Assembly: GCF_002954385.1 (NCBI RefSeq)
Contig: NZ_MQVY01000001.1
Coordinates: 472,892 to 536,891, forward strand
DNA: 64,000 bases
Direction of reading: 5' to 3'
DNA from: Tenacibaculum sp. SG-28
GTDB lineage: Bacteria; Bacteroidota; Bacteroidia; Flavobacteriales; Flavobacteriaceae
Part shown: piece after piece, positions 1-64,000 of the stretch
Position numbering within the stretch: the stretch's first letter is position 1
Layout: each line of letters begins with the position of its first letter
Notes under the pieces: model-generated
The model's database searches: none
What the model was told of the DNA's origin: nothing
What the model saw: only the letters and a program-made list of their open reading frames with translations
Made by a program: the position numbers and the translations under genes

Positions 1-609
1 AAAATATCACAGGATTTAGCAACTTTAAATTACCAAAGAAATCAAGATTGGCATCCAGATTTTACCGAAGACAATGCCAAGCAAGCAGTGTTTTCTTTTA
101 CAGGAGAGGTATTTAGAAGTATCGATGTGAATTCCATGACCAATGCGCAAATAACCAAAATGCAAGAAAAGTTACGAATATTATCTGGTTTGTACGGATT
201 GTTGAAGCCATTAGACCTTATACAGCCATATCGTTTGGAAATGGGTACAAAATTACAGGTAGGGCAAACTGATACATTATACAAGTTCTGGGGAACCAAA
301 TTAGCCGAATCTTTAAATGAGGAAATGAATGCTGATTCTTTGCTAATTAACTTAGCGAGTGCAGAGTATTTTAGAGCGTTACCAAAGAAGGCTTTGAAAG
401 TTCCTATGATTACTCCTGTATTTAAAGACTTTAAGAACGGGCAATACAAAACGATAATGACCTATGCCAAAAAGGCACGGGGATATATGGTGCGATACAT
501 TATAGAAAATGATGTAAACTCCATTGATGGCCTTAAAGGTTTCAATACCGATGGGTATGGTTTCTCCGAAGAAATGTCGCAAGGGAACGATTTAGTTTTT
601 ACTAGATAA
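1..609 (+). CDS. yaaA: Peroxide stress protein YaaA (DUF328/UPF0246), 3' part
   Basis: The reading frame is open from base 1, so the gene begins outside the window; 202 codons remain of a family usually near 250 residues. The GTG at 88 lies inside the protein and is not its start. The motif LSGLYGLLKPLDLIQPYRLEM and the following GTKL and FWGTKL segments are typical of YaaA, a cytosolic DNA-binding protein that in E. coli limits Fenton damage by lowering free iron during peroxide stress. The C-terminus (GYGFSEEMSQGNDLVFTR) also fits the family. It converges on the next gene with only a four-base gap. Identification is from motif recognition, and the role is taken from the family. Confidence 0.9.
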   Translation, partial: KISQDLATLNYQRNQDWHPDFTEDNAKQAVFSFTGEVFRSIDVNSMTNAQITKMQEKLRILSGLYGLLKPLDLIQPYRLEMGTKLQVGQTDTLYKFWGTKLAESLNEEMNADSLLINLASAEYFRALPKKALKVPMITPVFKDFKNGQYKTIMTYAKKARGYMVRYIIENDVNSIDGLKGFNTDGYGFSEEMSQGNDLVFTR

Positions 610-613
610 GTTC

Positions 614-2677
614 TCACTCTGTTGGTATGGTAAAAAAGGTTTTTTTTGAAAAATACCATTGTAATCCAAACCCGTATTCGGTAAATTCAAAACCTGTAGC
701 GGTTGCAGATGCTATATTATTGTGTTTACCGAATACATACACCTGAAAATAGTTGGATAATCTATAACCAACATTGGCATCAATTCTAAAGGTGCCTGAC
801 TTATCTTCGTCTTCAATATATTGATATCCTAAAGCGCCATTTATTGTATAGGTTATTTTTTGTTCCTCCGGGCTGGTAAGATTGGTGAAAACTTCCACAG
901 AGTTAAATTTATTAGGGCTAAAATAAAGATCTGCCTTAGTTTCTTTAAACGTCATGTATTGATAATTCACTCCTATCTTTAATGCAGGAGTATTACTTAG
1001 TTTGTAAAAAAGTGAAGTAAAGAATATATTTCTAGTATTGTCGTCACTTTGTGAAGTGAACATAGATTGTGAAAATAGCCCAAGATTAAAGTTGGTTTCT
1101 AATAAATAATCTATTAGGTAGTTGTGCATCATTATATTTTCTGCTATCAGTGGTGCATTAAAGTTTTGTAATTCTTTACTAAAAAGAATTTTAATATCTT
1201 GAAGAGGTGCGGGCTTATAGTTTATTTTTAAATGTCCAATGACACTAGTAAATTCATTTTCAATATGGAGTGCATTTATTAATCCTAGGCTTCCTTCTAG
1301 CTTAAATTTAGGATGTATGCGATAGTGAGCACCCAACTCAAATTGATTGGTAGTAGCCTTTTTTTCAAGAATTGCATTGGTCGTTTTTCGATTGGTGTAT
1401 TTTAAGATCGGTGAAAATTTAAAACTTGTAGGTAGTTTTGCCATGACGTTAAATGCATTGGCTTTGTTCTCTCCGTTATCATAGGTGTGCGTGTATCGTT
1501 GTGTGATATACGGAAGTGTTTTCCAGGTGAGTTTTTTATTAAATTGCAAAGCATCTTCCTGATTAGGGTATATTTTAAGAGTTCTTTTGTTATATACATA
1601 AGCATTTTCTAAATCACCATATGCAAAATGCGCATTGGCATTTCCTAAGTTTCCATCGAAACTTTCTGTATTAAGACGCAAAACCGTATCGTAGTTGTGT
1701 ATGGCTTTTTGAAAATTATTGGTATACATGTTATACATCGCTTGTAAAACTTGTGTCCTTTCTGAATTGGGGAATACCTCCGTTATTTTTGTCAATTCTT
1801 TTCTAGCTTCTTTATATTTGTAATTCCAAAGTAACGCTTGAATATAACGCTCTTTAGCATCGACGTATTTTGACGTATTTACAGGTATACTTTTTTCTGC
1901 AAAGGCATTGGCTATCGATGCAGTTTCTAAAGCTTTTTTGTCTTTTTTTTGCAAATGATAAACAAGTGCTGAACCACAAGTTGCTGTTAGATATCCATCT
2001 TTTTGTTTCTCCATAAATTCATAGGATTTCAGAGCTGCATCGTATTTTTTGGATTTAATTTGAAGGTTAGCTTTGGCATCTATTACAGCAATGTCGTTTG
2101 GGAATTGTTTAAGCGTATTTTCTAAAATATCCATTGCTGTTTCGGTATTGTTTTTCTGGCTTTCCTCATATGCATAATTGAGTTGTATGTATTTTTTCGA
2201 ACGTAATGCATTTTCATTATTTGGTTGTATGGCAAGTGCTAAATCAATATATTGCATAGCTAATTTATGTTTCTTTACATTGGTTAACGTATTGGCATAT
2301 GACAAATTTGCAGCGAAACTTTCGGGGTTTTTTCGTACTAAATTTTCAAAATATTTTTCGGCTTCGGCATAACTTTCATCCCATAATAAACTCTCTCCGT
2401 AATTGAGTTTAATTTCAAAATCGTCAGGATAACTGTTCTCTAGATTTTTAAAAATAGATACAGCCTCTTTAGTTTTACCCTGTAAGCCAATAGATCTTCC
2501 GTAACACAGTTTTGCAGTTTTATTGTTAGGATATTCTTTTAGAATTTCAGAAAAATATTTTTCTGCGTTTTTATACGCTCCATTCTCTAAAAACTGGTAT
2601 CCGGTTTCCATATTCTGCGCATAGTTTTGCACTAGTAAAAGCAAAAAAATACAAGTGAGACAATACTTACTTTTCAT
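614..2677 (-). CDS. TPR protein with C-terminal outer-membrane beta-barrel (YaiO-like)
   Basis: 687 residues. An N-terminal signal peptide ends near residue 21 (LLLLVQNYAQ). Tetratricopeptide repeats follow to about residue 390 (for example KYFSEILKEYPNNKTAKLCYG). The last ~290 residues alternate polar and aromatic positions and end close to FGLQWYF, as in a YaiO-type outer-membrane barrel. TPR-plus-barrel proteins of this kind occur next to glycosyltransferases and are suspected of helping export or anchor surface polymers. Here it is divergent from a STAS gene and a GT4 glycosyltransferase, which supports an envelope role. The repeats and barrel are read from the sequence; the YaiO assignment is by overall resemblance, and the substrate is unknown. 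Confidence 0.72.
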   Translation of the reverse strand: MKSKYCLTCIFLLLLVQNYAQNMETGYQFLENGAYKNAEKYFSEILKEYPNNKTAKLCYGRSIGLQGKTKEAVSIFKNLENSYPDDFEIKLNYGESLLWDESYAEAEKYFENLVRKNPESFAANLSYANTLTNVKKHKLAMQYIDLALAIQPNNENALRSKKYIQLNYAYEESQKNNTETAMDILENTLKQFPNDIAVIDAKANLQIKSKKYDAALKSYEFMEKQKDGYLTATCGSALVYHLQKKDKKALETASIANAFAEKSIPVNTSKYVDAKERYIQALLWNYKYKEARKELTKITEVFPNSERTQVLQAMYNMYTNNFQKAIHNYDTVLRLNTESFDGNLGNANAHFAYGDLENAYVYNKRTLKIYPNQEDALQFNKKLTWKTLPYITQRYTHTYDNGENKANAFNVMAKLPTSFKFSPILKYTNRKTTNAILEKKATTNQFELGAHYRIHPKFKLEGSLGLINALHIENEFTSVIGHLKINYKPAPLQDIKILFSKELQNFNAPLIAENIMMHNYLIDYLLETNFNLGLFSQSMFTSQSDDNTRNIFFTSLFYKLSNTPALKIGVNYQYMTFKETKADLYFSPNKFNSVEVFTNLTSPEEQKITYTINGALGYQYIEDEDKSGTFRIDANVGYRLSNYFQVYVFGKHNNIASATATGFEFTEYGFGLQWYFSKKTFFTIPTE

Positions 2678-2838
2678 TTTATTGTTGTTTGGTTCATACT
2701 ACACCTTCAAGTTAAGTATAACTTTTTAATATTCATCGATATATAATAGCGTTTCATCGAAATCAAATTCTATTTTAATCGTAGGTAACTGAAATTTGTA
2801 TGCAGTTAAAAGTTTATGCGATATAAAATTTAAAGCTT

Positions 2839-3144
2839 ATGCAATTACAAATAGTAGAGAGTAATGGAATTCACGAAATCAATGGAGATATTACCAAAGA
2901 AAATATCGAAGTGGTAAAAACCTACCTCGAAACTGTCTTGGATGCAAACGACATCCACATTATTGATTTAAATAAGGTAAATAAAATAGATATATATGGT
3001 ATTAACTTATTAATTTCTTTTTACCGAAATATAGAACTACAAAATAAAAGAGTTCTACTTCTTGGTTACAATAATAGAGGTATTAAAAGCATGTTGCTCC
3101 AAACAAAAATGTCTTTTATTTTAAGTGATGTTTTTCAGAAGTGA
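2839..3144 (+). CDS. STAS-domain protein
   Basis: 101 residues, a single STAS (anti-sigma-factor-antagonist-like) domain. The beta strand IHIIDLNKVNKIDIYGINLL matches the region that carries the phosphorylated serine in SpoIIAA-type proteins (usually D-S-S-G). Here the motif is D51-I-Y-G54, so that serine is absent and ordinary partner-switching phosphorylation at this site is not possible. It lies 150 bp upstream of a GT4 glycosyltransferase on the same strand and is divergent from the TPR/barrel gene. It may be a small regulatory or scaffolding partner of a polysaccharide machine, but that is inference. No anti-sigma kinase or phosphatase is seen in the window. Confidence 0.75.
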   Translation: MQLQIVESNGIHEINGDITKENIEVVKTYLETVLDANDIHIIDLNKVNKIDIYGINLLISFYRNIELQNKRVLLLGYNNRGIKSMLLQTKMSFILSDVFQK

Positions 3145-3294
3145 ATTCGTAGTTGTTCTATTAGTTCAAATATTATTTAATAATAAAAAGCTATAAAAAA
3201 ACAAGTAACCGATACAAAACATACGTTTATCGATTGCCTAACTTGATTTGATTATTTTAAGAGAAATTTAAACTGTCATTATAAATTATACGCG

Positions 3295-4482
3295 ATGAAA
3301 CTAGCCATTGTATCTGCATATCCACCCAGTAAAGTTACTCTAAATGAATATGCCTACCATTTAGTGAAAAATTTATCAGCTAAAGAAGAGCTTAACGAAA
3401 TTGTAATTTTAACCGATGTAAAACCCAGTCAATCGCTCTTAGAATTTAAAGAAAGTACTTGTGTTGTAACCGCTGTTCAATGTTGGACTTTTAATAGTTA
3501 TCACAATTTCTTTTCTATTATGAAAACAATTCAAAAAGTAAAGCCAGACCTTGTATTTTTTAACCTCCAGTTTATGAAATTTGGTGATAAAAAGATAGCG
3601 GCAGGTATGGGATTATTACTTCCTTTAGCGTGTAAAATTATTAATATTCCTTCGCTAGTCTTATTGCACAATATATTGGAGCAAGTAGATCTTAAAACAG
3701 CTGGTTTTACGAAGAATAAACTATGGAAAAATGTCTTCAATTTTATAGGTACTTGTCTTACCAAATCTATATTAGCATCAGATTTAGTTGCTGTAACTAT
3801 TGGGAAATACGTAGATATTCTGGAAAAAAAATACAAAACTAACAACGTTGCTTTAATTCCTCATGGAACCTTTGAAATTAGTAATACTCTTGAAATGCAG
3901 CAAGATGGTGAGGTTTTCAGAATTTTAACTTTTGGTAAATTTGGTACCTATAAAAAAGTGGAGGTATTAATCGAGGCATTAATTGCTATTCGTAAAAAAG
4001 TTCCGATAAAGATTGAGCTAATTATTGCTGGGACAGACAATCCAAATGTCCCTGGGTATCTAGAAAGTGTTCAAACTACATACGCACATGTTGAAGGCTT
4101 GTTTTTTCCTGGATATATAGAAGAAGAAAATGTGGCCTCACTTTTTATGAATAGTTCTGTGGTTGTCTTGCCATATACAGGAACAACAGGTAGTTCCGGG
4201 GTATTGCATCAGGCCGCTGGTTATGGCAAAGTAATCGTCTTACCAGATCTTGGAGATTTTAGTTTATTGATGAAAGAAGAGGGATACGTTGGTGCATATT
4301 TCGAGCCTGAGAACTACCTTAGTTTAGCAGATGCTTTGGAAAAACTTATTAAAGATAAACAGTATCGAGAAACTATTGCCCATATTAATTACAAAGCATC
4401 TAAGGCTTTATCTATGGCAGATATTTCGAATTGGTATATTGTTCACTTTCAAAACATTTTACTTAAAAACAAAGCTTCCTAA
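3295..4482 (+). CDS. Glycosyltransferase family 4 (GT-B fold)
   Basis: 395 residues. The N-terminal half begins MKLAIVSAYPPSK and continues with segments typical of the acceptor-side domain. The C-terminal half has ILTFGKFGTYKKVEVLIEAL, a PGYI..E.V segment, and LPYTGTTGSSGVLHQAAGYGKVIVLP, the usual nucleotide-sugar-binding region of retaining GT4 enzymes. It presumably transfers a sugar from an activated donor to a growing glycan on the cytoplasmic side. It ends one base before the end of the convergent GH5-like gene. The family is well supported; donor and acceptor cannot be inferred. Confidence 0.88.
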   Translation: MKLAIVSAYPPSKVTLNEYAYHLVKNLSAKEELNEIVILTDVKPSQSLLEFKESTCVVTAVQCWTFNSYHNFFSIMKTIQKVKPDLVFFNLQFMKFGDKKIAAGMGLLLPLACKIINIPSLVLLHNILEQVDLKTAGFTKNKLWKNVFNFIGTCLTKSILASDLVAVTIGKYVDILEKKYKTNNVALIPHGTFEISNTLEMQQDGEVFRILTFGKFGTYKKVEVLIEALIAIRKKVPIKIELIIAGTDNPNVPGYLESVQTTYAHVEGLFFPGYIEEENVASLFMNSSVVVLPYTGTTGSSGVLHQAAGYGKVIVLPDLGDFSLLMKEEGYVGAYFEPENYLSLADALEKLIKDKQYRETIAHINYKASKALSMADISNWYIVHFQNILLKNKAS

Positions 4483-6012
4483 TTATTTTGAGATATACTC
4501 AAAGGCAGGTTTTTCATTTCCGTCAGTATCTATAAATCCAAAGTTTTTTTGTCTATTTTTTCTCCATGGTAGCACACCAACTACGATATCAGGGATGGAT
4601 GTAAAGTCGTATAAAGTCCATGATAAATAATCGATGCTATTTTCGGAGAGTATTTTTTGAAAATCTCTATAGAAGTGCTCTTGTTTGGTACGATTCTTCC
4701 CGAATGGATTCCAAAAACCAAAGTCTGAGGAAGCGCCAAACTCTTGCAGCACTAACTTTTTGTTTGGAATGATTTCCTTTAGGGAAGTGTAGTCTTTTAT
4801 AAAATTTTTTGGTTTACCGTAGTAATGGTAGGATATAAAATCCAATTCATTATGCAGTATGTGTGCAACTTTAGAGGAAGACCACCCGATGGTAATTTGA
4901 TGATTAGGATCGATTTCCCGCAAGTAGTTCACAGTTATTCTTAACCAGGCGAGTACATTTTCTTTTTTTCTAGATTTGAAATCTAGGTCTGGTTCGTTTT
5001 TAATATCCCATGCAAGAATGGTAGGGTTAGTAATAAATGGGGTGACTATTTGTTCAAGATGCCGCTGGGTAATACTCCAATCGATAACTTTATAATCTCC
5101 ATAGGAGTCGAATAAGGTTACTATAACTTTAAGTCCGTTGTCTTCTGCAATTTGTAAAAGTGTTTTAAGTTGTTCTGTTTTAGAGGAAGGAATATCACTT
5201 TTGCCAAAATCATGATAGGGTATAAATATTCTAATACTATTTAAGCCTTGTTCTGCAATTAGGGAAAAGTCTTTAGATATAATCTCTTTGTCAAAGCGTT
5301 CACCAAACATATTCCATGCAGAATTTTGGGGATAGTAATTGATGCCTTTATACCGAAAGTTGCCCGGATATAACTTTTGGTTTGCTGTATTTGTACTATT
5401 TGTCTTTGAAGTAGTACTTTTAGTTTTTACCATATGTCGAATTCTCCAATATCCATCTTCTTTAAGCATCACAACTTTGTAGGAATAATAACCAATGTTT
5501 TCGAACAACATCTTATCGTTTTTAAATACCTGTTGGTATTCTTTTACGTTTCGGTCTGTAAAAGCAATTAATTGTCCGTCTTCACTGTAAAAATGAATAT
5601 CGATTGCATGTTCTAGTGTCGTTCCATTAGTTCGAATATTTTGTCTTTTATTTTCTGCAACTATTTTCTGTAAATTTTTTCTTGCGTTTTGCGTGTAGTA
5701 ATCTTCAATTCCTTTTGTCGTGTTGGTTTCGAAAGACATAAAACGGAGGTACCAAGCGTGCAAATAGTCTCTTTTGAGATCTACCATGGTTTGCTTTTCC
5801 ATAACTCGCCCTGGATTTTTTGTATTGATCCAGCTAAATTTTGGCATGTAAAAGTTTTTGGTGTCTTCGGCAACTTTTAACATAGTACTTCTATCTGCAC
5901 CTTTATTGAAATAACTCAAAACTTTACTGATACCAAAAATTACAAATACATTTATAAGAATAAATGTAGAGAAGATTAAAATTTGATAACTATTTCGAGT
6001 ATAATTTTTCAT
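4483..6012 (-). CDS. Membrane-anchored GH5-like glycoside hydrolase with NTF2-like domain
   Basis: 509 residues. A single N-terminal membrane segment (~residues 10-33) suggests a type II anchored or secreted protein. Residues ~75-197 resemble an NTF2/SnoaL-like fold (GYYSYKVVMLKEDGYWRIRH). From ~residue 218 a TIM-barrel hydrolase of the GH5/cellulase superfamily is evident: KGINYYP, GLNSIRIFIPYHDFG, AWDIKNEPD with probable acid/base E340, ISYHYYG, and LVLQEFGASS with probable nucleophile E424. The start codon overlaps the stop of the upstream Ig-like gene in an ATGA, so the genes are translationally coupled. In this setting it could trim, release or process the polymer made by the neighbouring glycosyltransferases. 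Superfamily is confident; substrate unknown. Confidence 0.82.
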   Translation of the reverse strand: MKNYTRNSYQILIFSTFILINVFVIFGISKVLSYFNKGADRSTMLKVAEDTKNFYMPKFSWINTKNPGRVMEKQTMVDLKRDYLHAWYLRFMSFETNTTKGIEDYYTQNARKNLQKIVAENKRQNIRTNGTTLEHAIDIHFYSEDGQLIAFTDRNVKEYQQVFKNDKMLFENIGYYSYKVVMLKEDGYWRIRHMVKTKSTTSKTNSTNTANQKLYPGNFRYKGINYYPQNSAWNMFGERFDKEIISKDFSLIAEQGLNSIRIFIPYHDFGKSDIPSSKTEQLKTLLQIAEDNGLKVIVTLFDSYGDYKVIDWSITQRHLEQIVTPFITNPTILAWDIKNEPDLDFKSRKKENVLAWLRITVNYLREIDPNHQITIGWSSSKVAHILHNELDFISYHYYGKPKNFIKDYTSLKEIIPNKKLVLQEFGASSDFGFWNPFGKNRTKQEHFYRDFQKILSENSIDYLSWTLYDFTSIPDIVVGVLPWRKNRQKNFGFIDTDGNEKPAFEYISK

Positions 6013-7222
6013 TGTAATTTTACGTCCTTTATTTCTTTTAGCTTCCCCATTGTTGCAATGGATATAGTGTAAGTTCCTGGGGCAATTGTAGTTTTGTTTA
6101 GATCAAAACTAGCAATGCCCTTTAAGCTATGCTTTCGTAGGGAACTAATTATTTTTGTATTCTTTCGTATGTTTAATGTTACCAGAGCACCGTCGGGGAT
6201 TCGTTGCTGTATAAAGCTAACCAATGGTCCTACGATTACTTTATTTTTTTCGGGAGTAACTTCTACAGGAATTTCAGAGAGCGCTGCGATAAAAGAGGTT
6301 TGAAGCCAATTACTTTCTGCCATTCCAACCACATAAGCTTTGATCTTCCAGGTTTGTGCAGACTCCGGATGTAAAATACTTCCAGTTGCAATTCCTCCAA
6401 TCGTGTTCCCAGAAGTTTGTAATTTGTATCCTAAATTATTTTGTATGATGAAGGAAACTTTTGTTCCGTCGCTTACTACATTTCCGTATCGATCTTTTAA
6501 AATCGAGGTGGTAAAGGTAATGACTTGATTCCCATCGGCGTAATTATGTGTTTTATTTGCTTTAATGGTGAAATTTTCAGGCGTGTTTGCTGCAATATCT
6601 ACAGTAAATTCCTCTGATGTGCTATTGTTGCATTCTATCGTGGCAATTATTTTTCCTGTTTTTGGATACGCATATATTTTTCTCCATCCAATAAGATTAT
6701 GTAATTCTAGGCTATCTGTCTTTTGTTGCGATCTAAAAATTCCGTAACCTTAATTTTTGTTTTGTCTGCAAGTGGGTTGTCAAAAGTATCGGTCGGCACA
6801 CTAACTAGCATGGCAAAATCTTTTGCAGTATTAAAGATTTCATTTGGGCCAACATAATTTTCCATTACTATGTGCTTGTTATTAGGACGAATACTGATAG
6901 ATCCCTTTTGAAGTACTGATTTTCCTCCTATTAGTTTCCAGTGAAGTATTCCAGATTTGGCGCAAAAATAGGTTGGTATTTTAAACAGGTGAAATTCCTT
7001 TTTCCTCGCTGTATCCTCTACTAAAGAACTTCCATACGAATTATGAATCCAGAGTTGGACCTCTCCCTGTGAAATAGTTGCAAATTTTAAAATGATTGGA
7101 CTACCAGCGGAATACGTAGTTCTATTAAGAAAGTATTCGGTATGTTGTCCGTAGCTAATTGAAAAGCTATTTGCCAACAGAAAAAATAAAACAAGACGAT
7201 ATGTAGTTTTTTGTAAAATCAT
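6009..7222 (-). CDS. Secreted protein with Ig-like (Big_1-type) domain; one apparent frameshift
   Basis: Two reading frames make one protein of about 404 residues. It starts at 7222 with a signal peptide (LVLFFLLANSFSISYG) and the first frame ends at 6707. The other frame is open from about 6750 down to 6009 and encodes an invasin/intimin-like Ig domain (GNQVITFTTSILKDRYGNVV, DGTKVSFIIQN). Adding one base in the T run at 6721-6724 (A run on the coding strand) joins FLDRNK to TDSLELHNLIGWRK. Stop and start overlap the neighbouring genes by four bases on both sides (ATGA), so this is the middle gene of a coupled operon. It may bind or space a surface polymer, which is inference. The break may be a sequencing error or a real loss of function. 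Confidence 0.65.
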
Positions 7223-10200
7223 TTAAAGGCACCATTATATTCATTAAGTTCCATTTTCACATAAGAAAATTTTTTGCTCTGTATTGGCTGTAATAAAACC
7301 TCATGTTGTTTCTCATTTCGATTCGGAAGGAAATTATTTTTAATTTCTCGGTTCAAGATTCCGTTGCTGTAACTCTGTGAATAATCGTTAGAATAAACTT
7401 CAATATTTACATTTTCGGGTATTCTATAGCTAAAATAATGTTTTCTACGAGGTCGAATACTCTCCTCTATAAACAAATGATCTATCCATACTAACCTTTT
7501 ATTTTTATCATAAAAGGAGAGTAAAATTTTAGGAATGGTTGCATTCGTGGTACCTTTATTAAATAAAACTCCAGTTAGAATAGAATCCTTTTGATTTACC
7601 ATGTTCAGTACTAAATCATCTCGGAGTTCATTTCCCGAGAGTATACTCGTAGAGAGGATGTTAAATTTTGCAGGGATGTCATTTATTTCTATTGGAGTGA
7701 ATTCTTCCGGATTGAATGTCTTTGGAATCGAGTCGTTCGCATTTGCCCAGCAATGCCTTCAAAATCTACTTTAAAGCTAGTTATTTCCTTGGGATACAAA
7801 TTATGTTTGATAAGGTATTTGGCATTATAGGTAGCAAGTAACTTGTCTTTATAGTTAAAAATACTTCCTCTGACATTTACATCTGCCGGAGAGTTATCTA
7901 TATTTTGTAGTTCACCAATAATTGAAAATTTACCATCACTTTTAATTAATGTTGCAGACAAAATTTCTAAAATAGGTTGTTTTAAAATATCCTCGTGATA
8001 GGTTTGTTCTGAAGTAACTTTTCTTCTTCCATGGTTGTAATATATGGAGGTGTTTTGTATTACGAGTTGTTCCGGAGGAAGATCTCTGTCAAAATCATCG
8101 AGAATAAGATACCACTTGTTATTTCTCTTGATGAGATCGTGGTAGTATACTTTCGTAAATCGTTCTAAAGAAGTTATCCAGTGTGTTGTCACCATAACTT
8201 TTGCTTTGTTGTTTTTCTGTTCGATAAGAATTGGTTCCATGGCGTCTAGTTTTGCATAAGAACTCAACAAACCATCTGTTACTGAAATCTCCAATAAAAA
8301 TTGATCTAGTGTTTTATTACTCAATGGATCTAAATGTTCATAGGCTCTTTCAAATTTTTTAAAATCGAGAGCATCGTAATACGAGGCTACGGCATTTGTC
8401 GGTGTAAGGTGGGTGTTATTCGATTGATAAATCGAAAAGGTGTACATACCAAGGCTCACTGCAACAAAAAGCAACCAAACACAAATAATTATTGCGATTC
8501 TTTTAATTTCTTGGTTGTTACTTTTATAGATGTGAATTCCCGATATAGGAATGTCTTTCGTTTTATTTGCTATATGTTGTATCCATCGATATTGAATATT
8601 TACAATAAAAGCTATCAGTAAAATTAGCATTGGTAAGATACCCCACCATATTTTTTGATACAAAGAGACATCTTCTTTTGGAAGAACTCCTGGTAAAGGA
8701 GGTACACTTAGTTTTTCCCATACCATAATTCCATTTTCTAAAACTTGAAGTCTTTGCCATCCACAGAAGTATAAAATAGGATCATAGAACTTATCATTCG
8801 AAAAGATGTATTTTAAATGGTATTTTTCAGGAACAGTTAAAAACTGTTGCAGAGAACCAATGCCTTCTACACCTTTAAATTTTGAGTTTTCTAGTCGCTC
8901 AATGGCTCTAGAGGTTAATTCGGGTAATCTTCGAGCCGAATGATAATTACCATCTATTGTTTTTGCTTTAGTGAGAGAAGCTAACCATGCCATCTGATCA
9001 CCAAAACCAAGCGTAAGGTACCTCCATTTGTAATGTTGGTCTGCATTCAAAAAATTTACTATCGGTAGCATTTTTATTTTCTGTGGTTGGAAAGGTCTAA
9101 AATATCCCAAACTAATAGTTAAAACCGCTATGCTTACGTATACTAAAATAGTTGAGCTGCAAATTGTACGAAATAAGAATAGTCCGAATTTTTGAATTAT
9201 TTTTATTTTAATATCTCCCGAAAATAGGCGGTAAAAGAATTCTCCTGCTATTGGAATAGCCATCACAGAACCCCAAAAACTAAAACGGTCTAAGGTGAGG
9301 ATATTAAAGGCATTTTCGCCTAGTATTAATTTAGGTATGACTGAAGTTCCGCCAGTTCCTAAAAGGGTTAATATAAGAATTGATATTCCAAAGAACAATA
9401 GTCTTCGGGATAGGTACCGGTACCAGATATAGGGAAAGATACACAAAAGTATGCCCCAAGGAATTAAAAAAAACATTAGCCCGGAGGAGGCAACCTCTAA
9501 AAAATCATCTCTAGAACCATGCGGAATTGGGACTTGTGTTATTGGATTGTTTTTAATGTTTATCCAATACGGTAAAATACTTAAAATAATAACCAATATT
9601 GAGGATATGGTAAATACCAGAATACTCGCCATTTTTTCACGTAAACTTCGAATAAAATCTAAAAAACGGATGTCTTCATATGTTGCATCACTTTTTTTTG
9701 CATGTTCCATTACAGCCATACCAATAGTGGGTATAATAAAAAAAACCATTCCAAATATTGGGGTAACATGATGGGCAGTTGCACCAAGGCCTATTAAAGA
9801 AATCGCACAAAAAAAACTGTATTTGCTTTTGTGTAATACCCAATTGTAAATATGCGGTAAAGTATGTAACAAAAAAGCGATTCCAAGAATCGTTGGAATT
9901 TGTCCGAAAATATGAATGGTTTCAATAAGAGAGGAGGAGCAAACAGCAAAAATTGTTGCATATCCTGCTACTTTTCTATTTCTCAAGAGCAGTAAAGAAA
10001 AATTATAAACACCTTGAAGAAATAATAGAATACTGAAGATACAAAGGAAAAATAAACCAAATTTTATACCACCTATAAAAGATAGTAGAGCAATTATTTG
10101 ATGTGACAATGGCGGGTACCCTAAAACAGAGAATCCATTGTACCAATTGTAATTCCATGGGTCAAACCAAGAAGTAATGTAATGATTGGAAAAGAAAACA

Positions 10201-10346
10201 TGAATAAGAGCGTCATACGTATATTCTAAGGTAAAAAACATAGAACTTCCATGGAACACCAAACCAATCAGTAGGGCACTTAGCAAATATGGATTTCTTT
10301 TTGTATGCAATATGCGTTCTTTTTTTGATGTATTATAAATATACAA
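7219..10346 (-). CDS. Large multi-spanning membrane protein (GT-C/YfhO-like) with NTF2-like and FxLYD-like C-terminus; one apparent frameshift
   Basis: About 1,042 residues once one frameshift is repaired. Residues 1 to ~620 hold a dozen or so membrane segments, with a first loop (YDALIHVFF, WFDPWNYNWYNGF, GYPPLSHQ) of the type found in integral-membrane glycosyltransferases and YfhO-like proteins. After a last membrane helix near ~640 come an NTF2-like domain (NAVASYYDALDFKKFERAYE) and an FxLYD-like beta domain (SATLIKSDGKFSIIGELQN). The first frame stops at 7689; adding one A at the run at 7742-7744 continues it as NANDSIPKTFNPEEF into a second FxLYD-like domain ending at 7219. It overlaps the next gene by ATGA. 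A polyprenyl-phosphate-sugar glycosyltransferase is plausible, since a GT2 of the donor-making type lies divergently upstream, but this is inference. Confidence 0.65.
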
Positions 10347-10476
10347 ATAACTATGGTAACTCTAAACCCACTGATAGGTAGATATTTACCTTTCATCTAA
10401 ACTATATGTGCTGAAGTCGAATGATATATCAAATTCAGAATATCCCCAATAATTTAGTTTAAAAAAACATCAAATA

Positions 10477-11235
10477 ATGAAAACAGCAATTATAATTCCT
10501 TGTTACAACGAGGCCCTAAGAATTGACGTTTCTAGGTACATAGATTTCATTGCAACACATCCATTGTACCATTTGTGTTTGGTTAATGATGGTAGCGAGG
10601 ATACCACTTTAGAAATTCTAAATACAATACAAAACGCATGTTCCAAACGAGTGACGGTTATCCATTTAGAAAAAAATAAAGGAAAAGCAGCCGCTATAAG
10701 AACCGCAGCAAAATATTTGTATCATCAAGATGCTATTCGTTACATAGGATATATGGATGCTGATCTGTCTACTGATTTTATAGATTATAAACGTCTAACA
10801 CAATGCCTAAAACAAAATGATAATTTAAGTTTAGTGTTTGGTTCTCGCAAAACAAACGGATTCAACAATATTATCAAAAGAGGAAACAAAAGAAAATTTT
10901 TTTCCATGGTAATTAAGTCCATCATCAATTTAATTCTGGGTTTAGAAATATCCGATACACAATGTGGTGCCAAGGTTTTTAAAAAAGAAGAAATTCCACT
11001 CATTTATGGTAAAGCTTTTGTAAGTAAATGGCTTTTTGATGTGGAAATATTTTTACGTTTAAAAAAGCGCTATGGTAAAGAAATAGTTATGCAAAAAATT
11101 AAAGAAGAGCCATTACTTAAATGGATTGGAGTAGAGGGATCAAAAATAACTATTTCAGATTCTGTTCAAATACCCGTACGTTTGTTGAATATATGGGTTA
11201 CCTATAGCGTTATGAATACCTTTGATATCCGATAA
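10477..11235 (+). CDS. GT2 glycosyltransferase, dolichyl/polyprenyl-phosphate-sugar synthase type
   Basis: 252 residues, complete GT-A fold. AIIIPCYNEALRI, LVNDGSEDTT, NKGKAAAIRTAA, YMDADLSTD (the metal-binding DxD-like segment) and GSRKT..........R (acceptor side) match the ALG5/dolichyl-phosphate beta-glucosyltransferase group. No long membrane segment is present. Such enzymes load a sugar from UDP- or GDP-sugar onto a polyprenyl phosphate at the inner membrane. The divergent neighbour is a large membrane protein of GT-C type, the kind of enzyme that would use such a lipid-linked donor, so the two may work as donor-maker and transferase. Family confident; sugar and partner inferred. Confidence 0.85.
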   Translation: MKTAIIIPCYNEALRIDVSRYIDFIATHPLYHLCLVNDGSEDTTLEILNTIQNACSKRVTVIHLEKNKGKAAAIRTAAKYLYHQDAIRYIGYMDADLSTDFIDYKRLTQCLKQNDNLSLVFGSRKTNGFNNIIKRGNKRKFFSMVIKSIINLILGLEISDTQCGAKVFKKEEIPLIYGKAFVSKWLFDVEIFLRLKKRYGKEIVMQKIKEEPLLKWIGVEGSKITISDSVQIPVRLLNIWVTYSVMNTFDIR

Positions 11236-11242
11236 GATTTTC

Positions 11243-12121
11243 TCACACTTTCTTAAATTTATTCATTAAGGTTATAACAATAACATGCGGAAGAGATATG
11301 ACAAACAATACACCAAATAATATAGATTCTAAAAGAATGCTATCCCTGTAATACCAAAAAAGTATACCAATTGTTAGCAGACCAATTCCCCAAAAAAGTA
11401 TTGATTTTTTAAGATATTTTATAAAGTTTTGTCGAGATGCTTTGCCATACATGAACTCTAATTGATCAATAATAGATGGAATACTGTGCCATACTATAAA
11501 GTAAATTCCGAAACTAATAATTAAATCGGAGGCACGAAATATTACAAAAAGAACAAAAAGATACAAAACTTCTTCTGCTAAAATGGTATATTTTTTTTTT
11601 GCTGCAGCGTATTGTAAAAGAATGCAAATAAATATAACAAAGGAGCAAGCTGCAATATAAATGAGATATGTTTTACTTAATTTTATGGCGAACATTTCTT
11701 GCATTATGACTAAAGTTTCTTGAAAATTATTTAAAAATAAAATAGAAAAAACAAACGTTCCATAAGTAAAGTAAAGCAATACGCTCTTCGTCTCTGAATC
11801 TACATTAATAGTATGAAAATTTTGCTCTCCAAAATGGTGACAACTGAATAATAAAAATAAAAGAAAAGCTAACTCTTTAGAGAGTATAAATAATGCACTA
11901 GCCAATACAATTAGTAGCAAATATTGGCCTAGTGTTTTTAAATAATTAAATTTTTTAGTTTTAATTTCTAACAAAATTTCAAGGTCATTTGTGCCGTGTA
12001 TTATACCAATAGATAGAATGAAAATGTAGGTTAAGTAGCTGTTAATACTAGAGCTTGTGATGGAAAAGAGCCAAAGTATTAAAATACTTATGTAAATTCT
12101 AAAATATTGTTCTTTAAGCAT
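11243..12121 (-). CDS. blh: Brp/Blh-family beta-carotene 15,15'-dioxygenase
   Basis: 292 residues, a polytopic membrane protein. It has the four histidine-bearing motifs of the family: GIIHGTNDLE (H42), SCHHFGEQ (H95, H96), VWHSIPS (H212) and SLPHVI (H279), which bind the catalytic iron. Blh splits beta-carotene into two retinal molecules, the rhodopsin chromophore. It is divergent from the rhodopsin gene across an 86-bp gap, so retinal and opsin are probably controlled together. No carotenoid-synthesis genes are in the window, so carotene must come from genes elsewhere. Assignment rests on the motifs and the neighbour, and is strong. Confidence 0.93.
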   Translation of the reverse strand: MLKEQYFRIYISILILWLFSITSSSINSYLTYIFILSIGIIHGTNDLEILLEIKTKKFNYLKTLGQYLLLIVLASALFILSKELAFLLFLLFSCHHFGEQNFHTINVDSETKSVLLYFTYGTFVFSILFLNNFQETLVIMQEMFAIKLSKTYLIYIAACSFVIFICILLQYAAAKKKYTILAEEVLYLFVLFVIFRASDLIISFGIYFIVWHSIPSIIDQLEFMYGKASRQNFIKYLKKSILFWGIGLLTIGILFWYYRDSILLESILFGVLFVISLPHVIVITLMNKFKKV

Positions 12122-12140
12122 TTGAAATTATTTTACTAGT

Positions 12141-12166
12141 AAATTTAATAAAATTTTATTAAATTT
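12141..12166. repeat. 26-bp perfect palindrome in the blh/rhodopsin intergenic region
   Basis: The left half AAATTTAATAAAA (12141-12153) is exactly complementary to the right half (12154-12166). It lies within the 86-bp space between divergent blh and rhodopsin and overlaps the rhodopsin -7 element at 12160-12167. It could be an operator for a dimeric regulator of both genes, or an AT-rich structural element. It is not a simple terminator, as no gene ends here. Confidence 0.8.
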
Positions 12167-12167
12167 G
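12160..12167 (+). promoter_or_regulatory. Bacteroidota -7 element (TAAATTTG) of the rhodopsin gene
   Basis: TAAATTTG matches the TAnnTTTG -7 consensus, about 40 bases before the ATG. No clear TTG -33 element is seen at the usual distance; the palindrome occupies that place, which would suit activator or repressor control. Confidence 0.5.
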
Positions 12168-12207
12168 TTTAACTATTATTTATTAATATTAAACAAACCT
12201 TTTAACT

Positions 12208-12927
12208 ATGTTTTACAATTTAAATTTCTTAGCGGTTAGTAAAATGGCCACAGACGACTATGTTGGTTTTACCTTTTTTGTTGGATGTATGGCAATGCTA
12301 GCGGCTTCCGTATTTTTCTTTTTTTCCATGAGTACTTTTGATAAAAAGTGGCGTCTTTCTATTTTAGTTTCTGGGCTAATCACTTTTATAGCAGCAGTGC
12401 ATTATTGGTACATGCGTGACTATTGGGGTGCTTATGGAGAATCACCTACATTTTTTAGATATGTAGATTGGATCTTAACCGTACCTTTAATGTGTGTTGA
12501 ATTCTTTTTAATTCTCAAGGTTGCTGGCGCTAAAAAATCTCTTATGTGGAGATTGATATTTTTATCGGTTGTAATGTTAGTTACAGGATATATTGGTGAA
12601 GCAGTAAATAGAGACAACGCTTGGTTGTGGGGTCTTATTTCAGGTATTGCCTATTTCATAATAGCGTATGATATTTGGTTCGGACAAGCAAAAAAGTTAG
12701 CTCTTTCTGCGGGAGGTTCTGTTTTGAGTGCCCACAAAGCCTTATGTTGGTTTGTATTAGTTGGTTGGGCTATTTATCCTTTAGGATACATGGCTGGAAC
12801 TCCAGGGTGGTATGATGGTTTGAATGGTTTGAGTATGGATGTTATTTATAACATTGGAGATGCAATTAATAAAATAGGTTTTGGATTAGTTATTTATAAT
12901 CTTGCAGTACAACAAAGCAATGATTAG
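12208..12927 (+). CDS. Proteorhodopsin, outward proton pump (DTE type, green-tuned)
   Basis: 239 residues, seven membrane helices. Helix C reads RYVDWILTVPLMCVEFFL, giving the pump triad D87, T91, E98 (D97/T101/E108 in the reference proteorhodopsin). Position 105 is methionine (M95), associated with green absorption. The conserved H65 pairs with the proton acceptor, and K222 in helix G (GDAINKIGFG) binds retinal. The triad argues for proton pumping rather than sodium (NDQ) or chloride (NTQ) pumping. It has no cleavable signal peptide; M13 (MATDDYVGFTFF) is an alternative start. A strong terminator follows. Blh lies divergently upstream. Light would add to the proton-motive force. Function is inferred from well-established residues. 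Confidence 0.96.
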   Translation: MFYNLNFLAVSKMATDDYVGFTFFVGCMAMLAASVFFFFSMSTFDKKWRLSILVSGLITFIAAVHYWYMRDYWGAYGESPTFFRYVDWILTVPLMCVEFFLILKVAGAKKSLMWRLIFLSVVMLVTGYIGEAVNRDNAWLWGLISGIAYFIIAYDIWFGQAKKLALSAGGSVLSAHKALCWFVLVGWAIYPLGYMAGTPGWYDGLNGLSMDVIYNIGDAINKIGFGLVIYNLAVQQSND

Positions 12928-12949
12928 CAAATGAAATTTTATAATCTTG

Positions 12950-12984
12950 AAATCCTTTCTATTTCGGTAGAAAGGATTTTTTAT
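12950..12984 (+). terminator. Rho-independent terminator after the rhodopsin gene
   Basis: A 12-bp perfect stem (AAATCCTTTCTA / TAGAAAGGATTT) with a six-base TTTCGG loop is followed by a T-rich tail, 22 bases after the rhodopsin stop codon. Confidence 0.88.
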
Positions 12985-14411
12985 TAGCAATCTGCTAGCC
13001 CAACTGTCACAGCCAAGCCTCCTTCTGATGTTTCTTTGTAATTTCTATTCATATCTTTTGCTGTCTCCCACATGGTATCTATTACCTCGTCTAAAGAAAC
13101 TAGTGATTCTTTGGGATTTGTCTCTAATGCCAGCTCTGCAGCATTAATTGCCTTTATAGCGCCCATGGCATTTCTTTCAATACAAGGTACCTGCACCAAA
13201 CCGCCAATAGGGTCACAGGTTAAACCTAAATGATGCTCCATAGCTATTTCAGCAGCTGTTAAGCACTGCGCGGGGGTACCACCCAATAACTCTGTTAGAG
13301 CACCTGCGGCCATAGCAGAGGAAACACCAATTTCAGCTTGACATCCTCCCATGGCTGCCGATATGGTTGCATTCTTTTTAAAGATACTTCCAATCTCTCC
13401 AGCCGTCAGTAAAAACTTTTTTATATCCTTAAAATCCGCATGGTGATTTTCTATGACCATGTAATACATTATGACAGCAGGAATAACTCCAGCACTTCCA
13501 TTTGTTGGCGCTGTAACAACCCTTCCAAGGGCAGCATTTACCTCGTTTACAGAAAGCGCAAAACAGCTCACCCATTTTAAAATTTCTCTAAATTTCACCT
13601 CGGTACTGCGAATCGCTTTTATCCAGGATTCTTTATCATTATAAATAGTTCCCTTTATAAGTTTTTTATGAGTTTCATAAGCTCTTCTCTTCACCTTAAG
13701 TCCACCGGGTAAAGTGCCTTTTGTGTGGCACCCTATGTACATGCATTCCAGCATGGTATCCCATATTCGGTGTAATTCGGTATCTATTTCTGTTTTTTCT
13801 CTAAGAATACTTTCATTGCGGAGTACGATGTCAGAGATAGAACAGTTGTTTGTGGTACAATAGGTTTCGAGTTCAGAGGCCCTATTAATCGGATAGGGGA
13901 AATTTTGTTTGTTAATTTCATTAGCAGAGGTAACTTTGGCTTCCTCTTGAATTACAAATCCGCCACCTATAGAATAATAGGTTTCTGATGAAAGTTTTTC
14001 CCCTTTTTCATTGCAAGCAATAAAGGTCATGCCATTTGCATGAAAGGGTAAAAAGTTTTTATTAAATACTATTTGTTTCCTAGAAAATTCAATCGACTTT
14101 TCTCCATTAAATTGCAAGGTTTTTGTAGTTTCTATAGCACTAATAATAGTGCTGATAGTATCGATAGGAATGCGCTCAGGGTCTGTGCCACTTAATCCTA
14201 ACAATACCGCCAAATCGGTAGCATGTCCTTTTCCTGTTAACGATAAGGAACCATACAATTGCACCGAAATAGAGGAAACCTTTTCTAGTGTATTTGCTTT
14301 CTTTAAAAGTTGAATCCATGCTTGTGCTGCTCTCCATGGCCCTAAGGTATGCGAGCTTGAAGGACCTACACCAATTTTTAGCATATCAAAAACACTAATA
14401 AATTGCGACAT
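12984..14411 (-). CDS. sdaA: L-serine ammonia-lyase (iron-sulfur, single chain)
   Basis: 475 residues from the ATG at 14411. The open frame continues to 14456, but that extension lies over the terminator hairpin of the upstream gene, so the start MSQFISVFDMLKIGVGPSSS is preferred. The N-terminal beta-type domain (GPSSSHTLGPWRAA) and C-terminal alpha-type domain (PTNGSAGVIPAV, GGCQAEIGVSSAMAAGA, GLTCDPIGGLVQVPCIERNA) are fused as usual for this family, with the cysteines expected to hold a 4Fe-4S cluster. It deaminates serine to pyruvate in the cytosol. It is the downstream gene after DUF2853 but separated by the terminator. No promoter match is obvious upstream. Confidence 0.93.
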   Translation of the reverse strand: MSQFISVFDMLKIGVGPSSSHTLGPWRAAQAWIQLLKKANTLEKVSSISVQLYGSLSLTGKGHATDLAVLLGLSGTDPERIPIDTISTIISAIETTKTLQFNGEKSIEFSRKQIVFNKNFLPFHANGMTFIACNEKGEKLSSETYYSIGGGFVIQEEAKVTSANEINKQNFPYPINRASELETYCTTNNCSISDIVLRNESILREKTEIDTELHRIWDTMLECMYIGCHTKGTLPGGLKVKRRAYETHKKLIKGTIYNDKESWIKAIRSTEVKFREILKWVSCFALSVNEVNAALGRVVTAPTNGSAGVIPAVIMYYMVIENHHADFKDIKKFLLTAGEIGSIFKKNATISAAMGGCQAEIGVSSAMAAGALTELLGGTPAQCLTAAEIAMEHHLGLTCDPIGGLVQVPCIERNAMGAIKAINAAELALETNPKESLVSLDEVIDTMWETAKDMNRNYKETSEGGLAVTVGLADC

Positions 14412-14441
14412 ATTTTCTTGTTGTTTGTTCGGTGCTAAAAT

Positions 14442-14473
14442 AAAAAAATCCTGCATAATTTACTATGCAGGAT
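14442..14473 (-). terminator. Terminator of the DUF2853 gene
   Basis: On the minus strand a 10-bp stem (ATCCTGCATA / TATGCAGGAT) closes a six-base loop and is followed by seven T residues. It falls between the DUF2853 gene and sdaA and rules out the longer sdaA start. Confidence 0.85.
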
Positions 14474-14495
14474 GTTCGTATCACAAAGATTCTTT

Positions 14496-14837
14496 TTATA
14501 TCCCGTAAACAGATTCTTTATTAAACTTTTTAGTTAACATATAGTAAACTACTGCGCGATATTTATTTCTATCCGACTTACCTATTCGTTCTAGTACACC
14601 ATCAATAGCGCTGTCTAATTCTGGTCCACTACTTAATCCTAATTTTTTAACTAAAAAATTATTTTTTACTGTTTCCAGTTCTTTGGTATCTGTACCGGAA
14701 ACTATTTCTGCATCTTTTTTATAAATAGAAGGCCCAAGCCCTTTAGTTACAGCTGCTAATAATTCTGTATTGCATGGAATATCTTTGTCGTCCATAAACT
14801 TTTTGTACATAGCAACCTTTTCATCAAATTTACTCAT
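14496..14837 (-). CDS. DUF2853 family protein
   Basis: 113 residues, soluble and charged, no signal peptide. MSKFDEKVAMYKKFM, GLGPSIYKKDAEIVSG and DRNKYRAVVYYMLTKKF are the typical run of the DUF2853 family, which is small, helical and common in Bacteroidota and Proteobacteria, with no established function. It has its own well-formed promoter (14882-14912) and terminator (14442-14473), so it is a monocistronic unit and probably well expressed. Nothing in the neighbourhood suggests a role. Confidence 0.85.
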   Translation of the reverse strand: MSKFDEKVAMYKKFMDDKDIPCNTELLAAVTKGLGPSIYKKDAEIVSGTDTKELETVKNNFLVKKLGLSSGPELDSAIDGVLERIGKSDRNKYRAVVYYMLTKKFNKESVYGI

Positions 14838-14881
14838 AATTCTTTTTTTTAGTTAATTAATATGTTTGGATGTTAATTATC

Positions 14882-14912
14882 CAAATATAAGGAAATATTT
14901 CCTGGATTCAAA
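14882..14912 (-). promoter_or_regulatory. Bacteroidota promoter of the DUF2853 gene
   Basis: Minus-strand TTTG at 14912-14909, a 19-base spacer, then TATATTTG at 14889-14882. Both boxes and spacing fit the Bacteroidota consensus; the ATG is 45 bases downstream of the -7 box. Confidence 0.75.
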
Positions 14913-14954
14913 CCAGCTAACTTTCTCGCTAAGCCCCTATGATTGTTAACTATT

Positions 14955-14988
14955 TTGTTAACAATTAAAAAAAGTATTCGTAATTTTG
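14955..14988 (+). promoter_or_regulatory. Bacteroidota promoter of the TPR gene
   Basis: TTG at 14955-14957, a 23-base spacer, and TAATTTTG at 14981-14988, matching TTG/TAnnTTTG. The first ATG follows at 15035. Confidence 0.6.
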
Positions 14989-15034
14989 CGCTATACATAG
15001 CTTAAATTTAACTAAAATTCAAAATCTTTTGTCT

Positions 15035-16402
15035 ATGCCTGTTTCGAAGTTTGAATCTATGTTGAAAACTAATAGTGTATTCTTTTTTGATTCTGCAGAT
15101 TTTGAGACCATCATTGATCATTATCTTACCATTGGAAAACACGCTTTGGCAAAAAAAGCTGTAAAGCTTGGTTTAGACCAACACCCTACGTCTGTTCCAT
15201 TAAAATTATTACAGGTAGAACTTATGATTTTTGAGGGAACGTTTAGCACTGCTACCAAGTTGTTAGCGGAAATTGAATCGATTGCACCAAATAACGACGA
15301 GGTATTTCTACAAAAGGCAATAATTTATTCTAAAGATAAAAAGCACAACGAAGCAATTAACGTGTTGCGAAAAGCATTAGATTTCTCAGAGGATCCCCAA
15401 GAGATATGGGCCATGCTTGGAATGGAGTATATTTACTTGGAAGATTATCAAAATGCAAAGCAAAGTTTTAAAGAATGCATCGCTTTGGATATAGAAGACT
15501 ATGCCTCCTTATATAATCTTATGTATTGTATCGATATGGAAGGAGGTTGCGAAGAGGCTATTGTATATTTAAATAATTATTTAGAAAAAAATCCTTATAG
15601 TGAAATAGCATGGCATCAATTAGGTATTCAGTATTATGATTTAGGAATCTATAAAGAAGCACTTCCATGTTTCGAATACGCCGTCTTAATAGACGATACT
15701 TTTATTGGAGGATATTTTGAAAAAGCCAAAACTTTAGAAAAGCAAGCTAAATATCATGAAGCGATAGTTAATTATACAATTACCACAGAGCTTGACGATC
15801 CTACAGCTTATGCCTATTTTAGAATAGGAGAATGCTATCAAAAATTAGGGAATTCTAAAGCTTCCTTTGATTTTTTTAAAAAAGCAGTACATGAAGATCC
15901 GCTTTTAGATAAGGCCTGGATGAAGTTGACGGATGTTTGTTATATAGAAAAAGAATACAACAAAGCCCTCTACTACATTAATAAAGCATTGCAAATTGAT
16001 CCCCAAAATGCCTTGTTTTGGAGAAAAAGTGGCGAAGTTAACCAAAAGCTTTCGTTGTACGAAGATGCTGTGATTTCGTTATACAAATACTTTGAATTAG
16101 ATGGTAAAGAAATTGATGTTTACGTAACATTAATTGATATTTTAATAGAGCAATCGGAAATACATGAGGCTTTGGAAGTTTTACACAACGCCAGTAACAT
16201 ATATAAAGATTTTGCCGAGTTAGAATATCGTTTTTTTGGTGTGTACCAAATGCTCGAGAAAAATAATTTAGCCAAATTTCACTTACAAAAAGCACTAGCC
16301 ATAGATTACGAGTACTCTTTTATTCTAGAAGAGTTATTCCCCATTCTGTTACAAGATCAGAAATTTGTGCAAGTAATTTCTGAATTTAAAAAAACAGTAT
16401 AG
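15035..16402 (+). CDS. Tetratricopeptide repeat protein
   Basis: 455 residues from the ATG at 15035 (an in-frame TTG lies two codons earlier). No signal peptide is seen. At least nine TPR units run through the protein, for example AWHQLGIQYYDLGIYKEALP and KAWMKLTDVCYIEKEYNKAL, so it is probably a cytosolic scaffold or adaptor. It is preceded by a good promoter and followed by ~340 bp without a gene, so it stands alone. TPR proteins of this type are widespread in Flavobacteriia without an assigned role; I cannot name a partner. Confidence 0.85.
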   Translation: MPVSKFESMLKTNSVFFFDSADFETIIDHYLTIGKHALAKKAVKLGLDQHPTSVPLKLLQVELMIFEGTFSTATKLLAEIESIAPNNDEVFLQKAIIYSKDKKHNEAINVLRKALDFSEDPQEIWAMLGMEYIYLEDYQNAKQSFKECIALDIEDYASLYNLMYCIDMEGGCEEAIVYLNNYLEKNPYSEIAWHQLGIQYYDLGIYKEALPCFEYAVLIDDTFIGGYFEKAKTLEKQAKYHEAIVNYTITTELDDPTAYAYFRIGECYQKLGNSKASFDFFKKAVHEDPLLDKAWMKLTDVCYIEKEYNKALYYINKALQIDPQNALFWRKSGEVNQKLSLYEDAVISLYKYFELDGKEIDVYVTLIDILIEQSEIHEALEVLHNASNIYKDFAELEYRFFGVYQMLEKNNLAKFHLQKALAIDYEYSFILEELFPILLQDQKFVQVISEFKKTV

Positions 16403-16739
16403 GTAATTAATTTCTATGCATAAGGTAGCTTAGGCGTATATTAAATACGAGTATTATATTCCTGAATTCTCGCATGCTCTAGAGGCTACTTGTTGTTATT
16501 ATCTCGCCCTCAATAAACTCGCAAGAAAAAGTAACTTTTTTTTAAGTAGTATTTTTTATTCTTAGAAGAAGCGTATTAATTTCTATGGTATTCTTTTTCT
16601 AATATAAGAGATGCTATCCTTTATTTTAAAAGCATTAGAATCATTCAAAAACCACTATTTTAGTAGGTTGAAACCGAAAACGATTTCGTTTTTTTTAAAA
16701 TTATCAAGCCAAAAATTAATTAGATTTGAAACATAAATT
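16403..16739. other. Intergenic region upstream of pfkA
   Basis: About 340 bp with no supportable gene, RNA or hairpin terminator. TAGATTTG at 16721-16728 fits the -7 consensus but lies only 11 bases before the pfkA ATG, with no -33 box, so it is at best a weak promoter candidate. Confidence 0.4.
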
Positions 16740-17726
16740 ATGATAAAAAGTATAAAAAAAATAGCAGTAATGACCTCTGGAGGAGATGCTCCAGGAATGA
16801 ATGCAGCAATTCGTTCTGTCGTAAGAACCTGTGCCTATTACCAAATTGAATGTATCGGTATTTATAGAGGATATCAAGGAATGATTGAAGCGGATTTCGT
16901 TACCATGACCGCAAGAAGTGTAAATAATATTATACACAAAGGAGGTACCATATTAAAATCAGCAAGGTCAAAAGAATTTAGAACTGCGGAGGGAAGAAAG
17001 AAAGCGCATGCTAATTTAATAAAGCATAATATAGACGCTTTGGTTGTAATTGGAGGCGATGGCTCTTTTACAGGTAGTGTTGTGTTTAATAATGAATACG
17101 GCTTTCCTGCAGTTGGTATCCCTGGGACTATTGACAATGATATATACGGAACCTCTCATACACTAGGCTACGATACTGCCTTAAATACCGCTATGGATGC
17201 CATAGATAAAATTAGAGATACAGCTTCCTCACACAATAGACTGTTTTTTGTGGAAGTTATGGGAAGAGATGCAGGATTTATCGCATTAAATGTAGGTGTC
17301 GGAGCAGGAGCTGAGGAGATTTTGATTCCTGAGGAAGATTTAGGTTTAGAGCGAATGTTAGAATCGCTAAAGAAAAGTAAGAGTTCCGGAAAATCTTCAA
17401 GTATAGTAGTCGTGGCAGAAGGAGATAAATCTGGTAAGAATGTATACCAACTAGCTAATTATGTTGAGGAAAATATGGACGAGTACGAGGTACGAGTTTC
17501 TGTTTTAGGGCATATGCAAAGAGGCGGATCACCATCTTGTTTTGATAGAGTTTTAGCTAGTAGGTTAGGGGTAAAGGCAGTAGAACTTTTACTAGAAGGA
17601 AAAACTAATTTAATGGTTGGTTTACAAAATAACGAAGTAATTGCAACAGATTTAGAAAAAGCAATTAAAGGAAATAACGATATTGATATGGAGCTGCTCA
17701 GAGTCTCTGATATCATGACCACATAA
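16740..17726 (+). CDS. pfkA: ATP-dependent 6-phosphofructokinase
   Basis: 328 residues, standard bacterial length. MTSGGDAPGMNAAIRSVVR is the nucleotide-binding N-terminus, VVIGGDGSFTG and GIPGTIDNDI carry the phosphoryl-transfer residues (PGTIDND), and HMQRGGSPS is the fructose-6-phosphate site. The glycine in GGDG and the overall length favour the ATP-dependent rather than pyrophosphate-dependent type. It catalyses the committed step of glycolysis in the cytosol. It is followed 15 bp later by the first gap gene, so the two are probably co-transcribed. Confidence 0.96.
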   Translation: MIKSIKKIAVMTSGGDAPGMNAAIRSVVRTCAYYQIECIGIYRGYQGMIEADFVTMTARSVNNIIHKGGTILKSARSKEFRTAEGRKKAHANLIKHNIDALVVIGGDGSFTGSVVFNNEYGFPAVGIPGTIDNDIYGTSHTLGYDTALNTAMDAIDKIRDTASSHNRLFFVEVMGRDAGFIALNVGVGAGAEEILIPEEDLGLERMLESLKKSKSSGKSSSIVVVAEGDKSGKNVYQLANYVEENMDEYEVRVSVLGHMQRGGSPSCFDRVLASRLGVKAVELLLEGKTNLMVGLQNNEVIATDLEKAIKGNNDIDMELLRVSDIMTT

Positions 17727-17732
17727 AACTAA

Positions 17733-18737
<1,005 letters not shown>

Positions 18738-18757
18738 CATATATACTAATATTTGTT

Positions 18758-18798
18758 AAAAACTGATAGGAATCCTTTTCCTATCAGTTTTTTATTTT
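18758..18798 (+). terminator. Terminator after gap copy 1
   Basis: AAAAACTGATAGG pairs with CCTATCAGTTTTT around a nine-base loop and is followed by a long T-rich tail, about 20 bases after the gap stop codon. Confidence 0.88.
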
Positions 18799-18807
18799 TT
18801 TAAGTTT

Positions 18808-18815
18808 TATATTTG
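18808..18815 (+). promoter_or_regulatory. -7 element of gap copy 2
   Basis: TATATTTG matches TAnnTTTG and lies after the terminator, 68 bases before the ATG of the second gap gene. The -33 region is a T tract rather than a clear TTG. Confidence 0.45.
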
Positions 18816-18838
18816 TATAGCAATAGAGAAGGATGTAA

Positions 18839-19876
<1,038 letters not shown>

Positions 19877-19997
19877 TTTATATAACTAGTTCTTCGTAGC
19901 ATTAAAAATAAATATCCAAAAGCTTTATACAAAAACTAGAAGGCTTACATCAGGAAAATCTATAATTATGTAACATAATTCATAACTAATAGCAATT

Positions 19998-20037
19998 AAA
20001 AAAAGTCAAGTTTATTTAATAGTAAGCTCGACTTTTT
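19998..20037. terminator. Probable bidirectional terminator between gap copy 2 and ridA
   Basis: AAAAAGTCAAG and CTCGACTTTTT form a stem with one mismatch, flanked by A and T runs, between two convergent genes. Confidence 0.6.
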
Positions 20038-20052
20038 CGCTTAATTTATAGA

Positions 20053-20433
20053 TTACTTTACTGCAATCATACTTATTTCAACGTTTACAAACTTTGGTAA
20101 ATTAGCGACTTCTACAGTTTCTCTTGCAGGGGCGGTTTCTTCTTTAAAGTAGGTTCCGTATACTTCATTAATTTTAGCGAAGTTATGCATGTCAGAAATA
20201 AATATGGAAGTTTTAATGACATGTTCAAAAGTCATGTCAGCTGCGGCCAAAACTTCTTTCATATTCTCCATCACTTGTTTGGTTTCTGTTTCTATGGAAT
20301 CTAGAACTAATTCTCCTGTGACAGGGTCTAAAGCAATTTGTCCGGAGGTATACAGTGTATTTCCGCTTAAAACTGCTTGGTTATATGGCCCAATAGGTTG
20401 TGGTGCTTTACTAGTTTGGATTATTGTTTTCAT
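20053..20433 (-). CDS. ridA: RidA family enamine/imine deaminase
   Basis: 126 residues from the ATG at 20433; an in-frame upstream ATG at 20442 would add three residues. Motifs GPYNQAVLSGNTLYTSGQI, FVKTSIF-like VIKTSIFISDM, and APARETVEVANLP (with the arginine that binds the substrate carboxylate) identify the family. RidA trimers hydrolyse reactive enamines such as 2-aminoacrylate, made by PLP enzymes and by serine/threonine dehydratases, and protect the cell from them. It starts 13 bases after the lptD stop and so lies at the end of that transcript. A serine dehydratase is encoded in this window, but that is probably a chance link. Confidence 0.93.
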   Translation of the reverse strand: MKTIIQTSKAPQPIGPYNQAVLSGNTLYTSGQIALDPVTGELVLDSIETETKQVMENMKEVLAAADMTFEHVIKTSIFISDMHNFAKINEVYGTYFKEETAPARETVEVANLPKFVNVEISMIAVK

Positions 20434-20446
20434 ACGGTACATGTTT

Positions 20447-23213
20447 TTAAAATAAAACTCGATCTGGTGGTTTGTTTTTATCCCATTTCAGGTCACTTAA
20501 TACTCCAGATTTTACCCCAATAAAAAAGTAATATGCAGAGTTTACACCAAAGGGTGTCCAGTTAAAATTAAAACGCCAACTATCTAAATCTCTTGAAAAA
20601 TTTAGTCGTGTAAATGTAAAGGCGTTATCTTTTAAATCGTAACCAGAAGAGAATCCAACTTTCCATTTGGGAGAAAGTTCAATATCTCCACTGAACATTA
20701 AAGAATTATTCGTAACCTGACTTTCAAGACCATTGTTTGTATAATTCATTGCGTATACAAGATTCAAGGTCCATGGAATCTTTATTTTGTATAATTTTGC
20801 GACTTTTGTTCCAGATTCATTTTTTGCATTACTTGTACCTGGCTGTAAACCATTCGTTACTCCCATGTTTTGACCGAATACATCTGGTGTGTTTTGAGCA
20901 CCATTTCCTGTACTTTTTTTCTTGTTTTTGTCGTCTTTTTGGAAATCTTTACTCGAAATGGAGTAATTCGCAGATACCCCTAAATTGGTTAATCTTAAAA
21001 GTCCGGTATTAAATTTGTTTATTCTTTCTCCTTGGCTATTTATTTGGTACGGATCTAAAGTTGCATTCATATTTACAGCGAGCTTGTCTTTAAAAAGCCT
21101 TGTTCCGGCACTAGCACTTACGGGACTCCAATTCAAACTATCGGCTGCAATGTTGTAATTGGTACTAAAATTTAAGTTGTTTAAAATGGTAATCTTTTCA
21201 TCCTCTTCATCGCTGTCTGGATCTTTTGGAGCCACTTTTGCCTCAAGTACGTTGTTTACGGAGATACCGATTGAGTTGGAAATACCACTTCCAGGTGTTC
21301 CATAAATACCTCCTTCAAAAGGGGAGTAGGTAATAAGATCATTTGGGTCATTACTTTGTTGCACTTGCAAGTTGTATTGGTCTGCAAAATTAGGACGATA
21401 TCCATACGATATGGTTGGTCGTACGGTGTGTCTGATAGCTTTTAATCGTCCTTTTTTAAACGCAAAGTCACCGTATACCGTGGTAGAAAGTGACGCGCCA
21501 ACATTGTATTGGTTAAATCTTGTAAATCCCCGAATTGTGTCGTTTACAATTGTACCGAGGTTACCTGTGCTTTGATTAATTGTTTCGGGTTCAAATCGCT
21601 TATTAATTTTTTGAAAGTACCAAGTATCTGTATAATTAATCGAGGGAGCTAGTGTAAAGAATTTTAGAACTTTAACATTTGTGTTTGTACTAGCAGTATG
21701 TTGTATACCAGATTTTGCATTTTGAAACATGATAGGTTTAAAAAATTCTTCATCTGTTGTATTGATACGATATTCTCCTTTCAAATTGTAATTGAGGCCA
21801 ATTTTTTGAATTGGATTATTTTGCACTCCTCCTTTCCCTGCAAAAGGATATATTCGATCCATATTTAATTGCAATGAGGGAAGCGTCATTGTAATACTAT
21901 TGTTGTTAGTGTTTTGTTGGTGCGTAGCAGTCACATTAATGTTAAAAGGCGTACCCACAAACTTTTTATAGTAAGAAACAGAGGAGGCCAGTGTATTTGT
22001 GAGGCGTTGTGAATTATTAAATTCGTTCAGCGACTGGTTGTAGTATTGGCTACTTCCTAAATTAACCGATGCAGAAAACCGTGAATTAGGACTTGCTTTA
22101 GTATCTTGACTGTGATTCCATCGAATGTTAAAGTTAGAGGATTTACTGTAGTCACTGAGTCCTCTAATGCCCTCTGTAATGCCTTCAAATCTTATGTTAA
22201 AAGAGCCGCTAGATTTATAACGAAACCTGTAATTAGAATCAAATCGAACACCCCAACTCCCGTTGGTGTATAAATCTCCCAATACTGTTAAGTCTATATA
22301 GTCATTAATGGCAAAATAATACCCTCCGTTTTGCAGAAAAAAACCTCTGCTATTACTATCACCCCAGGAAGATAATAAATCCTGAAGAACGTTTGTCCGT
22401 TAAAGGAAAATATGCAAATGGCAGTATTAGAGGAGTTGGTACATCCGCAAGTACAAGGTTACTCGCTCCGACGATAATCTTTTTTCCAGGAACGAGTTTG
22501 GCTTTGTTGGTCGCTATATAATAATCAGGATTTTTCTTTTGTGATGTTGTAAATCGCAATTTACGCATGTAGATGGTAGAATCGTTTACACGTTTAGTTT
22601 TTTCTCCATAGGTTATAATGCCACTTTGCTCTGTTTTGACTCCATAAACAAGTGCTTTTTTGGTTTTAAAATTAAACAAAATAGAATCTTGTTCGCTTTC
22701 TATTCCACCTTGGTTAAAAATAGGTCGCTGCTGGTAACCAAGACTGTCTTTAATCCCTTTTGCATAAACGGTATTATTTTTATAATCTACGATAATTATA
22801 CCCGCTTTTAAAGTAATATCAGTATAGGTCACATTGGCATTGTTGTACAGGGTAAGCGTTTGGTTTCTGGTGTTCGATATGGTATAATCTTCAGCGTCGT
22901 GTGTGATGATACCGTCAATCACCTCCTTTGGTAGGATAGAATCCTGTACAATTGAGTCTTTATTTTGTTCTATTTTCCCTTCTTTATAAGCGTTAAAAAT
23001 AGAATCTTTATCTGTTTTAACCGGCTGTTTAATTACAGCTTTCTGAGAGGGAACTTTTGATTTTCCAAAATCTTGCGCCTGCAATGTAGGTAGAAAGAAC
23101 ACAAAGATTAGGAAAAGGATATATGTAAGATTTGCTCGCAATATATTAAATACTATTTTTGTGATAAATTCTGATTTTGGCTTCTTCTTTGCAAAAGTTA
23201 AATTAAAAGTCAA
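20447..23213 (-). CDS. lptD: LPS-assembly outer-membrane protein LptD; one apparent frameshift
   Basis: About 922 residues once repaired. An N-terminal signal (LTYILFLIFVFFLPTLQAQ), a periplasmic beta-jellyroll (LYNNANVTYTDITLKAGIIIV) and the motif PLILPFAYFPLTDKRSSG lead into a long outer-membrane barrel ending at 20447. The first frame stops at 22359 and the barrel is in another frame; adding one T on the coding strand (A run at 22387-22389) gives SSGFLLSSWGDSNSRG and restores the family sequence. LptD inserts lipopolysaccharide into the outer leaflet and is normally essential, so the break is likely a sequence error. The start lies only 19 bp from the divergent amidase start, leaving little promoter space; a later start is possible. 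Confidence 0.85.
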
Positions 23214-23232
23214 AATTACTTAAAAATTATGG

Positions 23233-24438
23233 ATGAAAAACTTAAAATTCAGCAAATATTATAAAGAACAAATCTGTTATTTCCTCATAGTGTTCCTTTC
23301 AGTTTTTTGTACTGCTGATTTTTCTTTTGCGCAAGGTACGTACAAGGTAGTTATAGATGCTGGGCATGGCGGAAAAGATCCGGGTAATCTTGGAAATGGT
23401 TATCGAGAAAAAGATATCGCTCTAAGAGTAGCTTTAGACGTGGGAAAAGAATTGTCAAAAAATAAAGATATTAACGTGTTGTTTACACGTAAAAAAGATG
23501 TCTTTGTCGAGTTGCACAAAAGAGCAGATATTGCCAATAGTTCTAAGGCAGATTTATTTGTCTCTATTCATTGTGATGGATACTCTAAAGAAGGACCTCA
23601 CGGTGCAGGAACTTTTGTTTTGGGGCTGCGTGGAAACAATAAAAATTTAGAGATAGCCAAACGAGAAAATGCCTCTATTTTATACGAAGATAATTATAAA
23701 GAAAATTATGATTACGATCCTAATTCTCCAGAATCACTAATAGGTTTGTCTTTGTTGCAAGAAGAAAATTTAGATTACAGTTTATTAATTGCAGGATTAA
23801 TACAAACTAATTTTACCGCACTAAAAAGATTCGATAGAAAGGTTAAACAAGATAATTTTTTAGTGCTTCGCGAAACGATAATGCCGAGTGTTCTTGTGGA
23901 GTTAGGATTTTTAACTAACAAGGCTGAAGGTAGGTTTTTAAACACCAGAAGTGGTCAGTTAAAAATGGCTAAAGCTGTTGCGAAGGCTATTGAAAAGTAC
24001 ATACGACAATTACAATTAAATAGAGTTACAGATGCAAATGCAACCGAAAAAGTGATAACCCAAGCTGCCTTGCCCAAAAAAGTTACGCCAAAAAAGAAGG
24101 TAGCCAATCCTAGCGTTGTAAAAAAAGTAGGTTCCTTAAAAGAAGAAGTTTCCGCCACAGTTTTAAAGGGGAATGAAAAGGAGGTGTATTTTAGAGTTCA
24201 AATTGCTGCGGCTAGAAATAAATTAACAACAAATAACTTTAATTTTAGGGGTTTGCAAAATATCGAATCGCTCCAAATTGATGGCTATTACAAATATTAT
24301 TACGGTAAAACTTCTGTATATGAAGAGGTTAGAAGGATGATGTATCATGCAAGAGAGGTCGGGCACAAAGACGCCTTTGTGGTCGCCTTTAAAAATGGCG
24401 TAAAAATTTCTGTGAAGGATGCTTTAAAAATGCAATAA
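23233..24438 (+). CDS. N-acetylmuramoyl-L-alanine amidase (Amidase_3)
   Basis: 401 residues. A signal anchor/peptide (~residues 15-34) is followed by an Amidase_3 catalytic domain (~35-260): VVIDAGHGGKDPG, the YREKD glutamate, FVSIHCDG and LVELGFLTN supply zinc ligands and the catalytic glutamate. The C-terminal part has a lysine-rich linker and a SPOR-like end (EVYFRVQIAAARNKL), which would bind denuded peptidoglycan. It cleaves the stem peptide from muramic acid, usually for daughter-cell separation. It is 75 bp upstream of mlaD on the same strand and divergent from lptD, a common flavobacterial envelope arrangement. Confidence 0.92.
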   Translation: MKNLKFSKYYKEQICYFLIVFLSVFCTADFSFAQGTYKVVIDAGHGGKDPGNLGNGYREKDIALRVALDVGKELSKNKDINVLFTRKKDVFVELHKRADIANSSKADLFVSIHCDGYSKEGPHGAGTFVLGLRGNNKNLEIAKRENASILYEDNYKENYDYDPNSPESLIGLSLLQEENLDYSLLIAGLIQTNFTALKRFDRKVKQDNFLVLRETIMPSVLVELGFLTNKAEGRFLNTRSGQLKMAKAVAKAIEKYIRQLQLNRVTDANATEKVITQAALPKKVTPKKKVANPSVVKKVGSLKEEVSATVLKGNEKEVYFRVQIAAARNKLTTNNFNFRGLQNIESLQIDGYYKYYYGKTSVYEEVRRMMYHAREVGHKDAFVVAFKNGVKISVKDALKMQ

Positions 24439-24513
24439 TTTAGATGAATTCTACGTATATACTACCAAAAATAATTAGTATTTTCGCTTAATATATTAGA
24501 AAATGTATTTTGC

Positions 24514-25469
24514 ATGACTAGGGAATTAAAAACAGGAATTGTAGCAGTTGTTATTATAGCGTTATTTATATGGGGTTACAATTTTCTTAAAGGGCAAGAT
24601 ATATTTAGCGCAAACTCGCGATATTTTTATGTAGAGTATAACGATATCAGTGGTTTGAACGTGGCAAGCACTGTAACCATAAATGGATTAAAAGTTGGAA
24701 AGGTAGATGAGATATTACTGAGTTCTAATCCGTCTAAAAAAGGACAACTTTTAGTCAAGATTACAATTAACAGTGATTTTAAGTTCACTAAAAATAGTGT
24801 TGCTAAAATCTACCCTGCTAGTTTGATGGGAGGCAAAAACATAGCAATCATTCCAAGTTATACAGGTGTTGAAGCAGTTTCTGGAGATTATTTAAACGGA
24901 GAAGTTGAAGCGATTTAATAGCTTCTATAAGTAACCAAATTACGCCTAAATTAGAAAGTATGATTGTTAGCGTAGATTCTTTAGTAACAAGTATTAACGA
25001 CGTTCTCGATAAAGAACAAAGAGAAAGTCTCAAGAAAAGTATTACTGGTTTAGAAGCAACAATAGCCAATATTAATACTTCTGTAGGTTCTGTTAAAAAT
25101 CTTTTAGCGGATAGCAAAGAGGACATTAAAGCAACTACTACGAATACAAAGAAAATAACAGAAAATTTTGCGCAATTTTCGGAGGAATTAAATAATGCTA
25201 ACCTCGGTAATTCTGTCAAGAAACTAGAAGCTGCTCTCGCAAGTGTAGATACTTTGATGACAGATATTAAAAACGGTAAAGGTACATTAGGTAAATTAGC
25301 AACAGACGAACAACTATATACAAACTTAACTAAATCAACCAAAGAGCTTGAAGAACTGCTCCGAGAAATGAAATTGAACCCGAAAAGGTTCGTTCATTTT
25401 TCTCTTTTTGGAAAACGAGCAGCACCTTATAATGAGGAAACAAATAAAAAGAATGTAAGTAATCAATAA
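24514..25469 (+). CDS. mlaD: MlaD/MCE-family lipid-transport protein; one apparent frameshift
   Basis: About 318 residues once repaired. An N-terminal membrane anchor (GIVAVVIIALFIWGYNFLKG) is followed by one MCE domain (~37-125; GLNVASTVTINGLKVGKV, PASLMGGKNIAI) and then a long helical tail. The first frame stops at 24918 (GEVEAI); the second is open through 25469 and joins after one added G near 24911 to give GEVEADLIASISNQ. MCE proteins form periplasmic rings that shuttle phospholipids between membranes, working with an MlaE/MlaF ABC transporter; those genes are not in this window. Position after a peptidoglycan amidase is typical of Bacteroidota. Confidence 0.85.
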
Positions 25470-25617
25470 ATGAGTTAAACTCAAGACATATTAAAATTTT
25501 AAAACGGTGTTATAAAAGTTTCGTAATTTATTTACCTAACCAATACTAGTTTAGAATAGTATGCATTGTTTTTAAGCTTGCTAGTGCGTTGAAGTTATAT
25601 AGTAATATTTCAATTAC

Positions 25618-25625
25618 TAATTTTG
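25618..25625 (+). promoter_or_regulatory. Possible -7 element for the Fe-S gene pair
   Basis: TAATTTTG fits TAnnTTTG. The nearest TTG upstream (25589-25591) is 26 bases away, longer than usual. It would leave a ~100-base leader before the ATG at 25737. Confidence 0.35.
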
Positions 25626-25736
25626 GTAGATGAGATATCTTAGTATTTCTTTCATGCCTACTTCAGTAAAAGTCTGTGTCTCTCAAAATATTGATATTTA
25701 AGCGTTAACAAAACAATAGAAAACAAATAGACAAAA

Positions 25737-27053
25737 ATGGAGAATTACCTACCGAACATCTTTTTTGCAATATTATTAGTTGCAGGAATTGGATATTTCG
25801 TTATGAATGTGAAAAAGTTGATACGAAATATCAAACTTGGAAAAGACATAGACAGAAATGATAGAAAACCAGAGCGTTGGAAGAATATGGCTAAGATTGC
25901 TTTGGGACAATACAAAATGGTCACCAGACCATTATCCGGTTTTTTACATGTTATAGTCTACGTTGGCTTTATCTTAATAAACATCGAATTGTTAGAAATT
26001 GTTATTGATGGTTTATTTGGTACCCATAGAATTTTTCAACCCATTCTCGGAAATGCTATTTACGGTTTTTTAATAGGTACTTTTGAAGTATTAGCCTTTT
26101 TAGTACTTGCCGCGGTTATCGTTTTTTGGTTGCGTAGAAATGTCGAAAAAATCAAACGTTTTTGGAGTAAAGAAATGCAAGGCTGGCCAAAGAATGATGG
26201 AAACATCATTTTATATTTTGAAATCGTACTAATGTCGCTATTTTTAATTATGAATGCTACAGACGTTCCGTTTCAACAAGCGGGTGCAGGTAATATAATC
26301 TCTCAATTTGTAGCGCCTTGGTTTAACAGTTTTTCTACCGAAGAGTTACACACCATTGAAAAAACAGCTTGGTGGTTGCACATTGTTGGTATTTTAATAT
26401 TCCTAAATTACTTGTATTATTCGAAACATTTACACATTTTATTGGCCTTTCCAAACACATATTTTGCAAATTTAAAACCAAAAGGTCAGTTTACCAATGT
26501 AGATGCAGTAACTAAGGAGGTACAAATGATGATGGATCCAAACGCAGATCCTTATGCAATGCCTGAAGAAGGAGCAGAGGAAGAGGAGCCAGAAAAGTTC
26601 GGTGCTTCGGATGCCACAGATTTAAATTGGGTGCAATTGATGAACGCTTATACGTGTACAGAATGTGGAAGGTGTACTTCTTCTTGTCCTGCAAATTTAA
26701 CAGGGAAAGAACTTTCTCCACGAGCCATTATGATGAAAACTCGTGATCGCGTAGAGGAAATAGGTAAAAATATAGATGCGAATGGAGGAACGTTTGTTCC
26801 CGATGGGAAACAACTTTTAGACGATTACATTACCAGAGAAGAGTTGTGGGCATGTACCAGCTGTAATGCATGTGTACAAGAGTGTCCTATAGGAATTGAT
26901 CCACTTTCAATTATCATGGAAATGCGTAGGTATTTGGTTATGGAAGAATCTGCAGCACCACAAGAATTAAATATGATGATGACAAACATAGAAAATAATG
27001 GTGCACCATGGCAGTACAGCCAAATGGATAGGCTAAATTGGAAAGACGAATAG
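25737..27053 (+). CDS. Membrane-bound 4Fe-4S oxidoreductase subunit (HdrC/NarI-like plus dicluster ferredoxin)
   Basis: 438 residues. The first ~260 hold five or six membrane segments with several histidines (FLHVIVYVGF, WWLHIVGILIF, YSKHLHILLAF), like the heme-b-binding gamma subunit of nitrate reductase. A soluble domain follows with two 4Fe-4S motifs, CTECGRCTSSCP and CTSCNACVQECP. It forms a unit with the next gene, 54 bp downstream, encoding the CCG-domain partner. Together they look like a HdrCD-type module that could take electrons from a soluble donor to menaquinone or the reverse. The pair is conserved in Bacteroidota, but its substrate is not established. Domain calls are confident; reaction unknown. 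Confidence 0.85.
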   Translation: MENYLPNIFFAILLVAGIGYFVMNVKKLIRNIKLGKDIDRNDRKPERWKNMAKIALGQYKMVTRPLSGFLHVIVYVGFILINIELLEIVIDGLFGTHRIFQPILGNAIYGFLIGTFEVLAFLVLAAVIVFWLRRNVEKIKRFWSKEMQGWPKNDGNIILYFEIVLMSLFLIMNATDVPFQQAGAGNIISQFVAPWFNSFSTEELHTIEKTAWWLHIVGILIFLNYLYYSKHLHILLAFPNTYFANLKPKGQFTNVDAVTKEVQMMMDPNADPYAMPEEGAEEEEPEKFGASDATDLNWVQLMNAYTCTECGRCTSSCPANLTGKELSPRAIMMKTRDRVEEIGKNIDANGGTFVPDGKQLLDDYITREELWACTSCNACVQECPIGIDPLSIIMEMRRYLVMEESAAPQELNMMMTNIENNGAPWQYSQMDRLNWKDE

Positions 27054-27107
27054 ATAAAGATTTTCACGATTTAAAAAATATACGTAACAAAACTAAACAT
27101 AGAAATT

Positions 27108-27887
27108 ATGAACGTACCAACAATGGCAGAAATGATGGCCCAAGGAAAGCAACCAGAAGTGTTGTTTTGGGTGGGGGCTGCAGGAAGTTACGATGACAGG
27201 GCTAAAAAAATATCAAAGGCTTTTGTTAAAATCTTACACAAAGCAAACGTGGATTTTGCCGTACTAGGAACAGAAGAAAGTTCCACAGGAGACGCCGCAA
27301 AAAGAGCAGGGAATGAGTTTTTATTTCAGATGCAAGCAATGACTAATATTGAGGTCTTGAATGCGTATGAGGTTAAAACCATTGTAACCTGTGATCCACA
27401 TTCGTATAACACGCTTAAAAATGAATATCCTGGTTTGGGAGGTGTTTACAAAGTTTACCACCACACACAATATATTAGTAAACTCATTCAGGAAAAGCGT
27501 TTGGATATTGATGATTCGATACTCAAAAACAAGAGGCTTACGTATCACGATCCTTGCTATCTTGGTCGTGCAAATGACGTGTACGAAACTCCTAGAGATC
27601 TGATTCGAAGACTCGGTGTTAAGATGACTGAAATGAAACGAAATAAAACAACAGCGCTTTGCTGTGGAGCAGGAGGAGCACAAATGTTTAAGGAGCCGGA
27701 GAAGGGCAATAAAGACATAAATATTCTCAGAACAGAGGATGCCTTAGAAACAAAGCCCCAGATTATAGCAACAGGGTGTCCGTACTGTAATACTATGATG
27801 ACGGACGGCGTAAAGTTTAAAGAACAAGAAGATCAAATCGTAGTTAAAGATATAGCAGAATTGATTGCAGAGGCAAATAGCTTATAA
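27108..27887 (+). CDS. CCG-domain (HdrB/HdrD-like) iron-sulfur protein
   Basis: 259 residues, soluble. Two cysteine-rich CCG-type motifs are visible: YHDPCYLGR with ALCCGAGGAQMF, and the final GCPYCNTMM. An N-terminal segment FWVGAAGSYDDRAKKIS is typical of the same family. CCG domains bind non-cubane 4Fe-4S clusters and act in heterodisulfide reductase, glycolate oxidase and lactate-utilisation complexes. It is the second gene of a two-gene operon with the membrane subunit and is closed by a strong terminator. No flavoprotein partner is adjacent, so the electron donor or acceptor is open. Confidence 0.86.
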   Translation: MNVPTMAEMMAQGKQPEVLFWVGAAGSYDDRAKKISKAFVKILHKANVDFAVLGTEESSTGDAAKRAGNEFLFQMQAMTNIEVLNAYEVKTIVTCDPHSYNTLKNEYPGLGGVYKVYHHTQYISKLIQEKRLDIDDSILKNKRLTYHDPCYLGRANDVYETPRDLIRRLGVKMTEMKRNKTTALCCGAGGAQMFKEPEKGNKDINILRTEDALETKPQIIATGCPYCNTMMTDGVKFKEQEDQIVVKDIAELIAEANSL

Positions 27888-27908
27888 TCTTACATATAAT
27901 TATTTTTC

Positions 27909-27944
27909 AAAAAGTGTAATGGTCGTTTTCATTACACTTTTTTT
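27909..27944 (+). terminator. Terminator of the Fe-S operon
   Basis: AAAAAGTGTAATG pairs with CATTACACTTTTT around an eight-base loop and continues into a T tract. Confidence 0.88.
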
Positions 27945-28078
27945 ATGAAATTATAGGATTTGTTTATTATTTTATTTCTCTAAAATGTCTTTTTTTCGAT
28001 AATAAAAATGTGCGATTTTACCCGCTACAATAGCCTATATTATCCTTAAATTTACTTCTAGTTTCTCCCTTTTATAAG

Positions 28079-28086
28079 TATCTTTG
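28079..28086 (+). promoter_or_regulatory. -7 element of menA
   Basis: TATCTTTG matches TAnnTTTG, 17 bases before the menA ATG. No clear TTG is seen at -33. Confidence 0.45.
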
Positions 28087-28103
28087 GAAGATAGAATATT
28101 TTT

Positions 28104-29051
28104 ATGAAAAATTACATAAAAGCTGCTCGCTTAAGAACATTACCCTTGTCTATATCAGGGATTTTAGTTGGAAGCTCTCTAGGTTTAGTAGATGTAAATA
28201 GAGAATATTTAGGTAGTTTACAAAGTCTTGGGATTTGCGCAGGTGTAACACCAATATACAAATCAACTATATTTTGGCTAGCTATTTTTACCACTATAGG
28301 CTTTCAAGTACTCTCCAATTTTGCAAATGATTATGGTGACGGTGTAAAAGGAACCGATGATAATAGAAATGGTGAGTTACGAATGGTTTCCTCTGGAGCT
28401 ATAAGTCCCCGGCAAATGAAAGTTGCAATGCAGATTACCGCAATTCTTAGCTTGTGTAGTGCAATATCATTAATTTACGTGGCTTTTGGAAAAACCAACT
28501 TCGGATATTCCCTAATTTTTTTCGGTATAGGCATAGCGGCAGTAGTAGCTGCAATTACATATACGGTTGGAAAATCTGCATACGGATATAGTGGTTTTGG
28601 TGATCTTTTTGTCTTTTTGTTTTTTGGATTAGTCGCTGTTTTAGGAACGTATTTTTTGTTTACAAAAAAAATAAATTTCTTTATTTTTCTTCCTGCTTTT
28701 TCTGTTGGCTTATTAAGCACTGCCGTTTTAAACCTTAACAATATGAGAGATCGTGTAAATGACGCGAAAGTTGGGAAGAATACATTAGTAGTTAAAATAG
28801 GTAGTGAATTCGCCAAGTATTACCATTATTATTTGATTGGAGCGTCTCTTCTTTTTGCTTTATTATACACTATTTTACGTTATTCCTCTCCCTACCAGTT
28901 TTTATTTTTAATAGCCTATATACCATTATTTAAGCATGTTTTATTTGTAATGCGCAACACAGAAGAACCTCTGTTAGACGGTGAATTGAAGAAAGTAGCT
29001 TTGAGTACTTTTGTTTTTGCTTTACTTTTTGGAATTGGGCAAACAATATAA
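28104..29051 (+). CDS. menA: 1,4-dihydroxy-2-naphthoate polyprenyltransferase MenA
   Basis: 315 residues, a UbiA-superfamily protein with about nine membrane segments. NFANDYGDGVKGTDDNR is the first aspartate-rich motif that binds the prenyl diphosphate through magnesium, and LNNMRDRVNDAKVGKNTL is the second. MenA attaches the polyprenyl tail to dihydroxynaphthoate at the inner membrane in menaquinone synthesis. menC and menE lie downstream on the same strand, which supports the MenA rather than another UbiA assignment. Confidence 0.93.
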   Translation: MKNYIKAARLRTLPLSISGILVGSSLGLVDVNREYLGSLQSLGICAGVTPIYKSTIFWLAIFTTIGFQVLSNFANDYGDGVKGTDDNRNGELRMVSSGAISPRQMKVAMQITAILSLCSAISLIYVAFGKTNFGYSLIFFGIGIAAVVAAITYTVGKSAYGYSGFGDLFVFLFFGLVAVLGTYFLFTKKINFFIFLPAFSVGLLSTAVLNLNNMRDRVNDAKVGKNTLVVKIGSEFAKYYHYYLIGASLLFALLYTILRYSSPYQFLFLIAYIPLFKHVLFVMRNTEEPLLDGELKKVALSTFVFALLFGIGQTI

Positions 29052-29088
29052 TCTGCCAGGAAATGTTTTATAGCTAGAATTTGAATAG

Positions 29089-29096
29089 TAAATTTG
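29089..29096 (+). promoter_or_regulatory. Possible -7 element for the metal-dependent hydrolase gene
   Basis: TAAATTTG fits TAnnTTTG, 85 bases before the ATG at 29181; no good -33 box. Confidence 0.35.
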
Positions 29097-29180
29097 TAAA
29101 GTAGATTGGTTTAAATCTTACCTTAGACCAGAAATAGAATTAACTATTGCATGCGATGCAGTGCACAAAACAACTAAATT

Positions 29181-29858
29181 ATGAAGATTACTTTTTATGG
29201 CCATGCGTGTTTTGGTTTTGAAATTAATGGAAAGCACATTGTTATAGACCCATTTATATCGGGTAACCCCAAAGCTTCCCATATTGTATTGGATGAAATC
29301 AAAGCAGACTATATTTTACTAACACATGCACATCAAGACCATGTTTTAGACGTGGAAGTTTTGGCGGAAAGAACCGGAGCTGTAATTGTATCGAACTTCG
29401 AGATTGTGGGGTATTACAATGCTAAAGATTTGAAGGGGCATCCTTTAAACCACGGAGGTACCTTTGCAACGGAATCTTTTTCAGCGAAGTATGTTACAGC
29501 AGTACACACATCTTCTTTTGCAGACGGAACTTATGGAGGCGAACCAGGAGGTTTTGTAATTTCAACCAAAGACCAAGCTGTCTACATAGCAGGAGATACG
29601 GCATTAACCATGGATATGAAATTAATTCCGATGCAAACCAAATTGGCCGCCTCAATTTTACCGATAGGAGATACTTTTACCATGGGTGTTGACGATGCAA
29701 TTCTAGCTTCTGATTTTGTAGCTTGTTCTAAAGTAGTAGGCTGTCATTACGATACCTTTCCTCCAATAGAGATTGATACAGACGAAGCGAGAAATAAATT
29801 TGAAAGTCAGGGAAAAGAACTTTTGTTGCCAGAAATTGGCGAAACAATTGTATTATAA
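29181..29858 (+). CDS. UPF0173 metal-dependent hydrolase (metallo-beta-lactamase fold)
   Basis: 225 residues. KITFYGHACFGFEINGKHI starts the fold, and LTHAHQDHV is the HxHxDH metal-binding motif. Further ligands are in VHTSS, IAGDTAL and CHYDTFPPI. The family (UPF0173, YtkL-like) is a cytosolic zinc hydrolase with no settled substrate. It lies between menA and menC, followed 23 bp later by an SRPBCC gene, so it may be expressed with the menaquinone genes. A link to that pathway is only positional. Confidence 0.88.
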   Translation: MKITFYGHACFGFEINGKHIVIDPFISGNPKASHIVLDEIKADYILLTHAHQDHVLDVEVLAERTGAVIVSNFEIVGYYNAKDLKGHPLNHGGTFATESFSAKYVTAVHTSSFADGTYGGEPGGFVISTKDQAVYIAGDTALTMDMKLIPMQTKLAASILPIGDTFTMGVDDAILASDFVACSKVVGCHYDTFPPIEIDTDEARNKFESQGKELLLPEIGETIVL

Positions 29859-29881
29859 GTAGCCAAACAGATTTTCGTTAG

Positions 29882-30397
29882 ATGAAGAGAGTAAAGATTA
29901 TTTTAGGTATTATCATTGTTTTTTCCCTTGCATTTTTTTCCATTGGTTTGTTTGTTCCAGAGATTAATTACTCTAAAGAAATTCAAATTGATAAACCTCT
30001 TGAAGAAGTTTTTGGGTTATTTAGTAACCAGCAATTAGCATCCGAATGGATGCCCGAAATACAATCGGTAACTACAGTTAAAACAACACCAGAAGTCACT
30101 GGAAGTATTTTTAATCTCGTGGTTAAAGATCAAGGAAAAGAGGTTTCTTTTGAACAAAAAATTCTCGATTTTGAGGTTAATAAGAAAATTGTCTTGTTTT
30201 CTATGGTAGGAGGTTTGGTAAAAAGGGATGCATATACCTTTATCGCAAAAGATTCGAGAACTATTCTAAAGCTAAATGCCAACTTCAAGAGCAGTAATTA
30301 TATTCTTGGCTGTATGTTCCCATTTGTAAAAGGAAGATTAGAAAAACAAGACCTAGGATATTTACAAAATTTTAAAAACTATGTAGAATCTAAATAA
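29882..30397 (+). CDS. SRPBCC (START-like) family protein with N-terminal membrane segment
   Basis: 171 residues. One hydrophobic segment (~residues 4-26) is followed by a polyketide-cyclase/START-like domain: SKEIQIDKPLEEVFGLFSN, SEWMPEIQSV and a C-terminal long helix. Such domains bind hydrophobic ligands in a deep pocket. Its stop codon overlaps the menC start by one base, so the two are translationally coupled. A role in handling a hydrophobic menaquinone intermediate is possible, but nothing in the sequence proves it. Confidence 0.8.
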   Translation: MKRVKIILGIIIVFSLAFFSIGLFVPEINYSKEIQIDKPLEEVFGLFSNQQLASEWMPEIQSVTTVKTTPEVTGSIFNLVVKDQGKEVSFEQKILDFEVNKKIVLFSMVGGLVKRDAYTFIAKDSRTILKLNANFKSSNYILGCMFPFVKGRLEKQDLGYLQNFKNYVESK

Positions 30398-31434
30398 TGA
30401 TGAAAGCATCGTACAAAAGACACCTATTGCAATTCAAACAAGCAAGTGGAACTTCTAGGGGTGTATTAAGAACTAAGGAAACTTGGTTTATACAAATAGA
30501 AGGTACCAATGGAATTGGTATAGGCGAATGCGGTTTATTTAGAGGTCTTAGTATCGATGACAGACCAAATTATGAGGAAAAACTCCAATGGGTTTGTGAA
30601 AATATAAACCACGAATTATCTTTTCTCCTCAACGAATTATTAGAATATCCATCGATTCAATTTGGTGTTGAACAAGCTTTTTTAAGTTTGCAAAGCACGA
30701 GCCCTTTTCAGTTGTTTTCTTCAGACTTTTCAAATGGGAAGGATGTTATCCCTATAAATGGTCTTGTATGGATGGGGGATAAAGCATTTATGCAGCAACA
30801 GATAAAGCATAAATTAGCCAAAGGTTTTACTACTATTAAAATGAAAATTGGTGCCATTGATTTTGAAACGGAATTTGCACTTCTCAAGGCTATTCGAAGA
30901 GAATTTACAGCTAAAGACATCACGCTTCGAGTAGACGCTAACGGGGCGTTTACACCAAAAGAAGCGCTAGAAAAGTTACATAAATTAGCAGCATTAGATA
31001 TACATTCTATCGAACAACCTATACGACAAGGGCAATGGCAAGAGATGGCTTTACTGTGTGAACAATCGCCCTTACCTATTGCCTTAGATGAAGAATTAAT
31101 AGGAATATTTAGTTACGCGCAAAAAGTAAATTGTATCGCTACAATTCGGCCGCAATTTATTATATTAAAACCGAGTTTAGTTGGTGGTTTTACCGGTAGC
31201 AAAGAATGGATTTCTATCGCAGACCAATACCGTGCAGGAAATTGGATTACGAGTGCCCTAGAGAGTAATGTAGGATTAAATGCTATTGCGCAATGGACGT
31301 ACACGCTAAAAAACCCATTACCACAAGGTTTAGGTACTGGAAGCCTTTTTACCAATAATATTTCGAGTCCTTTGGAAGTTACCAATGGAAATTTACAATA
31401 CAATTCCAACGCAGCTTGGAACTTTAATCTATAA
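30397..31434 (+). CDS. menC: o-Succinylbenzoate synthase (enolase superfamily)
   Basis: 345 residues. The barrel motifs TTIKMKIGAIDFE (catalytic lysine), RVDANGAF, SIEQPI, ALDEELIG and ILKPSLVGGF (second catalytic lysine) define the muconate-lactonising/OSBS group with three acidic metal ligands. The N-terminal capping domain has ETWFIQIEG and GIGECGLF. OSBS dehydrates SHCHC to o-succinylbenzoate. Flavobacterial dipeptide epimerases look similar, but menA and menE as neighbours favour MenC. It overlaps the SRPBCC gene by one base. Confidence 0.9.
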   Translation: MMKASYKRHLLQFKQASGTSRGVLRTKETWFIQIEGTNGIGIGECGLFRGLSIDDRPNYEEKLQWVCENINHELSFLLNELLEYPSIQFGVEQAFLSLQSTSPFQLFSSDFSNGKDVIPINGLVWMGDKAFMQQQIKHKLAKGFTTIKMKIGAIDFETEFALLKAIRREFTAKDITLRVDANGAFTPKEALEKLHKLAALDIHSIEQPIRQGQWQEMALLCEQSPLPIALDEELIGIFSYAQKVNCIATIRPQFIILKPSLVGGFTGSKEWISIADQYRAGNWITSALESNVGLNAIAQWTYTLKNPLPQGLGTGSLFTNNISSPLEVTNGNLQYNSNAAWNFNL

Positions 31435-31439
31435 AAATT

Positions 31440-32405
31440 ATGAACTTTATCCAACAAGCATACAAAGGAAACAACCAATGGTATATATACGTATTTGTAC
31501 TCTTTATGGTGTTTTTTGGTTGGCAGTTTATCGGAGCATTGCCATTGTTGGGCTTGGCAGGTTTATACGCTAATAATACGCAAGAATTTATGCTAGCAGC
31601 GAACGATAATTTTACCTCACTTGGCATCGATAAAAATCTGTATTTATTTGTTGTTATTTTAATGTTTGTTTTTGCTTTGGCATTCTTGTATATCGGCGTA
31701 AAATTTATACATAAAAGAGCATTTAAAACGGTTGTTACAAGTAGAGAGCGTATCGACTGGAGTCGCTTTTTTAATGGTTTTGTAACTTGGGGGCTTGTAT
31801 CTGCTGTTACTATTGGATTAGGAATAGCTTTTACCCCAGAGCACTATGTGTGGAATTTTCATCCAATTCCATTCATTATCCTGGTATTTGTTTCTTTTCT
31901 ATTTTTACCCCTGCAAACAAGCTTTGAGGAGTTGTTTTTTAGGGGGTATTTAATGCAAGGAATTGGCGTATTAGTGAAAAACAGATGGTTTCCGTTGCTA
32001 ATTACTTCTGTTATTTTTGGTTTGTTACATGGAGCAAATCCAGAAATTGAAAAATTGGGATATATTGCGATGGTTTTTTACATAGGAACTGGTTTATTTT
32101 TTGGTATTATTACCTTAATGGATGAGGGCTTAGAGCTTGCCATGGGATTGCATGCTATTAATAACATAATGGCTGCATTTTTAGTAACTACCAATTGGAC
32201 AGTTTTTCAAACGGATGCTCTTTTTATTGATGTTTCAGAACCCTCGGTTGGGTTGGAAATGTTCTTGCCTGTATTTGTACTTTATCCATTGTTATTGCTT
32301 TATTTCTCTAAAAAATATAGTTGGAAAAACTGGAAAGAGAAACTTACAGGTAATATTACAAAGCCAATACTAAGTCCCTCCGAAGAGACACAAGCAATCA
32401 AATAG
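31440..32405 (+). CDS. CPBP family intramembrane metalloprotease
   Basis: 321 residues, about seven or eight membrane segments. The CPBP (Abi/CAAX-like) motifs are present: FEELFFRGYLMQGI (EE..R), FGLLHGANPE and GLHAINNIM, giving the glutamates and histidines of the active site. It lies five bp after menC and eight bp before menE, so it is in the same transcript. The family includes Rce1-like proteases and proteins of unknown function; a substrate is not evident and a link with menaquinone synthesis is only positional. Confidence 0.9.
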   Translation: MNFIQQAYKGNNQWYIYVFVLFMVFFGWQFIGALPLLGLAGLYANNTQEFMLAANDNFTSLGIDKNLYLFVVILMFVFALAFLYIGVKFIHKRAFKTVVTSRERIDWSRFFNGFVTWGLVSAVTIGLGIAFTPEHYVWNFHPIPFIILVFVSFLFLPLQTSFEELFFRGYLMQGIGVLVKNRWFPLLITSVIFGLLHGANPEIEKLGYIAMVFYIGTGLFFGIITLMDEGLELAMGLHAINNIMAAFLVTTNWTVFQTDALFIDVSEPSVGLEMFLPVFVLYPLLLLYFSKKYSWKNWKEKLTGNITKPILSPSEETQAIK

Positions 32406-32413
32406 TACGACCG

Positions 32414-33487
32414 ATGCATCCAGAGTTTAAGCTAAATGGAAATACCTTTTCCTCTACTACAGAGATTTTACGTTATGCGTCAGGTATATCTAGTGGTCTG
32501 TTTCGGTTTTTACAAGATTGGTTAGATGAAAAATCCTCTGTAGTTGTTAACACTTCAGGATCTACAGGGACGCCGAAACCGATTTCTATTCCGAAAGAAT
32601 TTATGGAGAATTCTGCAAAGGCTACCGGTGCTTTTTTTAATCTGAACGAAGGGACATCTGCCCTGTTGTGTTTGACTCCAGAGTACATTGCTGGCAAAAT
32701 GATGTTGGTAAGAGCCATGGTGCTAGGGTGGCACTTAGACATTGTATCTCCAGTGTCCAATCCGCTAGCAAAGACAAACAAAAGCTATGATTTTTCAGCA
32801 ATGGTTCCAATGCAGTTGGAGGCTTCTCTTCACGACATATCAAAAATTAAGAAGTTAATAGTTGGCGGTGGTGCAGTTTCTTCCAGCTTACAAGCAAAGT
32901 TATCGAATATTCCAACAGAAGTATATGCAACCTACGGAATGACGGAAACAATAACCCATATTGCAGTTAAAAAACTTAATCAGTACAGCGAAGCTAACCA
33001 CAATGCAGTAGACAAACAGTTGTATCATGTTTTACCGAATATTAGCATACATACTAATGCTAATGCGTGTTTGGTTATAGACGCTCCTAAAATTTCGAAT
33101 ACACAGATTGTAACCAATGATGTGGTTCGTCTTTTTTCTAACACTACTTTTATTTGGATCGGTCGAGCAGATAATGTTATTAATTCAGGTGGCGTAAAGC
33201 TCCATCCGGAACGAATTGAGGAGAAATTACGTACGGTAATTACGGGAAGGTTTTTTGTCTCGGGAATTTCGGATAAAATTTTAGGCGAAAAATTAATTGT
33301 AGTCATAGAGGATCCCGAAAATTGCAATGACAAAGATGCACTGTATCGCAATATTAGTGCGCTATCTACGCTTTCAAAATACGAGGTGCCAAAGGAGGTA
33401 TTTTTTCTTCCTCGATTTGTAGAAACACCAACAAAAAAAATTCAACGGCAACAATCTTTAGCACTTCTTTTTAATACAGATGCATAA
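32414..33487 (+). CDS. menE: o-Succinylbenzoate-CoA ligase (AMP-binding)
   Basis: 357 residues, short for an acyl-CoA synthetase but usual for Bacteroidota MenE. VNTSGSTGTPKPISI is the AMP-binding P-loop, TYGMTETITHIA the second motif, and GRADNVINSGGVKLHPERIE the hinge and C-terminal lid; a lysine near the end (TKKIQR) fits the catalytic lysine. It activates o-succinylbenzoate to its CoA ester. It is the last gene of the men transcript, and the convergent epimerase gene ends five bases downstream. Confidence 0.92.
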   Translation: MHPEFKLNGNTFSSTTEILRYASGISSGLFRFLQDWLDEKSSVVVNTSGSTGTPKPISIPKEFMENSAKATGAFFNLNEGTSALLCLTPEYIAGKMMLVRAMVLGWHLDIVSPVSNPLAKTNKSYDFSAMVPMQLEASLHDISKIKKLIVGGGAVSSSLQAKLSNIPTEVYATYGMTETITHIAVKKLNQYSEANHNAVDKQLYHVLPNISIHTNANACLVIDAPKISNTQIVTNDVVRLFSNTTFIWIGRADNVINSGGVKLHPERIEEKLRTVITGRFFVSGISDKILGEKLIVVIEDPENCNDKDALYRNISALSTLSKYEVPKEVFFLPRFVETPTKKIQRQQSLALLFNTDA

Positions 33488-33491
33488 GAAA

Positions 33492-34367
33492 TTAAAATAC
33501 TTCTAACGTGTAGTGATTTTCATACGATTGCTCTGGTTCTAATGGTATAATTCCCGTTTTCTCTGAAAGTATCTGATTGCTTGTATCTGCGTCATTGATT
33601 CCCATCCATGGTTCAAAGCAAATAAAGGGGGCTCCTGTACTTTGCGTCCAAAATGCTAGATACTGCCATTTAGGAAGGTGCATATGAATACCGTTTTTAT
33701 GTTTTTTGGAATGTAAAGAAACCTTTTTAGATTCGATGTTTTCGAAGATTAAAGCATCGTTTTCAAATAGTTTGTGCGATAATGGAAGTTTTTTGTTTAT
33801 GCGTACATTTTTACTTTTACCATTCCTAAATCCAGTGGTTTTATTCAGGAATAGCTGTGAGGCATTTTCTGCGGTATCAAATGCAATATAGTAATCCTCA
33901 AAGGCATCCTCGGGCTTCATCGTACATGAAAATGCAGGATGCGCACCTAGAGAAAAATACATCCTTTTCGTGTCGTTATTTACGACTTTAAAATGAACCA
34001 TTACGCTGTTTTGTCTTAAGCTGTAGGTTACTTCTAGATTAAATTTAAAAGGATAGATTGCTAGGGTTTTTTCCGAATAATTAAAAGCAAGAGTTACACT
34101 TTCTTTAGTTTGCCTAAGCACAGTAAAAACTGCATCTCTTGCAAAGCCGTGTTTAGGCAAGGTGTATTTGGTATCGTTTTCGATAAATTGATCCTCTTTT
34201 AGGCGACCAACTATCGGAAATAGAATTGGAGATTGTCGTTGCCAAAAGGGCTCTTTTGGACTCCATAGATAATCAATATTTGTTTTTTTAGCATATAATT
34301 TATTCAATTCTGCCCCTTTCTTATTGATTGATATTTCAAGGGTTTCATTTTCAAGAGTAATTTTCAT
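33492..34367 (-). CDS. Aldose 1-epimerase family protein
   Basis: 291 residues from the ATG at 34367 (MKITLENETLEISINKKGAE); a 23-codon upstream extension is open but has no family sequence. LSPKEPFWQR-like YLWSPKEPFWQRQSPILFP, LPKHGFARDAVF (first histidine), YFSLGAHPAFSC (second histidine) and CFEPWMGIND are the characteristic motifs of the galactose-mutarotase-like LacX group. It interconverts sugar anomers in the cytosol; the true substrate in Bacteroidota is unknown. It runs convergently to menE. Confidence 0.9.
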   Translation of the reverse strand: MKITLENETLEISINKKGAELNKLYAKKTNIDYLWSPKEPFWQRQSPILFPIVGRLKEDQFIENDTKYTLPKHGFARDAVFTVLRQTKESVTLAFNYSEKTLAIYPFKFNLEVTYSLRQNSVMVHFKVVNNDTKRMYFSLGAHPAFSCTMKPEDAFEDYYIAFDTAENASQLFLNKTTGFRNGKSKNVRINKKLPLSHKLFENDALIFENIESKKVSLHSKKHKNGIHMHLPKWQYLAFWTQSTGAPFICFEPWMGINDADTSNQILSEKTGIIPLEPEQSYENHYTLEVF

Positions 34368-34578
34368 GCAATATGCTTTTTTAAATTTTGAATCTTTCCG
34401 TTCTACTACAATTTTTTGGTACTCTCTATGCTGCAACTATCTTTCATTGGAGTGTATTTCTACTGGCAAAAGTATCTTTAACGGTGTTTTCTTTTGTATT
34501 ACGTTTTGTACCAATATTGTTAAGGATACAAAAAGCTGCAAAATTATTGCAGCTTTTTATCGATTGGATAGTTTAAAT
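34368..34578. other. Intergenic region between the epimerase gene and fumC
   Basis: 211 bp. It holds the fumC terminator and should hold the epimerase promoter, but no clear consensus box was found. A hydrophobic open frame on the plus strand (34388-34576) starts only with TTG and runs through the terminator, so I do not accept it as a gene. Confidence 0.4.
34530..34559 (-). terminator. Terminator of fumC
   Basis: AAAAAGCTGCAA pairs with TTGCAGCTTTTT around a six-base loop, 20 bases beyond the fumC stop. The symmetry means it could act in both directions. Confidence 0.85.
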
Positions 34579-35976
34579 TTATTTTAAACTTCCCGTCATT
34601 TCTTCTGGTTTTACCCATGAATCGTATTCTTCTTCTGTTACGTATCCAAGAGAAACAGCTTCTTCTTTTAGGGTGGTGCCATTCGCATGTGCTGTATTTG
34701 CTATCTCAGCTGCTTTGTAATAACCTATTTTAGTATTTAAGGCAGTTACAAGCATTAATGAGTTGTTTACGAGTTCTTTAATTCTTGTGTGGTTAGGTTC
34801 AATCCCAGCAGCACAATTTACATCGAAAGACACACATGCGTCTCCAATTAGTTGCGCAGATGCTAAAACATTGGCAGCCATCATCGGTTTAAACACATTT
34901 AACTCGTAGTGTCCTTGTGTTCCTCCAACCGTTACAGCTACATCATTCCCCATTACCTGAGCACATACCATCGTGATAGCCTCTGCTTGTGTTGGATTAA
35001 CTTTTCCTGGCATGATAGAAGAACCAGGTTCGTTGGCAGGAATGATAATTTCTCCAATACCTGATCTTGGCCCCGAAGCCATTAATCGAATATCATTGGC
35101 GATTTTGTTCAAAGAAACCGCTAATTGCTTCAAAGCGCCGTGCGTTTCTACTAAAGCATCATGGGCAGCCAAGGCTTCAAATTTATTTTCTGCTGTTACA
35201 AAAGGTAACTTGGTGAATTCTGCAATGTATTTAGCAACGAGAACATCATATCCTTGTGGTGTGTTTAACCCAGTCCCAACAGCAGTACCACCAAGGGCTA
35301 GTTGTGCTAGGTGCTCTAAAGATCGCTTTAAAGACTTTAATCCAAAGTTTAATTGCGCTACATAACCTGAGAACTCTTGTCCTAGGGTTAATGGAGTAGC
35401 ATCCATTAAATGGGTACGACCAATTTTAACCACATCGCTAAAAGCTTCTGATTTTGCTTGTAACGTATCTCGCAATTGCTCTATTCCCGGAATAGTTACT
35501 TCTACGATTTTTTTATAAGCCGCGATATGCATTCCTGTAGGAAAGGTATCGTTAGACGATTGTGATTTGTTAACATCATCGTTGGGTTGAATTGTTTTGT
35601 CGCCCTCTCCAATAGTCTTTCCAGCTATTTCATGTGCTCTGTTAGCAATTACCTCATTGACATTCATATTAGACTGTGTACCCGAACCAGTTTGCCAAAT
35701 TACAAGGGGAAATTGGTCGTCGTGTTTACCTTCTAAAATTTCATCACAAACTTTTGCAATGAGGTCTCTTTTTTCTTCTGATAAGACTCCTAATTCACAG
35801 TTGGTATAAGCAGCAGCTTTCTTTAAATATGCAAATCCGTATACTACCTCTAACGGCATAGAGCCAGCAGGTCCAATTTTAAAATTATTTCGAGAGCGTT
35901 CTGTTTGTGCTCCCCAATATTTATCTGCAGGTACTTCCACCTGACCCATAGTGTCTTTCTCAATTCTATATTTCAT
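34579..35976 (-). CDS. fumC: Class II fumarate hydratase
   Basis: 465 residues, full length. The signature [15 protein letters not shown] is intact, with [32 protein letters not shown] and [10 protein letters not shown] also present. It hydrates fumarate to malate in the TCA cycle without an iron-sulfur cluster. It stands alone, with a -7 element at 36012-36019 and a terminator at 34530-34559. Aspartase is a relative, but the motif details favour fumarase. Confidence 0.95.
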
Positions 35977-36011
35977 TTCGAATGATTTATATTGCTAAAA
36001 AATATGAAGTT

Positions 36012-36019
36012 CAAAATTA
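36012..36019 (-). promoter_or_regulatory. -7 element of fumC
   Basis: Minus-strand TAATTTTG matches TAnnTTTG, 35 bases before the fumC ATG; no clear -33 box. Confidence 0.45.
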
Positions 36020-36120
36020 CAAATTCTCGCAGTTTTAGGAGATGATTTTTAGCATATTTTATTGCTCGTATTAAAAATTAGTTTTAATTTTGTCATCGTA
36101 ACAAATTTTAATAGATACAG

Positions 36121-36294
36121 ATGTTAGATTTTTCACAGTTTTCCGGATTAGTTTTATTTATGTTCATATTTACAGCCGGTTTTTGGTTATTAATATTTTT
36201 ATTAACATTTGTAGTTCCATACTGGATTGGAGGAACTATTTGGGAAAACTTCAAATTGAAGAAAGAAGCAAAAAAAGTTGCGGAAGGCAAGTAG
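36121..36294 (+). CDS. Small membrane protein, 57 residues
   Basis: Starts MLDFSQFSGLVLFMFIF and has one long or two closely packed hydrophobic segments (residues ~8-38), then WIGGTIWENFKLKKEAKKVAEGK, a basic tail expected on the cytoplasmic side. It is divergent from fumC and followed by a good terminator 21 bp after its stop, which supports a real, independently transcribed gene. I do not recognise a family. Small single-gene membrane proteins of this sort are often assembly factors or regulators of larger complexes, but nothing links it to one. Confidence 0.6.
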   Translation: MLDFSQFSGLVLFMFIFTAGFWLLIFLLTFVVPYWIGGTIWENFKLKKEAKKVAEGK

Positions 36295-36315
36295 GTAACT
36301 TTATGTAATATATTT

Positions 36316-36348
36316 AAAAAGCTCGTTATTTTGTAACGAGCTTTTTTT
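36316..36348. terminator. Bidirectional terminator
   Basis: AAAAAGCTCGTTA pairs with TAACGAGCTTTTT; A and T runs on the two sides suit both the small membrane-protein gene and the convergent M14 peptidase gene. Confidence 0.85.
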
Positions 36349-36350
36349 AG

Positions 36351-38087
36351 TTATTCAAGTTTGTATATCGGGAGTCGTAGGTGCGCCTCTTCGTAATGTG
36401 GTGTTTTTTGGTATATAAAGTATAATTGCTGGTAAGGATTTTTTGCAAAGCTACTATCCGTTTTAATTTTTTTATCTAATTCGGCTTTAATTTCAGGGTT
36501 GTTTTGTAAAAAATCAAATGCGATATCTTCAAATACATAGGAGGAAAATCCTTCCTTTTGTTGGAGAATTGTGTCGAAGAAATTCCAGTTGAAAAAAGAA
36601 TCTGTCGCCTCTGCTTCAAGCGTTTCTACCAAGTAGCGTATTCCTTGTTGACGGGTTGGAATGAAAAGATCTCCTTCAGAAAAAGTAAGGTGCTTTTTGT
36701 TTTTCCTCACCACGGTGTTATAGTGTAAATAATGTCCTTCGTATGCCTCCTTTTTGGTGTCAAAACTTTCAATATGTTGCTCCACCACTTGCATCATGGT
36801 ATCCTTTTCTAAAACCCTGTAGGTAATATTATTGTTGTTTAGTCTTTCAATAACTTCATGCCATCCTTGTTTTAAAATATAGGCCTCAGGAACTTGTACT
36901 TCTTTGGATACGGTAAAATTATTAAAGTAATTTACCTCTTTTTCATACGGTTTACTTTTATCGTAAAACAATCGTTTTCCATTAGTCACTTTACTATCGA
37001 TATAGTTTCCTTCATAACCCTTAAAAGTGATACTACTAGGATTTTCGTTATCCACACTGTAATGAATTGGATAGTCTTTTTTATTTTGCCAGAATTCTAT
37101 GGCATCTTTTCGTTTGCTTTTAATAGTAAGGTTGTTTTCCACAGCAAAATTAACGACAGAGAACAGTAAAGCGTAGGTTTGCTCTACTCTTATTTTATAT
37201 GGTTTTAGCATATGTGTTTCTACCATTAAGCCCAGGGTGTTAAATAAACTTGTATACCCTGTCGAGTATCTTGGAGAATCAAAAAACTGAGACCATCCTT
37301 TTTCTGGTGTACTTCCCCAAACATTAACATAAGGTGTAATTGGAATATCTTGCTTCGCTAAGGAACTTTCCAAATAAGGTCGCATTTCTTTTTCTAAGTA
37401 AGTGCCGAGAATTCCTCCTAACTTATTGTGTTGGGTAAACAAATGCGTTATGGCATATTGATAATCGGCACCATTACTTACGTGATTGTCTACAAATATA
37501 TCTGGGTTAATAAGATGAAATATCTTTGCAAAACTCGCCGAGTTTTTAGTGTCTTGCTTTATAAAATCTCTGTTCAAATCATAATTCCGTGCATTGCCCC
37601 GAAAACCGTATTCTTTCGGGCCGTTTTGATTGGCTCTAGAATGTGAATTTCTGAATAAAGCGCCACCAATATTATACACAGGGATTATTGTAATAAGTGC
37701 ATTTTGATATTGTTTTTTTAAAGTGTCGTTACGAACAATATCTCTTAAAAAAAGCATGGAAGCATCAATTCCATCGGACTCTCCAGGATGGATTCCGTTA
37801 TTAATTAAAACCTTAATTTTTGTACTATTGGCTAGTTCTTTTTTTGATATTTCACCATCGGTGTTAAACACCACTATATGCAGCGGTTTTCCTGTATCTG
37901 TGGTTCCTATTTCAAACATGGAAATTTCTCGATACGCATTAGATAGTGACCGGTAATATTCGATTACCTCTTCATATTTCGGAGTTTCTGTTCCATTTGA
38001 TGTTTCAAATAAGGTTATAAAATCACTTTTTGTATCCTTACAAGCAATTGCTCCAAGGAGCAGCAGGAATAGGGTAATTTTTCTCAT
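36351..38087 (-). CDS. M14-family zinc carboxypeptidase, lipoprotein
   Basis: 578 residues. The N-terminus has a lipoprotein signal with lipobox LGAIAC (C16). The catalytic domain follows: NNGIHPGESDGIDASM has the HxxE zinc ligands, FVDNHVSNGADY the third histidine, and VETHMLKPYKIR may hold the catalytic glutamate. About 200 C-terminal residues form an extra beta-rich region. It is probably exported and anchored by lipid, to cleave C-terminal residues from peptides or peptidoglycan stems. It starts three bp after coaD and belongs to the ddl-coaD transcript, so a wall-related role is plausible, though not shown. Confidence 0.87.
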   Translation of the reverse strand: MRKITLFLLLLGAIACKDTKSDFITLFETSNGTETPKYEEVIEYYRSLSNAYREISMFEIGTTDTGKPLHIVVFNTDGEISKKELANSTKIKVLINNGIHPGESDGIDASMLFLRDIVRNDTLKKQYQNALITIIPVYNIGGALFRNSHSRANQNGPKEYGFRGNARNYDLNRDFIKQDTKNSASFAKIFHLINPDIFVDNHVSNGADYQYAITHLFTQHNKLGGILGTYLEKEMRPYLESSLAKQDIPITPYVNVWGSTPEKGWSQFFDSPRYSTGYTSLFNTLGLMVETHMLKPYKIRVEQTYALLFSVVNFAVENNLTIKSKRKDAIEFWQNKKDYPIHYSVDNENPSSITFKGYEGNYIDSKVTNGKRLFYDKSKPYEKEVNYFNNFTVSKEVQVPEAYILKQGWHEVIERLNNNNITYRVLEKDTMMQVVEQHIESFDTKKEAYEGHYLHYNTVVRKNKKHLTFSEGDLFIPTRQQGIRYLVETLEAEATDSFFNWNFFDTILQQKEGFSSYVFEDIAFDFLQNNPEIKAELDKKIKTDSSFAKNPYQQLYFIYQKTPHYEEAHLRLPIYKLE

Positions 38088-38090
38088 AAA

Positions 38091-38543
38091 TTAAATTCTT
38101 ACAGCCTTAGGTACTAGACCGGTATAGTCTCCATTATTTCGGATAACATCTCTTACTATAGAGGATGATATATAGCTTTTTCCGGAGGATGTCAGTAAGA
38201 AAACTGTTTCAATTTCCGATAATTTTCTGTTGGTATGCGCAATTGCTTTTTCGAATTCAAAATCTGCAGGATTTCGAAGTCCTCGGAGTATAAATTGGGC
38301 ATTTTGTTCTTTACAAAAATTAACGGTTAAACCACTGTAGGTAACTACCTTTATTTTTGGTTCGTGTGCAAATGTATTTTCTATAAAAGCTTTTCTTTCC
38401 TCTAAAGAAAACATATATTTTTTATCTGCATTGATTCCTATGGCAATGATCAATTCATCAAAAAGAGTAACTCCTCTTTCAATTATGTCAAAATGGCCCA
38501 ATGTGATTGGGTCAAAAGATCCGGGAAATATTGCTTTTTTCAT
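38091..38543 (-). CDS. coaD: Phosphopantetheine adenylyltransferase
   Basis: 150 residues, the usual length. KAIFPGSFDPITLGHFDIIERG holds the T/HxGH nucleotide-binding motif; ILRGLRNPADFEFE and the ISSSIVR segment near the end complete the active site. It catalyses the fourth step of coenzyme A synthesis in the cytosol. It is 39 bp after ddl and three bp before the M14 peptidase gene, all on the minus strand. Confidence 0.96.
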   Translation of the reverse strand: MKKAIFPGSFDPITLGHFDIIERGVTLFDELIIAIGINADKKYMFSLEERKAFIENTFAHEPKIKVVTYSGLTVNFCKEQNAQFILRGLRNPADFEFEKAIAHTNRKLSEIETVFLLTSSGKSYISSSIVRDVIRNNGDYTGLVPKAVRI

Positions 38544-38582
38544 TTTGTTGTGGGTTTAGATCTGGAGATACCAGTATTTGTA

Positions 38583-39560
38583 TTATGTTTTTTGTTGCGT
38601 CTGTGTAATAGCATTGTCAAATAAGTCCTCAAGAGAAATGCCATATGTTGCTGCCTGTTGTGGTAAGATACTGGCTTCAGTTAGTCCTGGAACAGTATTA
38701 ATTTCTAAAAAATGTGGTTCTCCATGCACTATAATAAATTCTGATCGGGAGAATCCTCGCATTTGTAAAACTTCATACACTTTTTTGGCGATAGCGCGAA
38801 TTTTTTCTTCTTGTGTTTTGGAAAGTCTTGCAGGTGTTATTTCTTCAGATTTCCCTAGATACTTTGCTTCGTAATCAAAAAAATCATTTTCAGAGACAAT
38901 TTCTGTAATTGGAAGTACTATAATTTCATTTTTATACTCAATAACACCAACAGAAACCTCCATCCCGTCTAAAAAACTTTCTATTAAAATTTCTGAATCT
39001 TCTTTATATGCCTTTGCAATAGCAGGTAGTAGCATTTCTTTTGTATGTACCTTGGAGATTCCGAAACTAGACCCAGCATTATTTGGTTTCACAAAACAAG
39101 GAAGTCCTATCTTTTGTACAATTGCTTCGACATCGATACTATCTCCACTATTTAGGTAAACTGATTTTGCCGTTGGGATTTTGTAGTGTTTGATAACACT
39201 AAGAGTGTCTCTTTTGTTAAAGGTAAGTGCCATTTGATAAAATGGAGCAGAGGTGTGGGGTAAATTTAAAAGCTCTAAATACGCGAGAAAACTGCCGTTC
39301 TCTCCTGGATGCCCATGAATGGCATTAAACACACAATCGAAAATTATTTTTTTACCATTTTTAACAAATGAAAAATCATTTTTGTCGATAGGGTAAGTTG
39401 TTTCTCCCTCCTGAACATACCATCCTTCCACTACAATATGTACTTTATAAGGGCTGTATTTTTTTCGACTTAGATGTTGGTATACTACTTCGCCACTTCC
39501 TAATGAAATAGCAACTTCCGAGGAATATCCCCCCATAACAATAGCTATATTTTTTTTCAT
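38583..39560 (-). CDS. ddl: D-alanine--D-alanine ligase
   Basis: 325 residues from the ATG at 39560 (MKKNIAIVMGGYSSE); an upstream in-frame TTG is disregarded. GGYSSEVAISL is the N-terminal motif, CVFNAIHGHPGENG and PCFVKPNNAGSSFGI the substrate and ATP-grasp loops, and FLEINTVPGLTEASILP the C-terminal metal site. It makes the D-Ala-D-Ala dipeptide of peptidoglycan. It lies divergent from a PASTA protein gene. A minus-strand -7 element at 39606-39613 supports a promoter here. Confidence 0.96.
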   Translation of the reverse strand: MKKNIAIVMGGYSSEVAISLGSGEVVYQHLSRKKYSPYKVHIVVEGWYVQEGETTYPIDKNDFSFVKNGKKIIFDCVFNAIHGHPGENGSFLAYLELLNLPHTSAPFYQMALTFNKRDTLSVIKHYKIPTAKSVYLNSGDSIDVEAIVQKIGLPCFVKPNNAGSSFGISKVHTKEMLLPAIAKAYKEDSEILIESFLDGMEVSVGVIEYKNEIIVLPITEIVSENDFFDYEAKYLGKSEEITPARLSKTQEEKIRAIAKKVYEVLQMRGFSRSEFIIVHGEPHFLEINTVPGLTEASILPQQAATYGISLEDLFDNAITQTQQKT

Positions 39561-39605
39561 GTTATCCAAGTTTCGAACTGTTTTTTTAAAATTAAATGCT
39601 AGTTA

Positions 39606-39613
39606 CAAACTTA
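39606..39613 (-). promoter_or_regulatory. -7 element of the ddl operon
   Basis: Minus-strand TAAGTTTG matches TAnnTTTG, 45 bases before the ddl ATG; no -33 box found. Confidence 0.42.
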
Positions 39614-39707
39614 CCAAAAAAAACTCTTTATCCCCTTTGATATTTGGAAGTTTAATAATTCACCGAATAACCAATTTAGTATGGTTAGTTATATACTATT
39701 TTTAATG

Positions 39708-39715
39708 TAAATTTG
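39708..39715 (+). promoter_or_regulatory. -7 element of the PASTA gene
   Basis: TAAATTTG, 22 bases before the ATG at 39738; no clear TTG at -33. Confidence 0.45.
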
Positions 39716-39737
39716 TTTTTTATTATAAAAATCAGTT

Positions 39738-40313
39738 ATGCATAATTTTATGGAACATATAAAAGGATTCTTTGGCTTTTTAAAAAGTAAATCATTTTTA
39801 GTACAAATAGGTATTGCTATTTTATCGCTTTTATTATTTGTATTTTTATTACAATGGTGGTTGGGAATGACCACGAATCACGGGCAAAAAATTCAAGTTC
39901 CTAATTTGGACAAACTAGCTTTAGCAGATGTGAAAACTAGGTTAGAAACACTAGATCTACAATTTGTAGTTATCGATAGTGCAAATTACAATCCGGATTA
40001 CCCTAAAAAATCGGTAATTGAGCAAGATCCTGAGGCTGGAGATTTTGTAAAGGAAAATAGAAAAATTTACCTCACGCTAAATCCATCCAAATACCGAGAT
40101 GTTGAAATTCCTGATTTAAATGGTAAAACCAAACGATTGGCTACTAGTATTTTACTTTCTTCCGGATTTTTAGTTGGAGATGAGATTACTTATGTGAAAG
40201 ATAAAGGGAAAGACGTCGTTAGAGGTTTAAAACACAATGGGGAAGATTTACAACCTGGAACAAAACTACCCAAACAATCTACTATAAATTTTATATTAGG
40301 CGACGGCAATTAA
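39738..40313 (+). CDS. PASTA-domain membrane protein
   Basis: 191 residues; M5 (at 39750) is an alternative start. One membrane helix (~residues 20-43) is followed by two PASTA-type repeats outside the membrane: VPNLDKLALADVKTRLETLD with VIEQDPEAGDFVKENRKIYL, and the second around IPDLNGKTKRLATSILLSSG. PASTA domains bind peptidoglycan or muropeptides in penicillin-binding proteins and Ser/Thr kinases; here there is no kinase or transpeptidase domain. It is divergent from ddl and 19 bp upstream of a pseudouridine synthase gene, an order common in Flavobacteriia. Confidence 0.85.
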   Translation: MHNFMEHIKGFFGFLKSKSFLVQIGIAILSLLLFVFLLQWWLGMTTNHGQKIQVPNLDKLALADVKTRLETLDLQFVVIDSANYNPDYPKKSVIEQDPEAGDFVKENRKIYLTLNPSKYRDVEIPDLNGKTKRLATSILLSSGFLVGDEITYVKDKGKDVVRGLKHNGEDLQPGTKLPKQSTINFILGDGN

Positions 40314-40332
40314 AAATGTAAAGCCATTCGTA

Positions 40333-41388
40333 ATGATGCAAGAAGACAAGAATAATAATTCGGAAACAGAGAACGATGATTTATACGAACATTATCGCTT
40401 TGTTGCAACAGAAGGTCAAGAACCGTTGCGCGTAGATAAATTTTTAATGAATTTCATTGAAAATGCCACTAGAAATAAAATTCAACAAGCTGCTAAAGCC
40501 GGAAATGTTTTGGTGAATGAACTTGCTGTAAAGCCAAACTATAAGGTAAAACCTAAAGACGTAGTACGCGTGGTTCTTTCGTATCCTCCACATGAGAATT
40601 TGTTAGTAGCGGAAGATATTCCTCTAAACATCGTATTCGAAGATGATGAGGTTATTGTGGTGAACAAGCCGCCCGGTATGGTGGTGCATCCAGGACATGG
40701 TAACTATTCCGGTACCTTGGTTAATGGTCTTATTCATCACATTGAAAATTTACCGAATAATAGTAGTGAACGACCTGGTTTGGTGCACAGAATCGATAAG
40801 GACACCAGTGGTTTATTAGTGGTAGCCAAGACGGAATATGCGATGGCACATTTATCAAAACAGTTTTTCGATCGCACAACAGAACGGTTATACTATGCCC
40901 TAGTTTGGGGTGATATTGCAGATGACGAGGGAACAATCACCGGGAACATAGGACGCAGTTTTACCGATAAATTACAAATGACTGTTTTTCCAGAAGGCGA
41001 CTATGGAAAACATGCAGTTACACATTTTAAAGTAATAGAGCGTTTCAATTATGTGACCTTGGTGCAGTGTAAACTAGAAACTGGTAGAACGCATCAAATA
41101 CGAGCTCATTTTAAATACATAGGGCATACGTTATTTAACGATGAGCGCTATGGTGGCGATCGAATTTTAAAAGGCACTACATTTTCTAAGTATAAACAAT
41201 TTGTGGATAATTGCTTCAAAGTATTACCAAGACAAGCGCTTCATGCAAAAACACTTGGTTTCACACATCCAAAAACAGGTGAGTTTTTGCAATTTAATTC
41301 CGAACTTCCACAAGATATATTAAATTGCTTGGAGAAATGGCGAAGGTATGCTGCGAGTTCTACTACGGAAACTTTAGAGGAAGATTAA
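40333..41388 (+). CDS. rluD: RluA-family 23S rRNA pseudouridine synthase
   Basis: 351 residues. An S4 RNA-binding domain lies at ~28-90 (LRVDKFLMNFI, AAKAGNVLVN). The catalytic domain has VVNKPPGMVVHPG and GLVHRIDKDTSGLLVVAK, with the catalytic aspartate in HRIDKDTSG, then LETGRTHQIRAHF. RluD-type enzymes modify helix 69 of 23S rRNA; the S4 domain and length favour RluD over RluA/C, but the target is inferred. It starts 19 bp after the PASTA gene and shares its transcript. About 240 bp without a gene separates it from cmk. Confidence 0.9.
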   Translation: MMQEDKNNNSETENDDLYEHYRFVATEGQEPLRVDKFLMNFIENATRNKIQQAAKAGNVLVNELAVKPNYKVKPKDVVRVVLSYPPHENLLVAEDIPLNIVFEDDEVIVVNKPPGMVVHPGHGNYSGTLVNGLIHHIENLPNNSSERPGLVHRIDKDTSGLLVVAKTEYAMAHLSKQFFDRTTERLYYALVWGDIADDEGTITGNIGRSFTDKLQMTVFPEGDYGKHAVTHFKVIERFNYVTLVQCKLETGRTHQIRAHFKYIGHTLFNDERYGGDRILKGTTFSKYKQFVDNCFKVLPRQALHAKTLGFTHPKTGEFLQFNSELPQDILNCLEKWRRYAASSTTETLEED

Positions 41389-41631
41389 GCTACTATGCAC
41401 GATGTAGTAGACCTTCTTTTGGTATTGTCTGATTTTTTTTTCTTTACTATCTCTTTAAAAACTAAAATATTATAATCATCTGTTTTTTAAAGGTTTATGT
41501 TTTGTTTAAAATAACAAAGTACTGTTTTCCAAAGGTTTAAAATATTGTTGTAATTCGTGAGAATTGCGTATTTGTTTTATTACGCACCTTTTACTTGAAA
41601 TAGACGATTCTAAAAAACCTGTTTTTAGTTA

Positions 41632-42321
41632 CTAAGATAATTTATCGTTAACCAAAGATAAGATTTGAGAGAATTGTTCGTCTTTATCTATTTTAGAGTT
41701 GTCGATAGCAATTGCGTCTTTTGCTTTTACCAACGGAGAATCGCTTCTCGTAGAGTCTAGATGATCTCTTTCTTTTACATTGTGAAGTACGGCTTCAAAA
41801 CTCACTTGATCCCCTCTTTCGACTAGTTCTTGAAAACGCCTTTGTGCACGAGTTTCCGCAGATGCAGTCATGAATATTTTTAGCTCAGCATCCGGAAAAA
41901 CAACAGTACCTATATCACGGCCATCCATAACAATTCCCTTATTCTTTCCCATTTCTTGCTGTTCTGCAACAAGTTTTTTTCTAACAGCAGAAATGGCGGC
42001 AATTTTACTTACTAAATTAGAAACTTCAATGGTTCTTATAGCTCTTTCTACATTTTTACCATTCAAATACATTTCTGCAAAGCCTAGGTCTTTGTTAAAG
42101 TGAAAACTCAGCGTGATAGTTGGTAATTTTGAGATAAGTTTTTCGGTATGTAAAAATGTTTCGGAAACAAAATTATTCTCCATAGCGTATAAGGTTACTG
42201 CTCGATACATAGCTCCTGTATCTACATAAATGTAAGATAATTCTTTTGCCAACTGTTTAGCAATGGTACTTTTTCCTGTGGAAGAAAACCCGTCTATCGC
42301 TATGGTAATTTTTTTCGTCAT
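41632..42321 (-). CDS. cmk: Cytidylate kinase
   Basis: 229 residues. IAIDGFSSTGKSTIAKQLAK is the Walker A region, YVDTGAMYRAVTLY the NMP-binding segment and VMDGRDIGTVVFPDA the characteristic motif of Cmk. It phosphorylates CMP and dCMP. The porQ gene lies 36 bp upstream on the same strand, the usual flavobacterial neighbour, yet a good -7 box at 42341-42348 suggests cmk has its own promoter as well. Confidence 0.96.
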   Translation of the reverse strand: MTKKITIAIDGFSSTGKSTIAKQLAKELSYIYVDTGAMYRAVTLYAMENNFVSETFLHTEKLISKLPTITLSFHFNKDLGFAEMYLNGKNVERAIRTIEVSNLVSKIAAISAVRKKLVAEQQEMGKNKGIVMDGRDIGTVVFPDAELKIFMTASAETRAQRRFQELVERGDQVSFEAVLHNVKERDHLDSTRSDSPLVKAKDAIAIDNSKIDKDEQFSQILSLVNDKLS

Positions 42322-42340
42322 TTGTAAGTAATTAGGGATA

Positions 42341-42348
42341 CAAATATA
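42341..42348 (-). promoter_or_regulatory. -7 element of cmk
   Basis: Minus-strand TATATTTG matches TAnnTTTG, 19 bases before the cmk ATG, in the gap after porQ. Confidence 0.45.
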
Positions 42349-42357
42349 CGTCAGATT

Positions 42358-43406
42358 TTAGTATCTACTAGGGGTTTTTCCTCGGGATTTTCTGTCTAAA
42401 TCAATTTGCAAGCTGAAGGTACTTGTGTTTGCAGCGGAATGAAATTTTGAATAGGCATAATTGAATTTTAAACGGTTCATTTTTAAACCAAAACCAAAGG
42501 ATAAACCACCAAAAGATCGCACATTTTGCAATTGCAGTTCTTTACTGCGTCTAAAATTGTAACCTATTCGTAAATTTACTGGGCTGGTTGGAAATAATTC
42601 AGCGCCAACAATTACATGTCTAAAAACATTGTCTAAAAATGTAATATTTTCTTCGGTAACGTTACATCTAAATCTGAGGTTTGGTTCGATGGATTGGGAA
42701 CTGCTACCTTCCATTTTTGTAAATTATCTAGCGTTAGGTACCAACGCAATGGAACACGTTCTAAGCGATAAGAAACACCTAATGCAACTTCTAATGGTAA
42801 TTTTTCTTTTGTTGCATCATACGCTACAAGTTGGGTTCCAATATTTCTAGCTACCAATGCTACTATAAAAGGATGGTTGGCACTGTAATAGGTAATTCCT
42901 AAATCGATAGCTACTCCTGAGGAAGAAAAAGAGTCAATTGCCGAATAAATTAGTTTTATATTTCCGCCATAATAAAAGTCACTACGTGGAATATTTCTCG
43001 CATACCCTATAGAGATTGCAATGTCATTCGCACCAAAAGTACCTTGTTCGTTTCCTTCTTGGTCTGCTCTAATTAAGGTACCGTAATTCACGTATTTAAT
43101 ACTTCCGTGTAAGGTTTCAAAATGTTTGTTAATTTCATAAGCATACGATATGGAACCAATATTAATCCCAGCAAGATAACTTGTGTAGTTTACTGCCAGT
43201 TGCTTGTGTAAGCTATTATTTATAACCGAAGGATTCCAGGTTGGCTGATTCACATCATCAATAAAAGTGAGAATTTTTCCACCCAAAGCAACCTGTCTTG
43301 CAAAGGTTGAAGTGTTTAAAAAGTTAAACGTACTTTCTCCGCCTACCTGTGCGTTTACTATTTGACTTAGCATTAATAGTACTATGATGTGTTTAACTTT
43401 ATTCAC
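42358..43406 (-). CDS. porQ: Type IX secretion system protein PorQ; one apparent frameshift
   Basis: About 349 residues once repaired. It has a signal peptide (IIVLLMLSQIVNAQVGG) and an outer-membrane barrel, starting with STFNFLNTSTFARQVALGG, typical of PorQ. The first frame runs to 42633 and the second from about 42714 to 42358; one added base near 42663 gives SDLDVNVTEENITFLDN and rejoins them. PorQ works with PorU, PorV and PorZ in the attachment complex that cleaves the sorting signal from T9SS cargo and links it to the surface. Its place beside cmk is the standard order. The break is more likely an error than a true loss, as T9SS cargo is abundant in the window. Confidence 0.82.
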
Positions 43407-43554
43407 AATGATTTTTAGTTCTGTCTCTAAAAAAACGCTAATTTAGGATATTATTATACTTCCGTCTTTAAAAAATCTTGTAATTATAATTTTAATTTTC
43501 TATTTTTAGCCAGTCAATTTTAACATTAAATTATGTTTTTTTAAAAACAATCGT

Positions 43555-43562
43555 TAAATTTG
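43555..43562 (+). promoter_or_regulatory. -7 element of the adhesin operon
   Basis: TAAATTTG, 22 bases before the ATG at 43585. The -33 region is T-rich without a clean TTG. It is the only good promoter match before the three-gene operon. Confidence 0.5.
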
Positions 43563-43584
43563 ACCACCCCTAAATGCCCCTTAA

Positions 43585-45792
43585 ATGAATAGTATGCTAA
43601 CTAGAAGTATTAGACTATGCATTATAGCCTATACTCTAATCTTCTCGACCACATCTTTGGTTGCTCAGGTTCTCTTGAAGCCCGAGTTAAAGTTTAGCGA
43701 TGCTTGTAGTTCTAACGGTAATCGTGATTTTCAAATAGGATTTAGATACAATACCAGTACTTTTCAAGACGATAACATCTTCACTTTAGAATTATCAGAT
43801 GCTAGTGGAAGTTTCGCAAATCCTGTCAATCTAGCCACGGTGGCAAATAAAAATGCTACATTTTCTGAAATTTTAGTCGCATTTCAATTGCCCGATAATA
43901 CAAACGGAAGCGGCTATAAAATTAGAATAAAGGCAGACAAACCGAGAACCTCTTCGCAGGAAATGTTCAGCCCAGCATCAGATGCTTTTGCAGCATATCT
44001 TTTGTTTTCAGAAACCTTGTGGATTAATGATAACAAGGCTAGTGAAACAATATGTGGTTCAGGTTCGGTGAGGCTTACTTTGAATACCGATGAAACCGCT
44101 TCTTTTGATTGGTTTAAAGATGGAGATTTTTTTGCTACGACAACAGAACCGTTTATTGAGGTTAGCGAGCAAGGAAAATACCAAGGAAAAATTAATTATT
44201 TCGAATGTGGGTATGTAGACTCCAGATTAATTGACGTATACGTCGTAAGTACTACAGACGCTGCAATACAAGGAGGAAATGAGGTGGAAATCTGCTCCGA
44301 TGAGACCTATACTTTTGAAGCTTCTATTTCGGATACCTCGTACACCTATAATTGGTATTTGGATGATCAATTAGTCGCTTCGTCGAATTCCTCAACCTAT
44401 ACTACACCAAATACCGGGCAGTTCGGTATCTATTACCTTATACTTGAAAAAGATGGGTGTGAAGCAAAGTCACAGGATGTAGAATTAAAACAAAAAACAG
44501 ATTCTGCAATTGAAGAGATTACCGGAGATTTTGGAACCTTTTTATTGCTTCCTGGAGAAAACAAAAAGCTAGAGATTTCAATTGCACCATCTTCAGTTTC
44601 TACCGATATCATTTGGTTGAAAAATGACGTGGTATTGCAGGGAGTTTCGGGCTTGTCTATGACCCCTAATGGTCCCGGAATTTATAAAGCTAGAGTTACC
44701 GAAACAGGTACGTCTTGTCCTTTTACCCAAGATTCCGATGTTTTTGAGCTCGTAGACCTGCAGTCTTTAAGCCCTAGCATTCGAACTGCTTCCGATTATG
44801 TTGCTTGTGGTATCGATCAAACAAGGTTGTTAATGGTAGGCATTACCGCTACTGGAACGGATGGTAACACCTATGAATTATCCGATACACAAGTAAACGA
44901 TTACGTGCAATACCAATGGTACAAGGGCGGAAACATTATTAATGGAGCCACCCAAATGGAGTTTGCTATTGCTTCCTACCAAGAGAATGATAGCTATACT
45001 TTGGAAGTTAGTTCTGGTACTTTTTCAGGTGTTTCTGATGCAATCGATATTCAAGTCACTATTGAAAGTCCGGAGATACTCTCAAGTTCTACTTCCAATG
45101 CTTTATGTACGGATGGAACTATTGTTTATACTATAGAAGAGGTAGTTGCAGATTTTACGTATACCTGGTTTAAAGACGGAGAGGAAATCGAAACAGATAC
45201 GCCAGAGACCCTAGAAGTAATAGAAGAGGGCGTTTATTTTTTGCAAATTTCAGGGTTTGGCTGTGTAACCGATCTAGAAAGTATTACTGTAGTACCTTTC
45301 GACGATTCTGCAGTAGAAGTCACTCCCTCTGAAGTGGTGGTAGTTCTGCCAGGACAAAATGTTACTGTAACAGCCAGTGGAGCGAATACCTATGAATGGT
45401 ATGAAGACAGTTCAGGAAGCTTACTTTCTACCAATGAAACCTTAGACATTAATACAGTAGGTACGTATACATTAATAGCTACTGTAGATGATTGTGAAGT
45501 TATTAAAACAATAGAGGCAGTAGAACAAGACGATCAAATAATCGTACCAAACATCGTATCTCCATACTTACAAGATGGCATCAATGACACTTGGACTTTA
45601 TCGAATAAATATGCTTTTCAACCATCGGTAACCATTGCCATATACGATGCTAATGGGGTAGAGGTTCTGCGAACTAACGAATATAAAAACGATTGGCCCA
45701 ATAAAGATTTAAGGAACCAACAAGTTTTTTACTATAAAATTATACGGGATGACATGCTAATAAAAGCAGGAAGTATTTCTGTGCTAGATTGA
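43585..45792 (+). CDS. T9SS type B sorting-domain (CHU_C) surface protein with Ig-like domains
   Basis: 735 residues. A signal peptide (~1-28, ending STTSLVAQ) is followed by a ~130-residue N-terminal domain and several Ig/PKD-like domains with the recurring pattern of aromatic YNWYLDDQ / YTWFKDGEEI and paired cysteines. The last ~85 residues (VPNIVSPYLQDGINDTWTLS to AGSISVLD) are the gliding-motility-associated C-terminal domain, the type B signal for the type IX system. So it is exported through T9SS and held at the surface. It is first in an operon; the next gene starts six bp after its stop. Probably an accessory of the giant adhesin downstream. Confidence 0.88.
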   Translation: MNSMLTRSIRLCIIAYTLIFSTTSLVAQVLLKPELKFSDACSSNGNRDFQIGFRYNTSTFQDDNIFTLELSDASGSFANPVNLATVANKNATFSEILVAFQLPDNTNGSGYKIRIKADKPRTSSQEMFSPASDAFAAYLLFSETLWINDNKASETICGSGSVRLTLNTDETASFDWFKDGDFFATTTEPFIEVSEQGKYQGKINYFECGYVDSRLIDVYVVSTTDAAIQGGNEVEICSDETYTFEASISDTSYTYNWYLDDQLVASSNSSTYTTPNTGQFGIYYLILEKDGCEAKSQDVELKQKTDSAIEEITGDFGTFLLLPGENKKLEISIAPSSVSTDIIWLKNDVVLQGVSGLSMTPNGPGIYKARVTETGTSCPFTQDSDVFELVDLQSLSPSIRTASDYVACGIDQTRLLMVGITATGTDGNTYELSDTQVNDYVQYQWYKGGNIINGATQMEFAIASYQENDSYTLEVSSGTFSGVSDAIDIQVTIESPEILSSSTSNALCTDGTIVYTIEEVVADFTYTWFKDGEEIETDTPETLEVIEEGVYFLQISGFGCVTDLESITVVPFDDSAVEVTPSEVVVVLPGQNVTVTASGANTYEWYEDSSGSLLSTNETLDINTVGTYTLIATVDDCEVIKTIEAVEQDDQIIVPNIVSPYLQDGINDTWTLSNKYAFQPSVTIAIYDANGVEVLRTNEYKNDWPNKDLRNQQVFYYKIIRDDMLIKAGSISVLD

Positions 45793-45798
45793 TAAACT

Positions 45799-47643
45799 AT
45801 GATTAAAAAAAGAGTTGTATATATTTTATTATTTATTTCTGTCGTTGCTCAGGGGCAAGTATCGAGCAATGCAGATGTTTATAATAGTTTCACATCTCGA
45901 AACTTTATGAAATTTAATAGGTTCCTTACTGTTCCTACCTTTTCTGCGCTGCGAGAGAACAGTAGTTCTATGAGTGCGATTGTAAGGAATAGTTTTGTAG
46001 AGTTTGAAGATGCACCAAGGCTATATTTATTCAGTTATTCGGGGAAAATGCGTGAAAACGTAGGTGCCGGATTAGCGATATACCAGCAAGAAGTTGGCGT
46101 GTTTAAAGACTTTGGTGCTGTAGCAAATTATGCACAAAGAATAGCATTAAACCAAGATTTTGATCTGACTTTTGGTTTTAATGTGGTATATAGTAGAAGG
46201 AGCGCAGACGGATTAAAAGTGAATTCTGTAGTTCCAGATCCTGCGATTAGTAATTTTCAAGACATTCCTGTGGTAAACTTTCAGCCGGCATTAACGGTAT
46301 CCTACGGAAATTTTGATTTTGGTGTATTTTTTGAAAACCTATTAGATTTTAATCTAAAGGAAAACGAATTACTAACCTCTTTTTCAGAAAAAACTTTTTC
46401 AGGGCATGCTATGTATTCGTATGAGTTTACCTATGCTAATGGTATTTTCGAAGGTGCTGATTTGCGTATTCTTGCTTTGGCTAGAAAACCAGGAAGCGGA
46501 AGTTTTGGTTTTGGAGGGAATGCCATAATCGATCTTCCCAAAGCAGGTTGGTTAAAGGCAGGCTACGATAAGGAGTACGGTATGTCTGCAGGAGTCGGGG
46601 TGAATTTGTCAGATCGTTTGTCTATTGGTTTTACCTATGAGAAAAATGATTTTGCATCTACTAACGAGGTTGGAATCATCTATAATTTCGGGATGAAATC
46701 CTTTACAAGAAAACGTCCTACGCGACGTGTTGGTAATGTAAGTGTGACACTTCCTGAACGCAAAACAAACAAAGAGTATAAAAATCCGGATCACAACAAT
46801 TTATCTATTGAAATTCAAGAAGCTTATGATTCTATAGGAATTTTAAACGATAAGGTAGACGAGATATTACGCATACTTAAAAATAGACCTGCTCCAAAAA
46901 GCACTACCAATACTAACGTTGGTGTAGTGCCGATACTTCCTGCTGATGGAGCTGAGGAAAAAGATACCAGTTTACGAAGAAGAGCCGCTACACCATGGAG
47001 AAATCCAACCATTAGACGCTCTGGTGGTGGCGGAACCATGTATTATGTGGTAGAAGACCAATTCAAGAGCAAAGAAAATGTAGAGTCGTTTATTGCTGAA
47101 AAACAATGGAAGTACGATCGTGAGGAAATCGAAGCCAAGTATATCTATGATCCTACGACAGAACTCTACTACCTGTATTTTGATAGATTCGTAAAAGAGG
47201 AAGATGCTGAGGAGATGAAAGAAGAGTTTAAGGAAAAGAAAATGTTTGAAGGCGATGACGATGATCCATTAGGCTTAACCGATAAAAAAACCATCAAAGA
47301 AGCGGTATATGTGGTTAAAATTACACTTGGTGGAGATGGAGATTCGTATGAAGAACCCAAACCACAACCCCCTGCGAGAATTGCCAACCTAAATACCAAT
47401 GGTGAAATTGAAGCTGGATATTACTTGCAAATCGGAGCTTTTGGTAGTAAAGCCAATGCCGATCGTTTTGTAGACGAATTGCGAAATGACGATATTGATG
47501 CCAATTATTTTATAAACCCCGGAACTGGTTTACGACATGTATACATATTCAAAACGAAGAATAGAGAAGAGGCTCTTGCAGCATATAATAGTAACTTGAA
47601 TGGATCGTATTACGATCGTAAATCCATTGTAAACGTTAAATAA
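45799..47643 (+). CDS. PorP/SprF-family outer-membrane protein with C-terminal SPOR-like domains
   Basis: 614 residues. The signal peptide ends near VVAQGQ. The first ~310 residues are a PorP/SprF outer-membrane barrel (NRFLTVPTFSALREN, GFTYEKNDFASTNEVGIIY). After a helical linker come two SPOR-like domains, around MYYVVEDQFKSKENVESFIA and YYLQIGAFGSKANADRFVDE. SPOR domains bind peptidoglycan bare of stem peptides. SprF proteins are needed to secrete the SprB-like protein encoded next to them, so this one probably serves the giant downstream gene, 42 bp away, and may tie the adhesin complex to the wall. Domain calls are good; the partnership rests on gene order. Confidence 0.85.
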   Translation: MIKKRVVYILLFISVVAQGQVSSNADVYNSFTSRNFMKFNRFLTVPTFSALRENSSSMSAIVRNSFVEFEDAPRLYLFSYSGKMRENVGAGLAIYQQEVGVFKDFGAVANYAQRIALNQDFDLTFGFNVVYSRRSADGLKVNSVVPDPAISNFQDIPVVNFQPALTVSYGNFDFGVFFENLLDFNLKENELLTSFSEKTFSGHAMYSYEFTYANGIFEGADLRILALARKPGSGSFGFGGNAIIDLPKAGWLKAGYDKEYGMSAGVGVNLSDRLSIGFTYEKNDFASTNEVGIIYNFGMKSFTRKRPTRRVGNVSVTLPERKTNKEYKNPDHNNLSIEIQEAYDSIGILNDKVDEILRILKNRPAPKSTTNTNVGVVPILPADGAEEKDTSLRRRAATPWRNPTIRRSGGGGTMYYVVEDQFKSKENVESFIAEKQWKYDREEIEAKYIYDPTTELYYLYFDRFVKEEDAEEMKEEFKEKKMFEGDDDDPLGLTDKKTIKEAVYVVKITLGGDGDSYEEPKPQPPARIANLNTNGEIEAGYYLQIGAFGSKANADRFVDELRNDDIDANYFINPGTGLRHVYIFKTKNREEALAAYNSNLNGSYYDRKSIVNVK

Positions 47644-47685
47644 AAAAGATACAGAGCACTAGAAAATATTAATTCCCCTTTCCCC

Positions 47686-50600
47686 ATGAAAAAACTCTTA
47701 CTAACCCTAATTGTCATTTTTTCTGTTGTTATCATTCATGCACAGGAACAGAAAATTGTATCTGAAAGTACAAGACCTTTATCTGCTGCAGTCAAGAGAG
47801 CAGACGTACCTTTTCAAAATAGATTTAATACTGTTACAAGAGGTGAAATGACCTTTGTAGGAAACAATATTTTGAATAGAGCAGATTTTAACGATCCGTA
47901 TGATGGAAATGAAGCAAATAGTAACTTTACCTTGGGGTATATTGACGTAGATTCCGATGCATCAACTTTTTCGTCCTCGATGTCTACACTTACTTTACCC
48001 AGTTGTTCAAAAATAGTATACGCCGGTTTGTATTGGACTGGTATTTATCCCTTTGAAAATTGGGCAGATGAAGCTGCAGGTGTTGATACTACAGATCCTG
48101 ACTGGAACCGTATGAAGTTTAAGGTGCCTGGAGGAAATTATATAGACATCGTTGCCGATAATTCTGATGTTAATGCAGGGGATGTCATTTATAGAGATGG
48201 AGATCCTGATGAGAGGCCTTATGTTTGTTATAAAGATGTAACCGATTTAGTTTCGGGATTAAGTAACCCTGAGGGAGATTACTATGGCGCGAATATAAAA
48301 GCAACTTTAGGACAAGATACTTTTGATGGTAGATTGGGTTCCTCTGCGGGATGGGCTTTAGTAATAATTTATGAAAATGAGACATCCTCTAGCAAGAAGT
48401 TTTATATCTATGACGGATTTTCTACCATTAGAAAAGCAGATGGTAGTTCTGTAGATGTAAATGTTTCTGGTTTCCAAACCGTTCCTACAGGGCCTGTTCG
48501 AGCAAAGTTATTGGTTGCGGCCTTAGAGGGTGATCGTCAAATTGTAGGGGATGCTTTTCGAATTAAAGATGTAAATGATAATTTTGTTGATATAACTTCT
48601 GGAGATAACAATACCTCAAATAATTTTTTTAATAGTTCCATTACCCGCGATAATAATTTTGTAAATACCAGAACCCCAAATAGTATAAATACTTTAGGTT
48701 TTGATCTTGATTTGTTCGACTTAAATAATACAGGTAATAGTATTTTAGGGAATAATGATACCGAAACAACGTTGAATTTTACAACCGACGGAGATTCTTA
48801 TTATCCATTTCTTCTTGGTATGGCGGTAGAAGTAATTGAACCAAATATTCAATTAGTGAAAACTATAGAGGATGCCGCAGGGAATGATATTTCTGGTCAA
48901 GCTGTGGCACTTGGAGGAGAATTGTATTATAATATTAGCTTTCAAAATGTAGGAACAGATAATGCTTTAAATACTGAACTAATTGACATATTACCAAAAA
49001 ATGTCGATTTAATTGAAACGGACATAACTTTTCCGTCTGGTATATCTGCCTCCGATTATACGTATGAACAACCTGTTTTAGCCAATGGTTTTCGCGGTAA
49101 ATTAACCATTGATATTCCAGATAATTTGGTGCAGGAAAATGGTGCTAAATACGATATACGTTTTAAAGTAAAAGTAGTTGCGACATGCAACGATTTGCGT
49201 GACGTCTGTTCGAACGTTATCCAAAATCAGGCCTTTGCGAATTACGATAGTGACAAAGGTGGCTTGCCTAGAGTTGAAAATGCACCTAGTTTTGCAGGAA
49301 TTGATGCTTGTAATTTTGGTATTGTAGGTACCTCAAATTTCCTTGCAGATACAAGCGGTTGTTCTTTTGAGCGTGATGTAGTACTCTGTGGTACGGAAAT
49401 TGTGTTAACGGCAGGAAGTGGTTTTGCTACCTATGAATGGACGGATAGCAGTGGAAACGTTATTGGAAACGAACAAACAGTAACAGTAACTCAAGCTGGA
49501 ACCTATACTGTAAATAAAGTTGCACCTGTTGGATGTATCGATGGATCAGAAACAGTGAATGTTATCACTTTTAATAACGAGCCAAACCCCTTACTTCCCT
49601 TTGCAGATATTATGCTAACATGTCCGGATGATGGTTCTGATTTGGCAGAAATTTATTTATGTGGTACTGGAAGTTCAAGAACGATTAACTTACCTTTTGA
49701 TGCCGCTACAGGAACCACGGTAACTTGGCAAAAGTTAGATGAAACTTCTTGCCCAGATACCGCAAGTACTGTTTGTGGTAATTTTAATACCGCTTGTACT
49801 TGGGATACCATAGGAACTAATTTTACACAAGATATTTCTGAAGAAGGCGAATACCGATTGGAGGTTTTATACGATGGTAGATGTCCTAAGACCTATTACT
49901 TTAATGTATTTTCTTCTACCTTAAACCCTGATATTACAGTAACAGACATACTTTGTGGGGCGAATGGAGAAATCGTAATTAATGGGATACCAAATAATTA
50001 CCAGTTTAAAGTGGTAGGACCAAATGGTTATGAAGAAGGATACCAAGATGCCAATACGTTTGTAGTTACCGAGCCAGGAGATTACAATTTAAGTATCCGA
50101 CTAAACGACGCTACTGCCGCTTCTTGTGAATTTACATTCGATCCTATAAACATACAAAGAAGAGATATCGCATTAGATTTATTACCCACAGATATTAATT
50201 GTCCTGGGGATATTGGAGAGGTTCGCGCACAAGTAACTAACGTACCAGGCTTATATACCTATACCTTAATTAAGGATGGCGCAACCATTGCCACTGAAGG
50301 TCCAACCGATGTTAACGATTTTACTTTCGACGTTAGTACTGGTGGTGAATATTCTGTTCAAGTAGATACCGATGCCTGTTCGATCACAGAAACAGTGATC
50401 GTTAACCAAGTGGACGATTTGGTTTTATCTGCTACCAAAACTAAAGATATTACTTGTACCGATGGCACATCGAACGGTATAATTACTTTAAATGCAACTG
50501 GAGGAACTTTAGTAGCCAATGCTAATTATTCGTATGCGATTTGGTCGTATAATGGAATCGATAGGTATGCCTCAGTGGATGCTATTCCTGCTGCAGATTT

Positions 50601-51333
50601 TCAAACTTCGAATACTTTCGATATTGCGAATGCAGAGGAAGGTACCTATGTATTCATAGTACTCGATAGTAATAATTGTTCTGCATTCTCGAATCCTGTT
50701 GAGATTGTTGTTGAGCCACCTCTTGAATTTAGAAGAAGTAGACAAAATATTTTATGTACTGGTGATGAAAACGGACAAATTACAGTCTCGGTTAAAGCAA
50801 GTTCAAATCCGGGCTATTTAGTTGAATATAGTATAAACGGTGGAGTAGATTATTTTACCTCAGGTACGTTTACCAATTTAGCGGTAGGGGATTATACAAT
50901 TGACATTCGCGCCTCTAAAGATTCGTACCAATGTTTCTATCAAGAAACTTTTAAAATTAAAGATAAAACCGATATAGCTGCCACTGCTGCCATAACCCAA
51001 GAGTATACTTGTGCGCAAAATGCCACAATTACCTTTACCCAAGCTACTGGCGGAACTGCTCCTTTTACCTACGGTATTAATGGAACGTATTCTTCTAGTT
51101 TGGTTAAAGATAATTTACAAGACGGTACTTACCAATTATCGGTAAAAGATGCCAACGGTTGTGAGATTATCATAGACGAAATAATTATAGATCCACTGCC
51201 AAACCAACCAACTTTAGATGCTCCGATAACCTATAATTGTGATGGTACAGGAAATGTAACGGTTAGCCCAGCTGGCTTATCTATAGTATTGATAATGGTG
51301 CTTTTGATTCTTCCAATGTCTTTACTGGTTTAA
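47686..51333 (+). CDS. Giant SprB-repeat adhesin, N-terminal piece
   Basis: 1,215 codons to the first apparent frameshift. The signal peptide (LLLTLIVIFSVVIIHAQ) leads to a ~380-residue N-terminal domain with YAGLYWTGIYPFE and a GWALVIIYE segment, seen at the start of many flavobacterial giant surface proteins. Then comes a DUF11-like domain (QLVKTIEDAAGND, YNISFQNVGTDNALNTELID), Ig-like domains and the first SprB repeats (GGTAPFTYGINGTYS, GTYQLSVKDANGC). Near 51276 the frame is lost; one added T continues it as YSIDNGAFDSSNVF. It is the third gene of the operon and presumably T9SS cargo, with a sorting domain beyond the window. Roles in gliding or adhesion are inferred from SprB. Confidence 0.85.
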   Translation: MKKLLLTLIVIFSVVIIHAQEQKIVSESTRPLSAAVKRADVPFQNRFNTVTRGEMTFVGNNILNRADFNDPYDGNEANSNFTLGYIDVDSDASTFSSSMSTLTLPSCSKIVYAGLYWTGIYPFENWADEAAGVDTTDPDWNRMKFKVPGGNYIDIVADNSDVNAGDVIYRDGDPDERPYVCYKDVTDLVSGLSNPEGDYYGANIKATLGQDTFDGRLGSSAGWALVIIYENETSSSKKFYIYDGFSTIRKADGSSVDVNVSGFQTVPTGPVRAKLLVAALEGDRQIVGDAFRIKDVNDNFVDITSGDNNTSNNFFNSSITRDNNFVNTRTPNSINTLGFDLDLFDLNNTGNSILGNNDTETTLNFTTDGDSYYPFLLGMAVEVIEPNIQLVKTIEDAAGNDISGQAVALGGELYYNISFQNVGTDNALNTELIDILPKNVDLIETDITFPSGISASDYTYEQPVLANGFRGKLTIDIPDNLVQENGAKYDIRFKVKVVATCNDLRDVCSNVIQNQAFANYDSDKGGLPRVENAPSFAGIDACNFGIVGTSNFLADTSGCSFERDVVLCGTEIVLTAGSGFATYEWTDSSGNVIGNEQTVTVTQAGTYTVNKVAPVGCIDGSETVNVITFNNEPNPLLPFADIMLTCPDDGSDLAEIYLCGTGSSRTINLPFDAATGTTVTWQKLDETSCPDTASTVCGNFNTACTWDTIGTNFTQDISEEGEYRLEVLYDGRCPKTYYFNVFSSTLNPDITVTDILCGANGEIVINGIPNNYQFKVVGPNGYEEGYQDANTFVVTEPGDYNLSIRLNDATAASCEFTFDPINIQRRDIALDLLPTDINCPGDIGEVRAQVTNVPGLYTYTLIKDGATIATEGPTDVNDFTFDVSTGGEYSVQVDTDACSITETVIVNQVDDLVLSATKTKDITCTDGTSNGIITLNATGGTLVANANYSYAIWSYNGIDRYASVDAIPAADFQTSNTFDIANAEEGTYVFIVLDSNNCSAFSNPVEIVVEPPLEFRRSRQNILCTGDENGQITVSVKASSNPGYLVEYSINGGVDYFTSGTFTNLAVGDYTIDIRASKDSYQCFYQETFKIKDKTDIAATAAITQEYTCAQNATITFTQATGGTAPFTYGINGTYSSSLVKDNLQDGTYQLSVKDANGCEIIIDEIIIDPLPNQPTLDAPITYNCDGTGNVTVSPAGLSIVLIMVLLILPMSLLV

Positions 51334-53489
51334 GTACAGGAAACCACGTAATTACTGTAGCCTATGGAAGCGGATGTACTACAGATATTACCGTTACTGT
51401 CTTATCGAATCAAATTTTTAACGGTACTATTTTAGGAGAAACGGATAATTACTGTAATACGCGAGGTAATGGAACTATTACTATTGAGGTATTTAATTTT
51501 AACGATGGTGATTACGAGTATTCCATCGATAACCAAAACACATGGATTACTGTAACAGAAAGCCCTTATACCATAACCGATTTAGACTTCGGTACCTATA
51601 GCGTATTCGTAAGAGATAAAAATGCTATTGAAACCTGTGTTTTAAGTCTTGGCGATGTAAATATTAAAGAACCAGACGAATTAACCATAACTGCCACAGA
51701 AATTTCACCTGCTTCGTGTGCAGCTACTAATTCTGGGGCAACCGTAGAAGTGCAAGCTACCGGAGGAATACCTCCTTATCAGTACAGTATGGATGGTGAA
51801 AATTGGCAATCCTCTAATATTTTTACCGATGTCGCACCAAGCGATGACGAATATACATTTTACGTGCAAGACAGCCGAGATTGTAGTGAGTGTGATTGCG
51901 ATTCTGATGGAGGTGGAGCAGTAGGACCAGGGCCTGCTTGTACCCCCGGATTTTACCAAATCATAGAAAAAGTTTTACGCGTTATTGATCCGGTGACAGG
52001 AAATAACGAATTTATATACAATCCTGTTACTGCCTCTGGTGCTCCTTTTGAAACCAATACTATTGCGGTTCATCCAACCAATTACTATATCTATGGGGTA
52101 CAAATTAGTACTGGATATTTATACCGTATGGATCCGCAAGACCCAAATGGTCTCGTAGAAATTTTAGGACCGGTTACTAATGGCGGGGCTGATTTAAATT
52201 TTGATCCTAATATTTGCTCCTTTGATGATGATGCAAATTTATGGTTACGTAAAGGAAATGGCGATTTTTATAAAGTCGACGTAACTACCAGAGCCTACAA
52301 TAAAATATCCTTTACTGGGCCAAATGCAAAACTTGCAGATATGGTAATTATCAATAACATAGGGTATTCTATTAGAGCAAATAAACTATATACCTTTGAT
52401 TTAACCACTAATCCTATACAAGGAACAGAAAAAACCATTGCCGATTTAAGTGGAAGCGCGAATAAAGGTTTTGGTAGTGTATTTACTACCCAAGACGGTG
52501 ATTTGTATGGGTTTAGTAATAATACTGGTGAGGTTTTCCGCATCGATGACTTTAAAACAGCAAACCCTGTTGCCGTTAAAATATACCAAGGTACTCCTTC
52601 TAATTTTAACGATGGAGCCTCATGTCCGGGAGCTTGTTTACCGGTACAATTCGAATGTGTATCTTCTACCACAACAACTTTAAAAATAAATGAACCAGAG
52701 TCGGTTATCCATACGGCTACTGTGGAAGGATGTTACGACGGAACCAATGGAGAGATAGCTGTAGAGGCTACACAAGGTGAAGGGAACTTCCAGTTTTTAA
52801 TAGAAGGGCAAACTTGGCAAACTCCAGATCCGGTATCTGCAACTAATTACACCTTTACTGGTTTAATTCCCGGAACGTATAGAGTTCGTGTTAAAGATGC
52901 CTTGGGTTGTCTTTCAGAATGGAGCGAACACACCATTGCCGCTCCGGTCACTGCAACCTACACGATAGTTCCGGTAACTTGTAACGATGGCGTTGTAGAA
53001 ATAACTGCTGCCGGTGGTGACGGTAATTTTGTGTATAGTTTTGTGCCAGTTGGACAAGCGTCTTCTTTTGATACAGTTACGACTTTCAATATTCCTACTG
53101 CTGGAAATTACGATCTTTTAGTTAGAGATAACGGCGGAAATTCACCTTATTGTGAATATACAGAAACGGTTTCTGTAACAGCAATTCCTAATCCAGTTGC
53201 GGTATTAACAGCAATACAGCCAAATTGTAATTCGGGTGAGGGTGCCATTAGCGTGGCGTTATCCGATGGGACAAACCCTTATGAGGTACAAATTTCGGCT
53301 ACCGATGGCTCCTTCTCAAATACAGCAGGACCAAGTACTGCAGCCACAGTACTATTTGAAAATTTACTACCAAATACTTACGAAGTAACAGTAACAGATG
53401 CGAATGGATGTACAAGTGTACCGGTTACCACAACAATAATTGCACCCGATAGTATTGTAAGTAGTGCAAGTTTAACTACCGATTTTACG
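51010..53489 (+). repeat. Super-repeat family A, copy 1
   Basis: Measured from the cysteine codon of TCAQNATITFTQATGG to the matching cysteine of copy 2; 2,480 bp including a ~780-bp beta-propeller-like insert. Confidence 0.75.
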
Positions 53490-56400
53490 TGTTCGGGTAA
53501 CGGTGTAATCACTTTCGTAGCAGCTACTGGAGGTACTGCACCTTATACTTATGGTATCGATAATGTTTATTCCGACCTTTTAGAGAAGGATGGTTTAACC
53601 GAGGGAACTTATGCGCTAACGGTAAAAGATGATAATGGTTGTGTGTTAGATTTGGGTAGTATTACTATTGACCCTTTACCAAGCAAACCAAACTTTAGTA
53701 GTGCAATTAGCTACAATTGTGACGGTACCGGAAACCTAACGGTTACCCCAGTAGATCCTAGCTATACCTATACCATCACCGATGGAACTTCTACTACCGG
53801 GCCGCAAGCATCTAATTTGTTTTCTAATCTGGTAGCAGGGGTAAACTATACCATTACCATAGATTATGGTAAAGCATGTACCACAGAAATAACTACTAAA
53901 GTACAACCTAATAATGAATTTGGAGGAACTATTGTATCGAGTGAAGACAGTTCTTGTTTTGAATCGAATAATGGTTCCATTACTATTGCTGCTAACAACA
54001 TCACTAATGGAGATTTTGAATATTCTACCGACGGCGGAGTAACCTGGGAAACCGCTATAGACAACCCATACAAAATAGTAGGTTTAGCTGCAGATGCGTA
54101 TGATATCGTAATTAAAGAAGATACCTGTGAGGTAGCTCTTGGTTCGGTAACTATTAACGAGCCTACGCCAATTACCTTAACGGCGGAGGTAACCCAGTTG
54201 CCATCGTGTACCGCAACAAATTCTAATGCTACTGTAACTATAAACGCTTCCGGAGGAACACCACCATACCAGTACAGCATAGACAACGGTGTAACTTGGC
54301 AAACCTCCAATGTATTTACCGATGTACCGCCGAGTACCACCGATTACATTGTTAACGTTATTGACAGCAGAAACTGTAACGAGTGTGGCTGCTCTTTAGA
54401 CCCTTTTGAAAATGGAAGTTTTGAAGAACCAGTGTATAATGGAACTGGTTTTAAAATAATAGACGAAAATCTTGTTCCTGGTTGGGATTCGGATGCCACG
54501 GATAATAAAATTGAAATATGGCACAATAATTTTAAAGGAGTGCCTGCTTCTGATGGGAATAATTTTATTGAATTGAATGCTAATTTAGTTTCAGCAATTT
54601 ACCAAGAATATTGTACGCAACCTGGAGATATTATCAGTTGGTCTGTAGACCATAGAGGAAGAAGTGGTGTGGATGTTGCGGAGGTGCAAATAGGCGGTTC
54701 TTTAGCAACAGCTACCACGCAAGAAACTATGAGTGATGGAAAGTCTGCTTGGGGAAGTTATTCAGGTACGTATACCGTACCTGCAGGACAAACTGCCACC
54801 ATTATTGCTTTTAAAGCGATTTCCACAGCAAGTGGTAGTTTGAGTGTTGGTAATTTTATTGATAATGTAAATATTCAAATCAATAAAGTAAATTGTACAC
54901 CAATTACCATAAGTGTTCTAGAACCAGAGGAGGTATTGCACCAAGCTACAGTAGAAAATTGCTACGATGGTACCAATGGAGAAATAGCAGTGAATGTTAC
55001 CCAAGGAGTACAAGATTACTTGTTTAGAATTAATGGTGGTGCATGGATTTCTCCCGATCCTATCGATGCTACTAACTATACTTTTACAGGGCTTGTTCCA
55101 GGAACCTATACCATAGAGGTACAAGATGCTTTAGGGTGTATTTCTGATCCATCAACCCATGTTTTAAAAGATGTTTTAACAGCTACGCACACCGCCGGAA
55201 TCATTACCTGTGATCCTACCAATGTTAGTATTGCCGCCTCGGGTGGTGATGGAAATTACGTATACAGTGTCGTACCAACAGGAACAGCACCTTCGTTTAG
55301 TGCTGCTACAGATATTAGTATTGCTACCGCGGGAAGCTATTCCATACTGGTAAGAGACAATAACGGAAATGCCCCATACTGCGAATTTTCAGAAACGATA
55401 ACTATTGATGCCATTCCTAACCCTACTGCAACACTCGCGGCAACGCAACCTAACTGTGATGGGGATACAGGAAGTATTCGTGTGACCATTTCCGATGGGC
55501 AAGCACCATTTACAGTAACTATTGTAGACAGTGGTGGCGCCTCACAAACTACTCCAGCAAGTACCGATACTAATGTACTATTCGATACTTTAGGTACTGG
55601 TACATATACAGTTACTGTAACCGATGCTAACGGTTGTTCAAGTGTTGCGCAAACCGAAAGTATTGCAGTACCAAATCCATTGGTTAGTAACGCGAGCCTT
55701 ACGACCCCATATACATGTACTGGAGAAGGGGTTATTACCTTCGACATTGCTACTGGCGGAACACCAGATTATACCTATGGTATTAATGGCGTATATTCTA
55801 ATGATCCGGTAAAAACTGGTGTAACAGCGGGAACCTATGTGCTAACAGTAAAAGATGCGAACGGTTGTACATTGGCCCTGCCAGACATTACTGTTGCCCC
55901 ATTGCCTAGTGAACCTACATTTGTACCTGCGGTAACCTATGCTTGTGATGGAACCGGAACGATAACCATGGATCCTAGCAATGCCGGATATACCTATCAA
56001 ATTGATGGGATAGCGAACACCCCAGCAACTTCTAACGTATTTACAAATCTAGCTCCTGATGACTATGTAATTAGCATAGACTACGGTAGTGCTTGTACCA
56101 AAGAAATTACCGTTAGAATAGAAAACAACCAAGAATTTACAGCGAGTATTGTAAATACTACCAATAGCTCTTGTAATGGAGCGGATGATGGTAGTATCAC
56201 GATTACCGCTTCCAATTACGGTACTTCTTATGCATATACTACCAACGGAACAGATTGGGTGACAGCTACTAGCGATACGGTTGAAATCTCGGGCTTAGCC
56301 CCGGGTGCTTACTCAAATATTCAGGTAAGAACTAGTGCAACAGGATGTACTTTAGACTTAGACGATGTAAACCTAACAGAACCAGCTTTATTAGAGGCTT

Positions 56401-57215
56401 CTGCAACTATTTTAAAACCAGTTTCCTGTACTGCTCCAGAAGGTGCTACTATAGAGGTAGATGGCACGGGAGGTACTGCAGGGTATACCTATAGTATAGA
56501 CGGTACCACCTACCAAGCTAGCAAAATATTCACGGAACTTTCCGACGGAACCATTACCGTGTATGTTAAAGATGCCTTCGGTTGTATCGCTACGGAAGAT
56601 ATTACGATTGCCCCAGCTACTCCAATACTATTTGATGTTAGTGCAACCACTTGTTATAATGGTTCTAATGGAGAAATTAATATCACTGTTACCCAAGGAA
56701 ATGGCAACTACCAATTTAAATTGAATGGTGGAGCTGCGCAAACGCCAAGTCCAGTAACTGCCAATAACTTTACTTTTACAAGTTTAAGCCCAGGTACCTA
56801 TACCATTGATGTTACAGATGGTGTTGGATGTGAGGGAACACAACAGTCAGTTACTATTTATGATGAATTAGTAGCCACGGCAGTGCCTACCAACCAAAGT
56901 TGTGCTGCTGGAAAGATTGAAATTACGGCAGTTGGTGGTGATGGAAATTATGTATACAGCGTTGTACCAGCAAATACAGCAGTTGGTACTTTTGCTTCGG
57001 ATAATCCTGTAGAAGGTTTAGCAGCAGGTGTTTATGACGTGTATGTTCGAGATAAAAATGGTCTTGCCGATTTCTGTGAGTATTTAATTGAGGATGTAGA
57101 AATTTTAAATACAGTTCCTGTCGGTATCACAGCAACGGCCAACCAGCCAACCTGTAATGGAGATTTAGGAAGTATAGAGCCACTATTGCCAATGGAAATG
57201 CACCACATACTGTAA
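51276..57215 (+). CDS. Giant SprB-repeat adhesin, second piece
   Basis: This frame continues the same protein for about 1,980 codons with no start of its own that makes sense (the first ATG at 51750 lies inside a repeat). It holds two and a half copies of a long super-repeat (units at 51010, 53490 and 55716) made of SprB repeats such as GGTAPYTYGIDNVYS, GTYALTVKDDNGC, NCDGTGNLTVTP and CYDGTNGEIAV. Copy one contains a beta-propeller-like insert at ~51903-52680, copy two a jelly-roll-like insert at ~54395-54900, and copy three has none. The frame ends just past 57179, where one added G continues it as EATIANGNAPHTV. Confidence 0.82.
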   Translation, partial: LIYSIDNGAFDSSNVFTGLSTGNHVITVAYGSGCTTDITVTVLSNQIFNGTILGETDNYCNTRGNGTITIEVFNFNDGDYEYSIDNQNTWITVTESPYTITDLDFGTYSVFVRDKNAIETCVLSLGDVNIKEPDELTITATEISPASCAATNSGATVEVQATGGIPPYQYSMDGENWQSSNIFTDVAPSDDEYTFYVQDSRDCSECDCDSDGGGAVGPGPACTPGFYQIIEKVLRVIDPVTGNNEFIYNPVTASGAPFETNTIAVHPTNYYIYGVQISTGYLYRMDPQDPNGLVEILGPVTNGGADLNFDPNICSFDDDANLWLRKGNGDFYKVDVTTRAYNKISFTGPNAKLADMVIINNIGYSIRANKLYTFDLTTNPIQGTEKTIADLSGSANKGFGSVFTTQDGDLYGFSNNTGEVFRIDDFKTANPVAVKIYQGTPSNFNDGASCPGACLPVQFECVSSTTTTLKINEPESVIHTATVEGCYDGTNGEIAVEATQGEGNFQFLIEGQTWQTPDPVSATNYTFTGLIPGTYRVRVKDALGCLSEWSEHTIAAPVTATYTIVPVTCNDGVVEITAAGGDGNFVYSFVPVGQASSFDTVTTFNIPTAGNYDLLVRDNGGNSPYCEYTETVSVTAIPNPVAVLTAIQPNCNSGEGAISVALSDGTNPYEVQISATDGSFSNTAGPSTAATVLFENLLPNTYEVTVTDANGCTSVPVTTTIIAPDSIVSSASLTTDFTCSGNGVITFVAATGGTAPYTYGIDNVYSDLLEKDGLTEGTYALTVKDDNGCVLDLGSITIDPLPSKPNFSSAISYNCDGTGNLTVTPVDPSYTYTITDGTSTTGPQASNLFSNLVAGVNYTITIDYGKACTTEITTKVQPNNEFGGTIVSSEDSSCFESNNGSITIAANNITNGDFEYSTDGGVTWETAIDNPYKIVGLAADAYDIVIKEDTCEVALGSVTINEPTPITLTAEVTQLPSCTATNSNATVTINASGGTPPYQYSIDNGVTWQTSNVFTDVPPSTTDYIVNVIDSRNCNECGCSLDPFENGSFEEPVYNGTGFKIIDENLVPGWDSDATDNKIEIWHNNFKGVPASDGNNFIELNANLVSAIYQEYCTQPGDIISWSVDHRGRSGVDVAEVQIGGSLATATTQETMSDGKSAWGSYSGTYTVPAGQTATIIAFKAISTASGSLSVGNFIDNVNIQINKVNCTPITISVLEPEEVLHQATVENCYDGTNGEIAVNVTQGVQDYLFRINGGAWISPDPIDATNYTFTGLVPGTYTIEVQDALGCISDPSTHVLKDVLTATHTAGIITCDPTNVSIAASGGDGNYVYSVVPTGTAPSFSAATDISIATAGSYSILVRDNNGNAPYCEFSETITIDAIPNPTATLAATQPNCDGDTGSIRVTISDGQAPFTVTIVDSGGASQTTPASTDTNVLFDTLGTGTYTVTVTDANGCSSVAQTESIAVPNPLVSNASLTTPYTCTGEGVITFDIATGGTPDYTYGINGVYSNDPVKTGVTAGTYVLTVKDANGCTLALPDITVAPLPSEPTFVPAVTYACDGTGTITMDPSNAGYTYQIDGIANTPATSNVFTNLAPDDYVISIDYGSACTKEITVRIENNQEFTASIVNTTNSSCNGADDGSITITASNYGTSYAYTTNGTDWVTATSDTVEISGLAPGAYSNIQVRTSATGCTLDLDDVNLTEPALLEASATILKPVSCTAPEGATIEVDGTGGTAGYTYSIDGTTYQASKIFTELSDGTITVYVKDAFGCIATEDITIAPATPILFDVSATTCYNGSNGEINITVTQGNGNYQFKLNGGAAQTPSPVTANNFTFTSLSPGTYTIDVTDGVGCEGTQQSVTIYDELVATAVPTNQSCAAGKIEITAVGGDGNYVYSVVPANTAVGTFASDNPVEGLAAGVYDVYVRDKNGLADFCEYLIEDVEILNTVPVGITATANQPTCNGDLGSIEPLLPMEMHHIL
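51903..52680 (+). other. Inserted beta-propeller-like domain in adhesin copy A1
   Basis: About 260 residues between the cysteine cluster DCSECDC and LKINEPESV. Segments such as NTIAVHPTNYYIYGVQISTG, NGDFYKVDVTTRAYNKI and GFGSVFTTQDGDLYGFSNN repeat a blade-like pattern resembling DUF6923/propeller domains of secreted proteins. Fold assignment is by pattern only. Confidence 0.6.
53490..55715 (+). repeat. Super-repeat family A, copy 2
   Basis: Starts at the cysteine of TCSGNGVITFVAATGG; 2,226 bp including a ~500-bp jelly-roll-like insert at the place where copy 1 has its propeller-like insert. Confidence 0.75.
54395..54900 (+). other. Inserted jelly-roll (CBM/DUF642-like) domain in adhesin copy A2
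   Basis: About 170 residues after the cysteine cluster NCNECGC: NGSFEEPV, VPGWDSDATDNKIEIWHN, ASDGNNFIELNAN, ISWSVDHRGRSGVD and WGSYSGTYTVPAGQTA are the hallmarks of DUF642-like or carbohydrate-binding jelly rolls. Sugar binding is likely for the fold but not shown. Confidence 0.65.
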
Positions 57216-57330
57216 TAATTTCCGATACTGCTGGTGTTTTACGTACGATTAGTGATTATGTAGGTAGCACAATTGTCTTTAATGATTTACCAGCAGAAAA
57301 TTATACCATAGCAATAACAGATGCCTTGGG
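55716..57330 (+). repeat. Super-repeat family A, copy 3 (no insert, partial)
   Basis: Starts at the cysteine of TCTGEGVITFDIATGG and follows the same order of subrepeats, but passes straight from KDAFGCIATEDITI to CYNGSNGEINITV with no inserted domain, then diverges after the repeat around QPTCNGDLGSI. Confidence 0.65.
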
Positions 57331-58870
57331 GTGTTCTGTCACTACTAATGTTAGTATAATAAATCCTAATGCTTTAGTAATGGATATTAAGGAGGCTTTA
57401 CCGGAGAATTGTGTAATTGATACGTCCCTAACTGGATTTGATTTTATAAATATAAATCCTGCTGATTATGCACCTTACCAATTACAATACAGTATCGATA
57501 ATGGTGCAAGTTGGGCCGATTTTAATACCATTTCCGATGGGCAACTTAGAGGATTTAATTCTGGAGATATTGTTTTTCCAGTACTACGAACAGTAGAATC
57601 AGATGGTATAACCACTCGCTGTCTTATCGCATATGGGCAGTATGAAATACCATATCCAGTGGAAGGTTTAATCGTTGATCCTGTGGCAAACCCTACTTCA
57701 TGTACCTCTGGATTTAGTGTAACTGTTGAGGCATTTGGTGGAACAGGGCCTTATGAGTTTGCTATCGGAACACCAACCACTTGGTTACCACCAGACGGAA
57801 CGGACCCAAATACACTAACATTTTATAACTTAATTCCAGGATTGACCTATGAATTTTTTGTAAGAGATGCCTCAGGATGTATCAAAAAGAATAATGAAGA
57901 TGTATATGCAGATTTTACACCCTCTGTTCCTATTAGCGCAACGGTAGATAAAGCATCTTGTAATGGTTCTTCTAATGGTGAAATTACTTTTTCTATAGAC
58001 AACACCTCTGGTGATTTAGTAGCGCCGTTTACCTATACATTATTCAAAAGAGACGCAACCAATACCGGTGTAGCTGTAACGGGGTATGAAAATATTTCGC
58101 AAGCAGATTTTGCAGACATTACAGTTACAGGGCTAAACCAGGGCGAATATTATATTTTAATTACCGGTTCTGGTGCAGGATGTCAGTTTGGTAGTACCGA
58201 TACATTAATTCAAGAAGGAGTAGCTATTAATGGTAGTATTTCAAAAGTAAACGATATTACCTGTGATGTTGATGGTGCCGTTCGTGTAGACAATGTTACT
58301 GGTGGTTTTCCCGGGTATACCTATTCTGCTAAAGTTTATGAAACTGGAAATAATACAAATGCCATTGCATTTAATATCACAAACGCTGGCTTGGTAACCG
58401 TTAACGATACCGATCTTGGTGGTGTTACTTCTGTAGATGTGGAAATTTCAGTTACAGATTCTAATGGATGTCCACAGGTACTAGGTATAGAAACACTTAC
58501 CCTATTACCACCACCATCTATTGCTAGTGTGACCTCTAGTTCTTGTGATACGAACAAAACAATAACCGTAGTAGCATCTGGTGGAACTGCCCCTTACCAA
58601 TATTCAATAGACGGTGGAAGTACTTATACCAATACAACTTCAAATACCACCTATACTTTTGATGGCTTAGTAGCCAACAGCTATGATGTTGTAGTAAAAG
58701 ATGCTAATGGTTGTACCGATACACAAAATAACCAAATTGTATATCCGGGTACTAACTTTACTTTAACCACTGGTCAAAATTTAAATTGTGTTCCAGGAGA
58801 AGCCGAAATTAACGTTACTTTAAATTCTGGCGCAAGTTGGTACTGCGGGAGACTTTACTTATGTAATTAA
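57179..58870 (+). CDS. Giant SprB-repeat adhesin, third piece
   Basis: About 560 codons in a further frame: ATIANGNAPHTVIISD, ALGCSVTTNVSII, then three or four more SprB-like repeats (FGGTGPYEFAIGTP, SCNGSSNGEITFS, GGTAPYQYSIDGG). This stretch links the first super-repeat family to the second and is not itself clearly part of either. The frame is lost near 58835; the shift is opposite in sign to the others (one base too many or two too few), after which VGTAGDFTYVINAV continues in frame. Same gene as the pieces on either side. Confidence 0.8.
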   Translation, partial: ATIANGNAPHTVIISDTAGVLRTISDYVGSTIVFNDLPAENYTIAITDALGCSVTTNVSIINPNALVMDIKEALPENCVIDTSLTGFDFININPADYAPYQLQYSIDNGASWADFNTISDGQLRGFNSGDIVFPVLRTVESDGITTRCLIAYGQYEIPYPVEGLIVDPVANPTSCTSGFSVTVEAFGGTGPYEFAIGTPTTWLPPDGTDPNTLTFYNLIPGLTYEFFVRDASGCIKKNNEDVYADFTPSVPISATVDKASCNGSSNGEITFSIDNTSGDLVAPFTYTLFKRDATNTGVAVTGYENISQADFADITVTGLNQGEYYILITGSGAGCQFGSTDTLIQEGVAINGSISKVNDITCDVDGAVRVDNVTGGFPGYTYSAKVYETGNNTNAIAFNITNAGLVTVNDTDLGGVTSVDVEISVTDSNGCPQVLGIETLTLLPPPSIASVTSSSCDTNKTITVVASGGTAPYQYSIDGGSTYTNTTSNTTYTFDGLVANSYDVVVKDANGCTDTQNNQIVYPGTNFTLTTGQNLNCVPGEAEINVTLNSGASWYCGRLYLCN

Positions 58871-61800
58871 CGCTGTTTCAGCTCCAGCAATTACACCTTC
58901 ACCGAATACAGGAACCATAGTAGGTACCGATACTACAGAGGTAATTACTGTTGCGGCAGAAGGAACTTATGAAGTTACGGTAACGGATGTAACCTCTGGT
59001 TGTGTACTGTCGCAACAAATTACCATCGCACCCACCATTTCACCAAACTTTGATTTGGTCGTTACTGCTGATGATATTTGTTTCGGTTCTGCGACAGGAG
59101 AAATTCAAATTACAGAGATAAATACTAATATTAATCCGTTAACTTATGCGATAACAAATAGCCCTGCTAATGCTTTTAATGGGCCTGTAACATCGTTAAC
59201 TATTGGAAATTTAGTAGCAGGTAATTATACTATTGAAGGCACAGGAACCAATGGATGTACGTTTAGCAAGTCTATTGAAATAAAAGAAAACCCGCAATTG
59301 GATGTTCCTGATGCGGCAGTAGCAGTTTCAAACTTTAGTTGTACAACAAATACCAACGATGTAAACTTTGCCACCGTTACCGTTGATCCAACTAAAATAA
59401 CTGGAGGAAGTGGAACTTTTGTCCGTTATGTGTTTGAATTTGAAGAAACTGGTTCCGGTATTGTAATTGCTACAGATACACAAGATAGTACCAACCCTAA
59501 GTATGTGGTTACTAACGAAGCAGGAGGAACGGTAAATATAACTGTATACGACAACCAAGGATGTGCAGGTACGGCAACTACCACTATACCGCCTTTCTCT
59601 AAACTAGAGACGATTAGTGTGGCTGTAGATAATGCAATTACTTGTACTACCCAAGAGGATATAACAGTTAGCTATACAGGAATTAATATTAATCCATCGC
59701 AATTAACCTATCGCGTTGTAAATGCAGATACTTCTGTAGATACAACAAATAGTTCGGGAGATTTTGATGGTTTACCAACAGGTTTTTATACGGTTTCTAT
59801 TATAAATACGGCAACGAATTGTATCATTAGCACAACCCATGAGGTATTCGACAAGCCTGAATTTTTCTTAGAGCTAAGCAAAGACCAAAACGTATCTTGT
59901 TTTGGAGCCACCGATGGTGCCTTTACAGTTACTTTTAGTACTGCTACTCCGTATGCAGATACCTATGACTATGTGGTGTATGATGCAATTACTAATACGG
60001 CAACAAGTATTACTGGAACTAACATTACTGGAGGAGAAACAATAAATGGTTTAGGCGCCGGAAGTTACTACGTGGTAGCTACCATGACAGCTTCTCCGTT
60101 CTGTCCGGTGACCTCACCAACCGTAACCATAGAAGGTCCTGCAGCTGCCTTAGACCTTTCGCTAACAAATACTCCTGTTAGTTGTGTTGGCGGTAGCGAT
60201 GCATCGATAACTGCAACTGCAACTAATGGTTGGGGTGGCTACGAATTCCAACTAGAAAATGCTAGTGGTATTATAGAAGCATATAGTACTACTAAAGTGT
60301 TTAATGGTTTATCTGCAGGTACCTATACCATAACAGTTCGCGATGCAAATGGTTGTCCAGTTTCTCAGGATATTACCATAGATAATCCAGACCCAATAGT
60401 CTTTACTTTAGCTAAAGACGACCAAGCTTGTGATGCTACTTCTGGTGGCAGCATAACAGTTATTGCTACTGGAGGAACTGGTAGTTATACCTATGTTCTT
60501 TTAGAGGGAACAACAGTTATTCGTACCCAAACTACCAATGTTTTTGACGATTTGGGGGCCGGAACTTATACGGTAGAAGTATCGGATACCAATTCTTGTA
60601 GCGCTGCAGCTAGTACTCCGATAACCTTAGTGCCAAATTTAGTATTTACAGTTACAGAAACGAAAAAAATAGATTGTTCACCAACACCAGATGGTACCGT
60701 TGAAATAAAGGTAACACAAGGTTCTGGATCGTACGCCTACGAGGTAGAGGATAGTGCAGGTAACGATTTATTCGGTAAACTTGCGATTACCGGTACTTCA
60801 GAATCGTTTGTGGTTACTACTGCGGATACTTATAAAGTTCGTGTCTATGATACAGCTGCTAACCCCGAATGTGCTATTGAAAAAAACATTGTAATTGCAG
60901 AACCTATTCTTCCGATATTCCGATACGAAAAAGAAGATAGTACTTGTGCAGGTTCTAATTCTGGTGTGATTCGATTGTATGCCGATGCCAATGGTATTTT
61001 ACCATTAAGCTATAGTATAACACCTGATGTTGGTAATTTTAATGCTACTGCGAATAGTTTTGAAAATTTACCCCCAGGAACCTATGCGGTAACCGGAACC
61101 GGAACTAATGGTTGTGCAACAACAAAAACAGTTATTATATCAGAGCCACAACCAATAGTACTGCCAACACCGGTAGTTACCGAATTTAGCTGTATCACTG
61201 CCAATGAAACGGAATTGGCAGCTATTACCATTCCAAATTCTGGTGCCGATGTAATAACAGGAGGTTCTGGTAACTATATACGTGTAATTTTCACCGACAC
61301 AAAAGGGACTACCGATGCCGCAGACGATGAAATCGTTCAAGATGGTCCAAGTTTAACGTATACCACAGCAAACGAACAAGGTGGAATTTTCCAAGTTGAA
61401 GTATTCGATGACAAAGGTTGTTCCGCGATAGAAACAGCTACCATAGCAGCATTTTCTAAGTTTGAAGATGCAACGGTTACTGTAGATAAATTAATAGAGT
61501 GTACTGCAGGTGAAAATATTACCGTTACCTACAGCGTTACCAATCCTTTGGCTGCTGGTGTAGATGTGTCGTTTACCATAACAAAAACTGGAGATTCTTT
61601 TACGGAAACAAATACTACAGGAAGTTTTGTTGATTTGAGTCCTGGTTTTTATACCATAGCGATAACCAACCCAACGACAGGTTGTATCTACGCCGTGAAT
61701 CATGAGGTATTAGAAACACCAGAATTCTTATTAGACATCAATAAAACAAGTAATGTTGCCTGTTTGGGTGGTACTGAGGGAGAAATTAGCTTTACGTTTA

Positions 61801-64000
61801 GTTCTACTACACCATATACAGGCTTGTATTCGTATGAAGTATTTAATACAACAGGTTCTGTAGGAAGTATAGTTACTGGTGCAAGTGGTCTTTCTACTGC
61901 AGGTAATTTGCCAGCAGGAGAATATTATGTTGTAGTAACGATGGAAGAGAGTCCTTTCTGTCCGGTTACTTCTTCTACAATTACTATTGAAGGACCTACA
62001 ACAGCTCTAGATATAGCCCTTACCAGCACTGCAATTAGTTGTATTGGAAGCAGCGATGCATCGATAACCGCAACTGCAAGTAATGGCTGGGGTGGCTACG
62101 AATTCCAACTAGAAGATGCTAGTGGTACTGTTTTAGAAGGTTTTAGTACTAGTACGGTATTTACCGGGCTTGCTGCAGGAGATTATGTGGTAATAGTTCG
62201 CGATGCCAATGGTTGCGAGCAACGAGATACGATCACCATTACCGATCCTACTGCTATTACTTTTACGCTTAGCAAAGACGACCAATCGTGTGATGCAACT
62301 TCTGGAGGAACTATTACAGTTAGTGCTTTAGGAGGAACAGGAGATTACGTGTATATTTTATACGATACTGTGAGTGGTAATGAATTACGTCGTCAAACAG
62401 ATGCAGTATTTACCAATTTAGGTGCTGGAGAGTATACCGTAATGGTTAACGATTCTAAAGGGTGTAGTGCTGCTTCTAATGCATCGATTACTTTATTACC
62501 CGATTTAGAGTTTACTATTGCAGAAATTAAGAAGTTAGATTGTTCTGTTACACGCGATGCGGAAATTGAAATAAGTATTACTTCTGGTTCTGGTTCTTAT
62601 GCCTATGAGGTTAGTAATAGTGCAGGGGTGGTATACCCAAGAACGCCAATTACAACAGGAGCTACTTCTGTTATCTTTACAGTAAACACTGCAGATACTT
62701 ATACCGTACAAGTGTACGACGTTGCAGCAACACCAGAGTGTATTGAAGTTTTATCCGTTTCAGTATTAGATCCAATTCTTCCAATTTTTAACTATGATGT
62801 AGAGGATAGTACTTGTTTCGGAGCCAATAATGGAGTTATTCGACTGTATGCTGAAGATAATGGTGTTTCTCCTTTAACCTATGCCATTACGAATGCTCCG
62901 GATGCTAGTTTGATCGGAACTACGAGTTCTTTTGAATTTACTAATTTGCCTCCTGGTATATATGAAGTGACTGCTACGGGTACGAATAGTTGTACCACCG
63001 CAGAAAATATCACTGTAGAAGAGCCACAAGAAATTAATGTGCCATTTGTTACGGTATCGGAATTTGGTTGTACCATAGGAAACGATACTACTTTTGCAAG
63101 TATCACCGTGGATGAAGCCCAAGTTACCGGAGGATCACAAACTTACAACAGAGTAGTGTTTACAGATACCAGTACTAATGCTGTAGTGCAAGACGATTCT
63201 AGTTTTGTATTTACCTCTACCGATACTGACGGAGGAACCTATTTGATTCAAGTATATGACGATAAAGGTTGTGTTGGAAGTACTACTGCCACGATTCAGC
63301 CATTTGAGGTTCTATTAAGTGCTGTAGTAAATGTAACCCAAGAGATAGATTGTGATACCAATGAAACTATCCAAGTGGATGTTAGCTCGAGTATACCAGT
63401 AGCAGCAGGTGATCTTACCTATAGTATCTCAGGCCAGAATTCTGGGTTCACAGCTACCAATACTACCGGAGAGTTTACAAATTTAGTAACGGATATTTAT
63501 ACCATTGCAATAGAACATACTATTACTGGTTGTATTTTGGAAACTAGTCATGAAGTAGATGCGATACCAACGTTCTCTTTAAACGTTACCAAAACATCTA
63601 ACGCTACATGTATTGGTTCTGCAACCGGTTCGTTTACCGTAGACTTTAGCACTGCATCGCCATATGCAGGCCTGTATTCTTACGAAGTGTATACGGCAGC
63701 TGGAACCACTACCGGAATTACTGGTTCAGGAGCGACTGGTGTTACCACTATTAGTGATTTGGTGGCTGGAGAGTATTACGTAGTAATTCGCATGGAGGAA
63801 ACTCCAGACTGTGAAGTTACGTCACCAACAGTTACGATAGAAGATCCTACTGCAGCACTTTCTTTGGTTGCAGATGCACAATTGATAAGCTGTATCACTT
63901 CAGACTCTGGAGAAGTAGTACTAACCGCTGCAGGAGGTTGGGGTGGCTATACTTATGAAGTAACGAATACCACTACCGGAATTGTGATACAATCGTTTGC
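58836..64000 (+). CDS. Giant SprB-repeat adhesin, fourth piece, open at window end
   Basis: About 1,720 codons with no stop up to base 64000, so the C-terminus, including the expected T9SS sorting domain, lies outside the window. It is made almost wholly of a second super-repeat family with a period of 1,866-1,869 bp (units at 59079, 60945 and 62814). Each unit carries several SprB-like repeats, for example GVIRLYADANG, NGWGGYEFQLE, DDQACDATSGGSITV and SGSYAYEVEDSAGND, and a pair of cysteines per repeat. With the pieces before it, the visible part of the protein is over 5,400 residues. Such length is known for flavobacterial SprB-like gliding adhesins. Confidence 0.83.
59079..60944 (+). repeat. 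Super-repeat family B, copy 1
   Basis: From the cysteine of CFGSATGEIQI to the matching cysteine of copy 2, 1,866 bp (622 codons). Confidence 0.75.
60945..62813 (+). repeat. Super-repeat family B, copy 2
   Basis: From the cysteine of CAGSNSGVIRLYADANG to that of copy 3, 1,869 bp (623 codons). Confidence 0.8.
62814..64000 (+). repeat. Super-repeat family B, copy 3 (cut by window end)
   Basis: Starts at the cysteine of CFGANNGVIRLYAEDNG and follows the order of copy 2 up to the WGGYTYEV segment, where the window ends. Confidence 0.78.

What the first reader, a model, noticed from the sequence alone, without database searches (positions are those of the whole stretch)
51276..57330. Different domains inserted at one fixed place in successive adhesin super-repeats
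Family A super-repeats keep the same order of SprB-like subrepeats, but copy 1 has a ~260-residue propeller-like domain after a C-x2-C-x-C cluster (DCSECDC), copy 2 has a ~170-residue jelly-roll domain after the equivalent cluster (NCNECGC), and copy 3 has neither cluster nor insert. Both inserts end before a matching ...EPE.V.H.A.VE.CYDGTNGEIAV segment. This looks like a modular scaffold with exchangeable binding heads on one fibre. Seen directly: the shared borders and unlike inserts. Inferred: that the cysteine cluster marks an insertion site and that the heads bind different ligands.
Basis: partly seen in the sequence, partly recalled or inferred. Interest (0 to 1): 0.72.

Follow-up and report, generated by a model that had tools for sequence, protein, structure and literature searches.

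The report
Swappable heads on a gliding adhesin
Marine Tenacibaculum bacteria carry a giant surface protein of repeated units in which unrelated domains, one of them matching a lectin family, sit at one fixed place, stand on different units in different species and differ on the same unit between sister species, so they are likely interchangeable sugar-gripping heads on the fibre predicted to pull these cells along surfaces.

The parts
47686..51333 (+). 5' piece of the giant gene: signal-peptide-like start (by eye), conserved N-terminal region, first SprB sub-repeats, super-repeat 1 'a' (50980-51189)
   Evidence: N-terminal 760 aa found in 61 of 166 genus genomes
51267..57215 (+). second open piece of the giant gene, with super-repeats 1-3 of family A
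51438..51665 (+). super-repeat 1, sub-repeat c (upstream part of the cassette)
   Evidence: groups with c of other DUF6923-bearing copies
51684..51890 (+). super-repeat 1, sub-repeat d up to its head-bearing loop
51882..51899 (+). cysteine cluster CSECDC, border of head 1
51900..52661 (+). head 1: DUF6923 domain (PF21959)
   Evidence: 88.3 bits, cut-off 27
52662..52703 (+). presumed last strand of sub-repeat d after head 1
   Evidence: matches copy 2
52704..53438 (+). super-repeat 1, sub-repeats e, f, g
53469..53897 (+). super-repeat 2, sub-repeats a, b
53937..54155 (+). super-repeat 2, sub-repeat c
   Evidence: groups with c of jelly-roll-bearing copies
54174..54380 (+). super-repeat 2, sub-repeat d up to its head-bearing loop
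54375..54392 (+). cysteine cluster CNECGC, border of head 2
54393..54905 (+). head 2: CBM4-like jelly-roll domain
54906..54935 (+). presumed last strand of sub-repeat d after head 2
   Evidence: low confidence in the model
54936..55664 (+). super-repeat 2, sub-repeats e, f, g
55695..57104 (+). super-repeat 3, sub-repeats a-f, headless; d at 56403-56609
57158..58870 (+). third open piece of the giant gene (SprB sub-repeats)
58824..64000 (+). fourth open piece; runs on past the window to a T9SS type B end (L001:2-2425)
   Evidence: TIGR04131, 92.6 bits
45799..47643 (+). PorP/SprF-family gene (with SPOR domain) directly upstream, presumed partner

Best explanation
The two inserts are unrelated domains that interrupt the same sub-repeat (d) of successive super-repeats in a SprB-type giant surface protein, and they are likely ligand-binding heads that the repeat pushes out sideways from the fibre. 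The host repeat is split at the turn before its last predicted strand, so both ends of the head would lie together at the stalk and its far side would face outward, as in split domains of RTX adhesins. Extra cysteines at both ends of the heads are predicted to form disulfides that staple the neck. Heads appear to be inherited and moved as a cassette of c + d + head, while the rest of the super-repeat is kept alike within each genome, probably by gene conversion. By recombination within these alike flanks a cassette could come to stand on another super-repeat; more rarely the head on a c-d lineage is replaced by an unrelated one. The type B end and the PorP/SprF neighbours would place the fibre on the gliding machinery, so a head change would alter what the cell grips without touching export or anchorage. 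Shown here: positions, family and fold matches, cysteine association, DNA borders, tree pattern. Inferred: ligand binding, disulfides, projection, the recombination mechanism and the role in gliding.
Against: No binding or motility data. A CBM4-like fold is shared with proteins of other function: Stig cyclases are the top Foldseek hits. DUF6923 has no known function, and its structure job never ran to an end. The jelly-roll model is unsure at the neck (pLDDT under 50 at residues 72-82 and 247-261; pTM 0.56), so the split-domain geometry and disulfides are not seen. Flanks a, b, e and f also carry some head signal (20, 21, 22 and 25 changes against within-genome shuffled means of 34.1, 34.7, 29.2 and 29.9; never as low in 200), so the cassette border is gradual on average; in G369 it is gradual too. 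c and d also diverge between headless copies (G462 c of SR2 69%; G364 SR5 c 57-75%, d 51-77%), so some c-d change happens without heads. In the trio, b (72-74%) and f (73-96%) vary too. The 35 jelly-roll copies largely share one origin, so the cluster association is not 38 independent events. The lectin case is one genome, cut at a contig end; its place beside the T. xiamenense and G414 copies has 85 support inside a 97-support group. 13 of 52 readable genomes have no head in the stretch read, so heads are not essential.
Confidence: 0.72

Rival explanations
1. Heads were inserted once each and then inherited in place; apparent moves come only from gain, loss and duplication of whole super-repeats, with flanks later made alike by gene conversion that stops at the non-homologous head. 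There is no cassette exchange as such.
For: Flanks are strongly homogenised within genomes. c-d-head lineages are old and mostly at SR1 (jelly-roll in 37 of 39 genomes, read). Window e-f-g of SR1 and SR2 are each other's nearest (99 support), as expected from conversion. a and b carry some head signal.
Against: In G364, DUF6923 sits in SR3, between SR2 and SR4 that are alike in a, b and e-g, with borders at b/c and head/e. In the sister trio c, d and head differ together at SR2 while a and e stay alike. A sheltered island would need two separate conversion tracts stopping at the same borders.
Confidence: 0.3
2. The inserts are structural spacers or folding and export aids of the stalk, not binding heads.
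For: No binding data; 13 of 52 readable genomes show no head; the jelly-roll is nearly fixed at SR1 in the others, as a structural part might be.
Against: Three unrelated families share one address, one of them an L-type lectin well above its cut-off and one with a CBM4-like fold. All three also occur between TSP3 repeats of other proteins in the genus.
Confidence: 0.15
3. The cysteine cluster is a metal site or a redox switch rather than a disulfide-stapled neck.
For: C-x2-C-x-C spacing is also seen in metal sites (recalled).
Against: The protein is predicted to be exported. The jelly-roll copies add an even number of cysteines in 34 of 35, on both sides of the head; DUF6923 copies add seven in 3 of 4, so one would stay free. 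Repeats elsewhere in the protein hold exactly two cysteines in 1471 of 1480.
Confidence: 0.12
4. The pattern in the window is an assembly artefact, since the gene has three frame breaks in a repeat region.
For: Three frame breaks.
Against: The same heads, borders and addresses occur in unbroken reading frames of 3.5-8.5 thousand residues in other genomes, several in single-contig assemblies.
Confidence: 0.03

Closest known systems
Split-domain ligand-binding heads of RTX adhesins (FrhA, MpIBP, AhLap; PMC12077191 and PMC10865825, passages read)
   Same: Ligand-binding domains emerge from an interrupted Ig-like domain and are carried sideways on a long repeat fibre; AhLap has three different ones
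   Different: Those are type I secreted, with RTX repeats; here the host is a SprB repeat with T9SS type B export. Here the head recurs at one address of a periodic array, with a cysteine border and a c-d-head cassette. The terms disulfide, T9SS and SprB do not occur in the main text of PMC12077191
SprB, gliding adhesin of Flavobacterium johnsoniae (PMC12635249 and PMC12618676, passages read)
   Same: SprB repeats, type B T9SS end, PorP/SprF partner genes; a SprB (MARIT_1321) is annotated in T. maritimum (PMC5561996, passages read)
   Different: Inserted heads are not mentioned in the passages read; no F. johnsoniae SprB was fetched here, so orthology was not tested
RemA of F. johnsoniae, a lectin-domain adhesin involved in gliding (PMC12618676, passages read)
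   Same: A lectin domain on a T9SS adhesin involved in gliding
   Different: RemA has a type A end; here a lectin sits inside a SprB repeat in one relative
Domain-shuffled fibrillar adhesins (PMC10952558, abstract and outline; PMC8286594, passages read)
   Same: Adhesive domains recombined with stalk domains
   Different: Insertion inside a stalk repeat is not described in what I saw; PMC8286594 found it surprising that many adhesive domains of Bacteroidetes lie mid-protein, which heads inside stalk repeats could explain
CBM4 carbohydrate-binding modules
   Different: 18% identity; binding residues not compared

Membership tests
SprB-type T9SS type B adhesin | SprB repeats (PF13573) | tested here: met
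   29.8, 172.8, 50.1 and 126.2 bits in the four window pieces, cut-off 28
SprB-type T9SS type B adhesin | type B sorting domain TIGR04131 at the end | tested here: met
   92.6 bits, cut-off 35
SprB-type T9SS type B adhesin | neighbouring PorP/SprF gene | tested here: met
   TIGR03519 at 129.1 bits upstream and 163.7 bits downstream, cut-off 90.55
SprB-type T9SS type B adhesin | needed for gliding, moves on the cell surface | not testable with these tools
   needs cells
RTX adhesin with split domains | RTX repeats and type I secretion | tested here: not met
   no RTX family in the Pfam scans of the gene's pieces; T9SS end instead
RTX adhesin with split domains | head interrupts one Ig-like repeat | tested here: inconclusive
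   interruption of a repeat seen by sequence; the model leaves the neck and last strand unresolved
DUF6923 (PF21959) | profile match of head 1 | tested here: met
   88.3 bits, cut-off 27
choice-of-anchor C (TIGR04362) | profile match of head 2 above cut-off | tested here: not met
   43.2 bits, cut-off 120
CBM4 | CBM4 jelly-roll fold in head 2 | tested here: inconclusive
L-type lectin (PF18483), head of G444 SR2 | profile match above cut-off | tested here: met
   166.4 bits, cut-off 78.3; best solved match a legume lectin, 7elv, 79.3 bits

The most novel reading that the evidence does not exclude
Tenacibaculum gliding adhesins carry a built-in head-exchange system: near-identical stalk super-repeats act as recombination arms for c-d-head cassettes, and a disulfide-bordered loop in d accepts unrelated sugar-binding domains from a pool shared with TSP3-repeat proteins, so a lineage can change what it grips while export, anchoring and the motor stay the same.
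Probability: 0.45. Interest if true: 0.78.

Novelty: new variant of a known kind. Interest (0 to 1): 0.64.

Why it matters
What SprB-type adhesins grip has no obvious answer in their sequence, since they look like bare repeat fibres. Heads at a fixed, recognisable place turn this into a short list of domains that can be made and tested one at a time, and give a rule (gap at columns 66-74 of the repeat, cysteine border) for finding more. The cassette pattern also offers a natural record of head replacement in an adhesin predicted to be motor-driven, and may explain why many adhesive domains of Bacteroidetes lie mid-protein (PMC8286594, passages read). Of the ten literature searches, none listed a paper whose title or abstract start describes inserted heads in SprB repeats; only the best rows of each were listed, full texts were not read for this, and the library lacks most subscription journals.

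Tried and rejected
Assembly artefact for the inserts: rejected, since the same inserts stand in unbroken frames of other genomes. Inserts related to each other: rejected. Cluster as a mark of every SprB repeat: rejected (all 39 C-x2-C-x-C in the 53 sequences belong to head borders, counting one contig-cut copy). Head linked to super-repeat number rather than to c-d: headless SR1 copies (e.g. G309, G329) do not fall in the head-bearing clade. Solved structures by sequence gave no useful relative for head 1, head 2 or the SprB repeats. Homologues of head 1 alone: none scored. Promoter scan: no signal above shuffles. Gaps of 100-139 residues between repeats were left out of the insert count: by eye mainly one divergent repeat type, plus an N stretch and a few other domains; gaps before residue 1000 were left out too. 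A scan of 122 long proteins of the first homologue search gave 18 gaps at the same columns; 7 are the window and P0008, the other 11 (9 proteins) were only glanced at and not classed. G437 SR1 was dropped from the tree counts (contig end); G324 SR1 was relabelled jelly-roll after reading its tail. A first run of the e-f-g tree stopped with a script error and was repeated. Of 61 genus genomes with the N-terminus, 9 could not be read past the first d (G299, G327, G388, G400, G426, G428, G437, G439, G453); G426 and G439 were not fetched. The loci are in the genome counts but not in the cysteine, insert or tree counts.

Full report
What is there. The window lies in contig 1 of a 2.80-Mb genome. 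From 47686 a giant gene runs past the window to a type B T9SS end (TIGR04131, 92.6 bits), between two PorP/SprF genes. It is open in four overlapping pieces, with frame breaks near 51300, 57190 and 58850. The pieces were read apart; whether the breaks are real or sequencing errors cannot be told here.

The genus. The N-terminal 760 residues occur in 61 of 166 genomes of the genus and in 188 of 299 of a wider sample drawn from the family. I fetched the gene, or a part of it, from 58 of the 61 and used the window's own copy as the 59th; 52 can be read past the first d. 39 of 52 have the jelly-roll in this array: 37 on the first super-repeat, 2 (window, G369) on the second. 3 of 52, plus the partial T. 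xiamenense protein P0008, have DUF6923: on SR1 (window), SR2 (P0008, G414) and SR3 (G364). One (G444) has an L-type lectin on SR2 (PF18483, 166.4 bits). 13 of 52 have no head in the stretch read. G414 and P0008 also carry an F5/8-type domain in a c sub-repeat, and G414 three further inserts, of which the two scanned match no family above its cut-off. Five other relatives printed, one of them from Tenacibaculum sp. M341, show no such head.

Fixed place. In the 53 sequences, 44 of 45 inserts of at least 140 residues leave the repeat at columns 66-74 of 80 and resume at columns 1-6 of the next. The exception (G414, 1088-1323) breaks an a repeat elsewhere. This is the turn before the last predicted strand; the strand assignment is inferred, and the model leaves it unresolved.

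Cysteines. 1471 of 1480 full-length repeats have exactly two cysteines. Among d sub-repeats that follow c and have a next repeat, 38 have head and C-x2-C-x-C, 1 has a head without it (the lectin, DCNEC only), 0 have it without a head and 108 have neither. The jelly-roll adds four cysteines in 34 of 35 copies, on both sides; DUF6923 seven in 3 of 4 and six in one; the lectin six. Bonds between the two ends are a prediction.

What moves. In G364, SR2, SR3 and SR4 agree at 95-100% of DNA positions in a, b, e, f and g. c and d of SR3, the one with DUF6923, agree at only 52-58% with those of SR2 and SR4, which agree with each other at 90-93%. Identity breaks between b and c and returns about eight residues before e. 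Not every case is so clean: in G369 the flanks of the head-bearing copy fall off gradually, and headless copies can differ in c and d too (G462, G364 SR5). In the sister trio P0008, G414 and G444 (N-terminal identity 89-92%), SR2 is alike in a and e (93-96%), but the lectin bearer has another head, another c (50-52% against 90%) and a more distant d (76% against 94%); b (72-74%) and f (73-96%) vary without regard to the head. In trees of 96 to 111 super-repeats, with the cluster tail of d removed, the four head labels need 3 changes on c+d and on c alone, the least possible, and 6 on d alone. They need 20 on a, 21 on b, 22 on e, 25 on f and 23 on g. Shuffling labels within genomes gives means of 34.1, 34.7, 31.8, 32.5, 29.2, 29.9 and 25.9 for a to g; the observed value is never reached for a to f and is reached 6 times in 200 for g. 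So linkage is strongest at c and d, weaker but present at a and b, and fades downstream. Head-bearing c-d copies form one group (support 92 and 95); the lectin-bearing c-d lies inside the DUF6923 group (97 and 96). By contrast e-f-g of window SR1 and SR2 are each other's nearest (99): stalk parts evolve together within a genome, cassettes across genomes.

A shared pool. The same three families recur in the genus (jelly-roll in 59, DUF6923 in 5, lectin in 16 of 166 genomes, SprB arrays included). In the loci examined, members of each are set between TSP3-type calcium repeats, often with cysteines at both ends; others, lectins above all, stand in further contexts. In the family sample the jelly-roll was found in 24 of 299 genomes; of the 28 matches outside the window re-read, 18 lie in TSP3 arrays.

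Mechanism. Best supported: a split-repeat mount that presents unrelated heads from a fibre predicted to be motor-linked, with c-d-head as the recombining unit. Shown: addresses, borders, cysteine association, tree pattern, family and fold matches. Inferred: ligand binding, disulfides, sideways projection, recombination by the alike flanks, and the role in gliding, which rests on the type B end and PorP/SprF partners and on published work on SprB and its partner SprF (PMC12635249, PMC12618676, passages read). The main rival is old insertion with later conversion of the flanks; it explains much of the data but needs two conversion tracts with coincident borders in G364.

Known or new. The principle, heads budding from interrupted Ig-like domains, is known for RTX adhesins (PMC12077191, PMC10865825, passages read). 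The carrier, secretion route, cysteine border, periodic address and cassette pattern differ, so I call it a new variant of a known kind.

Noticed in passing
window 51267-51333, 57158-57215, 58824-58870: Three frame breaks in the giant gene, while many relatives have one open frame of 3.5-8.5 thousand residues; real decay or sequencing error cannot be told.
   Followed up: partly
L103 (G414 giant, residues 1088-1323, 1435-1635, 3167-3360): Three further inserts in sub-repeats a and b of G414; the first two were scanned and match no Pfam family above its cut-off. The first breaks the GGxP loop, a second possible insertion site.
   Followed up: partly
L211 (G462:C1:440000-459900): A jelly-roll head between TSP3 repeats in a protein with an open frame of 10,601 residues.
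   Followed up: no
P0088 (Robertkochia sediminum), residues 838-1041: By eye, a different domain appears to interrupt a SprB repeat near its loop outside Tenacibaculum; not analysed.
   Followed up: no
L171, L175, L215: Jelly-roll and L-type lectin on one non-SprB protein in G410 and G413 of the genus.
   Followed up: no
window 43585-45792: Upstream gene with Ig-like domains and a CHU_C type B-like end (Pfam CHU_C above, TIGR04131 below its cut-off), next to the PorP/SprF gene.
   Followed up: no
L045, L051, L059, L061: In other Flavobacteriaceae the jelly-roll also stands among other repeats, not only TSP3.
   Followed up: no
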